Source of the DNA: a virus
Length of the DNA: 47,828 nt
Virus record (IMG/VR): IMGVR_UViG_3300032265_000622
Coordinates: 1 to 47,828 of that record
Strand: one strand, 5' to 3'
Part shown: in pieces, positions 1 through 47,828 of the stretch
Layout of the letters: each line of letters begins with the position of its first letter
Numbering within the stretch: the first letter of the stretch is position 1
Notes under the pieces: model-generated
What the model saw: the letters and a program-made list of their open reading frames with translations, nothing else
Databases searched by the model: none
What the model was told of the DNA's origin: nothing
Position numbers and translations under genes: made by a program

Positions 1-53
1 AATCACTTTATTCTAGTATGACCGAGCAGCTCAGATAATGCTCTATCATTCCA

Positions 54-71
54 TCGCCCGGAAACGGGCGA
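54..71. other. GC-rich hairpin with GAAA tetraloop
   Basis: TCGCCCG-GAAA-CGGGCGA forms a perfect 7-bp stem capped by a stable GNRA-type tetraloop. No T-run follows on either strand, so it is not a standard intrinsic terminator. It may be a 3'-end stabiliser or an RNA processing site for a transcript entering from the left. No gene is visible in positions 1-176; this hairpin and the two at 115-165 are all I see there. Confidence 0.5.
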
Positions 72-106
72 ATTATGACTTCACAGTCTAGATAATATTA
101 AAGAAG

Positions 107-146
107 AAAGAAAAAGTAATTGCTTGAGTTTACGAAAGCAATTACT
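107..146 (-). terminator. Probable intrinsic terminator of the gp26 transcript
   Basis: AGTAATTGCTT (115-125) and AAGCAATTACT (136-146) form an 11-bp perfect stem with a 10-nt loop. Read on the minus strand the stem is followed by TTTTTCTTTCTTC, a T-rich tail. It lies 30-60 bases after the stop codon of the last minus-strand gene (177), where the end of the gp26 transcript is expected. Confidence 0.6.
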
Positions 147-165
147 GATGAGCTTTAGCTCATCA
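146..165. other. Second stem-loop downstream of the gp26 unit
   Basis: TGATGAGC-TTTA-GCTCATCA is a perfect 8-bp stem with a 4-nt loop. It abuts and shares one base with the terminator stem at 115-146, so the two can form tandem hairpins. No T-run follows on either strand. It may reinforce termination or protect the 3' end. Confidence 0.5.
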
Positions 166-176
166 CTTAACAATGA

Positions 177-404
177 TTAAAAGAAAGGAAGTCCTGAAGT
201 TTTAGTTGTTTCGAGATTTTCTTTTATAAGTTCCCCGATAGCTTCTCTATCTTCATTACCTAATTGCCATGCTTCATCATAGGTTATACCACCTCGCATA
301 TACCAACAGATCTGTACTATATCTTTCCTAAGAGATTTTGATTCTCGTTCGAGCATGTCAACTTCACTGAGTATCTCCTCCATGCTCATATTAAGGAGTC
401 TCAT
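177..404 (-). CDS. Small tail-assembly protein, likely frameshift extension of gp26
   Basis: A 75-aa, probably helical protein. It contains the stretch RGGITYDEAWQLGNEDRE followed by acidic residues and ends in GLPFF. A GG-[IL]-x-[YL]-[DE]-E pattern followed by a 'DRE...L...N' helix resembles, in my reading, the T/E' portions of frameshifted tail chaperones in other phages. Its ATG overlaps the gp26 stop (ATGA), and the frame is exactly -1 relative to gp26. There is no Shine-Dalgarno ahead of this ATG; the upstream bases are the T-rich end of gp26. It may therefore be made mainly as the C-terminal part of a gp26 fusion of about 360 aa, or by translational coupling. The expected role is to bind the tape measure and tail tube during tail assembly. 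Independent expression cannot be excluded. Confidence 0.65.
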   Translation of the reverse strand: MRLLNMSMEEILSEVDMLERESKSLRKDIVQICWYMRGGITYDEAWQLGNEDREAIGELIKENLETTKTSGLPFF

Positions 405-1258
405 ACGAAAAAATTTGATTGGTCAAACGTTATCGGAATTTCGTAGGACGCAGGAACACCTCTGTCGATATCTTCCTGAGGAGACTGAACTACTAATGGT
501 TTGATACTGCTCTTGCGACGCATATCATTGACGTGATCCATTACTTTATTAAAATAACTTTTATCGGTGTTGTTAAAGAATTCCATTATCTGTTTCTTGT
601 CAGTAACCTTAGCATCCGGAGTATCGATACTGATGACACTAGATATAAACAGATCTAGCGTAAAGTCTGTTAACTTTTTAAAAGCTAGATTAAAATGCAC
701 GAGTTTTTCATCATCGGGCATATTTTGGTCGTCTACTATCTTGAATATCCTCTGTTCTTGGAAAGTTTTCTGAGCATTAACAGTAAACTGCTTGTAGGTC
801 ATGGGGCGTATCTCTACAGTTATCTCATCATTTATGATCACGTACGGCTCGTATTCAAATACGATTAGCTGATCTAACAGTTCTCTGAGATTAACTTCAT
901 AGTCTCTCTCTTCTACGATAACAGGAACCTTAGTGGTTAATGTCATCCTCTCACCGTAGCTAGCCATCCTTATGGCTATCATGATAGCATCTAGGTCTAT
1001 CTGCGGTACTGCCCAAGGATCTAGGATATTTGGTATACAGCTACGTATCACTTCAACAGTCGCATCACCATTGAGCAATGCATCTGGTGTTTTCATCATC
1101 ATTTCGTCTTTTGCAGTGAGGGGAAACACAGGAACTTCTCCTGTGGAAGGCATATCTATTGTGCCTTTGGGATAGTAAGCGCCTTTGCTGGGCAAAGACA
1201 GATATATCTTAGGTTGCCTAAAATATTTCCTCAAAGGGTTATTAAGATCTTGAGCCAC
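401..1258 (-). CDS. 26: T4 gp26-like baseplate hub/tail assembly chaperone
   Basis: This 285-aa protein starts with a GTG; GGAGG lies 7 nt upstream and there is an exact TATAAATA late promoter ahead of it. The N-terminus has the family signature NPLRKYFRQPKIYLSLPSKG, followed by 'FPLTAKDEMMMKTPDALL' and 'RPMTYKQF', and the end is DQSNFFV. These match gp26-type proteins of T4 and cyanophages. T4 gp26 was long called a baseplate hub subunit and is now thought to be a tail-assembly chaperone. The cyanophage versions I recall carry CxxC pairs; here those cysteines are absent. The ORF is longer than T4 gp26 (about 208 aa). The codons for NFF form slippery sequences just before the stop. It is transcribed away from the tape measure, unlike the order in T4. 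Confidence 0.8.
   Translation of the reverse strand: MAQDLNNPLRKYFRQPKIYLSLPSKGAYYPKGTIDMPSTGEVPVFPLTAKDEMMMKTPDALLNGDATVEVIRSCIPNILDPWAVPQIDLDAIMIAIRMASYGERMTLTTKVPVIVEERDYEVNLRELLDQLIVFEYEPYVIINDEITVEIRPMTYKQFTVNAQKTFQEQRIFKIVDDQNMPDDEKLVHFNLAFKKLTDFTLDLFISSVISIDTPDAKVTDKKQIMEFFNNTDKSYFNKVMDHVNDMRRKSSIKPLVVQSPQEDIDRGVPASYEIPITFDQSNFFV
407..416 (-). promoter_or_regulatory. Candidate -1 ribosomal frameshift site at the gp26 end
   Basis: On the minus strand the last gp26 codons read TCA AAT TTT TTC GTA TGA. Two overlapping X XXY YYZ heptamers occur in the zero frame: A AAT TTT (416-410) and T TTT TTC (413-407). A -1 slip bypasses the TGA and continues through CGT into the ATG frame of the 75-aa ORF. 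This matches the gene architecture of lambda G/GT and P2 E/E'. No obvious downstream pseudoknot was identified by eye. NFF is also a conserved protein ending as I recall the family, so the sequence could be kept for amino-acid reasons. Confidence 0.5.
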
Positions 1259-1270
1259 GGGTTTTCCTCC

Positions 1271-1278
1271 AATAAATA
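1271..1278 (+). promoter_or_regulatory. Late promoter for tape measure gene
   Basis: AATAAATA fits the NATAAATA late element and lies 52 bases ahead of the ATG at 1331. It is divergent from, and interleaved with, the minus-strand late promoter at 1298-1305. It also overlaps the leader of gp26. Confidence 0.55.
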
Positions 1279-1297
1279 AGTTATATAATACTCTAGA

Positions 1298-1305
1298 TAT
1301 TTATA
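1298..1305 (-). promoter_or_regulatory. T4-type late promoter for gp26
   Basis: The minus strand reads TATAAATA, identical to the T4 late consensus. The predicted start near 1292 would leave a leader of about 34 nt containing GGAGG (1270-1266) before the GTG at 1258. Confidence 0.75.
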
Positions 1306-1330
1306 TGAGTATATAACTGGTGAAAAAATA

Positions 1331-4201
1331 ATGGTTGAAATCCGTGGCGGTGGTACTCTCGATGGCGCACAATTAATTGATGCTGCTAGTGATTCTACTC
1401 TAAGAGAGCTTATCACTACGATACAGATGCAGGGCCAACAAGCAAAAGCCGCACAAGTTGATCAAACGGCTAAGCAGGTCAAAGCTGCGGATATCGATGC
1501 ACTGACTGAATCAACTAAAAAATCAACCAAACAATTTGATGATACTAAAGAATCTACTAAATCATTTAAAGAAAAACTAGATGAGGTCGCTAAATCTCTA
1601 GGGTCCGCATCTGCTACTCTGGCTAGCAAAGGCATCACTAGTCTATTTGATTTCTTTAGTACAGGAATGGATTCATTTCGACAACTAAGCACGATAGGCA
1701 CTGGGTTCAATGGTAATCTAACTGAACTGAGTTCAGTTGCTCTTAATGCTGGACGTAGCGTAAGCGATTTCAGCAAGATAGTAATGGAAAACTCTACTAC
1801 TTTAACTGCGTTAGGAGGTAGTGCCGAAGGCGGCGCTAGGAAATTAGCAGAAATTAGCGGACTTTTAACACAAGGACAGTTGTTGCAGAGAATGTCTGCT
1901 ATGGGTATGACTATGAAAGATATAGATCAAGCTACCCAGGCTTACATGGAATCTCAGATGAGATTAGGAACCTTAACTAGACAAAACGCTTCTGCTATCG
2001 CTGAGCATACTGCACAATTTTCTGAAGGATTAGATGGTGTTAGTCGTGCATTGGGATTGAACAGAAGTGCATTAGAAAAAGCTTCTGTTGATGTTTCAAA
2101 AGATCCTGTTATGAACCAGTTTGTACAAAATATTAGAGAAGCAGGCGGAAATGCTGAGAAAGCTTTTCAAAATCTAACAACTTTGACAGCAGCAGGCGGA
2201 GATAAACTTGCAAATGCGTTCGTACACGTTACTAATGGTCTAGTAGGTAATGATACCCTTGCCCAGGCATTATCAGGTATCAACGGGTCAGTTAGGCAGA
2301 CTATAGCTAATATATCAAAAGGAAATACAGATTTTGCTTCCAATGCACAATATCTTAAAGAAGCTGCTCAATCACAACTACGTGGATTAACAGAATCACA
2401 AATTGAAATAAATCCTAGACTATTAGAACTTAAAAAATTCGTTATAATGATGGAACAATATGGTAATGTATCACAATCTGCATTAGAAAGAGCAAAAGAT
2501 GGATTGTTAGCTAGTTATGATAGTTTTGGAGGAAGATTAGCATCTTTAAGCACCACAATGGGCACTGCTTTAAATCGTTTAATGGGTGCAATAATCGATA
2601 CTGATCTCTTTAAAAGTGTCGAAGCTGGATTGAATAGTTTAGCCAAATACTTAACCTCTGGTGAAAGTACACAAGCATTAAAGCAATTTGCTAATGGTTT
2701 AATGGAAGCATTTCAAAAAGTTTATTCAGCTATGAAAGAAGGATGGACTAATGGCACAGTTTGGACTGCAATAACGGCAGGACTAAATTCTCTTTGGAAT
2801 GATGTTGGCGGTGTATTAGAAAGAGAATTTACTAATATGTTCAATAGGTTTTTTGGAGGAAGGCCGGCAGCACCTATTAATGCAGAGCAGCAAAGTAATG
2901 ATGCGGCTCGAACAGTTGAAACACGGGGACAAGAACAGAGACAATCGTGGGATCGAACATTTACTGATGCTATAGAATCTATAAGACAAAAGGGTTTAGA
3001 ATTTTTTCATTCGTTACCTACTGCACTTACTGAAGGAGTAAACACTGCTAGAGAATCTCTAAGTAGTGTTTTTGGGATGGTCAGTGAATTCGTATCAACC
3101 TTGCCGGAACGTGTGTCGTTTGCTAAAAAAGAACTGCAAAATATCATAGACAGCATTAGTTTAGATAGCATAGGACAAAAGATATCTAATTTTGCTAAAG
3201 AACTGCAAAATATCATAGACAGCATTAGTTTAGATAGCATAGGACAAAAGATATCTAATTTTGCTAAAGATATCAATTCTAGTATACAAACTATAGACCT
3301 AACTAAATTTAACGATTTTATGGCAAATATCCGAGGATTAAGCCTTTCATCCTTGACTGGAGAGATGGAAAGAGTACCAGGGATAGTAGCTAGGGTAAAG
3401 GAAAGTCTAACTGGATTTTCTGATGTTGTTAGGATAGAAATAGACAAATTAAATGAAATTTTCAAACCCGGCGCATCAGGACCTGAAGCGATACAAAATA
3501 TCAGCAGGGCACTAATGCAATTTGAAGGACCGTTGAGAACTTTAATTAACAACATAAGCGGATTGAACGGAGAAACTGCGCAAACATTAACTTCTTCTTC
3601 TATCAGTAACGTATTGACTAGCATAACTGGTTTCATAGAAAAAACAACGCAGGGTATAAAAACTTTAGAAAATATCAACCCAGAACAGATGCAGAGAAAC
3701 ATGGGTGCTATACGTTCTATAGGCGTAGAAATGAGGCAGTTTTTTGATAATTTTGGCGTTGGAACAGCTTGGAGCACTTTTATCGGAAATGTGTCAGGCG
3801 CTTTTGATACTGTATCTGAAAACATAAAAAAATTACAAAATATCAATGTAGATGCAGTAAATGGTATCGTGACCTCAATGAATCAGCTCAAAGGTATAGG
3901 AGCTAGTTTAGGTGCAGATATACAGGGAGTTACTACATTTACAGAAAGTGTTAGTGTATTGAGGCGAGAGCTAGAAGCAGGTGCTTCTGCTGCTGAACGC
4001 ATCAAAGCAGCAGCAGGAAGCTTACCTGCTGGTACTGGTGGCATAGCTGGAGCTAATAATTATAATCAAATAGATCCCAATCAAATATACCAAACAATGA
4101 GAGATATTAATGGTTCACTAGGTAGTTTAAACAATTATCTAAACACCATAGCAGCTAATTCTGCCGCACCGAGTGCTCCTGCTATAACTCATCGACAATA
4201 A
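1331..4201 (+). CDS. Tail tape measure protein
   Basis: A 956-aa, mostly helical protein rich in Ala, Ser, Gln, Leu and Ile. It has long heptad-like segments and no signal peptide. The region at about residues 110-330 ('FRQLSTIGTGFNG', 'GRSVSDFS', 'TTLTALGGSAEGGARK', then 'RSALEKASVD') resembles tape-measure proteins of many contractile-tailed phages. It would act as the ruler inside the tail tube, as gp29 (about 590 aa) does in T4. The divergent neighbour is the gp26-like chaperone, which fits a tape-measure/chaperone pair. Residues 601-646 contain a perfect tandem duplication of 23 residues, which should affect tail length. The Shine-Dalgarno is weak (GGTG). There is no detectable lysozyme or peptidase motif. 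It is probably gp29-equivalent, but I cannot show sequence homology to T4 gp29 by eye. Confidence 0.7.
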   Translation: MVEIRGGGTLDGAQLIDAASDSTLRELITTIQMQGQQAKAAQVDQTAKQVKAADIDALTESTKKSTKQFDDTKESTKSFKEKLDEVAKSLGSASATLASKGITSLFDFFSTGMDSFRQLSTIGTGFNGNLTELSSVALNAGRSVSDFSKIVMENSTTLTALGGSAEGGARKLAEISGLLTQGQLLQRMSAMGMTMKDIDQATQAYMESQMRLGTLTRQNASAIAEHTAQFSEGLDGVSRALGLNRSALEKASVDVSKDPVMNQFVQNIREAGGNAEKAFQNLTTLTAAGGDKLANAFVHVTNGLVGNDTLAQALSGINGSVRQTIANISKGNTDFASNAQYLKEAAQSQLRGLTESQIEINPRLLELKKFVIMMEQYGNVSQSALERAKDGLLASYDSFGGRLASLSTTMGTALNRLMGAIIDTDLFKSVEAGLNSLAKYLTSGESTQALKQFANGLMEAFQKVYSAMKEGWTNGTVWTAITAGLNSLWNDVGGVLEREFTNMFNRFFGGRPAAPINAEQQSNDAARTVETRGQEQRQSWDRTFTDAIESIRQKGLEFFHSLPTALTEGVNTARESLSSVFGMVSEFVSTLPERVSFAKKELQNIIDSISLDSIGQKISNFAKELQNIIDSISLDSIGQKISNFAKDINSSIQTIDLTKFNDFMANIRGLSLSSLTGEMERVPGIVARVKESLTGFSDVVRIEIDKLNEIFKPGASGPEAIQNISRALMQFEGPLRTLINNISGLNGETAQTLTSSSISNVLTSITGFIEKTTQGIKTLENINPEQMQRNMGAIRSIGVEMRQFFDNFGVGTAWSTFIGNVSGAFDTVSENIKKLQNINVDAVNGIVTSMNQLKGIGASLGADIQGVTTFTESVSVLRRELEAGASAAERIKAAAGSLPAGTGGIAGANNYNQIDPNQIYQTMRDINGSLGSLNNYLNTIAANSAAPSAPAITHRQ
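3131..3268 (+). repeat. Perfect 69-bp tandem duplication in tape measure
   Basis: Two adjacent identical 69-bp copies (3131-3199 and 3200-3268) each encode 23 residues beginning ELQNIIDSIS and ending SNFAK. A partial match, TTTGCTAAA, precedes copy 1 at 3119-3127 and also ends each copy, so recombination across this 9-mer could have created the duplication. The absence of any silent difference indicates a recent event or an assembly artefact. Confidence 0.95.
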
Positions 4202-4258
4202 TAAATTCTCAACTTCGTAACAGATGCGATAAGTAATAAGATACGATGGAGAAATCGA

Positions 4259-5983
4259 GTGTCCTGGAAGAAATATTTTAGCCCTGTTAATAGAGATGGA
4301 AGGCTCAGCCCCCTTGGTAGTGATCCAGGTGGAAGCCAAGCATCAAAGACCAATTACAGCAGCTATCTCCCTGATGTTTATGTTGGTAATCCCAATCGTA
4401 TCGAACGCTATCTACAGTATGATACTATGGATACAGACAGCGAAGTTAACGCTGCATTGGATATCATAGCAGAATTCAGCACACAGAAAAACAGAGAAAA
4501 CAATACACCTTTTTTTGTTAGCCTAAGAGACAAAGCCACTAGCGTAGAACTTAAACTGATCAAAGAATATCTACAAAAATGGTGCAAGCTACAGCAGTTA
4601 GAGACACGAATTTTCCGTATTTTTCGCAATGTTTGCAAATATGGTGACGTTTTCTTCATACGAGATCCAGAAACTAAAAAATGGTTTTATGTTGATCCAG
4701 GAAAGATAACCAAAATCATAGTTAACGAAAGTGACGGAAAGAAACCCGAACAGTACGTTATACGTGATCTAAATCCAAATTTCCATAATCTAGTGGTAAC
4801 TCAGATAAGTCCTAGCAATGCCACTAATCAACCAACTGGTACTGCTTATGCTAGTGGCGGAGCTGGTCCTCGTGGTATGACAGGTGCCTTCCCACAGCAG
4901 GCCGGAACTAGATTCAGCATTGGCCAGAACGAGATGGCTATACCTGCTAAACACATGGTACACATCAGTTTAAGCGAAGGTTTAGACAATAATTTTCCTT
5001 TTGGTAATAGCTTGCTTGAAAGTGTTTTCAAAGTCTACAAACAAAAAGAATTGCTCGAAGATGCTATCCTAATCTATCGTATACAGCGTGCGCCTGAGCG
5101 CAGGATATTCTATATCGATGTGGGAAATATGCCGAGCCATATGGCCATGCAGTTCGTAGAACGTGTGAAAAACGAGATACATCAGCGTCGCATACCTAGT
5201 TCAGTGGGTGGTGGTACTAGCGTCGTTGACTCTAGCTATAATCCTCTATCGATCAACGAAGATTACTTCTTTCCTCAAACAGCAGAAGGTCGTGGATCTA
5301 AGGTAGAAACGCTTCCGGGCGGTACAAATCTCGGTGAAATCGACGATTTGCGTTATTTTACTAATAAACTGTTCCGTGCGTTGCGCATTCCTAGCAGCTA
5401 CTTACCAACCGGATCAGACGACAGTGCAAACACGTTTAATGACGGAAGAGTTGGAACTGCTTATATACAAGAGCTAAGATTTAACAAGTACTGCGAGCGC
5501 CTACAATCGCTAATGGAAGGCGAAATTGACAAAGAATTTAAAGTTTATCTATATGAAAACGGAATCACTATAGATGACAGTCTTTTCAGTTTGAGATTTA
5601 ATCCTCCGCAAAATTTTGCTGCTTACAGGCTTAGCGAGCTAGATGCGCAGCGTGTTCCAACGTTCCAGGCACTGGAGCAAATCCCCTATCTCAGCAAGAG
5701 ATTTACCATGAAACGCTTCTTAGGACTCAGCCCAGAAGAAATAATGGAAAACGAAGCCATGTGGAAGCAAGAACATAAAGAAGTTTCTGCAGAACCAGTG
5801 CCTGCGAGCGCAGAACTACGTAGCGCAGGAATAACTCCGACAGGAATCCAGGATGCAATGAATCCTCAACCTGAAGGAAATCCTGAAGCAGAACAGGCAG
5901 CACCCGGTGGTGCAGCAGCGCCTATGGCAGGACAAGCAGCACCTAGTGGAGTGATGGCTCCGGGCGCTGCTCCAGGAATGTAA
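4259..5983 (+). CDS. 20: Portal vertex protein gp20
   Basis: A 574-aa portal protein (T4 gp20 is 524 aa). It forms the dodecameric portal at the special vertex through which DNA is packaged and to which the neck attaches. Recognisable gp20 blocks include SEVNAALDIIAEFSTQ, 'PEHMVHISLSEGL'-like text (here PAKHMVHISLSEGL), 'IYRIQRAPERRIFYIDVGNMP', the 'GRGSKVETLPGG' loop, 'LFRALRIPSSYL' and the helical wing ending at 'MKRFLGLSPEE'. The C-terminal 60 residues are a low-complexity Ala/Pro/Gly/Met tail that T4 lacks. The start is GTG with GGAG upstream. It heads the head-gene cassette; the stop at 5983 is followed immediately by a late promoter octamer. Confidence 0.95.
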   Translation: MSWKKYFSPVNRDGRLSPLGSDPGGSQASKTNYSSYLPDVYVGNPNRIERYLQYDTMDTDSEVNAALDIIAEFSTQKNRENNTPFFVSLRDKATSVELKLIKEYLQKWCKLQQLETRIFRIFRNVCKYGDVFFIRDPETKKWFYVDPGKITKIIVNESDGKKPEQYVIRDLNPNFHNLVVTQISPSNATNQPTGTAYASGGAGPRGMTGAFPQQAGTRFSIGQNEMAIPAKHMVHISLSEGLDNNFPFGNSLLESVFKVYKQKELLEDAILIYRIQRAPERRIFYIDVGNMPSHMAMQFVERVKNEIHQRRIPSSVGGGTSVVDSSYNPLSINEDYFFPQTAEGRGSKVETLPGGTNLGEIDDLRYFTNKLFRALRIPSSYLPTGSDDSANTFNDGRVGTAYIQELRFNKYCERLQSLMEGEIDKEFKVYLYENGITIDDSLFSLRFNPPQNFAAYRLSELDAQRVPTFQALEQIPYLSKRFTMKRFLGLSPEEIMENEAMWKQEHKEVSAEPVPASAELRSAGITPTGIQDAMNPQPEGNPEAEQAAPGGAAAPMAGQAAPSGVMAPGAAPGM

Positions 5984-5991
5984 GATAAATA
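5984..5991 (+). promoter_or_regulatory. Late promoter directly ahead of the 80-aa ORF
   Basis: GATAAATA starts next to the gp20 stop codon. With T4 late spacing (octamer at -13 to -6) the predicted +1 is 5997, the A of the next ATG, so the mRNA for that start would have no leader. Confidence 0.55.
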
Positions 5992-5996
5992 AGATT

Positions 5997-6239
5997 ATGA
6001 TATTACGTGAATTATTTTACTTTAACAACAATCAGAAAGAAATGAGTCAGGACGATAGATACGATCCAGATCGAGATGATTCTGTGGTTAAAAAAGGAGA
6101 TACACGCAAGATATCACTAACTCTAAAACAGATCAATCGCTTGAGAAAAGCTAGCGATCTGCACGAATTAGAGACGCAGAAAGACAATGATTTTTTTAGC
6201 AAAATGTATGCGGCCCCCCCTCCACAACCCGCAGCGTGA
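5997..6239 (+). CDS. Conserved small protein between portal and core genes
   Basis: An 80-aa charged protein of unknown function. The central part, 'DRYDPDRDDSVVKKGDTRK' then 'LTLKQINRLRKASDLHE', resembles small proteins found between gp20 and gp21 in cyano- and other marine T4-like phages, where it is usually hypothetical. The end is Pro/Ala-rich (AAPPPQPAA). The first ATG (5997) has no Shine-Dalgarno and falls at the predicted start site of the late promoter. An internal ATG at 6042 (MSQDDRYDP) has only a weak AGAAAG upstream; the conserved part begins there, so the shorter 65-aa form is possible. The position suggests a role in prohead core assembly or portal function, which is inference only. 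Confidence 0.65.
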   Translation: MILRELFYFNNNQKEMSQDDRYDPDRDDSVVKKGDTRKISLTLKQINRLRKASDLHELETQKDNDFFSKMYAAPPPQPAA

Positions 6240-6240
6240 T

Positions 6241-6248
6241 GATAAATA
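6241..6248 (+). promoter_or_regulatory. Late promoter for the head core operon
   Basis: GATAAATA begins two bases after the stop of the 80-aa ORF. It would drive the core protein, gp21, gp22 and gp23 with a leader of about 140 nt before the ATG at 6394. Confidence 0.6.
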
Positions 6249-6270
6249 AATTTGTGCAACGAAGTGAAAG

Positions 6271-6289
6271 CAACAGTTTATGACTGTTG
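6271..6289 (+). other. Stem-loop in the leader of the core protein gene
   Basis: CAACAGT-TTATG-ACTGTTG is a perfect 7-bp stem with a 5-nt loop about 20 nt after the predicted late transcription start. No T-run follows, so it is not a terminator. It could stabilise the 5' end of the mRNA or be an attenuator or protein-binding element. The rest of the 6250-6393 leader is pyrimidine-rich without an obvious reading frame. Confidence 0.5.
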
Positions 6290-6393
6290 TCATATAATTT
6301 TCAAAATCCTTCTTTTTTGGCCTATTTCCACACCATCCTTTTCACATTCATTTAAATAATACGACAGCCTTAGCAACCAAAAAGGAGACACTG

Positions 6394-7341
6394 ATGGCCA
6401 GCGTAAACAAGTTTGAACAGCTGCTCGAGTACGTAGTAAACGGCGAGCAATCAAAAGCAGAGGAGCTATTCCACGCACTAGTGGTAGCTAAATCCCGTGA
6501 AATTTATGAAAACCTCATCAATGAAGAAATGGAAGAGGAAGAAATGGATGAAGCCATGGAAGAAGAAGACATGGACGAATCTATGGAAGAAGAAGATATG
6601 GACGAATCCATGGATGACGACAGCGGCTACGGCGGCGACGAGACCGATGATATGGTCGACGATATGAAAGATCCAGAGGGTGATGAGCCTAGCGACGACG
6701 ATGAATCAGACCATATGGGCCACGATGAAGGTTCAGAAGATGATCGTCTAAACGATCTAGAAGATGCACTAAACGACCTTAAGGCAGAGTTTGAAATGCT
6801 AGTTAAGGGCGAAGAGCACGAAGAAGAAGGTGATCCAAGTCACCACGGTGATGTACACATGAGCGATATCGAACACGATATGCAGGGTGGTGGTCACGAC
6901 GAAATGGGCGGCGGAATGTTCGAAGAAGAAATCGAAGAGATCGCAATGAGCCCAGCAGAAATGATGCGCGAATATGTTGATAAGATCGGCGAGCCATACA
7001 AGAGCGGCAACGGTATATCAAATACTAAAGAAGGCGGACATGTTGGAGCACAAGCTGGTTCAGTAACTGGTACTACTAACACTAAGTCAGTAGTTGCTAA
7101 GAAGAACGACATGGGTGGCACAACTGCTAACATCGCACGTGGTGGCGAAGCTGGTAAGGGTGGTACACAGGGTGGCTTGTTAAACCCAACTACTAAGGAA
7201 GAGAACTTTAGAAACATCAATGTTCCAGGCGGAAATGCTGGTAAGACTGGTTTCACACACCGAGTAAGTGACGGACACGGCACTGAGAAAAAGGGCAAGG
7301 GTGAGACTGGCGGAACTAACACAAAGAGCCTCTTTAGGTAA
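6394..7341 (+). CDS. 67: gp67-like acidic prohead core protein, enlarged
   Basis: A 315-aa protein with AAGGAG upstream. Residues 1-45 form a helix-rich head (KFEQLLEYVVNGEQSKAEEL) like the start of T4 gp67. A highly acidic tract follows (about 45-120) with degenerate repeats of EEEDMDESM. Next come a helical segment (LEDALNDLKAEFEMLV), a His/Met/Asp-rich stretch and a segment MSPAEMMREYVDKI. The Gly/Thr/Lys-rich tail contains 'KNDMGGTTANIARGG' and 'GLLNPTTKEE'. T4 gp67 has only 80 aa; gp67 and gp68 are separate core proteins there, so this may cover both roles. In T4 the core proteins are degraded by gp21 after assembly. The gene sits directly before gp21 as expected. Confidence 0.75.
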   Translation: MASVNKFEQLLEYVVNGEQSKAEELFHALVVAKSREIYENLINEEMEEEEMDEAMEEEDMDESMEEEDMDESMDDDSGYGGDETDDMVDDMKDPEGDEPSDDDESDHMGHDEGSEDDRLNDLEDALNDLKAEFEMLVKGEEHEEEGDPSHHGDVHMSDIEHDMQGGGHDEMGGGMFEEEIEEIAMSPAEMMREYVDKIGEPYKSGNGISNTKEGGHVGAQAGSVTGTTNTKSVVAKKNDMGGTTANIARGGEAGKGGTQGGLLNPTTKEENFRNINVPGGNAGKTGFTHRVSDGHGTEKKGKGETGGTNTKSLFR

Positions 7342-7352
7342 GGAACTGATAA

Positions 7353-7979
7353 GTGAAATATCTTCAAGAACACTTAACATTCGACCAAGCAGGAATGGTC
7401 GTTGAGAGCGATGAAAGAGACGGAAAGAACCTCTATATGAAGGGGATCTTTATCCAGGGTGGCGTGCGTAACGCCAACCAAAGGGTTTATCCTGTTTCCG
7501 AAATTGCTAAGGCTGTCAAAACACTTAATGACCAGATAGCCGGCGGATACAGTGTGCTAGGAGAAGTAGACCATCCACAAGATCTAAAGATTAATCTCGA
7601 TAGAGTTAGCCACATGATCATAGAAATGTGGATGGAAGGTTCCAATGGAATCGGCAAATTAAAGATTATGCCAACTCCAATGGGTCAGTTAGTGAAAACA
7701 CTAGTTGAATCAGGTGTAAAGCTAGGTGTCAGCAGCAGAGGTAGTGGCGAAGTTTCAGAAAACGGTACAGGTCAAGTTAGCAATTTCGAGATCATTACTG
7801 TTGATGTTGTCGCACAACCTTCAGCTCCTGGCGCCTATCCCACACCGATTTATGAACACCTCATGTATACTAGAGGTGGTAACAAGGCATTTAATTTAGC
7901 ACAGCAGGTTAGGCAAGATCCCAAGGCACAGAAATTTTTAAAAGAACAACTCGTAAATATCATACGAGGGCTCCAATAA
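7353..7979 (+). CDS. 21: Prohead core protease gp21
   Basis: A 208-aa protein, close to T4 gp21 (212 aa). It is the phage prohead maturation protease of the herpesvirus-assemblin-like serine protease fold, which degrades the scaffold and trims capsid proteins. The catalytic His is probably His74 in 'GEVDHPQ', and the Ser is S127 or S128 in 'KLGVSSRGSG'. 'GGVRNANQRVYP' near the N-terminus is typical of the family. The start is GTG with AAGGA 8 nt upstream, 11 bases after the stop of the core protein gene. The last residues (about 170-208) may be an autocleaved tail. Confidence 0.93.
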   Translation: MKYLQEHLTFDQAGMVVESDERDGKNLYMKGIFIQGGVRNANQRVYPVSEIAKAVKTLNDQIAGGYSVLGEVDHPQDLKINLDRVSHMIIEMWMEGSNGIGKLKIMPTPMGQLVKTLVESGVKLGVSSRGSGEVSENGTGQVSNFEIITVDVVAQPSAPGAYPTPIYEHLMYTRGGNKAFNLAQQVRQDPKAQKFLKEQLVNIIRGLQ

Positions 7980-7995
7980 AGTAGGAGATACACAT

Positions 7996-9081
7996 ATGTT
8001 GGAAGTATTAAAACAGCTATTTGAGAACAATGTGGTTTCCGAGGACATAAAAGCGGAGATCGAAGAGTCTTGGAACAAAAGAATCCAAGAAAATCGCGAC
8101 CATGTTACTGCAGAGCTTCGTGAAGAATTTGCACGTAAGTTTGAACACGAAAAGTCAATAATGGTAGAATCACTTGACAGGATGCTTTCAGAGCGCCTCT
8201 CAACTGAGATATCAGAATTTGTTGAAGATCGTAAGCAACTTATCGAGGCCAAGGCCACTTATGCAAAGAAAATGAAGAAAGATTCGGCTATGATAAAGGA
8301 ATTTGTATTCCGTAGTCTAGGAAACGAACTTTCAGAATTACACGAAGATCACAAGAGAATGTCAAGTAATTTCGCAAAGCTAGAAGAGTTCGTAGTGACT
8401 CAGTTAGCTAGGGAAATCTCAGAATTCCATATAGATAAGAAGGACGTAGTTGAGACCAAAGTTGCTCTAGTAAGAGAAGCTAAGGCACAACTTGATGCAG
8501 TGAAATCAAACTTCATCAAGCGTTCAGCTAAGATGGTTGAAGAGACAGTTGTAAAGACTCTAAAGACAGAGATGCATCAACTGAGAGAAGACATTAGCTC
8601 TGCAAGAGAAAACGATTTTGGTCGTAGGCTCTTCGAAGCGTTTGCTTCGGAATATACACACAGCTATCTCAACGAAAAGAGTGAAGTTAAGAAGGTAATT
8701 GCAGTACTCCATCAGAGAGAGCAAGAGCTTGCTGAAGCTTATTCACATATCAATCAAACATCACAGTTGGTTGAAAGTAAAGAAAACGAGATTGCACGTA
8801 TGCGTGACTTAACACAGCGCAAAGAGATCATTAGTGAACTCTTATCACCGCTAGGAAGAGATAAAAAGGACGTCATGGCTTCACTATTAGAAAGTGTTGC
8901 TACACCAAAGCTACGTTCTGCATATGACAAATACCTACCATCAGTATTAAACGAAGGTACGTCAACAACTAAACAGGCACTTACTGAATCCAAGGCAGTT
9001 ACAGGCAATAAACAAGTTGAAACTTTAGATGCTGCTACCAGCAACATCATAGACATCCGTAGACTAGCGGGATTAAAATAA
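7996..9081 (+). CDS. 22: Prohead scaffold/core protein gp22
   Basis: A 361-aa, strongly helical, Lys/Glu-rich protein with long coiled-coil stretches and very little aromatic content, as expected for the main scaffold core. It is longer than T4 gp22 (269 aa). Sequence blocks such as 'KQLFENNVVSEDIKAEIEESW' (split in the family) and the C-terminal 'IIDIRRLAGLK' are recognisable in T4-like gp22 proteins. AGGAG precedes the ATG. Many Glu residues preceded by Leu/Ile two positions earlier could be gp21 cleavage sites. The order gp21-gp22-gp23 with short gaps is the T4 order. Confidence 0.9.
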   Translation: MLEVLKQLFENNVVSEDIKAEIEESWNKRIQENRDHVTAELREEFARKFEHEKSIMVESLDRMLSERLSTEISEFVEDRKQLIEAKATYAKKMKKDSAMIKEFVFRSLGNELSELHEDHKRMSSNFAKLEEFVVTQLAREISEFHIDKKDVVETKVALVREAKAQLDAVKSNFIKRSAKMVEETVVKTLKTEMHQLREDISSARENDFGRRLFEAFASEYTHSYLNEKSEVKKVIAVLHQREQELAEAYSHINQTSQLVESKENEIARMRDLTQRKEIISELLSPLGRDKKDVMASLLESVATPKLRSAYDKYLPSVLNEGTSTTKQALTESKAVTGNKQVETLDAATSNIIDIRRLAGLK

Positions 9082-9087
9082 GGAGTT

Positions 9088-10272
9088 ATGAAAACAATGT
9101 CAACACTATTAGAAAGCCGCTGGCACGAGACTAAAGAGGCACTACTAGAAGGCCTAAATGGTACTCGTAGATCAGTGATGGGGGTTACACTCGAGAATAC
9201 ACGCAAGTATCTCGCAGAAAGCGCCACAGCTGGAGCAACATCAGCAGGTAACGTTGCCACCCTAAACAGGGTGATTCTTCCAGTAATTCGTCGTGTTATG
9301 CCGACAGTTATTGCAAACGAACTAGTTGGCGTACAGCCAATGACTGGTCCAGTAGGACAAATCCACACATTACGTGTGCGCTATGCAGACACTAACGCAT
9401 CAGCTGGTGTTGTAGCAGGCGAAGAAGCACTAAGCCCATTCAAGATTGCTTCTGCTTACTCAGGTAATGCTACCCAGAGTAATCCAAAGGCAAGCTCAAC
9501 AGCTACTCTTGAAGGCGCTGCTGGTAACCGTCTAAGCATCCAGATCTTAAAGCAGGTCGTAGAAGCTAAGACACGTAAGCTATCAGCTCGTTGGACTTTT
9601 GAATCCGCACAGGATGCTCAAGCACAACAAGGTATCGATATCGAAGCTGAAATCATGGCAGCACTTGCACAGGAAATCACTGCTGAAATCGATCAGGAAA
9701 TCCTAACATCACTACGTAACTTAGCTGGTTCACCAACTGAAGTTTACGATCAGGCTGCTGTTTCAGGTACTGCTACATTCGTTGGTGACGAACACGCTGC
9801 TCTAGCTGTTCAGATCAATCGTGTTGCTAACCTAATCGCACAGCGTACACGTCGTGGTGCAGGTAACTATGCTGTTGTTACTCCATTCGCTCTAACTATT
9901 CTACAGAGCGCAACAACTTCAGCATTTGCTCGTACAACTGAAGGTACTTTTGAAGCACCAACTAATACTAAGTTCGTTGGTACTCTAAACAGTGCGATGC
10001 GTGTTTATGTTGACTCATACGCACAGGATAGCACTTCAATCCTAATCGGTTATAAGGGTTCAAGCGAATCAGACGCACCTGCGTTCTACTGCCCATACAT
10101 TCCTCTAATGTCAAGCGGTGTCGTACTTGATCCGGCTACTTTCGAGCCAGTCGTAAGCTTCATGACACGTTATGGTTATGTAGAGCTTTCAAATGCTGCA
10201 TCATCACTAGGTAACGCAGCTGACTACCTCGGTCTAGTAGGTATCACAAACGGAAACGTAAAGTTCTCCTAA
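9088..10272 (+). CDS. 23: Major capsid protein gp23
   Basis: A 394-aa HK97-fold major head protein, shorter than T4 gp23 (521 aa). The N-terminal region ending 'NTRKYLAE|SATAG' fits a gp21 cleavage after LAE (Glu44), comparable to IAE|A in T4, leaving about 350 residues in the mature subunit. Typical gp23 blocks follow: 'RVILPVIRRVMPTVIANELVGVQPM', 'LRVRY', 'ALAQEITAEIDQEIL', 'FVGTLNSAMRVYVD' and 'MTRYGYVEL'. AAGGAG lies 5 nt upstream of the ATG. Codon use is more uniform and GC-richer than in the fibre genes, as usual for very highly expressed capsid genes. A strong terminator follows, so this ends the head operon. Confidence 0.96.
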   Translation: MKTMSTLLESRWHETKEALLEGLNGTRRSVMGVTLENTRKYLAESATAGATSAGNVATLNRVILPVIRRVMPTVIANELVGVQPMTGPVGQIHTLRVRYADTNASAGVVAGEEALSPFKIASAYSGNATQSNPKASSTATLEGAAGNRLSIQILKQVVEAKTRKLSARWTFESAQDAQAQQGIDIEAEIMAALAQEITAEIDQEILTSLRNLAGSPTEVYDQAAVSGTATFVGDEHAALAVQINRVANLIAQRTRRGAGNYAVVTPFALTILQSATTSAFARTTEGTFEAPTNTKFVGTLNSAMRVYVDSYAQDSTSILIGYKGSSESDAPAFYCPYIPLMSSGVVLDPATFEPVVSFMTRYGYVELSNAASSLGNAADYLGLVGITNGNVKFS

Positions 10273-10294
10273 TATCTTTAGGAAAACAAATATC

Positions 10295-10323
10295 AAAAGC
10301 GAGTGGAAACACTCGCTTTTTTT
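10295..10323 (+). terminator. Strong intrinsic terminator after gp23
   Basis: AAAAGCGAGTG-GAAA-CACTCGCTTTT is an 11-bp perfect stem with a GAAA tetraloop, followed by TTT (seven Ts in a row in total). It lies 23 bases after the gp23 stop codon. Confidence 0.95.
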
Positions 10324-10334
10324 ATGACTAGCAC

Positions 10335-10362
10335 TTGACGTACAGCTATTGTTTGTTAAAAT
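10335..10362 (+). promoter_or_regulatory. sigma70-like promoter for the 91-aa ORF
   Basis: TTGACG, 16 bases, TAAAAT. One mismatch in each hexamer. No late octamer lies ahead of this gene, so it may be an early or middle gene embedded in the late region. The predicted +1 is at 10368-10369, essentially at the ATG. Confidence 0.5.
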
Positions 10363-10367
10363 AAAAT

Positions 10368-10643
10368 ATGATACTAGAAATTAAAGATCCACAAGATTGG
10401 TATACCGTTGAGCTAATGTTAAAGCAGATGTCTCGCAATCTGCCAGAATTTCGCCATGATTATTTTAAACTAGTTAAAAATATTGAAACTAAAATCACTG
10501 AATTAGGAAAAATCGATATCGAATTACGTAACAGATATTCGATCAAATATAAAGAAAAAAGAACAGAAAAACTACGTGAAATAAACGATGCAATACGTAT
10601 GTTCTCCAAGATGCATTTAATAGCTTCTCTAGCTAAAAGATAA
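10368..10643 (+). CDS. Small helical protein of unknown function
   Basis: A 91-aa, highly charged, all-helical protein (Lys, Glu and Arg are frequent; there is no Cys or Gly-rich part apart from one Gly). The region 'ELRNRYSIKYKEKRTEKLRE' is likely a coiled coil. I do not recognise it. The position after gp23 is where some T4-like phages keep small recombination or regulatory genes, but there is no visible resemblance to UvsY. It lacks a Shine-Dalgarno and has its own sigma70-like promoter after a strong terminator. It therefore forms a separate transcription unit between the capsid and fibre genes. Its 3' end overlaps the next late promoter. Confidence 0.6.
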   Translation: MILEIKDPQDWYTVELMLKQMSRNLPEFRHDYFKLVKNIETKITELGKIDIELRNRYSIKYKEKRTEKLREINDAIRMFSKMHLIASLAKR

Positions 10644-10646
10644 ATA
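10639..10646 (+). promoter_or_regulatory. Late promoter for the first fibre-region genes
   Basis: GATAAATA overlaps the TAA stop of the 91-aa ORF. It is 69 bases before the ATG at 10716, with AAGGAG close to that start. Confidence 0.65.
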
Positions 10647-10715
10647 CATAGCCTCGAATGGTTTATGCGGTAATCCATCCGCGTAGAGCTTAGAACGCTA
10701 CAAAGGAGAAAAAAA

Positions 10716-11804
10716 ATGGCTCGGTCATTAAATAAGAAATATTTTGGTAATAGAAACGTAGGTGCTAACGGCACTTTAACTACAGGCGAAGTACTTACTG
10801 CCGGTGCAGAAATTGGCGGTGAAGGTGTAGACAGCGTTGATAACCCAGTTGCTGGTAGTATTAATATTGTTAATGCTTATCCAACTTTTCCAGCACTAAC
10901 AGCATCAGCACCGACTATTGCTAACGGTGTAACAGCGACATTTGCAGTTACTTGGGAAGTTGATACAGTAACAATAGCTGGTGGTACTGGTTATACAGCA
11001 GGTACTATTACAAGCATCACTGGGTTAGACGGTTATGCAAATGTACCGACAAGATTTACAATCACCGCACCGGGCGGTGTTCCAGCATTTAATGCATTTA
11101 CTAATCGCGGTGAATATACTAACATCAACGGAACAGGTATTGCTACTTGGGCCGTAGTTAGGGCACCTGGCGATGGCGCAGCACAAGCTACTATTAAGTT
11201 CCGTGTTAAGAGTATCGCAGTAGTTAACAAGGGATCTGGATACGTAAGTGTACCAAGTTTAAGTTGGGGAACTCTAAGCGGAACTAGTCCAAGTGGTAAC
11301 ACTCCAACACTAACCACTGATAGCGGTGCAGTTGGCTCAGTAACTAACCGTGAAAATGCAATCGTTGCATATGCTTACTCCGGTTCTCTAGTTGAAGTTG
11401 ATATACAACGTCAAGTTTCTTCAAAGCGTTATCGTGTAAACAAGAGCGGAGACACTAGCAGAGAAGGTGCAAGAATAGCTCGTATACGTTACGATGCTGA
11501 AGCAGATGGTACTAAGGGTTATACAGCAGCAGAAGGTATTGAATTAAATATCGTTGCTATTGATAGCGATGGCGGAACATATCTAGTTCGCAAGCTAACA
11601 AATCATAACGCTGTTGTAGTCCCAATGGCAATCAGTCGTCTAGGCTCAAGTGCAGGCGTACAGTTTCCAGCAACGACAGATGATTACGGAATAGTACGAC
11701 ATATGAGTGTTCCTTGGACATTTAATGGAACAACTGCTCCAAAGGTGCTTGACGAAAGGCCATTACTACAATCTGGTGTAAACGTAAAGCTTGAGAACGC
11801 TTAA
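10716..11804 (+). CDS. Virion structural protein with GTGY/GSGY beta-repeats
   Basis: A 362-aa beta-rich protein. The N-terminus MARSLNKKYFGNRN and the Gly/Thr/Val-rich body resemble a virion protein seen in T4-like marine phages. Two modules of the type 'V-x-G-G-T/S-G-Y-x-x-x-P' are visible: 'TIAGGTGYTAGTIT' (about 87-100) and 'VVNKGSGYVSVPSLSW' (about 168-183). The C-terminal third is less repetitive and more charged, with 'QVSSKRYRVNKSG' and 'TYLVRKLTNHNAVVVPMA'. This part is likely the conserved anchoring domain. It is the first gene of a late unit, so it may be a head decoration, neck or fibre-attachment protein; the sequence does not decide. Confidence 0.65.
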   Translation: MARSLNKKYFGNRNVGANGTLTTGEVLTAGAEIGGEGVDSVDNPVAGSINIVNAYPTFPALTASAPTIANGVTATFAVTWEVDTVTIAGGTGYTAGTITSITGLDGYANVPTRFTITAPGGVPAFNAFTNRGEYTNINGTGIATWAVVRAPGDGAAQATIKFRVKSIAVVNKGSGYVSVPSLSWGTLSGTSPSGNTPTLTTDSGAVGSVTNRENAIVAYAYSGSLVEVDIQRQVSSKRYRVNKSGDTSREGARIARIRYDAEADGTKGYTAAEGIELNIVAIDSDGGTYLVRKLTNHNAVVVPMAISRLGSSAGVQFPATTDDYGIVRHMSVPWTFNGTTAPKVLDERPLLQSGVNVKLENA

Positions 11805-11815
11805 GAAGGACTAAA

Positions 11816-13072
11816 ATGACAGCCAATGTCGTAAGAGTTAACAGCAACTACAAAATCCAATCAATCGAGGGTGGTCAAATCATCCTCGATACTGGACAAA
11901 ACCCTGACGGTAGTTATGGTACTGTAAATGTTATTGGTAATTTAAGCGTCATCGGTGAAGCTACTGTTATTACCAGTAATGTTGTTAGCATACAAGATGT
12001 TATAATCACGTTAAACGTAGGTGAAAACGGTAATGGTGTAACCGGATCTATATCAGAACCTCATCAAAGCGGTCTTGAAATCGCTAGAGGAACTGCTATT
12101 ACTGGTGTTGCTAAATGGTTATGGGATGATTCTCAAAACTGGACTAACCCACATTCTAATACTATACAAAAAGGTATGTGGGTTAGTAGCACAGCTAGTG
12201 GCGGATTGAATGGAATACAAACAAATGCTATCACTACTGGAAGCACAGGAGACAATCTATATCTGTTAAGTTCTGGTACTTCAGTAGTTTCAGTTACTGG
12301 AACTAGCAGCTACGAAAATCAAGTTTTAGACTATAATAACGGTTTAGTTTACAAAGATAAAGATATTATTCCAAATATAAAAGCCGTAACAGATAGGATA
12401 TCATATGATCTAACTAACTTCTCTAGTAATTTTATTAGGAGAAGTGATAGTAGCATATCGATATATGATAGTAACATAAGTGAGAAAATTGTTAGTTATA
12501 ATACAGGTGGAAATTCTGTGTACATTACATTAAACCATTTTCCTACTTCAAATACTTCTTTACAAATTACTACGTCATCATATGTTACTATAATTGGTTC
12601 AAATAGTATTAATTTAAATGGCACTTGGCCGGTTATTACTGCGGTAGCAAGCGCATCGTATTTTGTTATACAGATAGCAGTACCTAGCAGCTATTCTGAT
12701 TTACCTTGGTCCGGAAATATCACTATACAATCTTATAATAGTAATATACAAATAATATTAGATAGCAGCACTGTTGCTTCATTTTATGGAAATCATATAA
12801 ATTTATTTGATGTATCTATAGCTAACGATACTATATCTACTGTAACATCTGGGAACGATCTTGTCTTGCAAGGTTTAGGAAGTGGCGCAGTAAAAATAAA
12901 CGATACGCTCACACTAACTAACCAAAGCGCTCCTAGCTCAACAGCTAATACTACTAAGGTCTATTCAGCCGCCCACGGTGCAGGTAATACAGGATTATTT
13001 TTTGTAAATACTTCATATAGCGATGAGTTTATTAGCAAAAAGAAAGCTATCGCTTTCAGCATACTAATGTAA
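11816..13072 (+). CDS. Tail-fibre-like virion protein
   Basis: A 418-aa Ser/Thr/Asn-rich, beta-structured protein with GAAGGA ahead of the ATG. The N-terminus 'SNYKIQSIEGGQIILDTG' and 'GTVNVIGNLSVIGEATVITSN' is the typical fibre 'G-N-L-x-V-x-G' repeat. The C-terminal half contains a module 'NDTISTVTSGNDLVLQGLG' followed by SGAVKIND, which recurs in the fibres at 13950 and 15555. The most Asn/Ser-rich middle (about 200-330) looks poorly conserved and surface-exposed. There is no enzymatic motif. It likely forms part of a trimeric fibre shaft or adhesin. It is followed by three short-gap genes that probably form one late operon. Confidence 0.65.
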   Translation: MTANVVRVNSNYKIQSIEGGQIILDTGQNPDGSYGTVNVIGNLSVIGEATVITSNVVSIQDVIITLNVGENGNGVTGSISEPHQSGLEIARGTAITGVAKWLWDDSQNWTNPHSNTIQKGMWVSSTASGGLNGIQTNAITTGSTGDNLYLLSSGTSVVSVTGTSSYENQVLDYNNGLVYKDKDIIPNIKAVTDRISYDLTNFSSNFIRRSDSSISIYDSNISEKIVSYNTGGNSVYITLNHFPTSNTSLQITTSSYVTIIGSNSINLNGTWPVITAVASASYFVIQIAVPSSYSDLPWSGNITIQSYNSNIQIILDSSTVASFYGNHINLFDVSIANDTISTVTSGNDLVLQGLGSGAVKINDTLTLTNQSAPSSTANTTKVYSAAHGAGNTGLFFVNTSYSDEFISKKKAIAFSILM

Positions 13073-13082
13073 GGTAAAGATA

Positions 13083-13394
13083 ATGGCAATAGCAAATGTT
13101 CCAGTAGGAAATACAAACACAACGATTTATAACAGCTCTGGCGATTTTCTGATCGCTACTATGATATTCTGCAATACTACTAATTCAACATCTGCCAATC
13201 TAACACTTTATCTTGTTCCTAGCGGAGGTAGCGTAGGAACAGGTAGCATGATAGTGAACACACTAACGATCCCTCCAACAGAAACAGTTTTCTTTGATAC
13301 AGAGAAATTAGTATTAGCTAGTGGAGATACTATAGTTGCTATAAGTTCTGTAGCAAGCACTATCACTTGCACTATAAGCACGGTGGCTATCTAA
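13083..13394 (+). CDS. Small beta-sandwich virion protein
   Basis: A 103-aa protein, almost all beta-strand prone and low in charge. The pattern 'VGNTNTTIYN... IFCNTTNSTSANLTLYLVPSGG... IPPTETVFFDTEKLVLASGDTIVAISS' fits a small beta-sandwich fold frequent among phage structural genes (attachment strands, then 'L-x-x-G-D-T-I-x-x-x-S'). A paralogue lies at 17045, and the giant protein at 21822 has matching end sequences. It has AAGGT upstream and abuts the next gene (stop TAA directly followed by ATG). Its exact position in the virion is unknown; a fibre or baseplate attachment role is inferred from context. Confidence 0.6.
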   Translation: MAIANVPVGNTNTTIYNSSGDFLIATMIFCNTTNSTSANLTLYLVPSGGSVGTGSMIVNTLTIPPTETVFFDTEKLVLASGDTIVAISSVASTITCTISTVAI

Positions 13395-13919
13395 ATGAGA
13401 TTCCTTAAAGCCCAAAACTTAAACAAATATAGGAGGACTGATCAAACAGTTTCTTATGATCGTTTTGGACAGATAAATTTAAAAACCACTCTCAGTCTGT
13501 TGTTGCCCGTAGGAACAACTGGACAAGAACCTGCTAGTCCAGTAAATGGTGAGATAAGATATAATAATAGCACCAATGAGATTGAAGCATATTCTAATAA
13601 TGCGTGGAGGGCGTTGAGATATAAAGAACCAACGCAAATAACTATACAGGCACTAGCAACTGGTGACTATGCCACGACTGTATTTGGACCACTGACTCCA
13701 ACTAGCCAATCTAATTATCCTAATAGCAATGGCATAACGGTATATGGTGTTAACTATGGTGCTAATATAATGGTATATGTAGAAAACGTATTCCAGATTT
13801 TTGGAGTCAACTATACTGTCGTACAGAATCCTGTAGGATTTGCTAACGGTTGGTATCTGTCTTTTGTAGAAGCCCCTCCAACAAAACCAATAACGGTCAT
13901 ATACGGTTTCGATAACTGA
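13395..13919 (+). CDS. Short fibre protein with 'GTT-x-RP/EP ... IRYN' motif
   Basis: A 174-aa protein starting on the base after the previous stop. Residues 35-75 carry the fibre motif 'LLPVGTTGQEPASP' then 'NGEIRYNNSTNEIEAYSNN' and 'AWRAL'. It is used in many marine phage fibres and recurs at 13950 and 15555 (see those entries). The C-terminal half ('YGVNYGANIMVYVENVFQ', 'NYTVVQNPVGFANGWYL', 'APPTKPITVIYGFDN') resembles a domain that in other phages is used for fibre contacts. No enzymatic residues are apparent. Confidence 0.65.
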   Translation: MRFLKAQNLNKYRRTDQTVSYDRFGQINLKTTLSLLLPVGTTGQEPASPVNGEIRYNNSTNEIEAYSNNAWRALRYKEPTQITIQALATGDYATTVFGPLTPTSQSNYPNSNGITVYGVNYGANIMVYVENVFQIFGVNYTVVQNPVGFANGWYLSFVEAPPTKPITVIYGFDN

Positions 13920-13924
13920 TACGC

Positions 13925-13932
13925 TATAAATA
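13925..13932 (+). promoter_or_regulatory. Late promoter, exact consensus
   Basis: TATAAATA in the context CTATAAATATAG, 17 bases before the ATG at 13950, with GAGGT as Shine-Dalgarno. Confidence 0.75.
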
Positions 13933-13949
13933 TAGTGTGAGGTAAACAT

Positions 13950-15428
13950 ATGAGCCAATTAGCTAGGATTTCGGGTCCGTTATTAACAAACAATCTCTTG
14001 CGCAACGGAGTAGATCTAGCGTTTGAAACTAGCCTACTTTATCTGGATGTTGCTGATAATAGGATAGGTATAAACACCGCTGGTCCTACTAGAGATTTGA
14101 CTATCGTAGGAACTACGAATATAGCGAACGATCTAATCGCTACTTCAAAGGCAAAAGTCGCTAACATAGTTTTTGGTCCTGATAACAATATCTCTACTAT
14201 TACCGGCAGTTTATTTTTATCTGCTACTACGATAACTAGCGCAACATTAGCGACCGATAATCTGCTGATTAGCAATAATGAAATACAATCTATAATCAAC
14301 AATTCCGATATCATAATAACAGATGCGAATGGCTTCAACATATATTCTAACACAGTCAATCACGGTGATATGGAAGTCACCGGAAACATATTGATTGATA
14401 CTAATCTGCATGTTTTTGGTAACCTAAATCTTGGATCTAATTCACAAGCAACTGATGATATAACATTTAGCGGTGAATTAGGTAATGATCTTTTTCCTAC
14501 TCGAAACAATTATTACCAATTAGGTTATCATAATGAAAAATGGAAAGACGTTTATCTAGGTACTGCGGCGATCAGTTCAAACATAATTATAGATTCTACA
14601 GGTTTGATAAACACCATAACTTCAAATTCTAGCTTGACTCTTTCGGGTATGTCAGGTAATGTTATCGTTGAAAGTTTACAATTTAATAACAATATAATAG
14701 CATCAACTGCTACTAATAGCACAATCACAATCACACCAGGATCTGGTGCTAGTGCAGTTATTAGTAGTACTAGTGCTATGCAGATTCCGGTAGGTTCTGA
14801 AACTGATAGACCTTCTATGTCTAGTGCAGATATAAGATATTCAACTACTGATGGTAGATATAGGGGCTATGGCACAAGCAATATAACATTTGGTGGAGTG
14901 TTTTCAGACGACAGGTTAACATATGTTACACCTGAATCAACATTAAATGCTAACGACAAAGTCATAAATTTTACAATAAATGGAATATCCGCTGCAACAA
15001 TCGATACTAATAGAGCAACTGTAAATTCTGCGCAGATAAGCAAGATCAGCATAACATCAGATACTATATCTACTACAACAACTAATTCTAATCTGTATCT
15101 AAGTCCAGCAGGTGCCGGTAGTGTTGTTATCAATAATATTTCAATAAAAGGTAGCACTATTAATTCAAATAATGGGTTAACTTTATCATCTACAAATAAC
15201 GGATACATAAATTTTAACACGACTGTTGGTATGCGTATACCAGCTGGTGGAAATTCTGTAAGACCCCTAAGCCCTGTGCAGGGACTAACTAGATATAATA
15301 CTGATTTGGGTTATCTAGAAATATATACAGGATCAGATTGGGAACCTGCATATGGTGCGTCTCCTTTTATTACAGCTTCTCAGATGCAGGATTTGACATT
15401 GATACATAGTCTGTTATTGGGCTCTTAA
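13950..15428 (+). CDS. Repeat-rich tail fibre protein, paralogue A
   Basis: A 492-aa fibre protein. Its N-terminal module is 'ARISGPLLTNNLLRNGVDLA' followed by FETSLLYLDV and 'RIGINTAGPTRDL', which is nearly identical to the start of the gene at 15555. The body repeats 'TI-x-S/T...L-x-L-x-P-x-G-x-G-x-V-V-I' units (for example 'DTISTTTTNSNLYLSPAG'). Two copies of the 'P-V/A-G-x-x-x-x-R-P' motif occur, about residues 275-310 and near the C-terminus ('MRIPAGGNSVRPLSPVQG' then TRYNTDLGYLEIYTGSDW). The middle contains 'FPTRNNYYQLGYHNEKWKDVY', which resembles the fibre domain preceding a chaperone-type module. Likely a shaft plus tip of a tail fibre; its receptor is unknown. Confidence 0.7.
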   Translation: MSQLARISGPLLTNNLLRNGVDLAFETSLLYLDVADNRIGINTAGPTRDLTIVGTTNIANDLIATSKAKVANIVFGPDNNISTITGSLFLSATTITSATLATDNLLISNNEIQSIINNSDIIITDANGFNIYSNTVNHGDMEVTGNILIDTNLHVFGNLNLGSNSQATDDITFSGELGNDLFPTRNNYYQLGYHNEKWKDVYLGTAAISSNIIIDSTGLINTITSNSSLTLSGMSGNVIVESLQFNNNIIASTATNSTITITPGSGASAVISSTSAMQIPVGSETDRPSMSSADIRYSTTDGRYRGYGTSNITFGGVFSDDRLTYVTPESTLNANDKVINFTINGISAATIDTNRATVNSAQISKISITSDTISTTTTNSNLYLSPAGAGSVVINNISIKGSTINSNNGLTLSSTNNGYINFNTTVGMRIPAGGNSVRPLSPVQGLTRYNTDLGYLEIYTGSDWEPAYGASPFITASQMQDLTLIHSLLLGS

Positions 15429-15449
15429 AGAACATAATTTCCAAGGTAT

Positions 15450-15457
15450 GATAAATA
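15450..15457 (+). promoter_or_regulatory. Late promoter for fibre paralogue B
   Basis: GATAAATA, 97 bases before the ATG at 15555. The leader 15458-15554 contains short stop-interrupted frames only. Confidence 0.6.
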
Positions 15458-15554
15458 ATAATATCGAGCATTAGACCATAATGTCCGTGTCCAAACTGTG
15501 GTAAACCCGCAATGTAAGGTGGTTAACCGTGTAACTCGGTGGTTGGGAGAGCAA

Positions 15555-17039
15555 ATGGCCGTTGGTCGTATTTCGGGTCCGCTCTTGAAGTCGAATCTCC
15601 TTCGCGACGGAGTAGATCTGGCATTCGAGACGAGCTTATTGTATCTAGATGTACATCATACCCGAGTTGGTATTAATACCAGCACTCCAGCCTATGACCT
15701 AGACGTTAATGGTTATGTGAGAACAACTAATTTAGAAGTAACAGGACAGCTTAGTGTAAGTCCGGATCTAACTATAAGTGGAAACACTATACGAAGTTCA
15801 AACGGTAATTTAAATCTAATACCAGCAGCAGGTGGAGTTGTTTATCAAGGAACTGCTTCGATCGGCAATTTAAATCTAACTGGAAACACTATTTCAAATA
15901 ATAGCGGAGATGCTGTTGAGATACGTCCAGCAGGTAGTGGAACTACACAGATATACTCAAATACCAAGATAACTGGAAATTTAGAAGTCACAGGTACTAT
16001 AAATGCTGATGGTGATGTTACTATCAATGGTAACATAATATTAGCTAATCAATCCGGATCTATTAACTTTTCAGCAGGTATATCTAGTGATATAGTACCT
16101 ACGCTAGATAACACATACAGTTTAGGTGAAGCTGGGTTATCTTGGAAAAATCTATATGCTTATAACTCATATATAGGAAATGTATCTATAACAGGTAGCA
16201 CTATATCGACTATAGCTAGTGGCACAGATTTAACTTTAACCGGCAACGGTTCCGGATTGGTAGTTCTAGGAGCTCTTAGCATAAACGGCACTACTATATC
16301 TTCTAGTTCAAACAATGACATATTATTAAGTCCAAATGGAACCGGTATAGTTACTATTAACTCAAATCAAAGTATACAGATACCCACAGGAACAACCGGC
16401 AATAGGCCAGATACTCCTACAGCAGGTATGATACGCTTTAATAGTGATTACGGACATTATGAAGGTTATAACGGAACTGCTTGGGTAGTGCTAGACGGCA
16501 TATACGATGCTGATAGGAATACTTACATAACTGCCGAACTAACTCCGGGTGCTAACGATAAGACCATGAGGTTCTTTGTTAACGAGTCTCAAGAAGCAGA
16601 TCTAGATGCTACTAGATTTAATTTTAGCAGACTACAAGCGGGTGATATTGATATCAATGTTGACACGATATCAACAGTTACTTCTGGAGCTAATTTAAAT
16701 CTTACACCTAACGGATCCGGTGCTGTCGTTATTGATAATATCAATATTAGTGGAAATACTATAAACAATACTGTTTCTAATGGTGCAACTTATCTAACCA
16801 ATACAGGTTCTGGATATGTTGTTATTAGCGGAACATACGGGTTTGTTATGCCGGTCGGAAATAACAGCAATCAAGTAACAGTCGGAAATCCGATTGGGTT
16901 AACAAGATATAACACAGATACAACAAGAGCAGAGATATGGGACGGAGCAGAATGGGCATCAGTAGCAGGCCCAGGCTCGGGAATTTCTACTTCAGACGCA
17001 GAGCTACTTTCAATTTTAAATGTTTTCAGTTTTGGATGA
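15555..17039 (+). CDS. Repeat-rich tail fibre protein, paralogue B
   Basis: A 494-aa protein from the ATG at 15555 (MAVGRISGPLLKSNLLR). A GTG 57 bases upstream in frame is not used in my call because homology with the neighbour begins at this ATG and GGGAGA precedes it. Architecture follows the gene at 13950: N-terminal 'GVDLAFETSLLYLDV' block, GNL/TISG-type beta repeats ('GSGTTQIYSNTKITGNLEV', 'DTISTVTSGANLNLTPNG'), a middle 'PTLDNTYSLGEAGLSWKNLY', the motif 'IPTGTTGNRPDTPTAG' with MIRFNSD, and a C-terminal version 'MPVGNNSNQVTVGN... TRYNTD... EIWDGAEW'. This is a clear tandem paralogue, possibly part of the same fibre as a second section or an alternative adhesin. Confidence 0.7.
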   Translation: MAVGRISGPLLKSNLLRDGVDLAFETSLLYLDVHHTRVGINTSTPAYDLDVNGYVRTTNLEVTGQLSVSPDLTISGNTIRSSNGNLNLIPAAGGVVYQGTASIGNLNLTGNTISNNSGDAVEIRPAGSGTTQIYSNTKITGNLEVTGTINADGDVTINGNIILANQSGSINFSAGISSDIVPTLDNTYSLGEAGLSWKNLYAYNSYIGNVSITGSTISTIASGTDLTLTGNGSGLVVLGALSINGTTISSSSNNDILLSPNGTGIVTINSNQSIQIPTGTTGNRPDTPTAGMIRFNSDYGHYEGYNGTAWVVLDGIYDADRNTYITAELTPGANDKTMRFFVNESQEADLDATRFNFSRLQAGDIDINVDTISTVTSGANLNLTPNGSGAVVIDNINISGNTINNTVSNGATYLTNTGSGYVVISGTYGFVMPVGNNSNQVTVGNPIGLTRYNTDTTRAEIWDGAEWASVAGPGSGISTSDAELLSILNVFSFG

Positions 17040-17044
17040 TATAA

Positions 17045-17374
17045 ATGGCAATAAGTTTTAGTAATAAAGTTACATCAGGATTAGGTACTTCGAGCACACT
17101 GCTACTATCAACTAGTGCGAGCCAGACTATGACTATCATGGGTCTAAGCATCACTAATGTTACAGATAACATAATACAGGTAAGCGTGTCTGTAACAGAT
17201 GCTAGCAGCAACACAGCTTATTATTTGAGGAATTGTATAGTCGCACCAAACAGCAGTGTTAGGGTAGTAAATGGTGGCGAGCGTTTAGTGCTTACACCTA
17301 GCAATAGTTTATATGCGATCAGTAATGTAGCAGCGAGCGCAGATGTTATCGTAAGCTACGCGATACAGGTATGA
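17045..17374 (+). CDS. Small beta-sandwich virion protein, paralogue
   Basis: A 109-aa low-charge beta protein. 'MGLSITNVTDNIIQVSVSV' and 'VAPNSSVRVVNGGERLVLTP' then SNSLYAISN are the hallmark strands of a small attachment-type domain seen in many phage structural clusters. It resembles the 103-aa protein at 13083 in size, composition and strand order, and both sit directly next to fibre genes. The ATG begins 5 bases after the preceding stop. No clear Shine-Dalgarno is seen, so translational coupling to the upstream fibre gene is likely. Function is inferred as fibre or baseplate connection. Confidence 0.6.
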   Translation: MAISFSNKVTSGLGTSSTLLLSTSASQTMTIMGLSITNVTDNIIQVSVSVTDASSNTAYYLRNCIVAPNSSVRVVNGGERLVLTPSNSLYAISNVAASADVIVSYAIQV

Positions 17375-17384
17375 GGATAGATAA

Positions 17385-17744
17385 ATGACAAATTATGTAG
17401 GAGTCACACCAAAGGAAGCACTAGGAGATCAACCGAGATATTTCTATGCTCTACGTAGGACAGATCGAGGTGATTTGTATTTCACACAAGTTGATCTACT
17501 CAGTCCAACAGATAGTATCGCAATCAATGCACCGGGTGCAGGATCAGACGATTACACAGATTTTGAAGTAGGAACTGATTTTTTTGAAGGCAGAGATGTT
17601 TATCATAATAAGACTTATCCTAACCTAAACTATGAACAATATCGTTGGGACGACAAGAAAATTTATTACTATCTAGATGGTCAGGGCAATTTAGTAGCCA
17701 GGATCGGACAAACATACACATATCCCGCAGCAAATAATGCGTGA
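17385..17744 (+). CDS. Conserved T4-like structural-region protein, unknown role
   Basis: A 119-aa acidic, aromatic-rich protein: 'YVGVTPKEALGDQPRYFYAL', 'RRTDRGDLYFTQVDLL', 'DYTDFEVGTDFFEGRDV', 'YEQYRWDDKKIYYYLDGQGN'. Similar proteins (with the 'PRYFYALRR' and 'YxQYxWDD' blocks) occur in the structural gene clusters of marine T4-like phages. The composition differs sharply from the Thr/Ser/Gly-rich fibres around it, so it is probably a compact domain such as a baseplate or fibre-hinge component. GAGGA precedes the start. The stop overlaps the next late promoter. Confidence 0.6.
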   Translation: MTNYVGVTPKEALGDQPRYFYALRRTDRGDLYFTQVDLLSPTDSIAINAPGAGSDDYTDFEVGTDFFEGRDVYHNKTYPNLNYEQYRWDDKKIYYYLDGQGNLVARIGQTYTYPAANNA

Positions 17745-17750
17745 TAAATA
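17743..17750 (+). promoter_or_regulatory. Late promoter for the CBM-like/beta-helix adhesin
   Basis: GATAAATA overlaps the TGA of the 119-aa gene and lies 25 bases before the ATG at 17776; AAGGTGA is the Shine-Dalgarno. Confidence 0.65.
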
Positions 17751-17775
17751 TTAGAAATTGAAAAGGTGATATCAA

Positions 17776-19236
17776 ATGGCAGAGTTTAAATTAGGTAGAT
17801 TGAGGTTCGTATGGCAAGGCGCCTGGACTACTAACACAGCATATGTTAAAGACGATGTTGTTAGAGTTAGTGGAAAAGTTTATGTTTGCCTAGTCGGTAA
17901 TACTAGTGCTAGTTCAGCTTATGGATTTAATGCAGACGTAACTAGCGGCTATTGGTCTTTAATGGCAGATGGTATTTCCTATAAGTCTGCGGGTTGGGTA
18001 TCCGGCGGAACAGCTTATTATCTAGGTGACATTGTTACAGTAAGTGGTGCTTCGTATATTTGTACTACTGCTAATAGTTCAGGATCAACATTTTCCGGTG
18101 ATAGCGCTAATTGGGCCTTGATAAGCAGCGGTATACAGAATAAGGCTACTTGGACAGCAAACACAGGTTATAATCTAAACGATATAGTTAAGATTGGCGG
18201 ACAAGAATATATTTGTATAGCAGCTCACACTTCAACAAATGCTGCTAACACAGGATTTTACACAGATCTAGGAACTAGCAAATGGTCTCTATTTGTTGGC
18301 GGATATAACAATACTACTTGGTATCAATCAACTTTCTATAATCTAAATGATGTGGTTAAGATTGGTGGAAAAGAATATATCTGTATATTACAACATAGTT
18401 CAAGCACAGGAACAGGTAATACTGGATTCTTTACCGATCTTACTGCTAATAAATGGTCAGTATTCGTAGACGGTCAATCTTGGAGGGGTGCTTGGGCAAC
18501 TAGCACATTCTATAACATTGGTGATCTAGTTAGCTACGGCAGCCTAGTTTATATCTGCTCGACAGCCCACGCTAGCTCAACTACACTTGAAACCAACCAA
18601 GGCAACTGGACATTATTCACTAGCGGTTTTAATTGGCTCGGAACTTATACTAACGGCCCAACAACTTACAAAGTAAACGATGTTGTTAGATATGGTGCAG
18701 ATCTTTACATATGCACACAGGCATATACATCAAGTTCAGCTACTATTGATCTAACTAAATGGTCTTTGTTTGTAGCTGGTTTAGAATTCCTCAACACCTA
18801 TAGCACAGGTACTAGCTATGCACTAGGTGACGTAGTAACCTATGGTGGTTATGTTTACCAATCTAAGGTAACTAATAACCTAAACAATAATCCAGTTACA
18901 TCGACTGCTAATTGGAGTGTAGTAACTACTGGTTATTCACAGCAGGGAGTATACAGTGGAGCAACAGCTTATAAAGTAGGCAGCGTAGTAAACTATGGTG
19001 CATATGTTTATGTTTGCATACTTGATACTACTGCAGGTATATTGCCAACTAACGTCACATATTGGTCACTGCTAACTACAGGTATCAACTGGTTAGGTGC
19101 TTGGAGCAGTGCTACTGCATACAAATTAGGTGATGCAGTTAGCAGAGGATCAAACAGTTACATCGCAGTAGCAGCAAACACCAATATCGATCCTGCAACA
19201 GATGGTGGTTCAAACTGGAATACATTGTCGCAAGGC
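17776..19236 (+). repeat. Nine CBM-like protein modules in tandem
   Basis: The modules begin near WQGAW, SAGWVS, KATWTA, NTTWYQ, WRGAWA, WLGTYT, FLNTYS, QQGVYS and WLGAWS, each ending with a W-[STN]-L-[FVLM]-x-x-G-like sequence. Modules 3 and 4 are the most alike ('YNLND[IV]VKIGG[QK]EYICI' and 'NTGF[YF]TDL'), suggesting a recent duplication. DNA copies are diverged, so this is an old protein repeat and not a CRISPR or tandem DNA repeat. Confidence 0.8.
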
Positions 19237-21795
19237 GCGGCTTCAAACGCATTGACTACTTCGGGTGATACACTTTATTATGGTGGTGCAGGTAATACAA
19301 GATTACCGATAGGCACACCTGGTCAAGTTATGAAGGTCAGTGCAAGCAATCTTCCAAGTTGGGGATATTTTGGACAAGTTACTAACGTATACTACGTAGC
19401 ACCGGGTGGAACTAACACACTTTCAAACGGTCAAGGAACAACTATAGATAAGCCATTTTTAACTATCGCTTATGCATTAGCTAATGCTCCATTCACTGGA
19501 AATGCTGTTGTATTTGTTAAGACTGGCACATATCAAGAAACTTGTCCAATGAGCATTCCTGCAAACACTTATCTAGTAGGTGATAGCATCGGAAGTGTAA
19601 CAATATCTCCTACATCAGGAACTAATACACAGAATATGTTCTTGATGCGTGACAATACCGGTATATTCAATATGACATTAACCGGTCTAGTTGGCACATT
19701 GGGATCTGCAAACTCATATGGAACTAAACGCCCAGGCGGCGCTGCATACATTAGCAATGATACTGCAGGTAGCGGTTTGACAACAACTAATCCGATTATT
19801 AGCAATATCACTATACTAGGAACAGGAACAAATGCAAGTGCAACAGGTATCTATCTAGATGGTGCTGCTAATCTAGGAAGCGATACTTTTAGCATAAATG
19901 ATGTTAATATAATACTATCAGACGGTATAGGTATATGGACTACTGGTAATTCAGCAAGGATAAGGGCCTCACAGGTATTCACATATTACTGCTATGCAGG
20001 TATGCTAGCGGAAGGTGGTGCTAGGATCATAGCTACAGGGTGTAGGAGTGAATTTGGTACATATGGTGTTATAGCAGAAGGTACTAGCTCAATCGAAACT
20101 CCAGCCACTGGTGTAGTTAATACACAAACACAGCAGGCTACGGTTGCTAGCGCATTATTGGGCGGTGGACAGATTCTATGGTTAGAATATGCTAATGCCG
20201 GACAGGCTTATTCTTCGGCTACTTACAGTCTTGCAAGTGGTACAGGATATGGCGCAGCAGTAAGTGCTGCTAACTTTATAACAAATGCCGTCCCAGAAGT
20301 ACGTGTTATTACAGGCGGTACTGGTTATGTGACTACAACAAACGTTGCACAGTTAGGAACATCGACTACTATTACGCTAAATGCGGCTGATACAGCAGCA
20401 ACAGGTGCATATGTAGGTATGAGGATCATACTTTCGAACGGTACTGGTGCAGGACAATATGGTTATATCACTGCTTATAATGGAACTACTAAAATTGCAT
20501 CTGTTAGCGCAGAATCTACATCAACTGCAGGATGGGATGTAGCAGTAGTTGGTACAGCAGTGGCAGCAGCATTAGATACGACTACACGCTATACTATTGA
20601 ACCGCGTGTTACATTTACAGGTACTGGTACTGGTATACTTGTTAGAGCTGTAGTAACAGCCGGTGCAATAACTGCTATGAGAGTTATCAATCCAGGTACA
20701 GGATATACTGTAGCACCAAGCATTACTGTAACAGATCCAAACTCAACCGGAGCAGCCACATTTACAGTAAGACAACAGGCAACTGGTGTATTAGCACAAC
20801 CGACTTGGACTAGTAGGGGTACAGGTTATTTTGATATACAGGCTACTATTACAGGTAATGGTATAGCTGATTATCAGGCAACTGGATCTAACATTTATAT
20901 CTCTGGTCTAGCAGCACTACCAACTGCTGGTGCAAACGTAACAATATCAAGTAACATATATACGCTTATACAGGTTATAAGTTACACCGGTACTGGTCCA
21001 TATGTAGCATATGTTCAGCTGGGAACTGCGTTCACTACTAGCAATGCGCCATCTAATTCAACAGCAGTAAGCATTACAAACAACTATAGTATAGCAAGAC
21101 TGCAAGGACAGGCATTCTTGCACATTGGTACAGGTAATACTGTTTCAGCAGGTTATCCAAACGTTACTACTGGTAATAAGATCACTGCAAACCAAACACT
21201 AAACAGCAATGGTGGTCGTGTGTTCTTTGATACTATGGATCAAGACGGTACTATAACACTTGGTAATTTAATCACATCTACCGAAGCGACAGGTATAGCA
21301 AGTATTAATGCTAACTTATTAACCATTAGCGGATTGAGTCAGCTTCAATTTGCTAGCGGTGGTGCTACTATAACACAGTTTAGCACAGATACTACAATGG
21401 CAGCAAATAGCAATGCACTTGTTCCAACACAAGCAGCTGTAAGAGCATTTGTTTATGCTACACTTAATCAGGGTACTACTACACTAACAGCTAGCAGTTT
21501 ATCAACTGGTAGGATCAATATCAGCGGACAAACAGTTGGTACTGTAACTGGTAGTGATCTATTATTAACAGCAGCAACTAACCAATTTATACAGGTAAAT
21601 TCACAGACCAACCTTAATGCAGCGATAGCGTTAACATCATCAGGATCGTTGACACTAAACAGCGGTTCAACATTAACAATTAATGGTACTACAGTAATCA
21701 ACACTACACCAACAGTGGCCACTGATATTACTAATAAAAGATATGTTGACCGCACACTTTCGCTAAATACAAGGTGGACAAACTATTGGGTATAA
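17776..21795 (+). CDS. Large adhesin: nine CBM-like modules plus beta-helix
   Basis: A 1339-aa protein. Residues 1-487 hold nine tandem modules of 50-58 residues with the pattern W-x-G-x-W... Y-x-x-x-D-V-V-x-Y-G-x-x-Y-I-C... W-S-L-F-x-x-G. The Trp/Tyr spacing resembles carbohydrate-binding CBM5/12-type repeats. From about 538 ('YYVAPGGTNTLSNGQGTTID' then KPFLTIAYAL) to about 790 it has a pectin-lyase-like right-handed beta-helix, with 'TGTYQETCPMSIP' and Ile/Asn-rich coils. Residues 830-1050 carry GTGY-type beta modules ('VINPGTGYTVAPSITVTDP'). The C-terminus has the fibre module 'RINISGQTVGTVTGSDLLL' and 'DITNKRYVD'. It likely binds and perhaps degrades surface polysaccharide; no catalytic Asp/Glu triad could be assigned by eye, so depolymerase activity is unproven. 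Confidence 0.7.
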   Translation: MAEFKLGRLRFVWQGAWTTNTAYVKDDVVRVSGKVYVCLVGNTSASSAYGFNADVTSGYWSLMADGISYKSAGWVSGGTAYYLGDIVTVSGASYICTTANSSGSTFSGDSANWALISSGIQNKATWTANTGYNLNDIVKIGGQEYICIAAHTSTNAANTGFYTDLGTSKWSLFVGGYNNTTWYQSTFYNLNDVVKIGGKEYICILQHSSSTGTGNTGFFTDLTANKWSVFVDGQSWRGAWATSTFYNIGDLVSYGSLVYICSTAHASSTTLETNQGNWTLFTSGFNWLGTYTNGPTTYKVNDVVRYGADLYICTQAYTSSSATIDLTKWSLFVAGLEFLNTYSTGTSYALGDVVTYGGYVYQSKVTNNLNNNPVTSTANWSVVTTGYSQQGVYSGATAYKVGSVVNYGAYVYVCILDTTAGILPTNVTYWSLLTTGINWLGAWSSATAYKLGDAVSRGSNSYIAVAANTNIDPATDGGSNWNTLSQGAASNALTTSGDTLYYGGAGNTRLPIGTPGQVMKVSASNLPSWGYFGQVTNVYYVAPGGTNTLSNGQGTTIDKPFLTIAYALANAPFTGNAVVFVKTGTYQETCPMSIPANTYLVGDSIGSVTISPTSGTNTQNMFLMRDNTGIFNMTLTGLVGTLGSANSYGTKRPGGAAYISNDTAGSGLTTTNPIISNITILGTGTNASATGIYLDGAANLGSDTFSINDVNIILSDGIGIWTTGNSARIRASQVFTYYCYAGMLAEGGARIIATGCRSEFGTYGVIAEGTSSIETPATGVVNTQTQQATVASALLGGGQILWLEYANAGQAYSSATYSLASGTGYGAAVSAANFITNAVPEVRVITGGTGYVTTTNVAQLGTSTTITLNAADTAATGAYVGMRIILSNGTGAGQYGYITAYNGTTKIASVSAESTSTAGWDVAVVGTAVAAALDTTTRYTIEPRVTFTGTGTGILVRAVVTAGAITAMRVINPGTGYTVAPSITVTDPNSTGAATFTVRQQATGVLAQPTWTSRGTGYFDIQATITGNGIADYQATGSNIYISGLAALPTAGANVTISSNIYTLIQVISYTGTGPYVAYVQLGTAFTTSNAPSNSTAVSITNNYSIARLQGQAFLHIGTGNTVSAGYPNVTTGNKITANQTLNSNGGRVFFDTMDQDGTITLGNLITSTEATGIASINANLLTISGLSQLQFASGGATITQFSTDTTMAANSNALVPTQAAVRAFVYATLNQGTTTLTASSLSTGRINISGQTVGTVTGSDLLLTAATNQFIQVNSQTNLNAAIALTSSGSLTLNSGSTLTINGTTVINTTPTVATDITNKRYVDRTLSLNTRWTNYWV

Positions 21796-21821
21796 TCTAA
21801 CAAAAATCTAGGAGAATTTTA

Positions 21822-24800
21822 ATGACAACAGCCGCAAAATATGGCGCACAGGACTTAAACGGTAATCCAGTAAATTACCAGCAGCTAGTAAACCCTGCTA
21901 ATACGGGTCCTAGCAACGTCATAGTAAACACTACATTCGTTAACAGGACTGGTACTGCTAACAAAGCAAGATTAGCACTATCATCCACTGCATTAGTTCC
22001 ACAGACTGTGTCCAGCACACAGGGATTATACCCTATCACTGCTAACCAGACTAACAACGCAGCTAGCGTTGAAACACAACAGATACTTACTATTGGTAGC
22101 ACAAGCAGCGTAACCAACGCATTTACTACTGCACCGATCACGATAACAGCTACGACAGCAGGTACTAACCAGCTTACTTGTGTAAACACAGTTACACTAT
22201 CAGTTGGTCAACCAGTAGTGTTTGCTGCGTCCATCGGCGGCTTGCAGGCAAATATTAACTATTATGTATTGAACATAGTAAGCAACACTAACTTTACAGT
22301 TTCAAACGTATGGAACGGTGCTATTGTTTCACTCATTACACAGACAACTAACGTGCTAATGTACCAGTCAACAGCTAACTTAGCAGTCGGTATGCCAATA
22401 CAATTCCACGGCACTCCGTTCGGTGGTGTAGCATATAACTTCAACTACTATATCAACACTATCCCAACTAACAACAGTTTCACTGTTACAGCAGTTGCAG
22501 GAAGCGGTACTGCTTTTGCTCTAACTACAAACACACTAGGAACATTTAGTCCTTTCAATGCTGTTCCATTAACAGGAACTAGCTTTAACCCAACTATCAA
22601 CAATCCAGCAGCACTTAACGTATCTAACGTCGTTAGTGCTACTTACAATAGCGTGCAGGGATTAAGCGTAGGTTATGCTAACAGCACAGGTAATATACTT
22701 GCTACTGCTCCGATCAGCATCTATTCTATATATAACCAAAACGTAAGTGCTGCACCTTATAATCCAGCATTCATCCTATGCTCATCAACACTAACACTTA
22801 CTATTGGAATGCCAGTAGTAATTACAGCTGGTGCTAACTTAGGTAGCTTAACTTCTGGTACGATCTACTACGTATCACAGATTCTAAGCAGCATCGCATT
22901 CAACGTTTCAACTACACCAGGTGGTCCTGTACTACCAATGAGTTCAGTGACTCCGGTTGGTTGCGTGATGCAGCAAGCTACTACTTTCTTACAGCCTGGA
23001 CAACCGATCGTATTCAACGGTAACGGTACATATGGTGCAGGTGTTGCTAACCAAGCAGGTGTTGGTGGACAGCTATTTGGTAACTTAAACGTTAACCAGC
23101 CATACTATGTTTTAACTATTCCAACTGCTACAACATTTACTGTTTCAGCTACGCCAGGCGGATCTGCTGTAACGCTATTCACTGACGGTGCCAACGGTAC
23201 TATCATTACTGCTGGTAACTTTAAGATTGGACAGCAGTATGTTATCGTTAACACAGGTAGTACAACATTTACTACTATTGGGTCTGGTTTTAACACACAG
23301 GGCACTGTATTCGTAGCAACTGGTCCTGGAACAGGAACAGGTACTGCTATGGTTGCTACTACGTATGTTGCAGGTGGTTCACTTGTAACCGGTGTAACTT
23401 ATGCTATTGGTTTCTTAGGAAGTGTAACAAGCGCCAACGTAAACACCGCAGCAGGTACTACAGCAAGTTCTATCAATATACAGGGTAACACTTCAAACTA
23501 TAGTGCTATCGGTGGTTTTACATACGCTAACCCAACTGGTTCAGCAGCAGCTAATAACCAAGTAGTAAGCTACTTTGTAGCAACTACTACAACTACTGCA
23601 AGCGGTGTATTCATTCCGATCAATCCAGCTATCACAACTAATGCTATCAACATTGCAACACCTCTAACAATAGCAAGTTCAAGCGCAGTCACAAACGCAT
23701 TTACTATGGCAGCAGTACAGGCAACAGCTACATCTGCTACTACTGGTTATATCACTTGTGCAAGCACTAACACTTTTGCTATTGGTGCTCCGATAGTATT
23801 TGATACTTCATTCTCTACTATCACCGCAGGTACTGCATACTATGTTCTAACCATAGCCAGTGCTACAACATTCCAAGTATCAGCTACACCAGGTGGTGCG
23901 CTATATCCACTAACAACTACTTCAGCACAGACGGTCAATATCTATCAAGCTACAACTAACTTGTTTGTTAATGCTCCAGTAATATTCACTGGTACTGTTA
24001 TCGGTGGTATCACAAGCGGTCAGATCTATTATGTACAGAACCTACTTACAACTACTGTTGGTGGTGCTGCTATCCCAAATAGCTTTACTATCACAAATAT
24101 TTACGGTGGTACTTCAGCTCTAACACTTACTACTGCAAGTGGTAGTATGGTAGCAAACATTACTCCTGTAGTTCCAACAGTGAACGTAAATGCTTCAACA
24201 GCAAGCGGTTCTCTAACAGTTGGCGGTGTGTTAGGTACTTACACTAACTATTTCACTACACAGTACGCTACTTGTTCAGCAACAGCCGGTGTTGGTCCAT
24301 ACGAAATAACTGTGAACACTACTAGCTGGATGGCAGTTGGCCAACCAGTAGTATTCAGTTCAATTAACAGCGGTTCTGCAGTATTTGCTAGCGGTGCTAT
24401 TGGTAGCACCGGTTTAACGGCAGGTACTACTTATTATGTTGTAAGCATCGATAGTTTAACAGCATTCCAGGTATCAGCTACTTACGGTGGTACTCCGGTA
24501 GCATTAGGTGCAACTACACAGACTATGTACGTTTACCAATCAACTGCTAACCTAAACGTTGGACAGCCAATTGTGTTTACAGGCTCAAGTGCAACTGATT
24601 CTAACATCGCATTGAACACAACTTACTATGTTAACTCAGTATTAGGACCTGCATACTTTACTATCACAAACACTATATATGGAACAAACTTCGTATTAGC
24701 AGGCAGTGGTACTAACGTAAACAGTGTACAGATTGGACCACGTCCAGTAATGACTATTTCCGCTACTGTGACTTCAAGTGGTGTTACTATGATGACATTC

Positions 24801-27800
24801 CCAGTAAGTGCTACACAGCAGTATACTAACTTAATCACTATCAATACTACATATCCACTAACAATCGGTATGCCGGTAGTATTCAGTAATACTACCGGAC
24901 TTATGGTTGCTAACCAATTGTTCTACGTAGCAAGCATCGTTAACGGTACACAGTTTACTGTATCGGCTACTAAGGGTGGTCCAGTATATGTGCAAAATAC
25001 TACAACAGGTATCAGTGCAAACTTATATCAAGCTACTACTAACTTATATCTAAATCAACCACTTGTGTTCTTCCCAACACAAGCTACGGCATCAGTATCA
25101 AATGCTACAGCAGTGCCAACTGGTCTTACTAATATGGTATATGGTTTTACAGTATACATAAACAGCTTTAACAGCTTGATTTCATTCACTGTATCACTAT
25201 CACCTAATAGTTCGCTTCCGGGCGCAACTGCTGCAACTTCACTTTCACTATCAAGTGCTGGTACAACAAACGCATTTGCTTTCCTACCGATGCAGAATAA
25301 CGTAGTATCAAACTTTGCTTTCCAAACTGCTCCAGTAGCAGTTACAGCAACTACTGCTACTGCACCATACTTAATCACTTGCGCAAGCACAGCTGGTTTT
25401 GCACTTGGTCAACCAGTACAGTTTGACACTGCTATTGGCGGCTTAACTGTTAATACAACTTACTATGTATTAACTATTGCATCGTCAACTACATTTAACG
25501 TAAGCACTGTACCATTTGGTGGTGTCGTAGTTACTACAGCAGCTACTGGCGGTACTGGTAACGTATATCAATCAACTGCTGGATTAACAGTTGGATCTGC
25601 TATACAGTTTACTACCGCAAGCAGTTATTTTGGTTTACCAACTGATACATACAAGGCTATCGTAAACGCAAACTTTAACAGCTTATCAGCTGGTATAACT
25701 TACTATGTACAGAGCATACCAAGTTTCAATACTGTTGTATTAACACTGATCAACGCAAGTCCAGCATCGTTTGGTGCTACTACTAGCGGTACAGCAGGCA
25801 GCTACGGCGGTATTGGTATGTTACCATTAGGTGTTGGTGCATACACAGGAGCTACCATTTATATAGGTGGCGGTAATACGAGCAGCGTAACCGGTGCAGC
25901 AGTACAAGGCGCACAGAGCGGTGCTATGTACCTCAACACTATCAGTCCTGTTCCTCCGCTAGTAATTGGTACAACAACTACTACTACTAACGTGTTTACG
26001 ACACAGACTGTTAACGTAACAGCTACTTCGTCAGTCGGTAACTTGATTACTTGTGCTACGACACAGTATTTCTTCCCAGGTATGCCAGTGATATTCAGCT
26101 CAGGTCTAGGTGGATTAAATGCTAACACTACCATATACTATGTGTTAACTATACCAAGTGCAACAACATTTACTGTTTCAGCTAGCTTTAACGGTGCAGT
26201 GCAGGCACTAACTACTGGTTCTGGTGCAATATCTGTGCAGCAGGCAACATTGTTCCTACAGACTAACCAACCGGTTATATTCTACGGAACACTAGCAGGT
26301 AACCCAGTAGCAGGTACTCCATACTATGTACATGAAGTTATCAGTGCTACAACATTTACTGTTAGCCAGTATGTTAACTACAACATATTTGCTCTAGCAA
26401 CTGCATCTGTATCTAACCAGTTTAACGCAGTAACTGGTCCATATAGGCAGTATAACCTAACAGCTACAGCGGCAGCTGGTACACCAGTTTTCACGCTAGC
26501 ATCATTTAGCTTGATTGGAACACAGTCAACTAATGGTACTAACCTAGTGATAGCAAACAATACCTTTGCACTATATCCAGGTATGCCAATATCTGTAAGT
26601 GGTACATCTGGTGTGCTAGTAGCAAGCACTATCTACTATGTAACTGGTATATATGATGAGCATCGTTTCACAGTTTCAATAGCACCACCTAACCAGTATG
26701 GTTCGCCAAACAGTGTAGGCTTTATCCCAACTACAAACAGTATCATTTATCAGACACCAAACGGTACTACACTACCTGTTACTACACAGCTAACTGGTTC
26801 TGTAACACTTTATCAATCAGCAGCTAAACTACAGCTCAATCAACCAGTTATGTTCTATGGTAACTTGGGCGGTATGACTGTAGCTTCAAACGCTCTAGTA
26901 ATTGGCAGGACTTACACTATTATTTCAGTAGGTAATGCTACATTTACTTCAGTAGGTGCAGCAGCTAATACTGTAGGTACTGTGTTTACTGCAACTGCTA
27001 CTGCAAGTGGTACGACTGGTGTCGTGTATACTGGACAGATAAACACTAACTCAGTGTTACTTCCAAATACTGTTTATTATGTAATCTCAACTACTAACGC
27101 AGGTGTTGGTTCTAGTGCTGTAGCAGTATCGGCAACACCAACATATGCAGGAACTAACATTACTTCATATATCACTGGTGTTACTGTCGCTTCACCCGGT
27201 GTGTTTAGTACTTCAGGTTTACCATTTACATTAGTGCAGGGACAGGCTATTACAATAACCGGTTCAGCTAGTGCGTCACTAACTGGTGCTGGTACAACAG
27301 CACCAAACCGCACACTTTATGTAACTGGTGTAAGTGGTACTTCATTCTCATTAGAACCATATCCAGGTAACGGTGCTGTTGCTAACGCTTCTTCAACTAG
27401 CGTAAGTGGTTGGACATTTACACTAAATGGCATCAATCCAAATATCGCAGTCAACTTGCAATCAGCAGGTTCGGCAGCACTTGGACTAACTACAGCAGGT
27501 GGTACTAATGCTGCAATGACAATGGTTCCGATGATGAGCAATGTTACTGCACCAAATGTGTTCCAAGCACAACCACTACCGATCGTATCAACAAGCGGTG
27601 GCGGTGCTTATACATTTACTACAGGTGTAATGACTGTAGCTTATGCTACTTCGATAGGTTCTAACTTAATAACTTGCTTATCAACAGCAGGCTTAACAGT
27701 TGGTATGCCAATATCGTTCAGTGCTACATTAGGTAACATCTCAAGTGCTACAACTTATTATGTGTTGACTGTAAACAGCTCAACAACATTTACAGTAGCA

Positions 27801-30035
27801 ACTACTTGGGGCGGCCAGGTGCTAGTATTAACTAATGCTTACAACTACTCATATGTAAACGCTTCAACTGCTAACCTAACACTTGGTCAACCAATGGTGT
27901 TTACTGGGTCAGTATTTGGTGGCATAATAGCATACCAAACATACTATGTAGCAACTATACCAAGCACTACTACATTTACCCTCGCTAACAGTTTAGCTTC
28001 AGCGATCGGTATCGGTGGTAGCAGTACTGCTGTACAGAATACAACAGCAACAGGATATATGTTAGCGTATGCTGCAACTGGTAGCACCACAACAACAGGT
28101 GCTGTAGTTGGTGGTGTTACTACTGGTGCATTTGGTTCAATTAGTTCAAGCACATATGGACTAGTAATTGGTCAACAGTATATGATTACTTCGATCGGTT
28201 CTACAACTTGGACTACATATGGTGCAGCTACAAATACTGTAGGTACTATCTTTACTGCAACTGCACAAGGTGCAGCATACGGTGGTAGTGGTACATACAA
28301 CATTGGTGCAGGTACTGGTACTGCGGTCGAGATAGTAGGACTAGTAGGCAATATGAATGCTAGCATCGCATCAAATGCACCTGCAGTATTCGTAGGACCA
28401 ACTATCACTGTAACAGGCATCAACGGTACACAGCTTTACACACCAGGTAGCACAAACTATCTAGCTGTTGGTCAGGCTGTAGTGTTCACTGGTTATACAT
28501 TCATAAGCGGTATCACAGCTGGTCAGACCTATTACATACAGAGTATCGTAAGCAGCAACGTATTCACACTAAGCGCAACTAACGGTGGTGGTGTATTAAC
28601 ATTCACTACTGGTAGTAATACACTAACTATGCAGATCCTAAACAGCATCGGTACAAGCTTAGTTCCATACCAGACTTACTTCACACAGAGTGTTCCAAAC
28701 CCAATAGCTTGGAGCATCAGCAGCACTAACGTACAGGCTCCGGCTATAACAATAAGTGCTACTGCAACTGGTACAGCAATAACTACTGGAGCTTATACAG
28801 TAACAGCAGTTTCTGCGACAGGTAACTTAATCACTACAGCATCAACAGCTGGTTTAACAGTTGGTCAACCTGTAGTGTTCCCAACTACGGTGCTAGGTAA
28901 CTTAGTAGCAACTACTATCTACTATGTGCAGAACATTTATAGTTCTACACAGTTTAGCATAGCTACTTCGTTGACTGCACAAGCATTTAACCCAGGAACT
29001 GCAACAGGTAGTGTGACTATGTATATCGCAACAGCTAACTTAGCAGTTGGACAACAGGTTAACTTCTCAGGATCAGTGGGTGCAAGCGGTCTTGTAGTAG
29101 GCGCTAACTACTACATACAGAGCCTAAATGCTAACGGGTATCAGTTTACTCTAGCAAGCACAGTAGGTGGTAGTGCTCTATCGTGGACTGCTGCTACACT
29201 AGCTAACGCTGCAACAGCTAACTTCGTAATAAATGCTTTACCTTTAGCTACTTCACAGACTGCAACTGTAAGCTATCAGAGCAACATATTAACACTAGCA
29301 ACTGGTAGCAGCACACAGTACTTGTTACCAAACCAACCGGTAGTGTTTACAAACACTAGCGGTGCTAACTGGAGCAGCTTAAATACTCTGCTTACATTAG
29401 CAAGTGCTACTGTTCCTGCAGCAAGCTCTGCATATGTTGTAACTACAACTACTACTAGCTCAAACGTTATTACAGTTAACTATGTGACTAGCAACACTGC
29501 TGCAAGGACAGCTACGACACTAACAACTGGTGCGTTCCCTGCACTAACACTCAACCAACCGGTTGTGTTTATAGGAACAGGTTCAGACGCTATAGTAGTA
29601 AACCAGACTTATTATATACAGAGTATAACAGCTGGTACAGGTATTACTATATCAACTACACCAGGCGGTGCAGCAGTTGCGATGTCAGGTACTTCACCAA
29701 CAGCAGGTTCATTACTAATGATTCCAGCTTACTATGTGAAGGCAGTTACTAGCAGTAATACACTGCAACTAACAGCTACACCAGGCGGCGCAGCGGTGAA
29801 TATACCAACATTCTACGCACAAGGTACTAACATCGTACAGATGACACCAATGCCAATGAACACAGACTTCATCTACGGTGACGTAGCTGTAGCTGCACAG
29901 ACACAGGTAACTGCGAACGGTATACTAGTACCACCAAACACTTACTTGTATGCTTCAGCAGGTCTAACAGTATTTGGTTCTAACGCACAGAGCGGTATAA
30001 ACGCTATAGCGATAGGTGTACAGGACCTAGTATAA
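21822..30035 (+). CDS. Giant repeat protein (2737 aa) with split beta-sandwich ends
   Basis: One uninterrupted 8.2-kb frame with AGGAG upstream. Composition is extreme: Thr, Ala, Val, Gly, Ser, Ile and Asn dominate and charged residues are very rare. At least 20 units share 'L-x-V-G-Q-P-V-x-F... G-G-[LI]... T-x-Y-Y-[VI]-x-x-I... F-x-V-S... G-G'. Several are grouped behind a leader like 'S-x-V-T-N-A-F-T... I-T-A-T... L-I-T-C-A-S-T'. Three copies of a second module ('YTIISVGNATFTSVGAAANT' then VGTVFTAT) lie at about 23214, 26896 and 28159. The N-terminal 60 residues ('VIVNTTFVNRTGTANKARLA') and C-terminal 60 ('DFIYGDVAVAAQTQVTANGI' then LVPPNTYLYASA) together look like one small phage beta-sandwich protein interrupted by the repeats. 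Probably a long fibre or surface adhesin; no enzyme motif. Host and receptor are unknown. Confidence 0.7.
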   Translation: MTTAAKYGAQDLNGNPVNYQQLVNPANTGPSNVIVNTTFVNRTGTANKARLALSSTALVPQTVSSTQGLYPITANQTNNAASVETQQILTIGSTSSVTNAFTTAPITITATTAGTNQLTCVNTVTLSVGQPVVFAASIGGLQANINYYVLNIVSNTNFTVSNVWNGAIVSLITQTTNVLMYQSTANLAVGMPIQFHGTPFGGVAYNFNYYINTIPTNNSFTVTAVAGSGTAFALTTNTLGTFSPFNAVPLTGTSFNPTINNPAALNVSNVVSATYNSVQGLSVGYANSTGNILATAPISIYSIYNQNVSAAPYNPAFILCSSTLTLTIGMPVVITAGANLGSLTSGTIYYVSQILSSIAFNVSTTPGGPVLPMSSVTPVGCVMQQATTFLQPGQPIVFNGNGTYGAGVANQAGVGGQLFGNLNVNQPYYVLTIPTATTFTVSATPGGSAVTLFTDGANGTIITAGNFKIGQQYVIVNTGSTTFTTIGSGFNTQGTVFVATGPGTGTGTAMVATTYVAGGSLVTGVTYAIGFLGSVTSANVNTAAGTTASSINIQGNTSNYSAIGGFTYANPTGSAAANNQVVSYFVATTTTTASGVFIPINPAITTNAINIATPLTIASSSAVTNAFTMAAVQATATSATTGYITCASTNTFAIGAPIVFDTSFSTITAGTAYYVLTIASATTFQVSATPGGALYPLTTTSAQTVNIYQATTNLFVNAPVIFTGTVIGGITSGQIYYVQNLLTTTVGGAAIPNSFTITNIYGGTSALTLTTASGSMVANITPVVPTVNVNASTASGSLTVGGVLGTYTNYFTTQYATCSATAGVGPYEITVNTTSWMAVGQPVVFSSINSGSAVFASGAIGSTGLTAGTTYYVVSIDSLTAFQVSATYGGTPVALGATTQTMYVYQSTANLNVGQPIVFTGSSATDSNIALNTTYYVNSVLGPAYFTITNTIYGTNFVLAGSGTNVNSVQIGPRPVMTISATVTSSGVTMMTFPVSATQQYTNLITINTTYPLTIGMPVVFSNTTGLMVANQLFYVASIVNGTQFTVSATKGGPVYVQNTTTGISANLYQATTNLYLNQPLVFFPTQATASVSNATAVPTGLTNMVYGFTVYINSFNSLISFTVSLSPNSSLPGATAATSLSLSSAGTTNAFAFLPMQNNVVSNFAFQTAPVAVTATTATAPYLITCASTAGFALGQPVQFDTAIGGLTVNTTYYVLTIASSTTFNVSTVPFGGVVVTTAATGGTGNVYQSTAGLTVGSAIQFTTASSYFGLPTDTYKAIVNANFNSLSAGITYYVQSIPSFNTVVLTLINASPASFGATTSGTAGSYGGIGMLPLGVGAYTGATIYIGGGNTSSVTGAAVQGAQSGAMYLNTISPVPPLVIGTTTTTTNVFTTQTVNVTATSSVGNLITCATTQYFFPGMPVIFSSGLGGLNANTTIYYVLTIPSATTFTVSASFNGAVQALTTGSGAISVQQATLFLQTNQPVIFYGTLAGNPVAGTPYYVHEVISATTFTVSQYVNYNIFALATASVSNQFNAVTGPYRQYNLTATAAAGTPVFTLASFSLIGTQSTNGTNLVIANNTFALYPGMPISVSGTSGVLVASTIYYVTGIYDEHRFTVSIAPPNQYGSPNSVGFIPTTNSIIYQTPNGTTLPVTTQLTGSVTLYQSAAKLQLNQPVMFYGNLGGMTVASNALVIGRTYTIISVGNATFTSVGAAANTVGTVFTATATASGTTGVVYTGQINTNSVLLPNTVYYVISTTNAGVGSSAVAVSATPTYAGTNITSYITGVTVASPGVFSTSGLPFTLVQGQAITITGSASASLTGAGTTAPNRTLYVTGVSGTSFSLEPYPGNGAVANASSTSVSGWTFTLNGINPNIAVNLQSAGSAALGLTTAGGTNAAMTMVPMMSNVTAPNVFQAQPLPIVSTSGGGAYTFTTGVMTVAYATSIGSNLITCLSTAGLTVGMPISFSATLGNISSATTYYVLTVNSSTTFTVATTWGGQVLVLTNAYNYSYVNASTANLTLGQPMVFTGSVFGGIIAYQTYYVATIPSTTTFTLANSLASAIGIGGSSTAVQNTTATGYMLAYAATGSTTTTGAVVGGVTTGAFGSISSSTYGLVIGQQYMITSIGSTTWTTYGAATNTVGTIFTATAQGAAYGGSGTYNIGAGTGTAVEIVGLVGNMNASIASNAPAVFVGPTITVTGINGTQLYTPGSTNYLAVGQAVVFTGYTFISGITAGQTYYIQSIVSSNVFTLSATNGGGVLTFTTGSNTLTMQILNSIGTSLVPYQTYFTQSVPNPIAWSISSTNVQAPAITISATATGTAITTGAYTVTAVSATGNLITTASTAGLTVGQPVVFPTTVLGNLVATTIYYVQNIYSSTQFSIATSLTAQAFNPGTATGSVTMYIATANLAVGQQVNFSGSVGASGLVVGANYYIQSLNANGYQFTLASTVGGSALSWTAATLANAATANFVINALPLATSQTATVSYQSNILTLATGSSTQYLLPNQPVVFTNTSGANWSSLNTLLTLASATVPAASSAYVVTTTTTSSNVITVNYVTSNTAARTATTLTTGAFPALTLNQPVVFIGTGSDAIVVNQTYYIQSITAGTGITISTTPGGAAVAMSGTSPTAGSLLMIPAYYVKAVTSSNTLQLTATPGGAAVNIPTFYAQGTNIVQMTPMPMNTDFIYGDVAVAAQTQVTANGILVPPNTYLYASAGLTVFGSNAQSGINAIAIGVQDLV
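22080..29850 (+). repeat. Inserted module array inside the giant protein
   Basis: By reading the translation I count at least 20 units with a YYV or YYI core ('TYYVLTIASSTTFNVS', 'TYYIQSIVSSNVFTLS', 'IYYVQNIYSSTQFSIA' and others). Units tend to alternate between an 'ITCASTxxL' type and a 'YQSTANL' type. DNA-level copies differ at many positions, so the array is old or under diversification. The limits given are approximate. Confidence 0.75.
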
Positions 30036-30062
30036 TAGACTAGACTGATGCATTAAAGATTT

Positions 30063-30102
30063 TAAATCTCGGTAGCTTAACCACTACCGAGATTTATTTT
30101 TT
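30063..30102 (+). terminator. Intrinsic terminator after the giant gene
   Basis: TAAATCTCGGTAG and CTACCGAGATTTA form a 13-bp perfect stem (30063-30075 and 30084-30096) with an 8-nt loop, followed by TTTTTT. It ends the transcript 30-60 bases after the stop at 30035. Confidence 0.93.
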
Positions 30103-30108
30103 GTAGCG

Positions 30109-30116
30109 AATAAATA
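30109..30116 (+). promoter_or_regulatory. Late promoter after the terminator
   Basis: AATAAATA directly after the terminator and 19 bases before the ATG at 30136. The terminator/promoter pair insulates the next fibre gene from read-through. Confidence 0.6.
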
Positions 30117-30135
30117 TACTGGGTGATCAAAAAAT

Positions 30136-33100
30136 ATGACAAACACAGCGCTATTTAAAAAAGGTACTAAATCGACACTGCAACTAGTGCAAGGCACTAA
30201 TCTCTCTTATCAAAATCTAGGCGTAGCGATATACAATCCTACACAGATAGATCAATGGAATTTAGGAGATTTTGTTTCTGCTGATTATATCATAAACGCA
30301 GAATTCAGTAACAATGAAAGAGAAACCATACACGCTACTCTCGTAGCTATGCCTGGACAGAGCAGTGTTACTGTGTATGCTAGAACTAGTCTCTCTAGGC
30401 AGCTGCTAAATGTTAGTTCGAATGCGACTAATTCTTATGCACAGCTTATCGTAGAACCAGCAAGTGCAGCAGTACAAGGTAGCGTGGTCACTATATTTGC
30501 CAATTATGCGAAAACAACACAACCACTAGTTCCGATTAACTCACCGGCTACAGCTAATTCTTGCAGTTGGTCAGCCATTTCTAATGCTACTAGTTTAAAC
30601 ATAACAGTAGCCAATCTAACGGGAAATATACAAGTTGGACAGATAGTTAGCAATGCCAATCTACCAAGTACTGCGCTAGTGACTGCTTGGAACAGTTTAA
30701 CTAACACCCTCACTATAGGAAATTTTGTAGCTACAGCATTTAGTTCACAATCTAATCAAAAGATAATTTTTACGACAGGACCTAGCCAATTATTAAATTT
30801 AACTAATACTATCGCTCCTAACAAATCTTTTGGTTCGATATATGTTCCTGGACAACAGCCTATAGTAGCAGAAATCACCAATGATACTTTTGATATAGTA
30901 GCAGGATATGGTATAAAAATAATCACACAATCTGCTTATCAAAAACTCACTATCTCAAATCAGGCCATTACTGCGTTATCTGTTAGCGGCCAACCTAGCC
31001 TAGATGCTACTATCAGCGGGGTTAATAATGTAAAAATAGTCGCAGGAAATGGCATAACCTTAGCAACAAATCCATTGACTATGGCCCTAACTATAAGTGC
31101 TAACGGTATTACTACTACTACAGATGATTCGGTTTCTTACAGTTCTAGCAATTTTACTATAAAAGGCGCGAACGGATTATCTACTAGTACAGCTAATGGT
31201 ATCATAACTATCAATAATACCACTACAGGGTATAGCAATTTTACAGATGGTACTACGACTACTACGGCAACATCTAGATCAGCAACTTTCAGGATAAGAA
31301 GTGGTACTGGTATAACTGCAACAGTTACAGCAGATGGTGTTTTAATTACTAATAACGGAGTACTAACTGTAGCAGGATTAAATGGGTCTATAACAGTTGA
31401 TCAATTGATATCCGCTATCAATACTTCTGCGATATCTAGTATCAATCTACCTATCGGTTCTTTAACTCCTAGCACCGGTACATTTACTAGCGTCAATGCT
31501 AGTGGGTTACTAAACGTAGGAGGTGTGTTAACAGTAACTGGCGCAGCGATATTTAACAATGGATTGACTGTAAATCTTGGAAACACAACAAATATCAACG
31601 GACCATTCATAGCTAGCTCAACTGCGAATATAAATGGTGCTTTAACTGTAGCTAGCACATCTTCTTTTACTGGTGCCTTAACTGCATCAAGCAATGCTAC
31701 ATTTACTGGTAACACTAATATTACTGGTACCCTTACTACACAGCAAGCACAAGAATTATATGTACCCATCACTAATATAGGTTCAACTATTTCTTTTAAT
31801 TTTATCAATGGTGCTATCTATCTAATCAATACACCAACTTCTAACTTTACAGCAGCATTTACCAACGTGCCTACTACTAGTCCGTATACTATTTCAGTAT
31901 CTATGTTATTATATCAAGGCTCTAGTGCAGGATATATACCAACTATATTATCTATTAACGGTGTTATACAGACTATACGCTGGCAGGGCGGCTCGCAGCC
32001 ATCCGCTACTGCGAGTCATATACAGATAGTGAGTTTTGTTTTCGTTGTTAATACTACAACAACGCTAGCTAACGGAACAGTAGAAATATTGGCACTACAG
32101 AGCGCAACTGTTACACAAGATAATTCACCGAATGCTGTAACATTAGCTAATACCGGATCGGTCTCATCTCAGAATAGTACCATACCATTTGCAGCAACAT
32201 ATGCATCACAGTTCAATGGTTCAAACTATCTAAGATATAATTCTGCTGCTTATGCACTAGGTTCTGCTAATTGGACTATAGAATTTTTTGTTTATACAAC
32301 AGTATCACCGAGCACTACAAGCGTTCAGGGATTATTCAGTTTAGAAACTAACCAATATGTCACAGGAAATACTGCTAGCGATATACAGGTATTCTTAGCT
32401 AGCGGCGGTAATAAAACACAGCTTTTAACCGCTCAGTCAGTGGGTGTTACTACAGATAACTCGGTCAATTCTTTATCAATAACTAACACTGGTTCAGTTA
32501 CATCAGGAAATACAACTATACCTTTTGGATCTACATATAGTTCACAATTTTCCGGTACTAATCGCCTAACTGTAATTTCATCTGCATTGTCACCTAGTTT
32601 AAGTAATTTCACTATTGAATTTTGGGTTTATACTACTACTAGTTCTACACAACAAGGACTATTCGGCTTAGGTGCTACTACTACTCCGGCATTCACAGCA
32701 CAGGTAGGGTTAAGTATAAACGCTAGCAATCAATGGGTACTATATGCCAACGGAGTTTCAGGAGGCACAGTTTCGACTGCAACTGTAAGCACTTCTACTT
32801 GGTACCATGCGGTTGTAGAAAGGAACCAAACAACTACTACCTTAGCAATCAATGGAACAACAGTTATAACAGTAGCAAATGATATTACGAATTATACCAG
32901 TTATACTACTCTTTCAATAGGAGTCAACGGCGGTATAAGTCTATCAGCTAACGGATTAGTTGGATATATCAGTAATTTCCGTTTGGTGATAGGTAACGCT
33001 GTATACACCTCACCATTTACTCCTCCAGGTGTAGCATTAACTGCTACACAGACAGCAGGAACAAATATTTCAGCTATCACAGGAATCGCACCAACCACTA

Positions 33101-33504
33101 GTAGCGGAATATATGTAACTGCCAACGGTGGAACCTATTATACAAATACAACTATATCTGCAAATACCTGGTATCACATGGCATTAGTTAAGAACGGTAC
33201 TACAGATACACTCTATCTAGCAGGTACGAGCATATGGAGCACGACAAGCGATAGTACCAATTATACTGGAACTTATCTATCGTTAGGAAACAGCGGCGGC
33301 GGCAACTCTGTAGGTGTTTATCCGACAGGAATAACAGGCTATCTATCAAATTTCCGTATAACTGCAAACGTAGCAGTATATACAGGAACATTTACTCCAC
33401 CGGCCGTTGCATTAGCTACAACACAGTCTAGCGGCACTAATATTTCAGCTATAACTACTACATCTGGTTATACAGTTTTAGGTTCACTGACGGATTATAA
33501 CTAA
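30136..33504 (+). CDS. Fibre protein with LamG/concanavalin-like domains
   Basis: A 1122-aa protein. The N-terminal 130 residues ('FKKGTKSTLQLVQGTNLSYQ' then NLGVAIYNP) look like an attachment domain. The middle (about 280-560) contains fibre repeats such as 'LPIGSLTPSTGTFTSVNASG'. From about 650 on there are LamG-type jelly-roll features: 'YASQFNGSNYLRY', 'NWTIEFFVYTT', 'FTIEFWVYTT', 'STWYHAVVERN', 'NTWYHMALVKNG', 'GYISNFRLVIGNAVYT'. A complete LamG unit (about 770-983) is flanked by what read as the N- and C-terminal halves of another, so one jelly roll may be inserted in the other. LamG folds often bind glycans, which suits a receptor-binding role. GGGTGAT is a possible Shine-Dalgarno. Confidence 0.7.
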   Translation: MTNTALFKKGTKSTLQLVQGTNLSYQNLGVAIYNPTQIDQWNLGDFVSADYIINAEFSNNERETIHATLVAMPGQSSVTVYARTSLSRQLLNVSSNATNSYAQLIVEPASAAVQGSVVTIFANYAKTTQPLVPINSPATANSCSWSAISNATSLNITVANLTGNIQVGQIVSNANLPSTALVTAWNSLTNTLTIGNFVATAFSSQSNQKIIFTTGPSQLLNLTNTIAPNKSFGSIYVPGQQPIVAEITNDTFDIVAGYGIKIITQSAYQKLTISNQAITALSVSGQPSLDATISGVNNVKIVAGNGITLATNPLTMALTISANGITTTTDDSVSYSSSNFTIKGANGLSTSTANGIITINNTTTGYSNFTDGTTTTTATSRSATFRIRSGTGITATVTADGVLITNNGVLTVAGLNGSITVDQLISAINTSAISSINLPIGSLTPSTGTFTSVNASGLLNVGGVLTVTGAAIFNNGLTVNLGNTTNINGPFIASSTANINGALTVASTSSFTGALTASSNATFTGNTNITGTLTTQQAQELYVPITNIGSTISFNFINGAIYLINTPTSNFTAAFTNVPTTSPYTISVSMLLYQGSSAGYIPTILSINGVIQTIRWQGGSQPSATASHIQIVSFVFVVNTTTTLANGTVEILALQSATVTQDNSPNAVTLANTGSVSSQNSTIPFAATYASQFNGSNYLRYNSAAYALGSANWTIEFFVYTTVSPSTTSVQGLFSLETNQYVTGNTASDIQVFLASGGNKTQLLTAQSVGVTTDNSVNSLSITNTGSVTSGNTTIPFGSTYSSQFSGTNRLTVISSALSPSLSNFTIEFWVYTTTSSTQQGLFGLGATTTPAFTAQVGLSINASNQWVLYANGVSGGTVSTATVSTSTWYHAVVERNQTTTTLAINGTTVITVANDITNYTSYTTLSIGVNGGISLSANGLVGYISNFRLVIGNAVYTSPFTPPGVALTATQTAGTNISAITGIAPTTSSGIYVTANGGTYYTNTTISANTWYHMALVKNGTTDTLYLAGTSIWSTTSDSTNYTGTYLSLGNSGGGNSVGVYPTGITGYLSNFRITANVAVYTGTFTPPAVALATTQSSGTNISAITTTSGYTVLGSLTDYN

Positions 33505-33512
33505 TGAGAGAA

Positions 33513-33520
33513 CATAAATA
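33513..33520 (+). promoter_or_regulatory. Late promoter for the 244-aa fibre gene
   Basis: CATAAATA, 21 bases before the ATG at 33542; AAGGA serves as the Shine-Dalgarno. Confidence 0.65.
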
Positions 33521-33541
33521 CAAGACAAGGAATTTTGAAAC

Positions 33542-34276
33542 ATGGCCAATTTAGTTAGTCCTTTTACGATTAATCCGTTACAATCAGCTTCTGGATTCTT
33601 AAGTCCAGGTTATACTGTTGATTCTAACGGAAACCTCACAATGAGTGGAAACTTAATTGTAACTTCCGGAACTATATCATTAGGATCTAACAATATAGTA
33701 TTAACTGCTACTACACTAGGCAGTGGAATCACTAACAGTAGTTTAACCAATCTAGGAACGTTAACTGCATTAACGGTTAGCGGAACTACAACAATGACTG
33801 GTCCTATAACTATAGCACCAGCTACTGTTCCGGGAACTATCAACAATGTGATCATTGGATCCGCTACTCCAACTAGTGCTACCTTTACTAATTTAACCGC
33901 TACGGGAAATATAAATCTAAGCCCAACTGGTGCAAGCACCTATACTATTTCACCTACAGCAACTGGATCAATAAACAATATGGCTATTGGGTCGTCAACG
34001 GCTGCTAGTGGTAGTTTCACTACCTTAGCTAGTAGCGGAGTGCTTACGATAACTAATACTACTGCCGCAACTAATTCTGTCACAGGCGCATTAGTGGTAG
34101 CAGGCGGAGTTGGTATCACGGGTAACACATATATCGCAGGAAATTTAATAGTTAGTGGAACTATAAGTGATAGCGGGGAAATTGTTACAGGAAATGTTAC
34201 AGTTACAGGTACTGAAACCATCGGCGGTATAAACATAAAATCACTAGCTATAGCTATGTCCGTGGCACTGAGCTAA
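33542..34276 (+). CDS. Short tail fibre protein
   Basis: A 244-aa fibre protein with typical short beta repeats: 'NGNLTMSGNLIVTSGTISLG', 'NLGTLTALTVSGTTTMTGPI', 'VIIGSATPTSATFTNLTATG', 'MAIGSSTAASGSFTTLASSG' and 'GALVVAGGVGITGNTYIAGN'. The 'I-G-x-x-[TA]-P-x-[ST]-[AG]-x-F-T-x-L' pattern is widespread in cyanophage and other marine T4-like fibres. No charged catalytic residues are visible. Residues 1-25 probably attach to a partner. It is cotranscribed with the 1823-aa gene 18 bases downstream, which has no late promoter of its own. Confidence 0.7.
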   Translation: MANLVSPFTINPLQSASGFLSPGYTVDSNGNLTMSGNLIVTSGTISLGSNNIVLTATTLGSGITNSSLTNLGTLTALTVSGTTTMTGPITIAPATVPGTINNVIIGSATPTSATFTNLTATGNINLSPTGASTYTISPTATGSINNMAIGSSTAASGSFTTLASSGVLTITNTTAATNSVTGALVVAGGVGITGNTYIAGNLIVSGTISDSGEIVTGNVTVTGTETIGGINIKSLAIAMSVALS

Positions 34277-34294
34277 CCATAGAAGAGGAAGAAA

Positions 34295-37200
34295 ATGTCA
34301 AAGAGTCAAATTAGAAGTTACGTTTTTACACCAGGTGCTGCCGGTGCAGGTACTATTGAAATACCTGGTAAGTATGATTTACAGCAACTTTTAGTGATAA
34401 CAAACACTACGAGAAATACTATAATCTATAATTTTGCTGATAGTAGTTTTTCTGGAACTACTGTTTCTTTTAATAGAAACGTAGATGGTTACTTTCCCTT
34501 CGCATTAGATAATACAGATGGAAGCACGATCATTACGCTCGCAGTAAACACATCTGCTATGAGTACTAATGATACGCTACAGATTTTCGCTGAATCACCG
34601 TTCCAATATGTTCGTATGCCAGAAATTGGCACTGATGCTTTTGAACGAACTCGCGTTGCTCAACCGACGTCCATGCTTGACGCAGACTTTGAATACGGTA
34701 TGCAACCAACTAAATGGTTGACCATCAGCCAAGAACGCGGTTATCCTAGTATCTATGAAGTTCCGGGAACTGACCTTGCTGTCACAGCAGCTACTACAGA
34801 TGCTAGCACACAGTCGGGCGGTGTTAGCACAGCAGCTTCTGTCATAACTATAACTACTGCTATAGCACACGGTTATACGGTAGGACAAGCTATCACTATC
34901 AAAGGATTTAATTCTGCTATCACTGGGTTTGATCGTGCAGAAGGATCATTCCTAGTATATACAGTGCCTTCAACTACTACATTTACCTATATAGCTAAGG
35001 GTAAAGTAGGCTATAACAACGGTGATAATATCTGGACTGCTTTCGTACAGTTGAGGCAGGGAGGGTTGTACACGGGATCTGCGATCAACGCAGTTATCAA
35101 TACTACTATAACCGGCACTACTACTGCTACTCCTGCATTCACTGCAAACTTTAATAGCACTACTGCAATGATTTACACTAGCGGTACTATTCCTGCATTA
35201 GGTACATATATAACTGGCTCAGGTATACCTGCCGGTACTTATATAGTATCAGGAACCAGTCCAAATTTCGTATTAAACCAGACAGTACCAAATGCGACAG
35301 GTACGAGTGTCACTGGCTCAACAAATAATATCACCGTAGCTAACACTACAGGTATGTATCCGGGTGCAACAGTAGTAACACAACAGATCAGCACAAATGC
35401 TGTCGCCAGCAATAGCGCAAATAATTATATCACATTAGGAACTACTATAGGTCTTGTAGTTGGGCAAAGCCTAAACTTTACAGGTGTTTCTTTTGGTGGT
35501 ATCACAACCGGCGGCACTTATTATGTAAAGACTATCGTCGATACTAGGACTATAATAATGTCTACAGATGCTGGGTTAGCAACAACTTTTGTTCCGTCAG
35601 GAACTACGGTAGGTGGTAATATGTTTGTTGTTTCTGGTTCTAGCTTTGGCGGCTTAACTAGCGGCAATACTTATTACATAGGATCAATACCAAACAGCAC
35701 TACGATCACTCTAAGTGCTAACATCATGTACACGACTACAATTTCTGCAACTTACGCAACAAATAACTCTGTTCGTTTTAACGGTTATACACTAAATGGT
35801 CTAACCTATACTGGTACAGCCAATATGACAGTGGGTGAACAGATTACTATTACTGGTTCTGCTATCGGTAACTTGTCAGCAGGTACATATTATGTTTACC
35901 AGATCATCGATGGTTATACTGCGATCCTTAGCACAGTAGCTAACGGGTACCAGACAAATACATTTATAACACAAACATCAGCAACAGGTAGCATGGCAGC
36001 TATGGTAGGAACACTAGTTCCATTAACAACAGCATCTGGTTATCTATGGTCAACAACTACTAACCAACCAACATTTAGCACAAGCACACCAACAACAACA
36101 GCAGCTTTTACTGCTTATGTTGGTACTAATATTACAAGCAATATTACCAGTTTCACAAATGGCGTATTTACTTGCACACAGCCAAGCATCACGTTAACAG
36201 TAGGACAGATTATCAACGTAGCCGGTACTAATACAGGCGGCGGCAGCATAAGCGGTAGTGCTACTGTTAGCACCACAAACTATTATATTACAGCGACTAA
36301 TGGTACAACATCGTTTACATTATCAGCTTCACTCGGCGGTGCCACGATCACTACTACAGGATCTAGCATAACAGGTTGGACATTTATAGCTGCTTCTAAT
36401 ACCATGACAGTGTCAGCAGTAGCTAACGGAACATTGGCAGTAGGACAAAGTATAGCACTTTCAGCTAATAATACAGTACCTAGTCTAACTACAATAACAT
36501 CACTTAGTCCTAGCGGCACAGGTACTACTGGTACATACACACTGAGCCAAACTGGTGCAGTGCAGCCATCTAGCACATTTATCAGCACCTCAGGACAAGC
36601 TACTGTAACAGTTAATTTTTATAGCAATCACGGATTTGTTCCTGGACAAACTATTAACGTGTTTGTATCATCAGATAATGGTGTCAATAACCATTCAGCA
36701 GTACAAGGTCCATACTTTGTTGAAAACATATTAAGCGTTACTTCTTTCACATTTACAGCTAGGACGGTAGGATTTATACAGTCTGGAACTATTTACGGAA
36801 ACATATATGCTAGATCCGATGCTAGCTATAGCCACAGGCCATTCGACGGCGGTGTTCAGTTAGGTACTGGATTACCTAGTTATGGTGGACAAGCTATACG
36901 TATGAGCAAGAAATACATACGTTATCAGTCAGGTAAAGCTATTAACTTTAATACTGGGTTGCTTATGGCTCCAAATTATTTCGTAAGGCAAGTCACTGCT
37001 AATGGTACTTCTATAGGTAGTACTATTACAGTAGTAACCGATGACGTCGATCATCAATGCCAGATAGGTGCCACAGTCATACTTAGTGGCGTTCTTACTC
37101 CTGGATTTAACGGAACTTACGTAGTTACTGCCGTTATAGATGAAAGGACTTTACAGTTCCTATCAACTACTACGCTAGGCGCTATCACAGCAGTAACAGG

Positions 37201-39766
37201 TGCTACAGTACAAGATCCTTGCTTATTAAGTGTTAGCAACTGGTATGGGGCTACTGTAAGAAGTGGAACTTTTGACGAACAGAATGGTGTCTTTTGGCAG
37301 TATGATGGTATAATACCTCAGGTAGTTAAGAGATCAAGCACATTCCAATTAGCTGGAACTATCACAGTCGTAGTAGGGTCTGGCCAGATCGTTGGATTAA
37401 ACACTAGATTTACTAGCCAGTTATTTGTAGGTTGCCGCATAGTTATTCGTGGTATGACACACATGGTCACACAGGTAGTAAGCGATACACTAATGTATGT
37501 AAATCCGCAATATCGCGGTGCGACAAGCGTTAGCGGCATCAAATGCACAAGGACAGTTGATAGGATCGTTCCACAGAATCAATGGAATGTTGATAGATGT
37601 GATGGATCAAATGGTCCTTTCAATCCGAGCGGATATCTCCTAATTCCAACAAAGATGCAGATGGTATGTACACAATGGACTTGGTACGGAGCTGGATTTA
37701 TTGATTGGATGCTACGTGGTCCAGAAGGAAAATATATAACAGTACATCGTTTGCGTAACAACAACGTAAATAATGAATCATGGATGCGTGCAGGAAACTT
37801 ACCAGTACGTTACGAAGTATTAAACGAATCTGCGTTTAGTTTCATAGTTGGAAACAATGTTGGTGTCACTGATACGGTCATCAATATAGCTGATGCTAGC
37901 CGATTCCCAACACCAAATGCAAACACTTTCCCTGCCACTGTCTATATAGACAACGAACTAATAACTTATACTGGTGTAGCTACTGGATATGTCAGTGCTA
38001 CTTCAGCAACACTAACCATTGGTTCTACACCATATACAAACGTAGTAACAGTATCTAGTACTACACAGATGATTACTGGCCAACCAATAGTATTTTATAA
38101 TGCCACTACAGGTAATAACATAGGCAATATAGCATCGGGTGTTACATATTATGTGTATAGTATCATAGATTCAACACACATACAGCTATCAACTACTATA
38201 AGTTTGGCATTAATGACACAGATTAATGCCACTGTTACTCCCACACAGATGACTTACGGTGCTTTAGTAAACTGTACAAGAGGCGTCAGCATAAGCCCTT
38301 GGGCTAGTGGCGGTTACAGGTCATTCGTAGCAGGCCCCGCAACTACACATACAGCAACAACAGGCGTTATATTAGTTAATGCTAATTGCAGTCCAGTAGT
38401 AAGCCACTGGGGTGCAGCATTTATCGAAGACGGTGGGTTTGATACTGATAGGTCTTACATCTTCAACTATTCACAACCAAACGTCAATATTACTACCAAG
38501 AAAACCACAGCGTTTGCTGTACGTTTAGCACCATCGGTTAGCAATGCGCTCACTGGTGATCTAGGAGCACGTGAACTAATAAATCGCGCTAGTTTCTTGC
38601 TACAATCATTAGAATCGAGCGCTGGTAGCGGTGGCGGTAACGCTGCACTAGTTATCGAGGGCGTTATTAATCCTAGTAATATGCCTGCGCTTACTAATAT
38701 ACAGTTTGCCAGCTTAAATTCACCTGCTAACCCAACAGGTCAGCCTAGCTTTAGCCAGGTAGCACCAGGATCTAGCATGGTGTTTAGCGGATCAGTGAAC
38801 AACTATATGTCGGTCCCAGTTTGGGTACCATCGGGTACATACTACATACCTCTATCAACAAGTGCTGCTAGTGTCGTGCCGGCAGTTAACGTAGGTGATG
38901 ACGTATTTTTCCCAGCAACTAACGGTGCCCTAAACGGATTGACCAAAGTAGCCCAGATACAGAATTTTGGTGCTAGCTTTACAGCTGCCGTAACAGTAGG
39001 TACTAGTTCTTCAGCAGCAAGCTGCACTATCGTTGGTACTGTATTCACTACAGGTAACATAACAAGTGCTGCTCTAACTGTAGGAATGACTATAACAGGA
39101 ACAGGTGTTGCTACTGGCACTTACCTAGTGGCATTATTGACTGGTTCGGGTGCTATCAATTCCGGCGTAAGCACTTGGACTGTAAGCATCAGCCAAAGCG
39201 TTACAACTTCATTCACTGCAACAGGTACATTATATCTATTAACAGTAAGTGCTATAACATCTGGTTATACCAACCAGCCAATATTACCTGGTACATTACT
39301 AGCAGGTAATAGTATCGCAGCTAATACTTGGGTTGGATTGCAGTTGAGCATTAATACCGGCTTAACATATACTGCATATTATCAGGGAACTTATGCATTA
39401 ATAAATGGTAGTGGAACTACTATAAGCGCCCAGGGTTCGGGAGCATATACCGGAACATATTATGGTGTTTATCTAAACCAGACTACACTAACTAACGTCT
39501 ACGGTACAGGTGCTTTAGCTTATACTATTAACCTAAGCAGGAACACTTATGCATTACCAGGTGAAACAGTGTTCACATACATTAACGCACCAGCTAACAA
39601 GGACTCATTGGATCTTACACCATTCAAGGAATTAAGCAACACACCAATCGGTGGTCGCGGCACTTATCCAAATGGTTGTGATATATTGTTCATCAATGCT
39701 TATATCACGCAAGGTGCGCCAATCAACCAAAACTTAGTTCTACGTTGGGGTGAAGCGCAGGCTTAA
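34295..39766 (+). CDS. Large conserved virion protein with inserted repeat modules
   Basis: An 1823-aa protein with GAGGA upstream. A conserved core, seen in large structural proteins of marine T4-like phages, is recognisable in pieces: 'RTRVAQPTSMLDADFEYGMQ' then PTKW (about 126-150), 'HRPFDGGVQLGTG' and 'KKYIRYQSGKAINF' (about 850-885), 'WNVDRCDGSNGPFNPSGY' (about 1098), 'SHWGAAFIEDGGFDTDRSYI' (about 1370), and the C-terminal 'NKDSLDLTPFKELSNTPIGG' and LVLRWGEAQA. Between core pieces lie modules related to the giant protein: VGQ-type units at about 340-620, a 'GSGIPAGTYIVSG' and a 'GTGVATGTYLVAL' unit, and one between 'ELITYTGVA' and 'NCTRGVS'. It is probably a baseplate-associated or fibre-network protein. 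Exact T4 equivalent unknown. Confidence 0.7.
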   Translation: MSKSQIRSYVFTPGAAGAGTIEIPGKYDLQQLLVITNTTRNTIIYNFADSSFSGTTVSFNRNVDGYFPFALDNTDGSTIITLAVNTSAMSTNDTLQIFAESPFQYVRMPEIGTDAFERTRVAQPTSMLDADFEYGMQPTKWLTISQERGYPSIYEVPGTDLAVTAATTDASTQSGGVSTAASVITITTAIAHGYTVGQAITIKGFNSAITGFDRAEGSFLVYTVPSTTTFTYIAKGKVGYNNGDNIWTAFVQLRQGGLYTGSAINAVINTTITGTTTATPAFTANFNSTTAMIYTSGTIPALGTYITGSGIPAGTYIVSGTSPNFVLNQTVPNATGTSVTGSTNNITVANTTGMYPGATVVTQQISTNAVASNSANNYITLGTTIGLVVGQSLNFTGVSFGGITTGGTYYVKTIVDTRTIIMSTDAGLATTFVPSGTTVGGNMFVVSGSSFGGLTSGNTYYIGSIPNSTTITLSANIMYTTTISATYATNNSVRFNGYTLNGLTYTGTANMTVGEQITITGSAIGNLSAGTYYVYQIIDGYTAILSTVANGYQTNTFITQTSATGSMAAMVGTLVPLTTASGYLWSTTTNQPTFSTSTPTTTAAFTAYVGTNITSNITSFTNGVFTCTQPSITLTVGQIINVAGTNTGGGSISGSATVSTTNYYITATNGTTSFTLSASLGGATITTTGSSITGWTFIAASNTMTVSAVANGTLAVGQSIALSANNTVPSLTTITSLSPSGTGTTGTYTLSQTGAVQPSSTFISTSGQATVTVNFYSNHGFVPGQTINVFVSSDNGVNNHSAVQGPYFVENILSVTSFTFTARTVGFIQSGTIYGNIYARSDASYSHRPFDGGVQLGTGLPSYGGQAIRMSKKYIRYQSGKAINFNTGLLMAPNYFVRQVTANGTSIGSTITVVTDDVDHQCQIGATVILSGVLTPGFNGTYVVTAVIDERTLQFLSTTTLGAITAVTGATVQDPCLLSVSNWYGATVRSGTFDEQNGVFWQYDGIIPQVVKRSSTFQLAGTITVVVGSGQIVGLNTRFTSQLFVGCRIVIRGMTHMVTQVVSDTLMYVNPQYRGATSVSGIKCTRTVDRIVPQNQWNVDRCDGSNGPFNPSGYLLIPTKMQMVCTQWTWYGAGFIDWMLRGPEGKYITVHRLRNNNVNNESWMRAGNLPVRYEVLNESAFSFIVGNNVGVTDTVINIADASRFPTPNANTFPATVYIDNELITYTGVATGYVSATSATLTIGSTPYTNVVTVSSTTQMITGQPIVFYNATTGNNIGNIASGVTYYVYSIIDSTHIQLSTTISLALMTQINATVTPTQMTYGALVNCTRGVSISPWASGGYRSFVAGPATTHTATTGVILVNANCSPVVSHWGAAFIEDGGFDTDRSYIFNYSQPNVNITTKKTTAFAVRLAPSVSNALTGDLGARELINRASFLLQSLESSAGSGGGNAALVIEGVINPSNMPALTNIQFASLNSPANPTGQPSFSQVAPGSSMVFSGSVNNYMSVPVWVPSGTYYIPLSTSAASVVPAVNVGDDVFFPATNGALNGLTKVAQIQNFGASFTAAVTVGTSSSAASCTIVGTVFTTGNITSAALTVGMTITGTGVATGTYLVALLTGSGAINSGVSTWTVSISQSVTTSFTATGTLYLLTVSAITSGYTNQPILPGTLLAGNSIAANTWVGLQLSINTGLTYTAYYQGTYALINGSGTTISAQGSGAYTGTYYGVYLNQTTLTNVYGTGALAYTINLSRNTYALPGETVFTYINAPANKDSLDLTPFKELSNTPIGGRGTYPNGCDILFINAYITQGAPINQNLVLRWGEAQA

Positions 39767-40128
39767 TCTTCTACTTTAAAACTAGGAGCTATCAAAAAAG
39801 TGTCGGCAGCTAGATCAGCTGTCGACACTTCTGATATCATAGCACCGTCTATCATAGCTTCGAGCTGATGAGGCCTTAAGGGCAAGCAGCGCCAAGTGCT
39901 ACCTTCAGTGAGGACGCTCTCCTTGGTTTCGGCTGTATCTGTATCTATCCATCGCAATATAAATTTACCTGCGCTTATAAACCAAGTTTTGTCTTTGATT
40001 TTATGATAATGAAAACTGGTCCGATTGCCAGCACGAGCAAAGACCATCATTTTAGCGGAGTAATTCTCGTTCGTAGCCCAAACTACTTCATAACCCCAGA
40101 TTTTTTCAACTAGACCTTCTTTTAACAT
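39763..40128 (-). CDS. Cupin-fold protein (mannose-6-phosphate isomerase-like)
   Basis: A 121-aa single-domain cupin. 'EKIWGYEVVWA' at the start and 'RAGNRTSFHYHKIKDKTWFI' (His40, His42) form cupin motif 1, though the usual metal-ligand Glu position is not obvious. 'EGSTWRCLPLRPHQLEA' (His near residue 87) is motif 2. Small cupins of this type are common in T4-like cyanophages and are often annotated as sugar-isomerase-like; substrate unknown. The ATG has no Shine-Dalgarno and follows a perfect sigma70 promoter at the spacing of a leaderless transcript. The stop overlaps the convergent stop of the 1823-aa gene by two bases. A terminator hairpin lies within the last 25 codons. Confidence 0.75.
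   Translation of the reverse strand: MLKEGLVEKIWGYEVVWATNENYSAKMMVFARAGNRTSFHYHKIKDKTWFISAGKFILRWIDTDTAETKESVLTEGSTWRCLPLRPHQLEAMIDGAMISEVSTADLAADTFLIAPSFKVED
39794..39830 (-). terminator. Terminator hairpin inside the cupin coding end
   Basis: Arms 39798-39811 and 39817-39830 form a 14-bp stem with one G-U pair and a 5-nt loop. Read on the minus strand the stem is followed by TTTTTTG (39799-39794). The cupin stop codon is 30 bases further downstream, so termination here would leave an mRNA without a stop codon. Confidence 0.6.
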
Positions 40129-40134
40129 AACTTA

Positions 40135-40163
40135 ATTATACTATAGATAACGAAGTTTGTCAA
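40135..40163 (-). promoter_or_regulatory. Perfect sigma70 consensus promoter for the cupin gene
   Basis: On the minus strand TTGACA (40163-40158), a 17-base spacer, then TATAAT (40140-40135). It matches both hexamers and the optimal spacing. It overlaps the last codons of the Nudix gene. The predicted +1 is 40128, the A of the cupin ATG. This indicates expression by unmodified host polymerase, probably early in infection, in contrast to the late promoters elsewhere. Confidence 0.85.
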
Positions 40164-40600
40164 CTCTCTGATTCGATTAAATCTAGCATTTCAAAGATAG
40201 TATCTAATTTTGCTCTTATGATTTTGCTACCTACTGTATTCTTTATACCTTGATGTATAGGACGAGGCCATTTATCTAGATGGCACCATGCCCATCCCAT
40301 ATGTTCTCTACTTAATCGGGGAACAAATTCGTCATTAACTATGCAGACATAGGTTTGGAAATTAAAATGATCGTCATCGCTAACAAATGTTTCTAGAGGT
40401 AAAGATTTAATAGTCACAGGCATAAACCCTATCTCTTCGACGATTTCTCTCTGTAATCCCTGCCAAACTGTTTCGTCGGGATTTATCTTACCACCGACTA
40501 ATCCCCAGATGCCTTCTTTTTTTCCGGATGATTTCTGTAGTAGCAGGAATCTCTTAGATGATTTGCTGAGGAAAAATGCTCCGCTGCTTTTTACCTTCAA
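40160..40600 (-). CDS. Nudix hydrolase
   Basis: A 146-aa protein with a complete Nudix box at residues 37-59: G-KINPD-E-TVWQGLQ-REIVEEIGF, matching GX5EX7REUXEEXGU. The Glu pair E55/E56 and E52 are the expected metal ligands. The N-terminal 'GAFFLSKSSKRFLLLQKSSG' and 'GIWGLVGGKI' fit the MutT-like fold. Nudix enzymes hydrolyse nucleoside diphosphates linked to other groups; T4 carries NudE with related activity, but the substrate here is unknown. The start is TTG with GGAGG 8 nt upstream inside the end of gp15, and it overlaps the gp15 stop (TTGA). It should thus be translationally coupled to gp15. The C-terminal residues overlap the cupin promoter region. Confidence 0.92.
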   Translation of the reverse strand: MKVKSSGAFFLSKSSKRFLLLQKSSGKKEGIWGLVGGKINPDETVWQGLQREIVEEIGFMPVTIKSLPLETFVSDDDHFNFQTYVCIVNDEFVPRLSREHMGWAWCHLDKWPRPIHQGIKNTVGSKIIRAKLDTIFEMLDLIESES

Positions 40601-41922
40601 AGCAAGATCCTCCAGTTTCCCGCAAAATATTCTCCGTCGATACTTTTAGTCCAGCTAATACCGTCCCACTTATATTGTATCTGTGTTTTTAAATTTAAAG
40701 TGTAGACAGTATCTTTAGTGTTTTCACTATCAAATACCCTAATCCACTGTGTGCCATCCCACTGTATTATATCGTTAGCATTGGCAGTGAAGTCTGTTCC
40801 GCTAGCACTTCTCCAAGCACTGGGTCCTGTCGCTGCTGGATTTCTAGCACTTCCGATAGGATTTAATATGAGGTATCGTATACCAGTCACTATTAAACCT
40901 GGATTATAAGTTAGAGGATCGATGATAGCATCTATGCTTCCGCGTCCTGCAACAACAGTGTTAGTTGGATAAGTATCTGGATCCCAATTAACTAACATCA
41001 CAGTATTATCAATTGGATCTACGCTACAGGTTCCTACTACACTATATCCCGAAGGTTGGCTGAGATAAATCTGGCTAACTCCTGCCCTAAACTCACCGTA
41101 GAGATCTAATAGAGCGAACCAATTAGTATCGGGCCCATATTTTACGTTAGGTATGATAGGATCGTGGCTAATATTTTCATATCCGGCTAATAATTTTATT
41201 TGATTAGCTAGGACCAATACTCCAAAATTACCCGGAGTAACATTAGTCCTAGCAGAAGGACTGCCAAAGAGGAAATTAGGATCGATAGCCCCAGTAGAAT
41301 TTTCTGTGAATATATTAGCTATGATGCTGGTAATGACACCTTGCTGTTTAACTTTAGCTGGAGGACTTATCCAAATTGGTGTATCAAAACCTAGCGTCGA
41401 TACTTCTATATCGCTATCAACACCTACGGGGATAGATCTATTGCTCCATTGGACCTCTGATAGATACACTACTGTCAGGCTGGTCCAGTCAACATAATTG
41501 TCAGTAGTCTGTATCTCTAGGCTAGGGTTGAATAACTGCACGATCTGTTCTATGATCTGCATTTTCTGTTCTGTATTAGTGGACCATATATCAGCTTTTA
41601 CCCTGAGATTAAATGGCGTTGGCATTATTCTCTCTATGGTATAGCTTTGTCCCTGTGTGTTGAGATACTGTCCTGTGATAGGGTCTACTGCTCTCTCTGT
41701 TACCCTGACATTTTGGGTGTAAGTAGCATCCTGGAGTCTCTTGGTATCTAGAGTTAGTCCTGTAACATAGAGGCTTATCCTAGGAGCGCTAGGTAATTTG
41801 TTTTCACTATTGTCTCTTAGTATGTTACTGACGTTCCTGCTAATATCGCCATATAGCACTGGCACTGTCTTTAGTGTTCCATCGCCTGCTTGTACTTTGA
41901 AACCACTAAGCATCCTTATCAT
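40597..41922 (-). CDS. 15: Tail sheath stabiliser / tail completion protein gp15
   Basis: The open frame gives 441 aa from an internal ATG at 41922, longer than T4 gp15 (272 aa). gp15 caps the tail end and joins tail to neck. Similar blocks in T4 order are: 'VPVLYGDISRNV', 'LPSAPRISLYVTGLTLDTKR', 'MPTPFNLRVKADIWSTNTEQ' with KMQIIEQIVQLFNPSLEIQ, 'LTVVYLSEVQWSNRSIPVG', and 'TLGFDTPIWISPPAKVKQQG'. The C-terminal 200 residues are an extension with two W-D-G segments ('IIQWDGTQWIRVFD', 'YKWDGISWTKS'). The true N-terminus lies upstream: bases 41923-41961 in the same frame encode FFYDGQLRRYLAQ, which aligns with the start of T4 gp15. No start codon in that frame is available. See the next entry. Confidence 0.85.
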   Translation of the reverse strand: MIRMLSGFKVQAGDGTLKTVPVLYGDISRNVSNILRDNSENKLPSAPRISLYVTGLTLDTKRLQDATYTQNVRVTERAVDPITGQYLNTQGQSYTIERIMPTPFNLRVKADIWSTNTEQKMQIIEQIVQLFNPSLEIQTTDNYVDWTSLTVVYLSEVQWSNRSIPVGVDSDIEVSTLGFDTPIWISPPAKVKQQGVITSIIANIFTENSTGAIDPNFLFGSPSARTNVTPGNFGVLVLANQIKLLAGYENISHDPIIPNVKYGPDTNWFALLDLYGEFRAGVSQIYLSQPSGYSVVGTCSVDPIDNTVMLVNWDPDTYPTNTVVAGRGSIDAIIDPLTYNPGLIVTGIRYLILNPIGSARNPAATGPSAWRSASGTDFTANANDIIQWDGTQWIRVFDSENTKDTVYTLNLKTQIQYKWDGISWTKSIDGEYFAGNWRILL

Positions 41923-41966
41923 CTGTGCTAAGTATCGCCTCAGTTGGCCGTCATAAAAAAATCCAC
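41923..41966 (-). other. Out-of-frame 5' end of gp15 with T7 slippery tract
   Basis: Minus strand: GGAGG (41978-41974), 7 bases, GTG GAT TTT TTT ATG. The GTG frame hits TGA after seven codons. A -1 shift on T TTT TTT (41961-41955) gives M-D-F-F-Y-D-G-Q-L-R-R-Y-L-A-Q and enters the gp15 frame without a stop. Eight Ts instead of seven would restore the frame directly. The GGAGGG is part of the last two codons of the homing endonuclease. Options are a sequencing or assembly error, a real one-base loss, or ribosomal or transcriptional slippage. Confidence 0.7.
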
Positions 41967-41969
41967 TGC

Positions 41970-42524
41970 TTACCCTCCAGATTTGCGACTAAGCGCCTTA
42001 ATAGCATGGGCTTGTCTTCTATTTGCAGCGCCTTCAATGCCATAAATTTCTTCCCAAGTCATACCTTGTTTTTTACCTTTATTTGACGATGTTCCGCCCT
42101 TATTTGGATGAGTTTTTCCTAACATTGCTCCGCCGTCTTTTCTTATCCAAGTATCAGTGCCCAGTTTTTTTCGCCTTGCGTGAGCATTTTTTTGAGCTGT
42201 ACTCATGCGTTTTATACTTTCTAGATTATGTGTTTTATTATCTCCAGGAGTTCTTATATTAAAGCCGTTATTAATAGAATCATATTCTATTACATATTTT
42301 TCTTCTAAAATATTTAACTCTTCTAGAGAAACAGCATTTTTATCTATCACTTCAAAGATAAAAGAATCAATACCATATTTCTTTATAGCATTATGGAAAT
42401 GATAAGTTTTTTCACTATATCTACTACCGCTAATATGTTCTAATCTACGATGGTTAGGATCTTGTATAGTTTGACCTATATAAGAACGCCCAGAATCTAT
42501 ATGTGTAAACTTATAGATATACAT
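41970..42524 (-). CDS. GIY-YIG homing endonuclease with NUMOD3-like tail
   Basis: A 184-aa protein. The N-terminal GIY-YIG nuclease domain begins 'MYIYKFTHIDSGRSYIGQT', then 'RRLEHISG' supplies the Arg/His positions, and 'LEELNILEEKYVIEYDS' with 'NGFNIR' holds the catalytic Glu. A second half with 'RMSTAQKNAHARRKKLG', 'GKTHPNKGGTSSNKGKKQ' and 'MTWEEIYGIEGA' matches NUMOD3-type DNA-binding segments of Seg/I-TevI-like enzymes. It is a free-standing gene placed exactly between gp14 and gp15: its ATG overlaps the gp14 stop (TAATG), and its last codons form the gp15 Shine-Dalgarno. Such genes spread by cutting alleles that lack them. It looks intact. Confidence 0.9.
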   Translation of the reverse strand: MYIYKFTHIDSGRSYIGQTIQDPNHRRLEHISGSRYSEKTYHFHNAIKKYGIDSFIFEVIDKNAVSLEELNILEEKYVIEYDSINNGFNIRTPGDNKTHNLESIKRMSTAQKNAHARRKKLGTDTWIRKDGGAMLGKTHPNKGGTSSNKGKKQGMTWEEIYGIEGAANRRQAHAIKALSRKSGG

Positions 42525-44035
42525 TAAAAATCTGCCTTAGGTAATAAGATTTTGCTCAATGCTTGTCGCTCCGGAACACTGTCACCGTATATAGTCCAAG
42601 ATATGGTATCACCAGCTAATAACACAAACTCAGTCTGGAATGCCAATAGCCCATTATTGTTAGTCGGTTTATTAGTTGGCATAAGTGTTTGATTAACAAA
42701 GACCTTAACATGATATTTTTTATTATAGGGCACATTTGTGGTCACAACACTATTCACAAGATCTAAGCTATATGTAGAAGAGTCTTCAGCAAAAACGTGA
42801 TCAGCTCTTGCTACTATCACATCCCTTGCGACCGGTGTCAATCCAGTAACATTGCTATTATTAATAAATCCGGTTTTTTGAGTGCTTCTCTGATCGGTAT
42901 TTGTCATTGTCATTTTTACATCATCTTCAAATACTATCCATCTAGTACCATCATATCTAAACATCCTATTAGGTAGATAGTCTGTCCTAAGATAAAAATC
43001 CCCTGTCGCTGCAAGCTGTGGAAAAGATATACCAAAACCAAAAGGCAATCCGTTAGGCGGATAACCTTGTCCAATTAGATATCCTTGATATCCTGCTTTC
43101 ACAGGTGGTGGATTAGTCATGTCAACTGTGCTATCTAATGATATATTAGTCTCATCTACAGTTACTAGAGCGCTTTGTCCTTTATTATTGAGAGCTAATG
43201 TATAATAATTTTGAGTGTTATATCCACTAGTTGGTGCATTTACTTCTGCTTCAGCTACTACGCCAGCATTGAGTAATGATTCTATATCATATGTGCTCAT
43301 CATCGCACGTAAGCTAGTGCTTGGATCTTGAGCTGTAAAATAACTAGCATTTGGTGGAGTTATACCTGTGCATTGCGCTGTAACAGTATACAACACACCT
43401 GCAGATTTAACAGTCTGTCCAGGATAATAAGTAGCGGAACCGCTAAATGTACCGGCATAATTATCTGTACTCTGCGGAGCATCGAGTATGTCTTTGAATT
43501 CTTGGCTATCGACTATAGGTTTTAGTTTTAATCTATAGAGATGAGGATACCAAGTTACTGAAAATCCTTCTGCTGCCCTGTTAATATCTTCTACCACATA
43601 GAATCTCTTGAGACCAACGGCAAAACTATTAAGAGCAAAATCGTCTATGAGATGAGGTAATTCAATCACATCACCGCTTATCACTTTCCTTCCCAGTGTT
43701 TCTACGCTATTGTTAATATGTATAGTCATAAAGATAGTGTCGTTCTGAAGGAATAATCCAAACTGACTGAGATTGAAATCTATATCTTGCACATTATACA
43801 CGCCTCGCATAATATAGACAGTTTGATCGTATTTCCTATCTCGATTTTCTAAGAAAAGCACATCTTGTATAGTAGTTGGGCTAGTTGCTTGGTCTGGGTT
43901 AGAGGGATCCGCTGGTCCGAGGTATTTGTGGAAGTAAACATCTACACCTCCAACTTGGAACTGTTCATAAACTGTTTTGTCTATGAATTTGTAGTCATTA
44001 CCGCGTTCTGGTCTGTAATTAGAAAGTCTAGGCAT
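42524..44035 (-). CDS. 14: Neck protein gp14
   Basis: A 503-aa protein, about twice T4 gp14 (256 aa). gp14 forms the neck with gp13 and joins the portal-filled head to the tail via gp15. Shared features with gp14 are 'VGGVDVYFHKYLG', 'LSQFGLFLQNDTIFMTIHIN', 'KVISGDVIELPHL' and 'RFYVVEDINRAAEGFSVTWY', which correspond in order to T4 'GVECYYVPREYV', 'FFSNFGMQVQDEVTLSINP', 'PKEGDLIYFPMD' and 'FEINWVEP'. The following 250 residues, with 'FYLRTDYLPNRMFRYDGTRW' and a beta-rich end, are an extension as in other marine T4-like phages. Its position next to gp15 supports the call. The ATG lies 5 bases after a late octamer and has no Shine-Dalgarno. Confidence 0.75.
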   Translation of the reverse strand: MPRLSNYRPERGNDYKFIDKTVYEQFQVGGVDVYFHKYLGPADPSNPDQATSPTTIQDVLFLENRDRKYDQTVYIMRGVYNVQDIDFNLSQFGLFLQNDTIFMTIHINNSVETLGRKVISGDVIELPHLIDDFALNSFAVGLKRFYVVEDINRAAEGFSVTWYPHLYRLKLKPIVDSQEFKDILDAPQSTDNYAGTFSGSATYYPGQTVKSAGVLYTVTAQCTGITPPNASYFTAQDPSTSLRAMMSTYDIESLLNAGVVAEAEVNAPTSGYNTQNYYTLALNNKGQSALVTVDETNISLDSTVDMTNPPPVKAGYQGYLIGQGYPPNGLPFGFGISFPQLAATGDFYLRTDYLPNRMFRYDGTRWIVFEDDVKMTMTNTDQRSTQKTGFINNSNVTGLTPVARDVIVARADHVFAEDSSTYSLDLVNSVVTTNVPYNKKYHVKVFVNQTLMPTNKPTNNNGLLAFQTEFVLLAGDTISWTIYGDSVPERQALSKILLPKADF

Positions 44036-44040
44036 TGTAG

Positions 44041-44048
44041 TATTTATA
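44041..44048 (-). promoter_or_regulatory. Late promoter for the gp14-gp15 operon, exact consensus
   Basis: The minus strand reads TATAAATA. The predicted +1 is 44035, the A of the gp14 ATG. It is back-to-back with the plus-strand late promoter at 44055. Confidence 0.7.
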
Positions 44049-44054
44049 GCCTGC

Positions 44055-44062
44055 GATAAATA
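44055..44062 (+). promoter_or_regulatory. Late promoter for the right-end fibre operon
   Basis: GATAAATA, 28 bases before the ATG at 44091, with TTAGG as weak Shine-Dalgarno. It is divergent from the late promoter at 44041-44048 only 6 bases away, so polymerases could interfere. Confidence 0.65.
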
Positions 44063-44090
44063 CGTTAGAGAAGATAGTTAGGTATCCAAA

Positions 44091-44639
44091 ATGACACAAG
44101 TAATAATAAATCTCGGCGTATCTCCTAACACACAAACTGGCGATACCGTACGATTAGCTTTTGATAAAGTAAATCAAAATTTTACGGAATTATATGCGGC
44201 AGTTGGGCCTAGCATTATTCCTACCCAGACCGGAAACTATGGCAAAATATTAAGCACAGATGGAACAAACTTAGGATGGATTCCAAATAGATTATCCCAA
44301 CTAACCAATGGCAGTCACGTCGTAAGCCTAGATAATCAAGGAATGCTAACTGTAGAAAACCTAACAGGTGTTAATTTAAACAGCGTAACTGTAAACACCC
44401 TACAGATAAATGCTACAGAGTCGCAGAATGATTTTATCTTGCAAAAGAATGGTAATAATTGGAGCTTTGATATAGCAGGAAATATTACCTTACCACCGGG
44501 CGGCATAATCAAAAACAGTGACGGATCTCCCTATGTAGGGACAAGTGGTAGCGGAGGATTTTCTTTGCTCATAGACGGCGGCAGTCCTAGCAGTGTTTTT
44601 GACGGATCGGAGGTTACTGTAGACGGGGGATCACCCTAA
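44091..44639 (+). CDS. Short fibre/adhesin with DGG C-terminus
   Basis: A 182-aa protein. The N-terminal 'NLGVSPNTQTGDTVRLAFDK' then VNQNFTELYAAVG is a common fibre trimer start in marine phages. The motif 'PTQTGNYGKILSTDGTNLGW' recurs in the gene at 44868. 'NNWSFDIAGNITLPPGGII' is the conserved fibre 'F-D-x-x-G-x-L-T-L-P' unit. The last residues 'LIDGGSPSSVFDGSEVTVDG' then GSP share the DGG end with the next two genes. Likely part of an adhesin complex. The next gene starts immediately after the stop (TAA GTG). Confidence 0.65.
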   Translation: MTQVIINLGVSPNTQTGDTVRLAFDKVNQNFTELYAAVGPSIIPTQTGNYGKILSTDGTNLGWIPNRLSQLTNGSHVVSLDNQGMLTVENLTGVNLNSVTVNTLQINATESQNDFILQKNGNNWSFDIAGNITLPPGGIIKNSDGSPYVGTSGSGGFSLLIDGGSPSSVFDGSEVTVDGGSP

Positions 44640-44867
44640 GTGCCTGCGATATTGACATTTCCTACAACACATTCGGGCGGTGGAGATCTACAGATTGGAG
44701 ACACGTATAATGCTCCAAACGGGTTAACATATGAATATGATGGTTACAAATGGATTAACAGCGGCATATTATACTCAGTAAGCGGCATAAATATAGAGAT
44801 AGATGGTGGTTATCCGTCTAGCCAATTTGATAGCACATCTTTAATAATAGACGGGGGTTCGGTGTAA
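44640..44867 (+). CDS. Small adhesin protein with DGG C-terminus
   Basis: A 75-aa protein starting with GTG immediately after the previous stop. 'QIGDTYNAPNGLTYEYDGYK' then WINSG resembles the small W-D-G or Y-D-G fibre tip motif. It ends 'EIDGGYPSSQFDSTSLIIDG' then GSV, parallel to the C-terminus of the 182-aa protein. It may be a detached tip domain of that protein, separated by a stop codon. The next ATG directly follows its TAA. It has GGGGGA before the start. Function unknown beyond the fibre context. Confidence 0.6.
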   Translation: MPAILTFPTTHSGGGDLQIGDTYNAPNGLTYEYDGYKWINSGILYSVSGINIEIDGGYPSSQFDSTSLIIDGGSV

Positions 44868-46880
44868 ATGGCATCACAGATTAAATTAAGAAGAGGTACT
44901 AAGCAACAGTGGATTTCCGCTGCTCCAATATACCTAGCGATAGGCGAACCTGGATTAGAGATTGATACCCATAAAGTCAAATACGGTGATGGGTCGACCG
45001 AATGGCAGGCATTACCTTATGCATCTGAACCTATACCTAGCCAAACAGGCAATGCGGGAAAATTCCTAACTACAGACGGAAACGGTGTTCTTAGTTGGGC
45101 TATTATGAGCGATAATGACAGTAGTTATGTAACTAGTTCAAGTTTATCAACAACACTAAGCAGTTATGCTACAACAACAGCATTAAACAATCTAATACCA
45201 GCACAGACGGGTAACAATGGAAAAGTATTAACTACTAATGGCAGTGTGTTAAGCTGGACTACAGTTTCTAGTGGTGGAGTAGCTAATATTGGTAACTTTA
45301 GTTTTTCTGATAGCACCATGAATATTCCTGTAATCGGAGGCGGCAGTGAAGCATACCTAAAAGCAGGCGGCAATAGACCTAACAGTGTTCAGCTAAGAAC
45401 CTCAGTAAACTATATGAACACTGACATCAACACATCAGAGATTGCCCTGGAAGCAGGTAATGGTGGTATTAGTGCTCAAGTTTATGGTCACTGGACCGGT
45501 GGTGCAGATGGCGCAGGTGGACCTACTCTAGTATACGCAGGTGTAGAAAATGTCAGCGGTGCTAATGGTCCTGGCTTTGCTGGCATGGTCGCTATTGATC
45601 CAGGTGTTACCAGCCAGTATGCAGTAGCAGTAGGCGAAGATGGAAAGATATTCCTAAGTGTTGGTGAGCCAGTAACCACCACACAATACACAGCGGCACT
45701 AGGTGTGCTGACCAACAACATTGATCTTGGAACTGGCCGAGCCCTGCTAAACGGTATCTTGGTCAATCCTGACTACACAATTATTAACGGCAAGTCTGCC
45801 ATTGTTATGAGCACAGACCGTGGCACTATATTATTAGGCAACCAAAACGAGTGTATTGGCGGGGAAAGTCATTTCCACATAATGAAAAGTGATCCTACAC
45901 AAGTAGATCTATTCTTTGGTGATGACATTAACTATGTTAAATTACCTAAAACAGATAACGGTGGCGGTGTAGAAATTGGCGCAGGCACTTCTGAAATTTG
46001 GCGCTTTGGCACAGATGGAACATTAACCTTACCCAACAACAACGGACAGATTGGCCAGCTGGAAGCTCCTTATACAGGCCTAGAGTTCCGCACTGGATCT
46101 GGCGCTGACTGGATAGGTATCAGCTACGGTGAAATAGCTGACGATAATACTAGCTATTTCTATTTTGACAAGGATGGAAGTAACTATCTAACTGCTAACC
46201 ACAGAGCACATTTACAGATAAAGAACCCTACACACAACGGACATTTAGAATGGCTATTTGATTCAACTGGTACGCTAACATTACCACAAAACGCCACTAT
46301 CGCAGACACTGGAAATAGTGTAGTAATAGTACCGAACACATTGGCTAGCAATTTCCAACTAGAAATTAAAGCATATCAAGATATTGTAACACCAGACGAT
46401 ATACATATACGTGCCAACAACGCAAACTATGGATTAGTTATTGGTGATAGCAACGGTGGTAGCTTTGTAAATGTAAACGGTAATAATAATCAAAACACTA
46501 TCGTTATCTCAACTATTAACAGGAATAACGAAGAACGCAAGGATTTTACATTCGATGTATTAGGCAACTTACACGTTCCGGGCGATGTACAAGTTTCAGC
46601 AGTTGGTGCATTTAAGAATAGCGATGGCGTACGAGCAGCTTACATAAATGAAATACCAATGGATGTAAGTGACCTAACTGACAATATGAGCTTGCTACCA
46701 AAAGATATATCACCAGTAGAGATAGCTATAGATGGTGGACATGCACTAGCATTTTTTGCTATACCAACTAACGCAGATGGCGGTGGTTCAGCAGGACGTT
46801 TTGGACCAAACAGTATCGTGTTTGATGGCGGTGGCGCCGGCGGTACATACACTAACACATTAAACGGCGGTGGAGCATAA
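44868..46880 (+). CDS. Fibre/tropism-type protein with Mtd-like N-terminus
   Basis: A 670-aa protein. Residues 1-50 ('QIKLRRGTKQQWISAAPIYL', 'IGEPGLEIDTHKVKYGDGST' and EWQALPY) match the small N-terminal domain of the Mtd tropism-determinant type found in many phage fibres. The body has repeats of 'PAQTGNNGKVLTTNGSVLSW', a Gly-rich middle, several 'W-x-F-x-x-D-G-T-L-T-L-P' units ('IWRFGTDGTLTLPN', 'EWLFDSTGTLTLPQ') and 'RKDFTFDVLGNLHVPGDVQV'. The C-terminus has two DGG segments ending in GGTYTNTLNGGGA. It starts directly after the previous stop. Probable host-recognition protein. A homologous gene follows. Confidence 0.7.
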   Translation: MASQIKLRRGTKQQWISAAPIYLAIGEPGLEIDTHKVKYGDGSTEWQALPYASEPIPSQTGNAGKFLTTDGNGVLSWAIMSDNDSSYVTSSSLSTTLSSYATTTALNNLIPAQTGNNGKVLTTNGSVLSWTTVSSGGVANIGNFSFSDSTMNIPVIGGGSEAYLKAGGNRPNSVQLRTSVNYMNTDINTSEIALEAGNGGISAQVYGHWTGGADGAGGPTLVYAGVENVSGANGPGFAGMVAIDPGVTSQYAVAVGEDGKIFLSVGEPVTTTQYTAALGVLTNNIDLGTGRALLNGILVNPDYTIINGKSAIVMSTDRGTILLGNQNECIGGESHFHIMKSDPTQVDLFFGDDINYVKLPKTDNGGGVEIGAGTSEIWRFGTDGTLTLPNNNGQIGQLEAPYTGLEFRTGSGADWIGISYGEIADDNTSYFYFDKDGSNYLTANHRAHLQIKNPTHNGHLEWLFDSTGTLTLPQNATIADTGNSVVIVPNTLASNFQLEIKAYQDIVTPDDIHIRANNANYGLVIGDSNGGSFVNVNGNNNQNTIVISTINRNNEERKDFTFDVLGNLHVPGDVQVSAVGAFKNSDGVRAAYINEIPMDVSDLTDNMSLLPKDISPVEIAIDGGHALAFFAIPTNADGGGSAGRFGPNSIVFDGGGAGGTYTNTLNGGGA

Positions 46881-46881
46881 G

Positions 46882-47828
46882 ATGACCAATAAGATCCAAC
46901 TTAGAAGAGATACAACAGCAAACTGGGCAAGGGTTAATCCTATCCTAGACGATGGTGAACCCGGACTAGATATAACACTAAACAAAATTAAATATGGTGA
47001 TGGATCAACTGCTTGGGTTGATCTTGCTTATGCCAGTGGCGGTGGTGGACTTACAGATGTGGATGGGGTAGTTACTTTCCCAGGAGACTTATTGATCGGA
47101 ACGCTATGGCCAGAAGATCCGATAAACGGTATGAGTGGTGATAAAGAAAGCGTCGTATGGGCCAAAGATGATACAGAATATCTAGGACTATGGTGGGGTG
47201 GTGATCAGACATACCCTGATACAGGATATGGCCCAGTTGCTGGTATCATGATTGGCGCTTATGATAATATGACCGATGATTTCACCAATGATCCAAGTCC
47301 TGTAGACACAAAAATTACTATTGGTATCAATGATTCCAACGGCGATACTTTAGAGTGGGTTTTTGATAGGACTGGTATATTAACATTACCATTTGATAGC
47401 ACTATCAATGATACACCGGCAGCACCTGGTAATGGTAATGGCCAGGCTGTTGAGATCAAACCAGGTGGCGTCAGCCATAATAATCAACTATTAAGAATAT
47501 ATCCCACAGTTCCTAGCCCAGATGGCAATCACCTACACTTAACTTCAGGTGATCTCTCAGTCACTGATTTGTTCCTAGGCGATGACAATCAGTTTGTACA
47601 AATTGCTGTTGACGGTAAAGTTTGTATTGGCACTAACAATGCCAGTAATATCTGGCAGTTTGGTACAGATGGTATACTTAAAATGCCTCCCGGCAACGAA
47701 ACCAAAGCAGGTTGGATACAGTGGAGCCACGCAAGTGACGATTTAACTAATGTTGCCGGTGCTGGATTTGTTGATTATTTTAATGCATATACAGGTTTAG
47801 GATTGACCGCACCGACAGATACAAACGC
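46882..47828 (+). CDS. Second Mtd-like fibre protein, cut by the window end
   Basis: Open from ATG at 46882 to the last base, 315 codons without a stop. The N-terminus 'KIQLRRDTTANWARVNPILD' then DGEPGLDITLNKIKYGDGST is a paralogue of the 44868 start. 'LEWVFDRTGILTLPF' and 'IWQFGTDGILKMPPG' are the same fibre units. The middle contains 'VWAKDDTEYLGLWWGGDQTY' and 'GVSHNNQLLRIYP'. The start is one base after the previous TAA plus G, so the genes are tightly coupled. The C-terminal end and any DGG signature lie outside the window. Confidence 0.7.
   Translation, partial: MTNKIQLRRDTTANWARVNPILDDGEPGLDITLNKIKYGDGSTAWVDLAYASGGGGLTDVDGVVTFPGDLLIGTLWPEDPINGMSGDKESVVWAKDDTEYLGLWWGGDQTYPDTGYGPVAGIMIGAYDNMTDDFTNDPSPVDTKITIGINDSNGDTLEWVFDRTGILTLPFDSTINDTPAAPGNGNGQAVEIKPGGVSHNNQLLRIYPTVPSPDGNHLHLTSGDLSVTDLFLGDDNQFVQIAVDGKVCIGTNNASNIWQFGTDGILKMPPGNETKAGWIQWSHASDDLTNVAGAGFVDYFNAYTGLGLTAPTDTN

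Follow-up and report, generated by a model that had tools for sequence, protein, structure and literature searches.

Comparative evidence for a programmed -1 frameshift at the end of gp26 in an uncultured T4-related virus and its relatives

Introduction

In the viral DNA analysed here, a gene related to T4 gp26 ends in a run of T residues, and a 75-aa open reading frame (ORF) begins at an ATG that overlaps its stop codon. The question raised by this locus is whether the small ORF is a gene of its own or is reached by ribosomes that shift back one base at the end of gp26, so that a short and a long protein are made from one gene. A preliminary description of the DNA, made from its letters, had proposed a programmed -1 frameshift, and we followed up this proposal by comparison with related phages. 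The window, that is, the whole stretch analysed, is the complete IMG/VR virus record IMGVR_UViG_3300032265_000622 (47,828 nt), and this 47.8-kb record is probably a fragment of a virus. A T4-type portal and a major head protein are encoded near gp26.

The end of gp26 and its -1 frame

The PF12322 score of the gp26 product was 45.1 bits against a curated Pfam cut-off of 24.5, and the product also matched PHROG 150, baseplate hub (E 8e-15). A match to DUF7391 in Pfam scored under its cut-off. The features of the gene and its end are as follows.

1258..401, minus strand: short form of gp26 (TAC-N-like), 285 aa from a GTG start; PF12322 (T4 baseplate hub/chaperone family)
416..410, minus strand: second, overlapping heptamer A_AAT_TTT, in frame as X_XXY_YYZ
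413..407, minus strand: slippery heptamer T_TTT_TTC, in frame as X_XXY_YYZ
403..401, minus strand: gp26 stop TGA, bypassed by the proposed -1 shift
413..180, minus strand: putative C-terminal T-like domain, -1 frame from the slip site, 78 codons including the two slipped Phe codons
404..177, minus strand: 75-aa ORF from ATG, which overlaps the gp26 stop as ATGA

The 3' end of the gene in the window reads TCA AAT TTT TTC GTA TGA, with a single sense codon (GTA) between T_TTT_TTC and the TGA. Both heptamers thus lie in frame just before the stop, as the preliminary description had stated. Its further statement that a -1 slip enters the frame of the 75-aa ORF was confirmed: on the minus strand no stop interrupts the -1 frame between 422, which is 22 nt before the gp26 end, and 180; the frame takes in the 75-aa ORF and stops at 179..177. 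A slip on either heptamer would yield the same product, which reads ...FDQSNFF and then RMRLLNMSMEEIL... in translation and has about 360 aa. The predicted fusion sequence across the junction is ...FDQSNFFRMRLLNMSM..., and the predicted transframe peptide in the form of the window, ending in ...FFR, is GVPASYEIPITFDQSNFFR. Searches of PHROGs and Pfam with the 75-aa ORF gave nothing convincing. TTTTTTC is not rare in the window (10 seen versus 5.7 expected by shuffling), and therefore the window taken alone would be only suggestive.

Several other elements of the window were observed. The sequence TATAAATA, which we take to be a T4-late-promoter-like element, is located at 1298..1305 on the minus strand, 40 nt ahead of the gp26 start; it has three copies in the window versus 6.8 expected, and the other two (13925 and 44041) are also just before ORFs. 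Reading of the sequence at 111-146 (minus strand) found a terminator-like element, with an 11-bp stem AGTAATTGCTT/AAGCAATTACT, a 10-nt loop and then five T, which starts 31 nt beyond the end of the -1 ORF. The promoter/terminator scan of the window, which allowed loops of up to 8 nt only, reported no terminator. A GIY-YIG homing endonuclease-like ORF is found at 41970-42524, amid virion structural genes.

Conservation of the heptamer and the -1 frame

A tblastn search with gp26 found 61 phage records, 57 of them with at least 80% coverage and all with less than 60% identity. The first-round set consisted of 20 sequences, i.e., the window, 16 annotated isolate records and three IMG/VR loci (L001-L003), of which L001 is almost identical to the window. 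An in-frame heptamer and an open -1 frame were present in 20/20, as T_TTT_TTC in 19 and T_TTT_TTT in one. A profile search gave 79 more IMG/VR loci, and all 78 usable ones had the heptamer and the open -1 frame. Other T4-related groups were represented by S-PM2, KVP40, HTVC008M, Cr30 and PhiW-14, located via PF12322. T_TTT_TTY and an open -1 domain were found in all five, and a profile made from them gave 80 further loci, 80/80 of which had the heptamer and the open -1 frame, although in one of these S-PM2/KVP40/Cr30-type loci the frame extends only 12 codons past the stop. The two profile searches each kept the best 80 of a larger set, and therefore these counts describe the best matches and not the whole collection. 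Altogether, in-frame T_TTT_TTY with an open -1 extension was present in 183/183 related gp26 genes with a readable stop, which fall into 144, 78 and 14 clusters at 90%, 70% and 50% identity, respectively; one sequence (L066), which ends before the gp26 stop, was left out of the 183. The preliminary description had named joint conservation of the heptamer and the -1 frame in relatives as the test of its frameshift, and the proposal is supported by this result.

A_AAT_TTT was present in the window, in L001-L003 and in 64 of the 78 further close relatives, and it was absent from the 16 isolates. As conservation of this heptamer does not reach beyond the close clade, the relevant site is T_TTT_TTC. 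Phe-Phe itself is conserved at the site, and the choice of codons is therefore the proper test. Other Phe-Phe pairs in the same genes were written as T_TTT_TTY in only 2 of 128 cases (1/50 in set 1 and 1/78 in set 2). The difference between the site and the other pairs in set 1 gave a Fisher p of 1.6e-39, which overstates the independent evidence since the sequences are kin. The relatives, compared in this way, show that T_TTT_TTY at the end of gp26 exceeds chance.

From the sequence comparison and the analogy with known systems, we consider it very probable that the end of gp26 is a programmed -1 frameshift and that its short and long products are tail assembly chaperones. Most ribosomes would stop at the TGA to give the 285-aa gp26, and in a minority a one-base backward slip on T_TTT_TTC, with re-pairing as TTT_TTT, would lead into the -1 frame, so that a helical domain would be added and the fusion would have about 360 aa. 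Two forms would be produced from one gene, as far as can be judged at the level of sequence, and the support for the frameshift is as strong as a comparison of sequences by itself can provide. What we infer from these data is the existence of the fusion protein, its part in tail assembly and the efficiency of the shift; the chaperone role of the two forms is likely by analogy.

The added domain and T4 gp51

The AF2 prediction of the added -1 domain has four helices from the slip site, with a pLDDT of 91.4. T4 has two PF12322 genes, gp26 and the longer gp51. The entire PF12322 model is matched by residues 1-201 of gp51, and for the last 52 residues of gp51 hhalign gave a match to the cyanophage-type -1 domain (90.7%). 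The cyanophage-type domain in turn matches the jumbo set (hhalign, 82.5%; E 1e-5 for a single comparison). A direct comparison of the T-domain set of the window with T4 gp51 gave 1.5%, and the two are linked only through the cyanophage-type set. These computations support homology of the added domain among the T4-related groups, and by the profile matches gp51 is related to gp26 and has the additional domain in one continuous frame. A similarity of the small KVP40 ORF to the end of T4 gp51 is already mentioned in the record of that phage. Sullivan 2010 describes, in the available portion of PMC3037559, cyanophage gp51 as about 20% of the length, with the first ~200 residues missing. A fold search of the PDB with the T domain found no relative, the top matches being common helical arrangements, and the fold match to the Moogle tape measure chaperone was only weak (rank 13, E 1.7).

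The heptamer was absent from five T-even gp26 genes (0/5; T4, L116-L118 and L120). In one T-even relative (L120, 2501-3121) the Phe-Phe pair reads GAG TTT TTT AAA, where the preceding base is G and there is consequently no canonical heptamer. This sequence might show how the slippery site was lost.

The tape-measure candidate and the proposed role of the products

One further feature lies on the opposite strand, upstream of gp26.

1331..4201, plus strand: candidate tape measure of 956 aa, in head-to-head orientation to gp26; position shared by most jumbo relatives

A protein of 619-1074 aa adjoins gp26 in the jumbo group and in the window, and it is head-to-head with gp26 in most of them; it is on the same strand as gp26 in Vibrio 2.275, and the arrangement does not hold in Atu_ph07 and RAS14. 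We infer that this large neighbour is the tape measure in the window and the jumbo group. The annotated tape measure gene of Cr30 is located one small gene downstream of gp26. In S-PM2 and KVP40 a large ORF, a tape measure by its size, follows directly on the same strand, and in set 2 a large ORF follows in 71 of the 72 loci with at least 900 nt. Ruler proteins span 0.15 nm per amino acid. For CBB, 722 aa x 0.15 nm gives 108 nm versus a 123-nm tail in the available part of the source, which fits but proves little. Comparison of the candidate with T4 gp29 and the tape measures of S-PM2, KVP40 and Cr30 by phmmer and hhalign gave no convincing match, and two phmmer matches to Cr30 in the four-sequence database were taken as composition. 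A perfect 69-bp (23-aa) tandem repeat of 2.1 copies is present at 3128-3270 inside the 956-aa candidate; it reads as a recent in-frame duplication, which would lengthen a ruler protein.

In the lambda G/GT system, according to the accessible portion of PMC5009743, the tape measure is bound by both forms, and tube subunits are brought in by the extra domain of the rarer form. By analogy, the part shared by the gp26 products would coat the tape measure protein, and tail tube subunits would be recruited by the domain present only in the rare long form. The gp26 model had no significant PDB match, with the HK97 chaperone 2ob9 at rank 22 (E 3.4) and common helical arrangements as the best matches, and a PDB sequence search with the gp26 profile found no relative. 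A BFVD fold search with the model returned T4-like hub proteins. The same search also gave weak, repeated matches to proteins of ~490-550 aa in Special G, RSF1, RP12 and Eowyn, and from the models these may be tail chaperones that have gone unrecognised in other jumbo phages.

The products of a real frameshift may also be baseplate hub components of the virion and not transient chaperones. gp26 is annotated as baseplate hub, and the T4 review mentions, in the part available, that the hub may contain gp26 (PMC3004832). The RaK2 list of undetected proteins, as far as its text is accessible, names gp088, the tape-measure candidate, and not gp087, which is probably gp26; since gp087 is not among the undetected proteins, this text suggests that gp26 was found in RaK2 virions. 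On the other hand, the same part of PMC3004832 lists T4 gp26 and gp51 as hub assembly chaperones, with gp51 not in the final particle, the accessible CBB virion list includes CBB_251 and omits CBB_249/250, and gp26 of Cr30 has the tape measure as its neighbour. The PA5oct record marks the portal and the neighbour as seen by MS, and gp26 is not marked. The virion evidence thus points both ways. We regard a role as virion components as unlikely and prefer that of assembly chaperones.

Proposed reading of the -1 frame past the gp26 stop

The 75-aa ORF could also be a gene of its own, with translation by termination-reinitiation at the ATGA overlap. Its ATG overlaps the stop in the window, in L001-L003 and in some relatives, and the -1 ORF is annotated as a separate gene in the Phosso record. 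However, 65 of 101 relatives lack an ATG within the 12 codons that follow the slip, and 42 of the 101 had none of ATG, GTG and TTG there. At the gp26 stop, the -1 frame reads Ile in relatives ending with TAA and Met in those ending with TGA, so that the ATG of the window is a by-product of the stop codon. No Shine-Dalgarno-like stretch was seen in the window ahead of this ATG (404..402), in agreement with the preliminary description. A second gene lying in other frames or having a strong ribosome site, which that description had named as evidence against its proposal, was not found among the relatives, most of which have no nearby ATG. The end of the 0-frame stop drifts from 3 to 36 nt past the heptamer end among relatives, and the -1 frame stays open through these stops. 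Despite this drift, the -1 peptide begins FFR..LL at the heptamer in most relatives; its part before the ATG (FFR) is conserved. In addition, the domain is present in fused form in T4 gp51. Beyond the stop, third positions of the -1 frame took 2176 of 3733 substitutions (58%), counted as nearest-neighbour differences in 76 pairs, some of them from both sides, and this frame is under coding constraint there. A separate gene is highly improbable, and in the best reading of these sequences the 75-aa ORF, whose ATG is not conserved, is part of the frameshift product. None of the records of the 16 annotated relatives joins the two frames, and no gene is entered for the -1 domain in the RaK2 and PA5oct records.

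RNA pairing downstream of the heptamer

The stretch in question is the following.

406..340, minus strand: stretch with a stem in relatives, 5 nt past the heptamer; evidence from the group

The 45 nt after the heptamer had a mean fold of -10.9 kcal/mol versus -5.0 kcal/mol for the gp26 background (98 sequences), and the values for set 2 were -10.2 versus -4.8 kcal/mol. A z below -2 was obtained downstream in 36/98 versus 5/98 upstream. RNAalifold gave no consensus for a common structure (76 ungapped junctions of 98), and the pairing was therefore tested in each sequence against swapped partners. In this pairing the 5' arm lies about 5 nt past the heptamer, and its downstream partner is located at one of several positions. 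The mean for own arm pairs was -11.8 versus -8.2 for swapped ones (85 sequences), and -10.3 versus -7.0 in set 2. Kinship as the cause of this result was tested by an upstream control arm, for which z was +0.5, and by 52 representatives of the 70% clusters, for which own pairing was still better than swapped (0/20000 permutations). In the isolates alone (12 sequences) the pairing was weakly better than swapped, with p 0.022, and it was weak in most enterobacterial jumbo phages. The fold of the window itself was no better than shuffles (z -0.30, and -0.97 in another run). The stimulatory RNA element is clear for the group of relatives, and the window's own fold is unremarkable. An upstream Shine-Dalgarno-like stimulator was also sought, with no match in 82/98, a three-base match in 15 and a four-base match in one, and such a stimulator was rejected. 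Production of the fusion by RNA polymerase slippage on the T run, and not by the ribosome, is highly improbable. A run of at least six T is present in 183/183, and the insertion of a single T would lead to the same protein; however, a length of six T is short for polymerase slippage, the run is always in X_XXY_YYZ phase, and the paired arm sits close after it.

Discussion

Tail assembly chaperones of T4-like phages are treated by Vladimirov, Gautam and Davidson 2022 (cited in PMC10885494 and PMC12846349), to whom the accessible text of PMC12846349 credits polyT -1 sites in TAC-N genes of these phages. Such shifts are thus already in print, and the preliminary description, which knew of no established case in T4-type gp26, needs correction on this point. 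What appears new from our comparison is the extension to jumbo phages of the RaK2, PA5oct and Atu_ph07 types and to the uncultured clade of the window; in the accessible literature our search found no description of a gp26 frameshift in jumbo T4-related phages.

We think it likely that the T_TTT_TTY shift is ancestral and near-universal in the T4-related superfamily, including its jumbo and uncultured members, that it is aided by a stem whose 5' arm stayed fixed and whose 3' arm moved, and that the T-even phages exchanged recoding for the gp26 and gp51 duplication. The accessible part of PMC5009743 describes the -1 shift as widely conserved except in T4; if our reading is true, the place of T4 as the cited exception in long-tailed phages would reflect a secondary loss. 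The puzzling short cyanophage 'gp51' would be no gene of its own, and a shift in gp26 would explain its truncated look in the accessible text of Sullivan 2010 (PMC3037559). One need, a ratio of short to long chaperone, would have two solutions, recoding in most T4-related phages and duplicated genes in the T-evens. Joined frames would correct the gene models of a large phage group, and a tape-measure candidate is singled out in the jumbo phages.

Comparison with known systems

The preliminary description equated the layout with lambda G/GT and P2 E/E'. The likeness stands in that a C-terminal domain is added by a -1 shift close to the 3' end of a chaperone gene, as in both of these systems; it fails in the gene order, which differs from that of the window. 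The slippery heptamers of lambda and P2 also differ from the T_TTT_TTC of gp26, and no sequence relation has been shown. T4 gp26/gp51 resemble the system of the window in the PF12322 family, in the related C-terminal domain and in the existence of a short and a long form, but T4 uses two genes and no heptamer, whereas the phage of the window would use one gene and a -1 shift. In S-PM2, HTVC008M, KVP40, Cr30 and PhiW-14, gp26 with the short 'gp51' likewise has T_TTT_TTY and an open -1 domain. The tape measure follows on the same strand in Cr30 (annotated) and in S-PM2 and KVP40 (by size), whereas the candidate of the window is head-to-head, upstream of gp26 on the other strand. TAC-N of Vandenendeviridae and Andersonviridae likewise has a conserved -1 shift at a polyT near its end, but with the motif GTTTTT and a gene set different from that of the window, according to the accessible text of PMC12846349.

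Follow-up and report, generated by a model that had tools for sequence, protein, structure and literature searches.

The giant gene and its surroundings

We have analyzed a giant open reading frame in a virus record of 47,828 nt (IMGVR_UViG_3300032265_000622; 47.8 kb), the whole of which is called the window here. Its major capsid protein is 68 to 72% identical to the corresponding proteins of PA5oct, Phosso and other large T4-like phages. The frame encodes 2737 aa with no internal stop, and the remaining five frames of the same DNA contain between 95 and 371 stops. The features of the locus are as follows.

17385..17744, + strand: phrog_8997 gene, second synteny marker (E=3.9e-18; same order in S-CAM3)
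17776..21795, + strand: tail-fibre gene (phrog_9851), synteny marker directly upstream of the giant gene (E=2.4e-158)
21810..21814, + strand: Shine-Dalgarno-like AGGAG, read from the sequence
21822..30035, + strand: giant open reading frame, 2737 aa
21822..21992, + strand: residues 1-57, first half of the divided compact domain, located with the compact-family profile
21993..29846, + strand: residues 58-2675, an insertion of ~2618 residues that separates strand 4 from strand 5, placed by the profile split on loop 50-58 of the compact model
22176..29810, + strand: 24 recognisable beta-barrel-like modules of ~59 aa (residues 119 to 2663), mostly paired, found with an iterated module HMM
26235..26408, + strand: module at residues 1472-1529; L001 and L002 have an extra segment in its loop, near residue 1496 (base ~26309), as read from the alignment of three giants and their sequences
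29847..30032, + strand: residues 2676-2737, second half of the divided compact domain; the C-ends of relatives match profile positions 49-104 and the window was aligned to these relatives
30063..30096, + strand: terminator-like hairpin followed by a T run, just past the giant stop (1 found against 0.1 expected)

Scans of viral contigs yielded 11 full-length, non-redundant relatives, the shortest of 870 aa and the longest of 2970 aa, as well as duplicates and fragments. None of the 12 giant genes contains a stop or frameshift, and the same architecture is found across independent contigs. No relatives were detected in bacterial genomes at the sensitivity used. The giant protein is 77 to 82% identical to its two closest relatives (2812 and 2836 aa), with which dN/dS is 0.15-0.19 over the full length and <0.3 in each 200-codon window. 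Between the window and L002 the ratio is 0.15 overall, 0.155 in the middle and 0.03 and 0.11 at the ends; across five pairs of giants it is 0.15-0.34, with synonymous changes predominating. Because full-length relatives exist at this level of identity and dN/dS is low, the open frame is not a product of chance. An earlier note on this DNA had described an 8.2-kb frame that stays open and a protein region almost free of charged residues, and both descriptions hold: D, E, K and R together account for 1.21% of the 2737 residues.

The tail-fibre protein encoded upstream carries nine CBM_5_12 stretches, and the gene that follows the giant has a laminin-G/ConA-like domain. The product of this following gene (30136-33504) is 1122 aa long; the gene at this place in L002 (10290-11282) encodes just 330 aa. 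Four relatives with a phrog_8997-type gene, L011-L014, have two large genes downstream (about 1880 aa and >1400 aa), and in L011, L012 and L014 a protein of 2111 aa is encoded upstream; very large virion genes are therefore common in the group to which the giant belongs.

The split homology of the two ends

The homology of the giant protein to a family of compact phage proteins is divided between its two ends. In viral contigs this family numbers at least 440 related stretches; 80 of them were fetched, and counted from the start of the match their frames all span 103-109 aa. Its members include proteins of S-CAM1 (YP_007673141), S-CAM3 (AOV58842) and P-SSM2 (PSSM2_302). The compact protein L120, modelled with 59 aligned sequences, is predicted to be a single 8-stranded beta-sandwich (pLDDT 97, pTM 0.88; strands 3-11, 15-21, 26-36, 42-49, 59-66, 71-79, 84-89 and 94-104). 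Some BFVD matches of the compact model (TM 0.65-0.94) are named 'virion (structural) protein' or tail fiber-like. Its structure matches in the PDB, all of them weak, are to jelly-roll and nucleoplasmin-like folds (by name STMV coat, HDT2, FKBP39, a pentameric phage capsid protein and the HFTV1 turret).

Each of the 12 giants carries the first half of the compact-family profile (positions ~16-52) within its first ~60 residues (p<=0.002, from 500 shuffles per giant). In the window, residues 32-57 match profile positions 27-52 with 12.1 bits, above all 500 shuffles. The second half (positions 49-104) is found in the last ~55 residues of 9 of the 12 giants, with 27-39 bits in full-length searches; when the C-end segments were searched in isolation, nine relatives scored 32-40 bits. 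In the window and in the two giants nearest to it this half has drifted. The window's copy, which is without the ERTG motif, scores only 4.8 bits against the compact profile (p=0.018) and is tied to the family through the other giants. When the N and C ends are joined, nine giants score 44-67 bits; the remaining three, which are the window's protein and its nearest relatives, score 22-24 bits. The two profile halves are complementary and in order, and in the unmodified giants they are split at about position 50 (50-52). On the compact model this split falls in the longest loop (50-58), between strands 4 and 5, with four strands on each side. The giant chain thus departs from the contiguous 103-109 aa of the compact family by the ~2618 residues inserted at profile position 50-52.

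Matches across the junction agree with this arrangement. The joined ends of one relative, L021, match compact proteins of ~106 aa contiguously (S-CAM3, E=1e-5), and the joined-ends query also spans the junction in proteins of S-CAM1, P-SSM2 and AcaML1. The compact domain occurs as well in the 'tail fiber protein' group phrog_11338, matched at best with 1.5e-5. The ends of relatives were required for these results; the window's own joined ends gave no real match among phage records. PDB sequence searches with the ends, the compact family and the modules returned chance matches only. At their start the relatives keep 'MTTAAKYGAQDLNGN...NNIVVNANFANRNGADAKVRLA' and at their end 'TDFIEYDALIAGNGVLERTGIIVPPNTYLYASSN...IGIQEAV', and the compact cyanophage protein and most giants have the motifs DFIEYD...GVLERTGI in common.

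The position of the gene is conserved together with this homology. All 12 giants have a phrog_9851 fibre homolog directly upstream; of the 92 compact-family ORFs at the fetched loci, some of which end at contig edges, 57 have one in that position. The phrog_8997 gene precedes the fibre gene by 31 bp in the window, and the order in S-CAM3, ahead of the compact gene, is the same. Giant and compact genes occupy one slot, directly behind the phrog_9851 tail-fibre gene. Records that carry a giant contain no extra compact copy, as all matches fall within the giant ORFs. Two other window genes, 13083-13394 and 17045-17374, were considered as the compact counterpart and set aside; they match other phrogs best, and position and profile favour the S-CAM-type protein. 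A search among further family members found no split forms of <870 aa: 68 of 70 have frames of <=135 aa and the remaining two (137 and 450 aa) carry the domain uninterrupted.

The earlier note had proposed that the two ends read jointly as a compact virion protein of ~110 aa, a small beta-sandwich enlarged by loop insertion. This proposal is supported by the division of the profile between the N and C ends, the L021 matches across the junction, the position of the split in the strand 4-5 loop of the compact model and the synteny with the compact gene. It would have been refuted had the joined sequence resembled no compact family of phage proteins; the joined ends of L021 lead instead to the ~106-aa cyanophage proteins. 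Searches of the full giant protein against Pfam and PHROGs gave nothing useful, since the domain that would identify it is divided between the two ends; genes of this kind thereby stay hidden from annotation.

Modules of the insert

The insert contains 24 modules with the pattern 'VGQPVVF...YYV...FTVS', recognised by the iterated HMM at E<=1e-3. The suggestion that everything between the ends consists of such modules was slightly overstated, since they cover only 53% of the giant; the remainder of the insert is linker and a second repeat type, 'VIG.xY.I...GTVFTA'. Relatives have between 8 and 36 modules, protein length rises with module count, and the largest insert among the giants adds about 2,860 residues. 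The modules are only 28-45% identical to the first one in alignment, so they are not recent tandem copies.

By sequence the modules have no confident match in Pfam or the PDB; the best Pfam hit is End_beta_barrel at 0.094, and no E1 FCCH family is among the families listed. A full-length model of the 870-aa relative L039, built on 10 sequences, is confident solely in parts of the module region (module pLDDT 67-86), and its ends are of low confidence, mostly with pLDDT <40. The best structure matches of this model are E1 FCCH domains (Foldseek probability ~1 for the top matches, E 8e-3), and the phage endosialidase barrel 4hiz_C matches with probability 0.97; no structural E value is below 0.001. 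As modelled, the modules weakly resemble E1 FCCH/endosialidase beta-barrels. These barrels are themselves insertion domains, which suits the use made of the modules in the giant.

Gain or loss of modules is also seen within the array. The window and L002 have their modules in collinear order. Two further module matches in L002 lie around a segment of ~92 residues that is present in L001 and L002 and missing from the window. The site of this segment is a loop of another module, with the 'FYG' stretch of that module on one side and the 'YYV' stretch on the other. Judged from the aligned sequences, the same type of insertion thus recurs one level down, whether by gain or by loss.

The YYV modules occur a second time in this phage. 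A phrog_5838 virion protein of 1823 aa (34295-39766), whose L002 counterpart has 2146 aa, carries them at about residues 380-690 and 1250-1313, and module insertion is therefore not confined to the giant. Its core protein differs from that of the giant and it has only five confident module stretches.

Proposed architecture, alternatives and related systems

Very probably the giant protein is a virion base domain with a long looped string of beta-barrels, the probable purpose of which, judged from its setting, is attachment. The giant gene would be an ortholog of the gene for the compact beta-sandwich virion protein (~106 aa) of phages. Small beta-barrel modules would have entered the strand 4-5 loop of this sandwich in one lineage, and the array would then have grown by in-frame additions (8 to 36 modules are known), some of them within the loops of other modules. 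The two ends would probably fold together into the sandwich, and this may dock close to the tail fibres of the virion, where the compact protein is presumed to sit as well. Because the ends would pair in this way, the module string would start and finish at one base and project from the virion surface as a closed loop of beta-barrels. The neighbouring genes suggest that attachment is the most likely role of the insert, through many weak contacts of the glycan type. We give an even chance to the broader proposal of open-ended growth by nested insertion, which would produce a branched and closed loop with as many as 36 barrels and with both ends on one sandwich, possibly repeated around the virion.

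The same architecture might instead have a structural role, in capsid or tail decoration, stability or fibre spacing. This is a possibility of some weight, and the weak likenesses of the base to a jelly-roll capsid, the pentameric phage capsid protein and turret folds are in its favour; however, the gene stands among a CBM_5_12 tail fibre and a laminin-G/ConA-like protein, a setting typical of host recognition regions. T4-like aquatic phages keep their host-recognition genes in a variable structural region with tail fibres and lectin-like domains (PMC7029224).

It is unlikely that each end forms a small domain of its own, in which case the C-terminal domain would be completed by the stretch that precedes it and the N-terminal one would merely look similar. 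The last ~95 residues of L039 do align contiguously to profile positions 13-103, and the ends of its model lack confidence. The preceding stretch, however, behaves like shuffled sequence in nine giants (p 0.1-0.8) and reaches p 0.002-0.018 at only 4-6 bits in the other three, whereas all 12 have N-terminal segments that outscore shuffled sequence. In every giant the joined N and C ends outscore the preceding stretch plus the C end (62 against 46 bits in L039), and the complementary, ordered profile halves likewise argue for a single divided domain.

Cutting after synthesis, with the ends acting as the compact protein and the insert released or discarded, seems quite improbable. T4-like phages process several virion proteins, and a predicted prohead protease homolog is encoded at 7353-7979, but an in-frame array conserved under selection does not agree with such a fate. 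That the insert is a slippery, neutral repeat expansion or an assembly artefact without a role, as its low-complexity composition and the range of 8 to 36 modules might suggest, is highly improbable given the independent contigs, the dN/dS of 0.15-0.34 along the whole length, the divergence of the modules and 12 intact genes.

Taken as a base domain with a looped string of modules, the giant can be compared with several known systems. The compact cyanophage protein has the same two profile halves in order and the same slot after the phrog_9851 fibre, but nothing between strands 4 and 5, where the window has its ~2618 residues, and it retains the ERTG motif that the window's C-half has lost. 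The E1 FCCH and phage endosialidase barrels (PF12195) are insertion domains whose folds match the L039 model; unlike them, the giants' modules are serial and nested by the dozen, and the likeness comes without a significant sequence match and at structural E >0.001. The host recognition cluster of pelagimyophages and cyanomyophages (PMC7029224) also belongs to T4-like aquatic phages and has a variable structural region with fibres and lectin-like domains; in the portion of that account considered here, gene content rather than loop insertion is described, with no split giant.

Insertion of a domain into a loop is well known. A virion domain of ~106 residues with 24-36 domains in one loop, and with change of modules within modules, would be an extreme case; no described case of such a loop-inserted giant was found in the titles and abstracts searched, a coverage outside which most subscription journals fall. 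The series of 0, 8, 15, 23-26 and 35-36 modules offers material for studying the growth of phage surface proteins.

Three other features of the window were recorded. The T4 late-promoter core TATAAATA occurs only three times, at 13925-13932 (+), 44041-44048 (-) and 1298-1305 (-), a total below chance expectation; each copy is followed at a distance of 6-40 bases by the start of a gene on the same strand (genes at 13950, 44035 and 1258, respectively). A perfect 69-bp tandem repeat of 2.1 copies (3128-3270) lies within a gene for 956 aa (1331-4201). A putative GIY-YIG-type homing endonuclease of 184 aa ('YIYKFTHIDSGRSYIGQT') is encoded at 41970-42524 (-), flanked by two structural genes.
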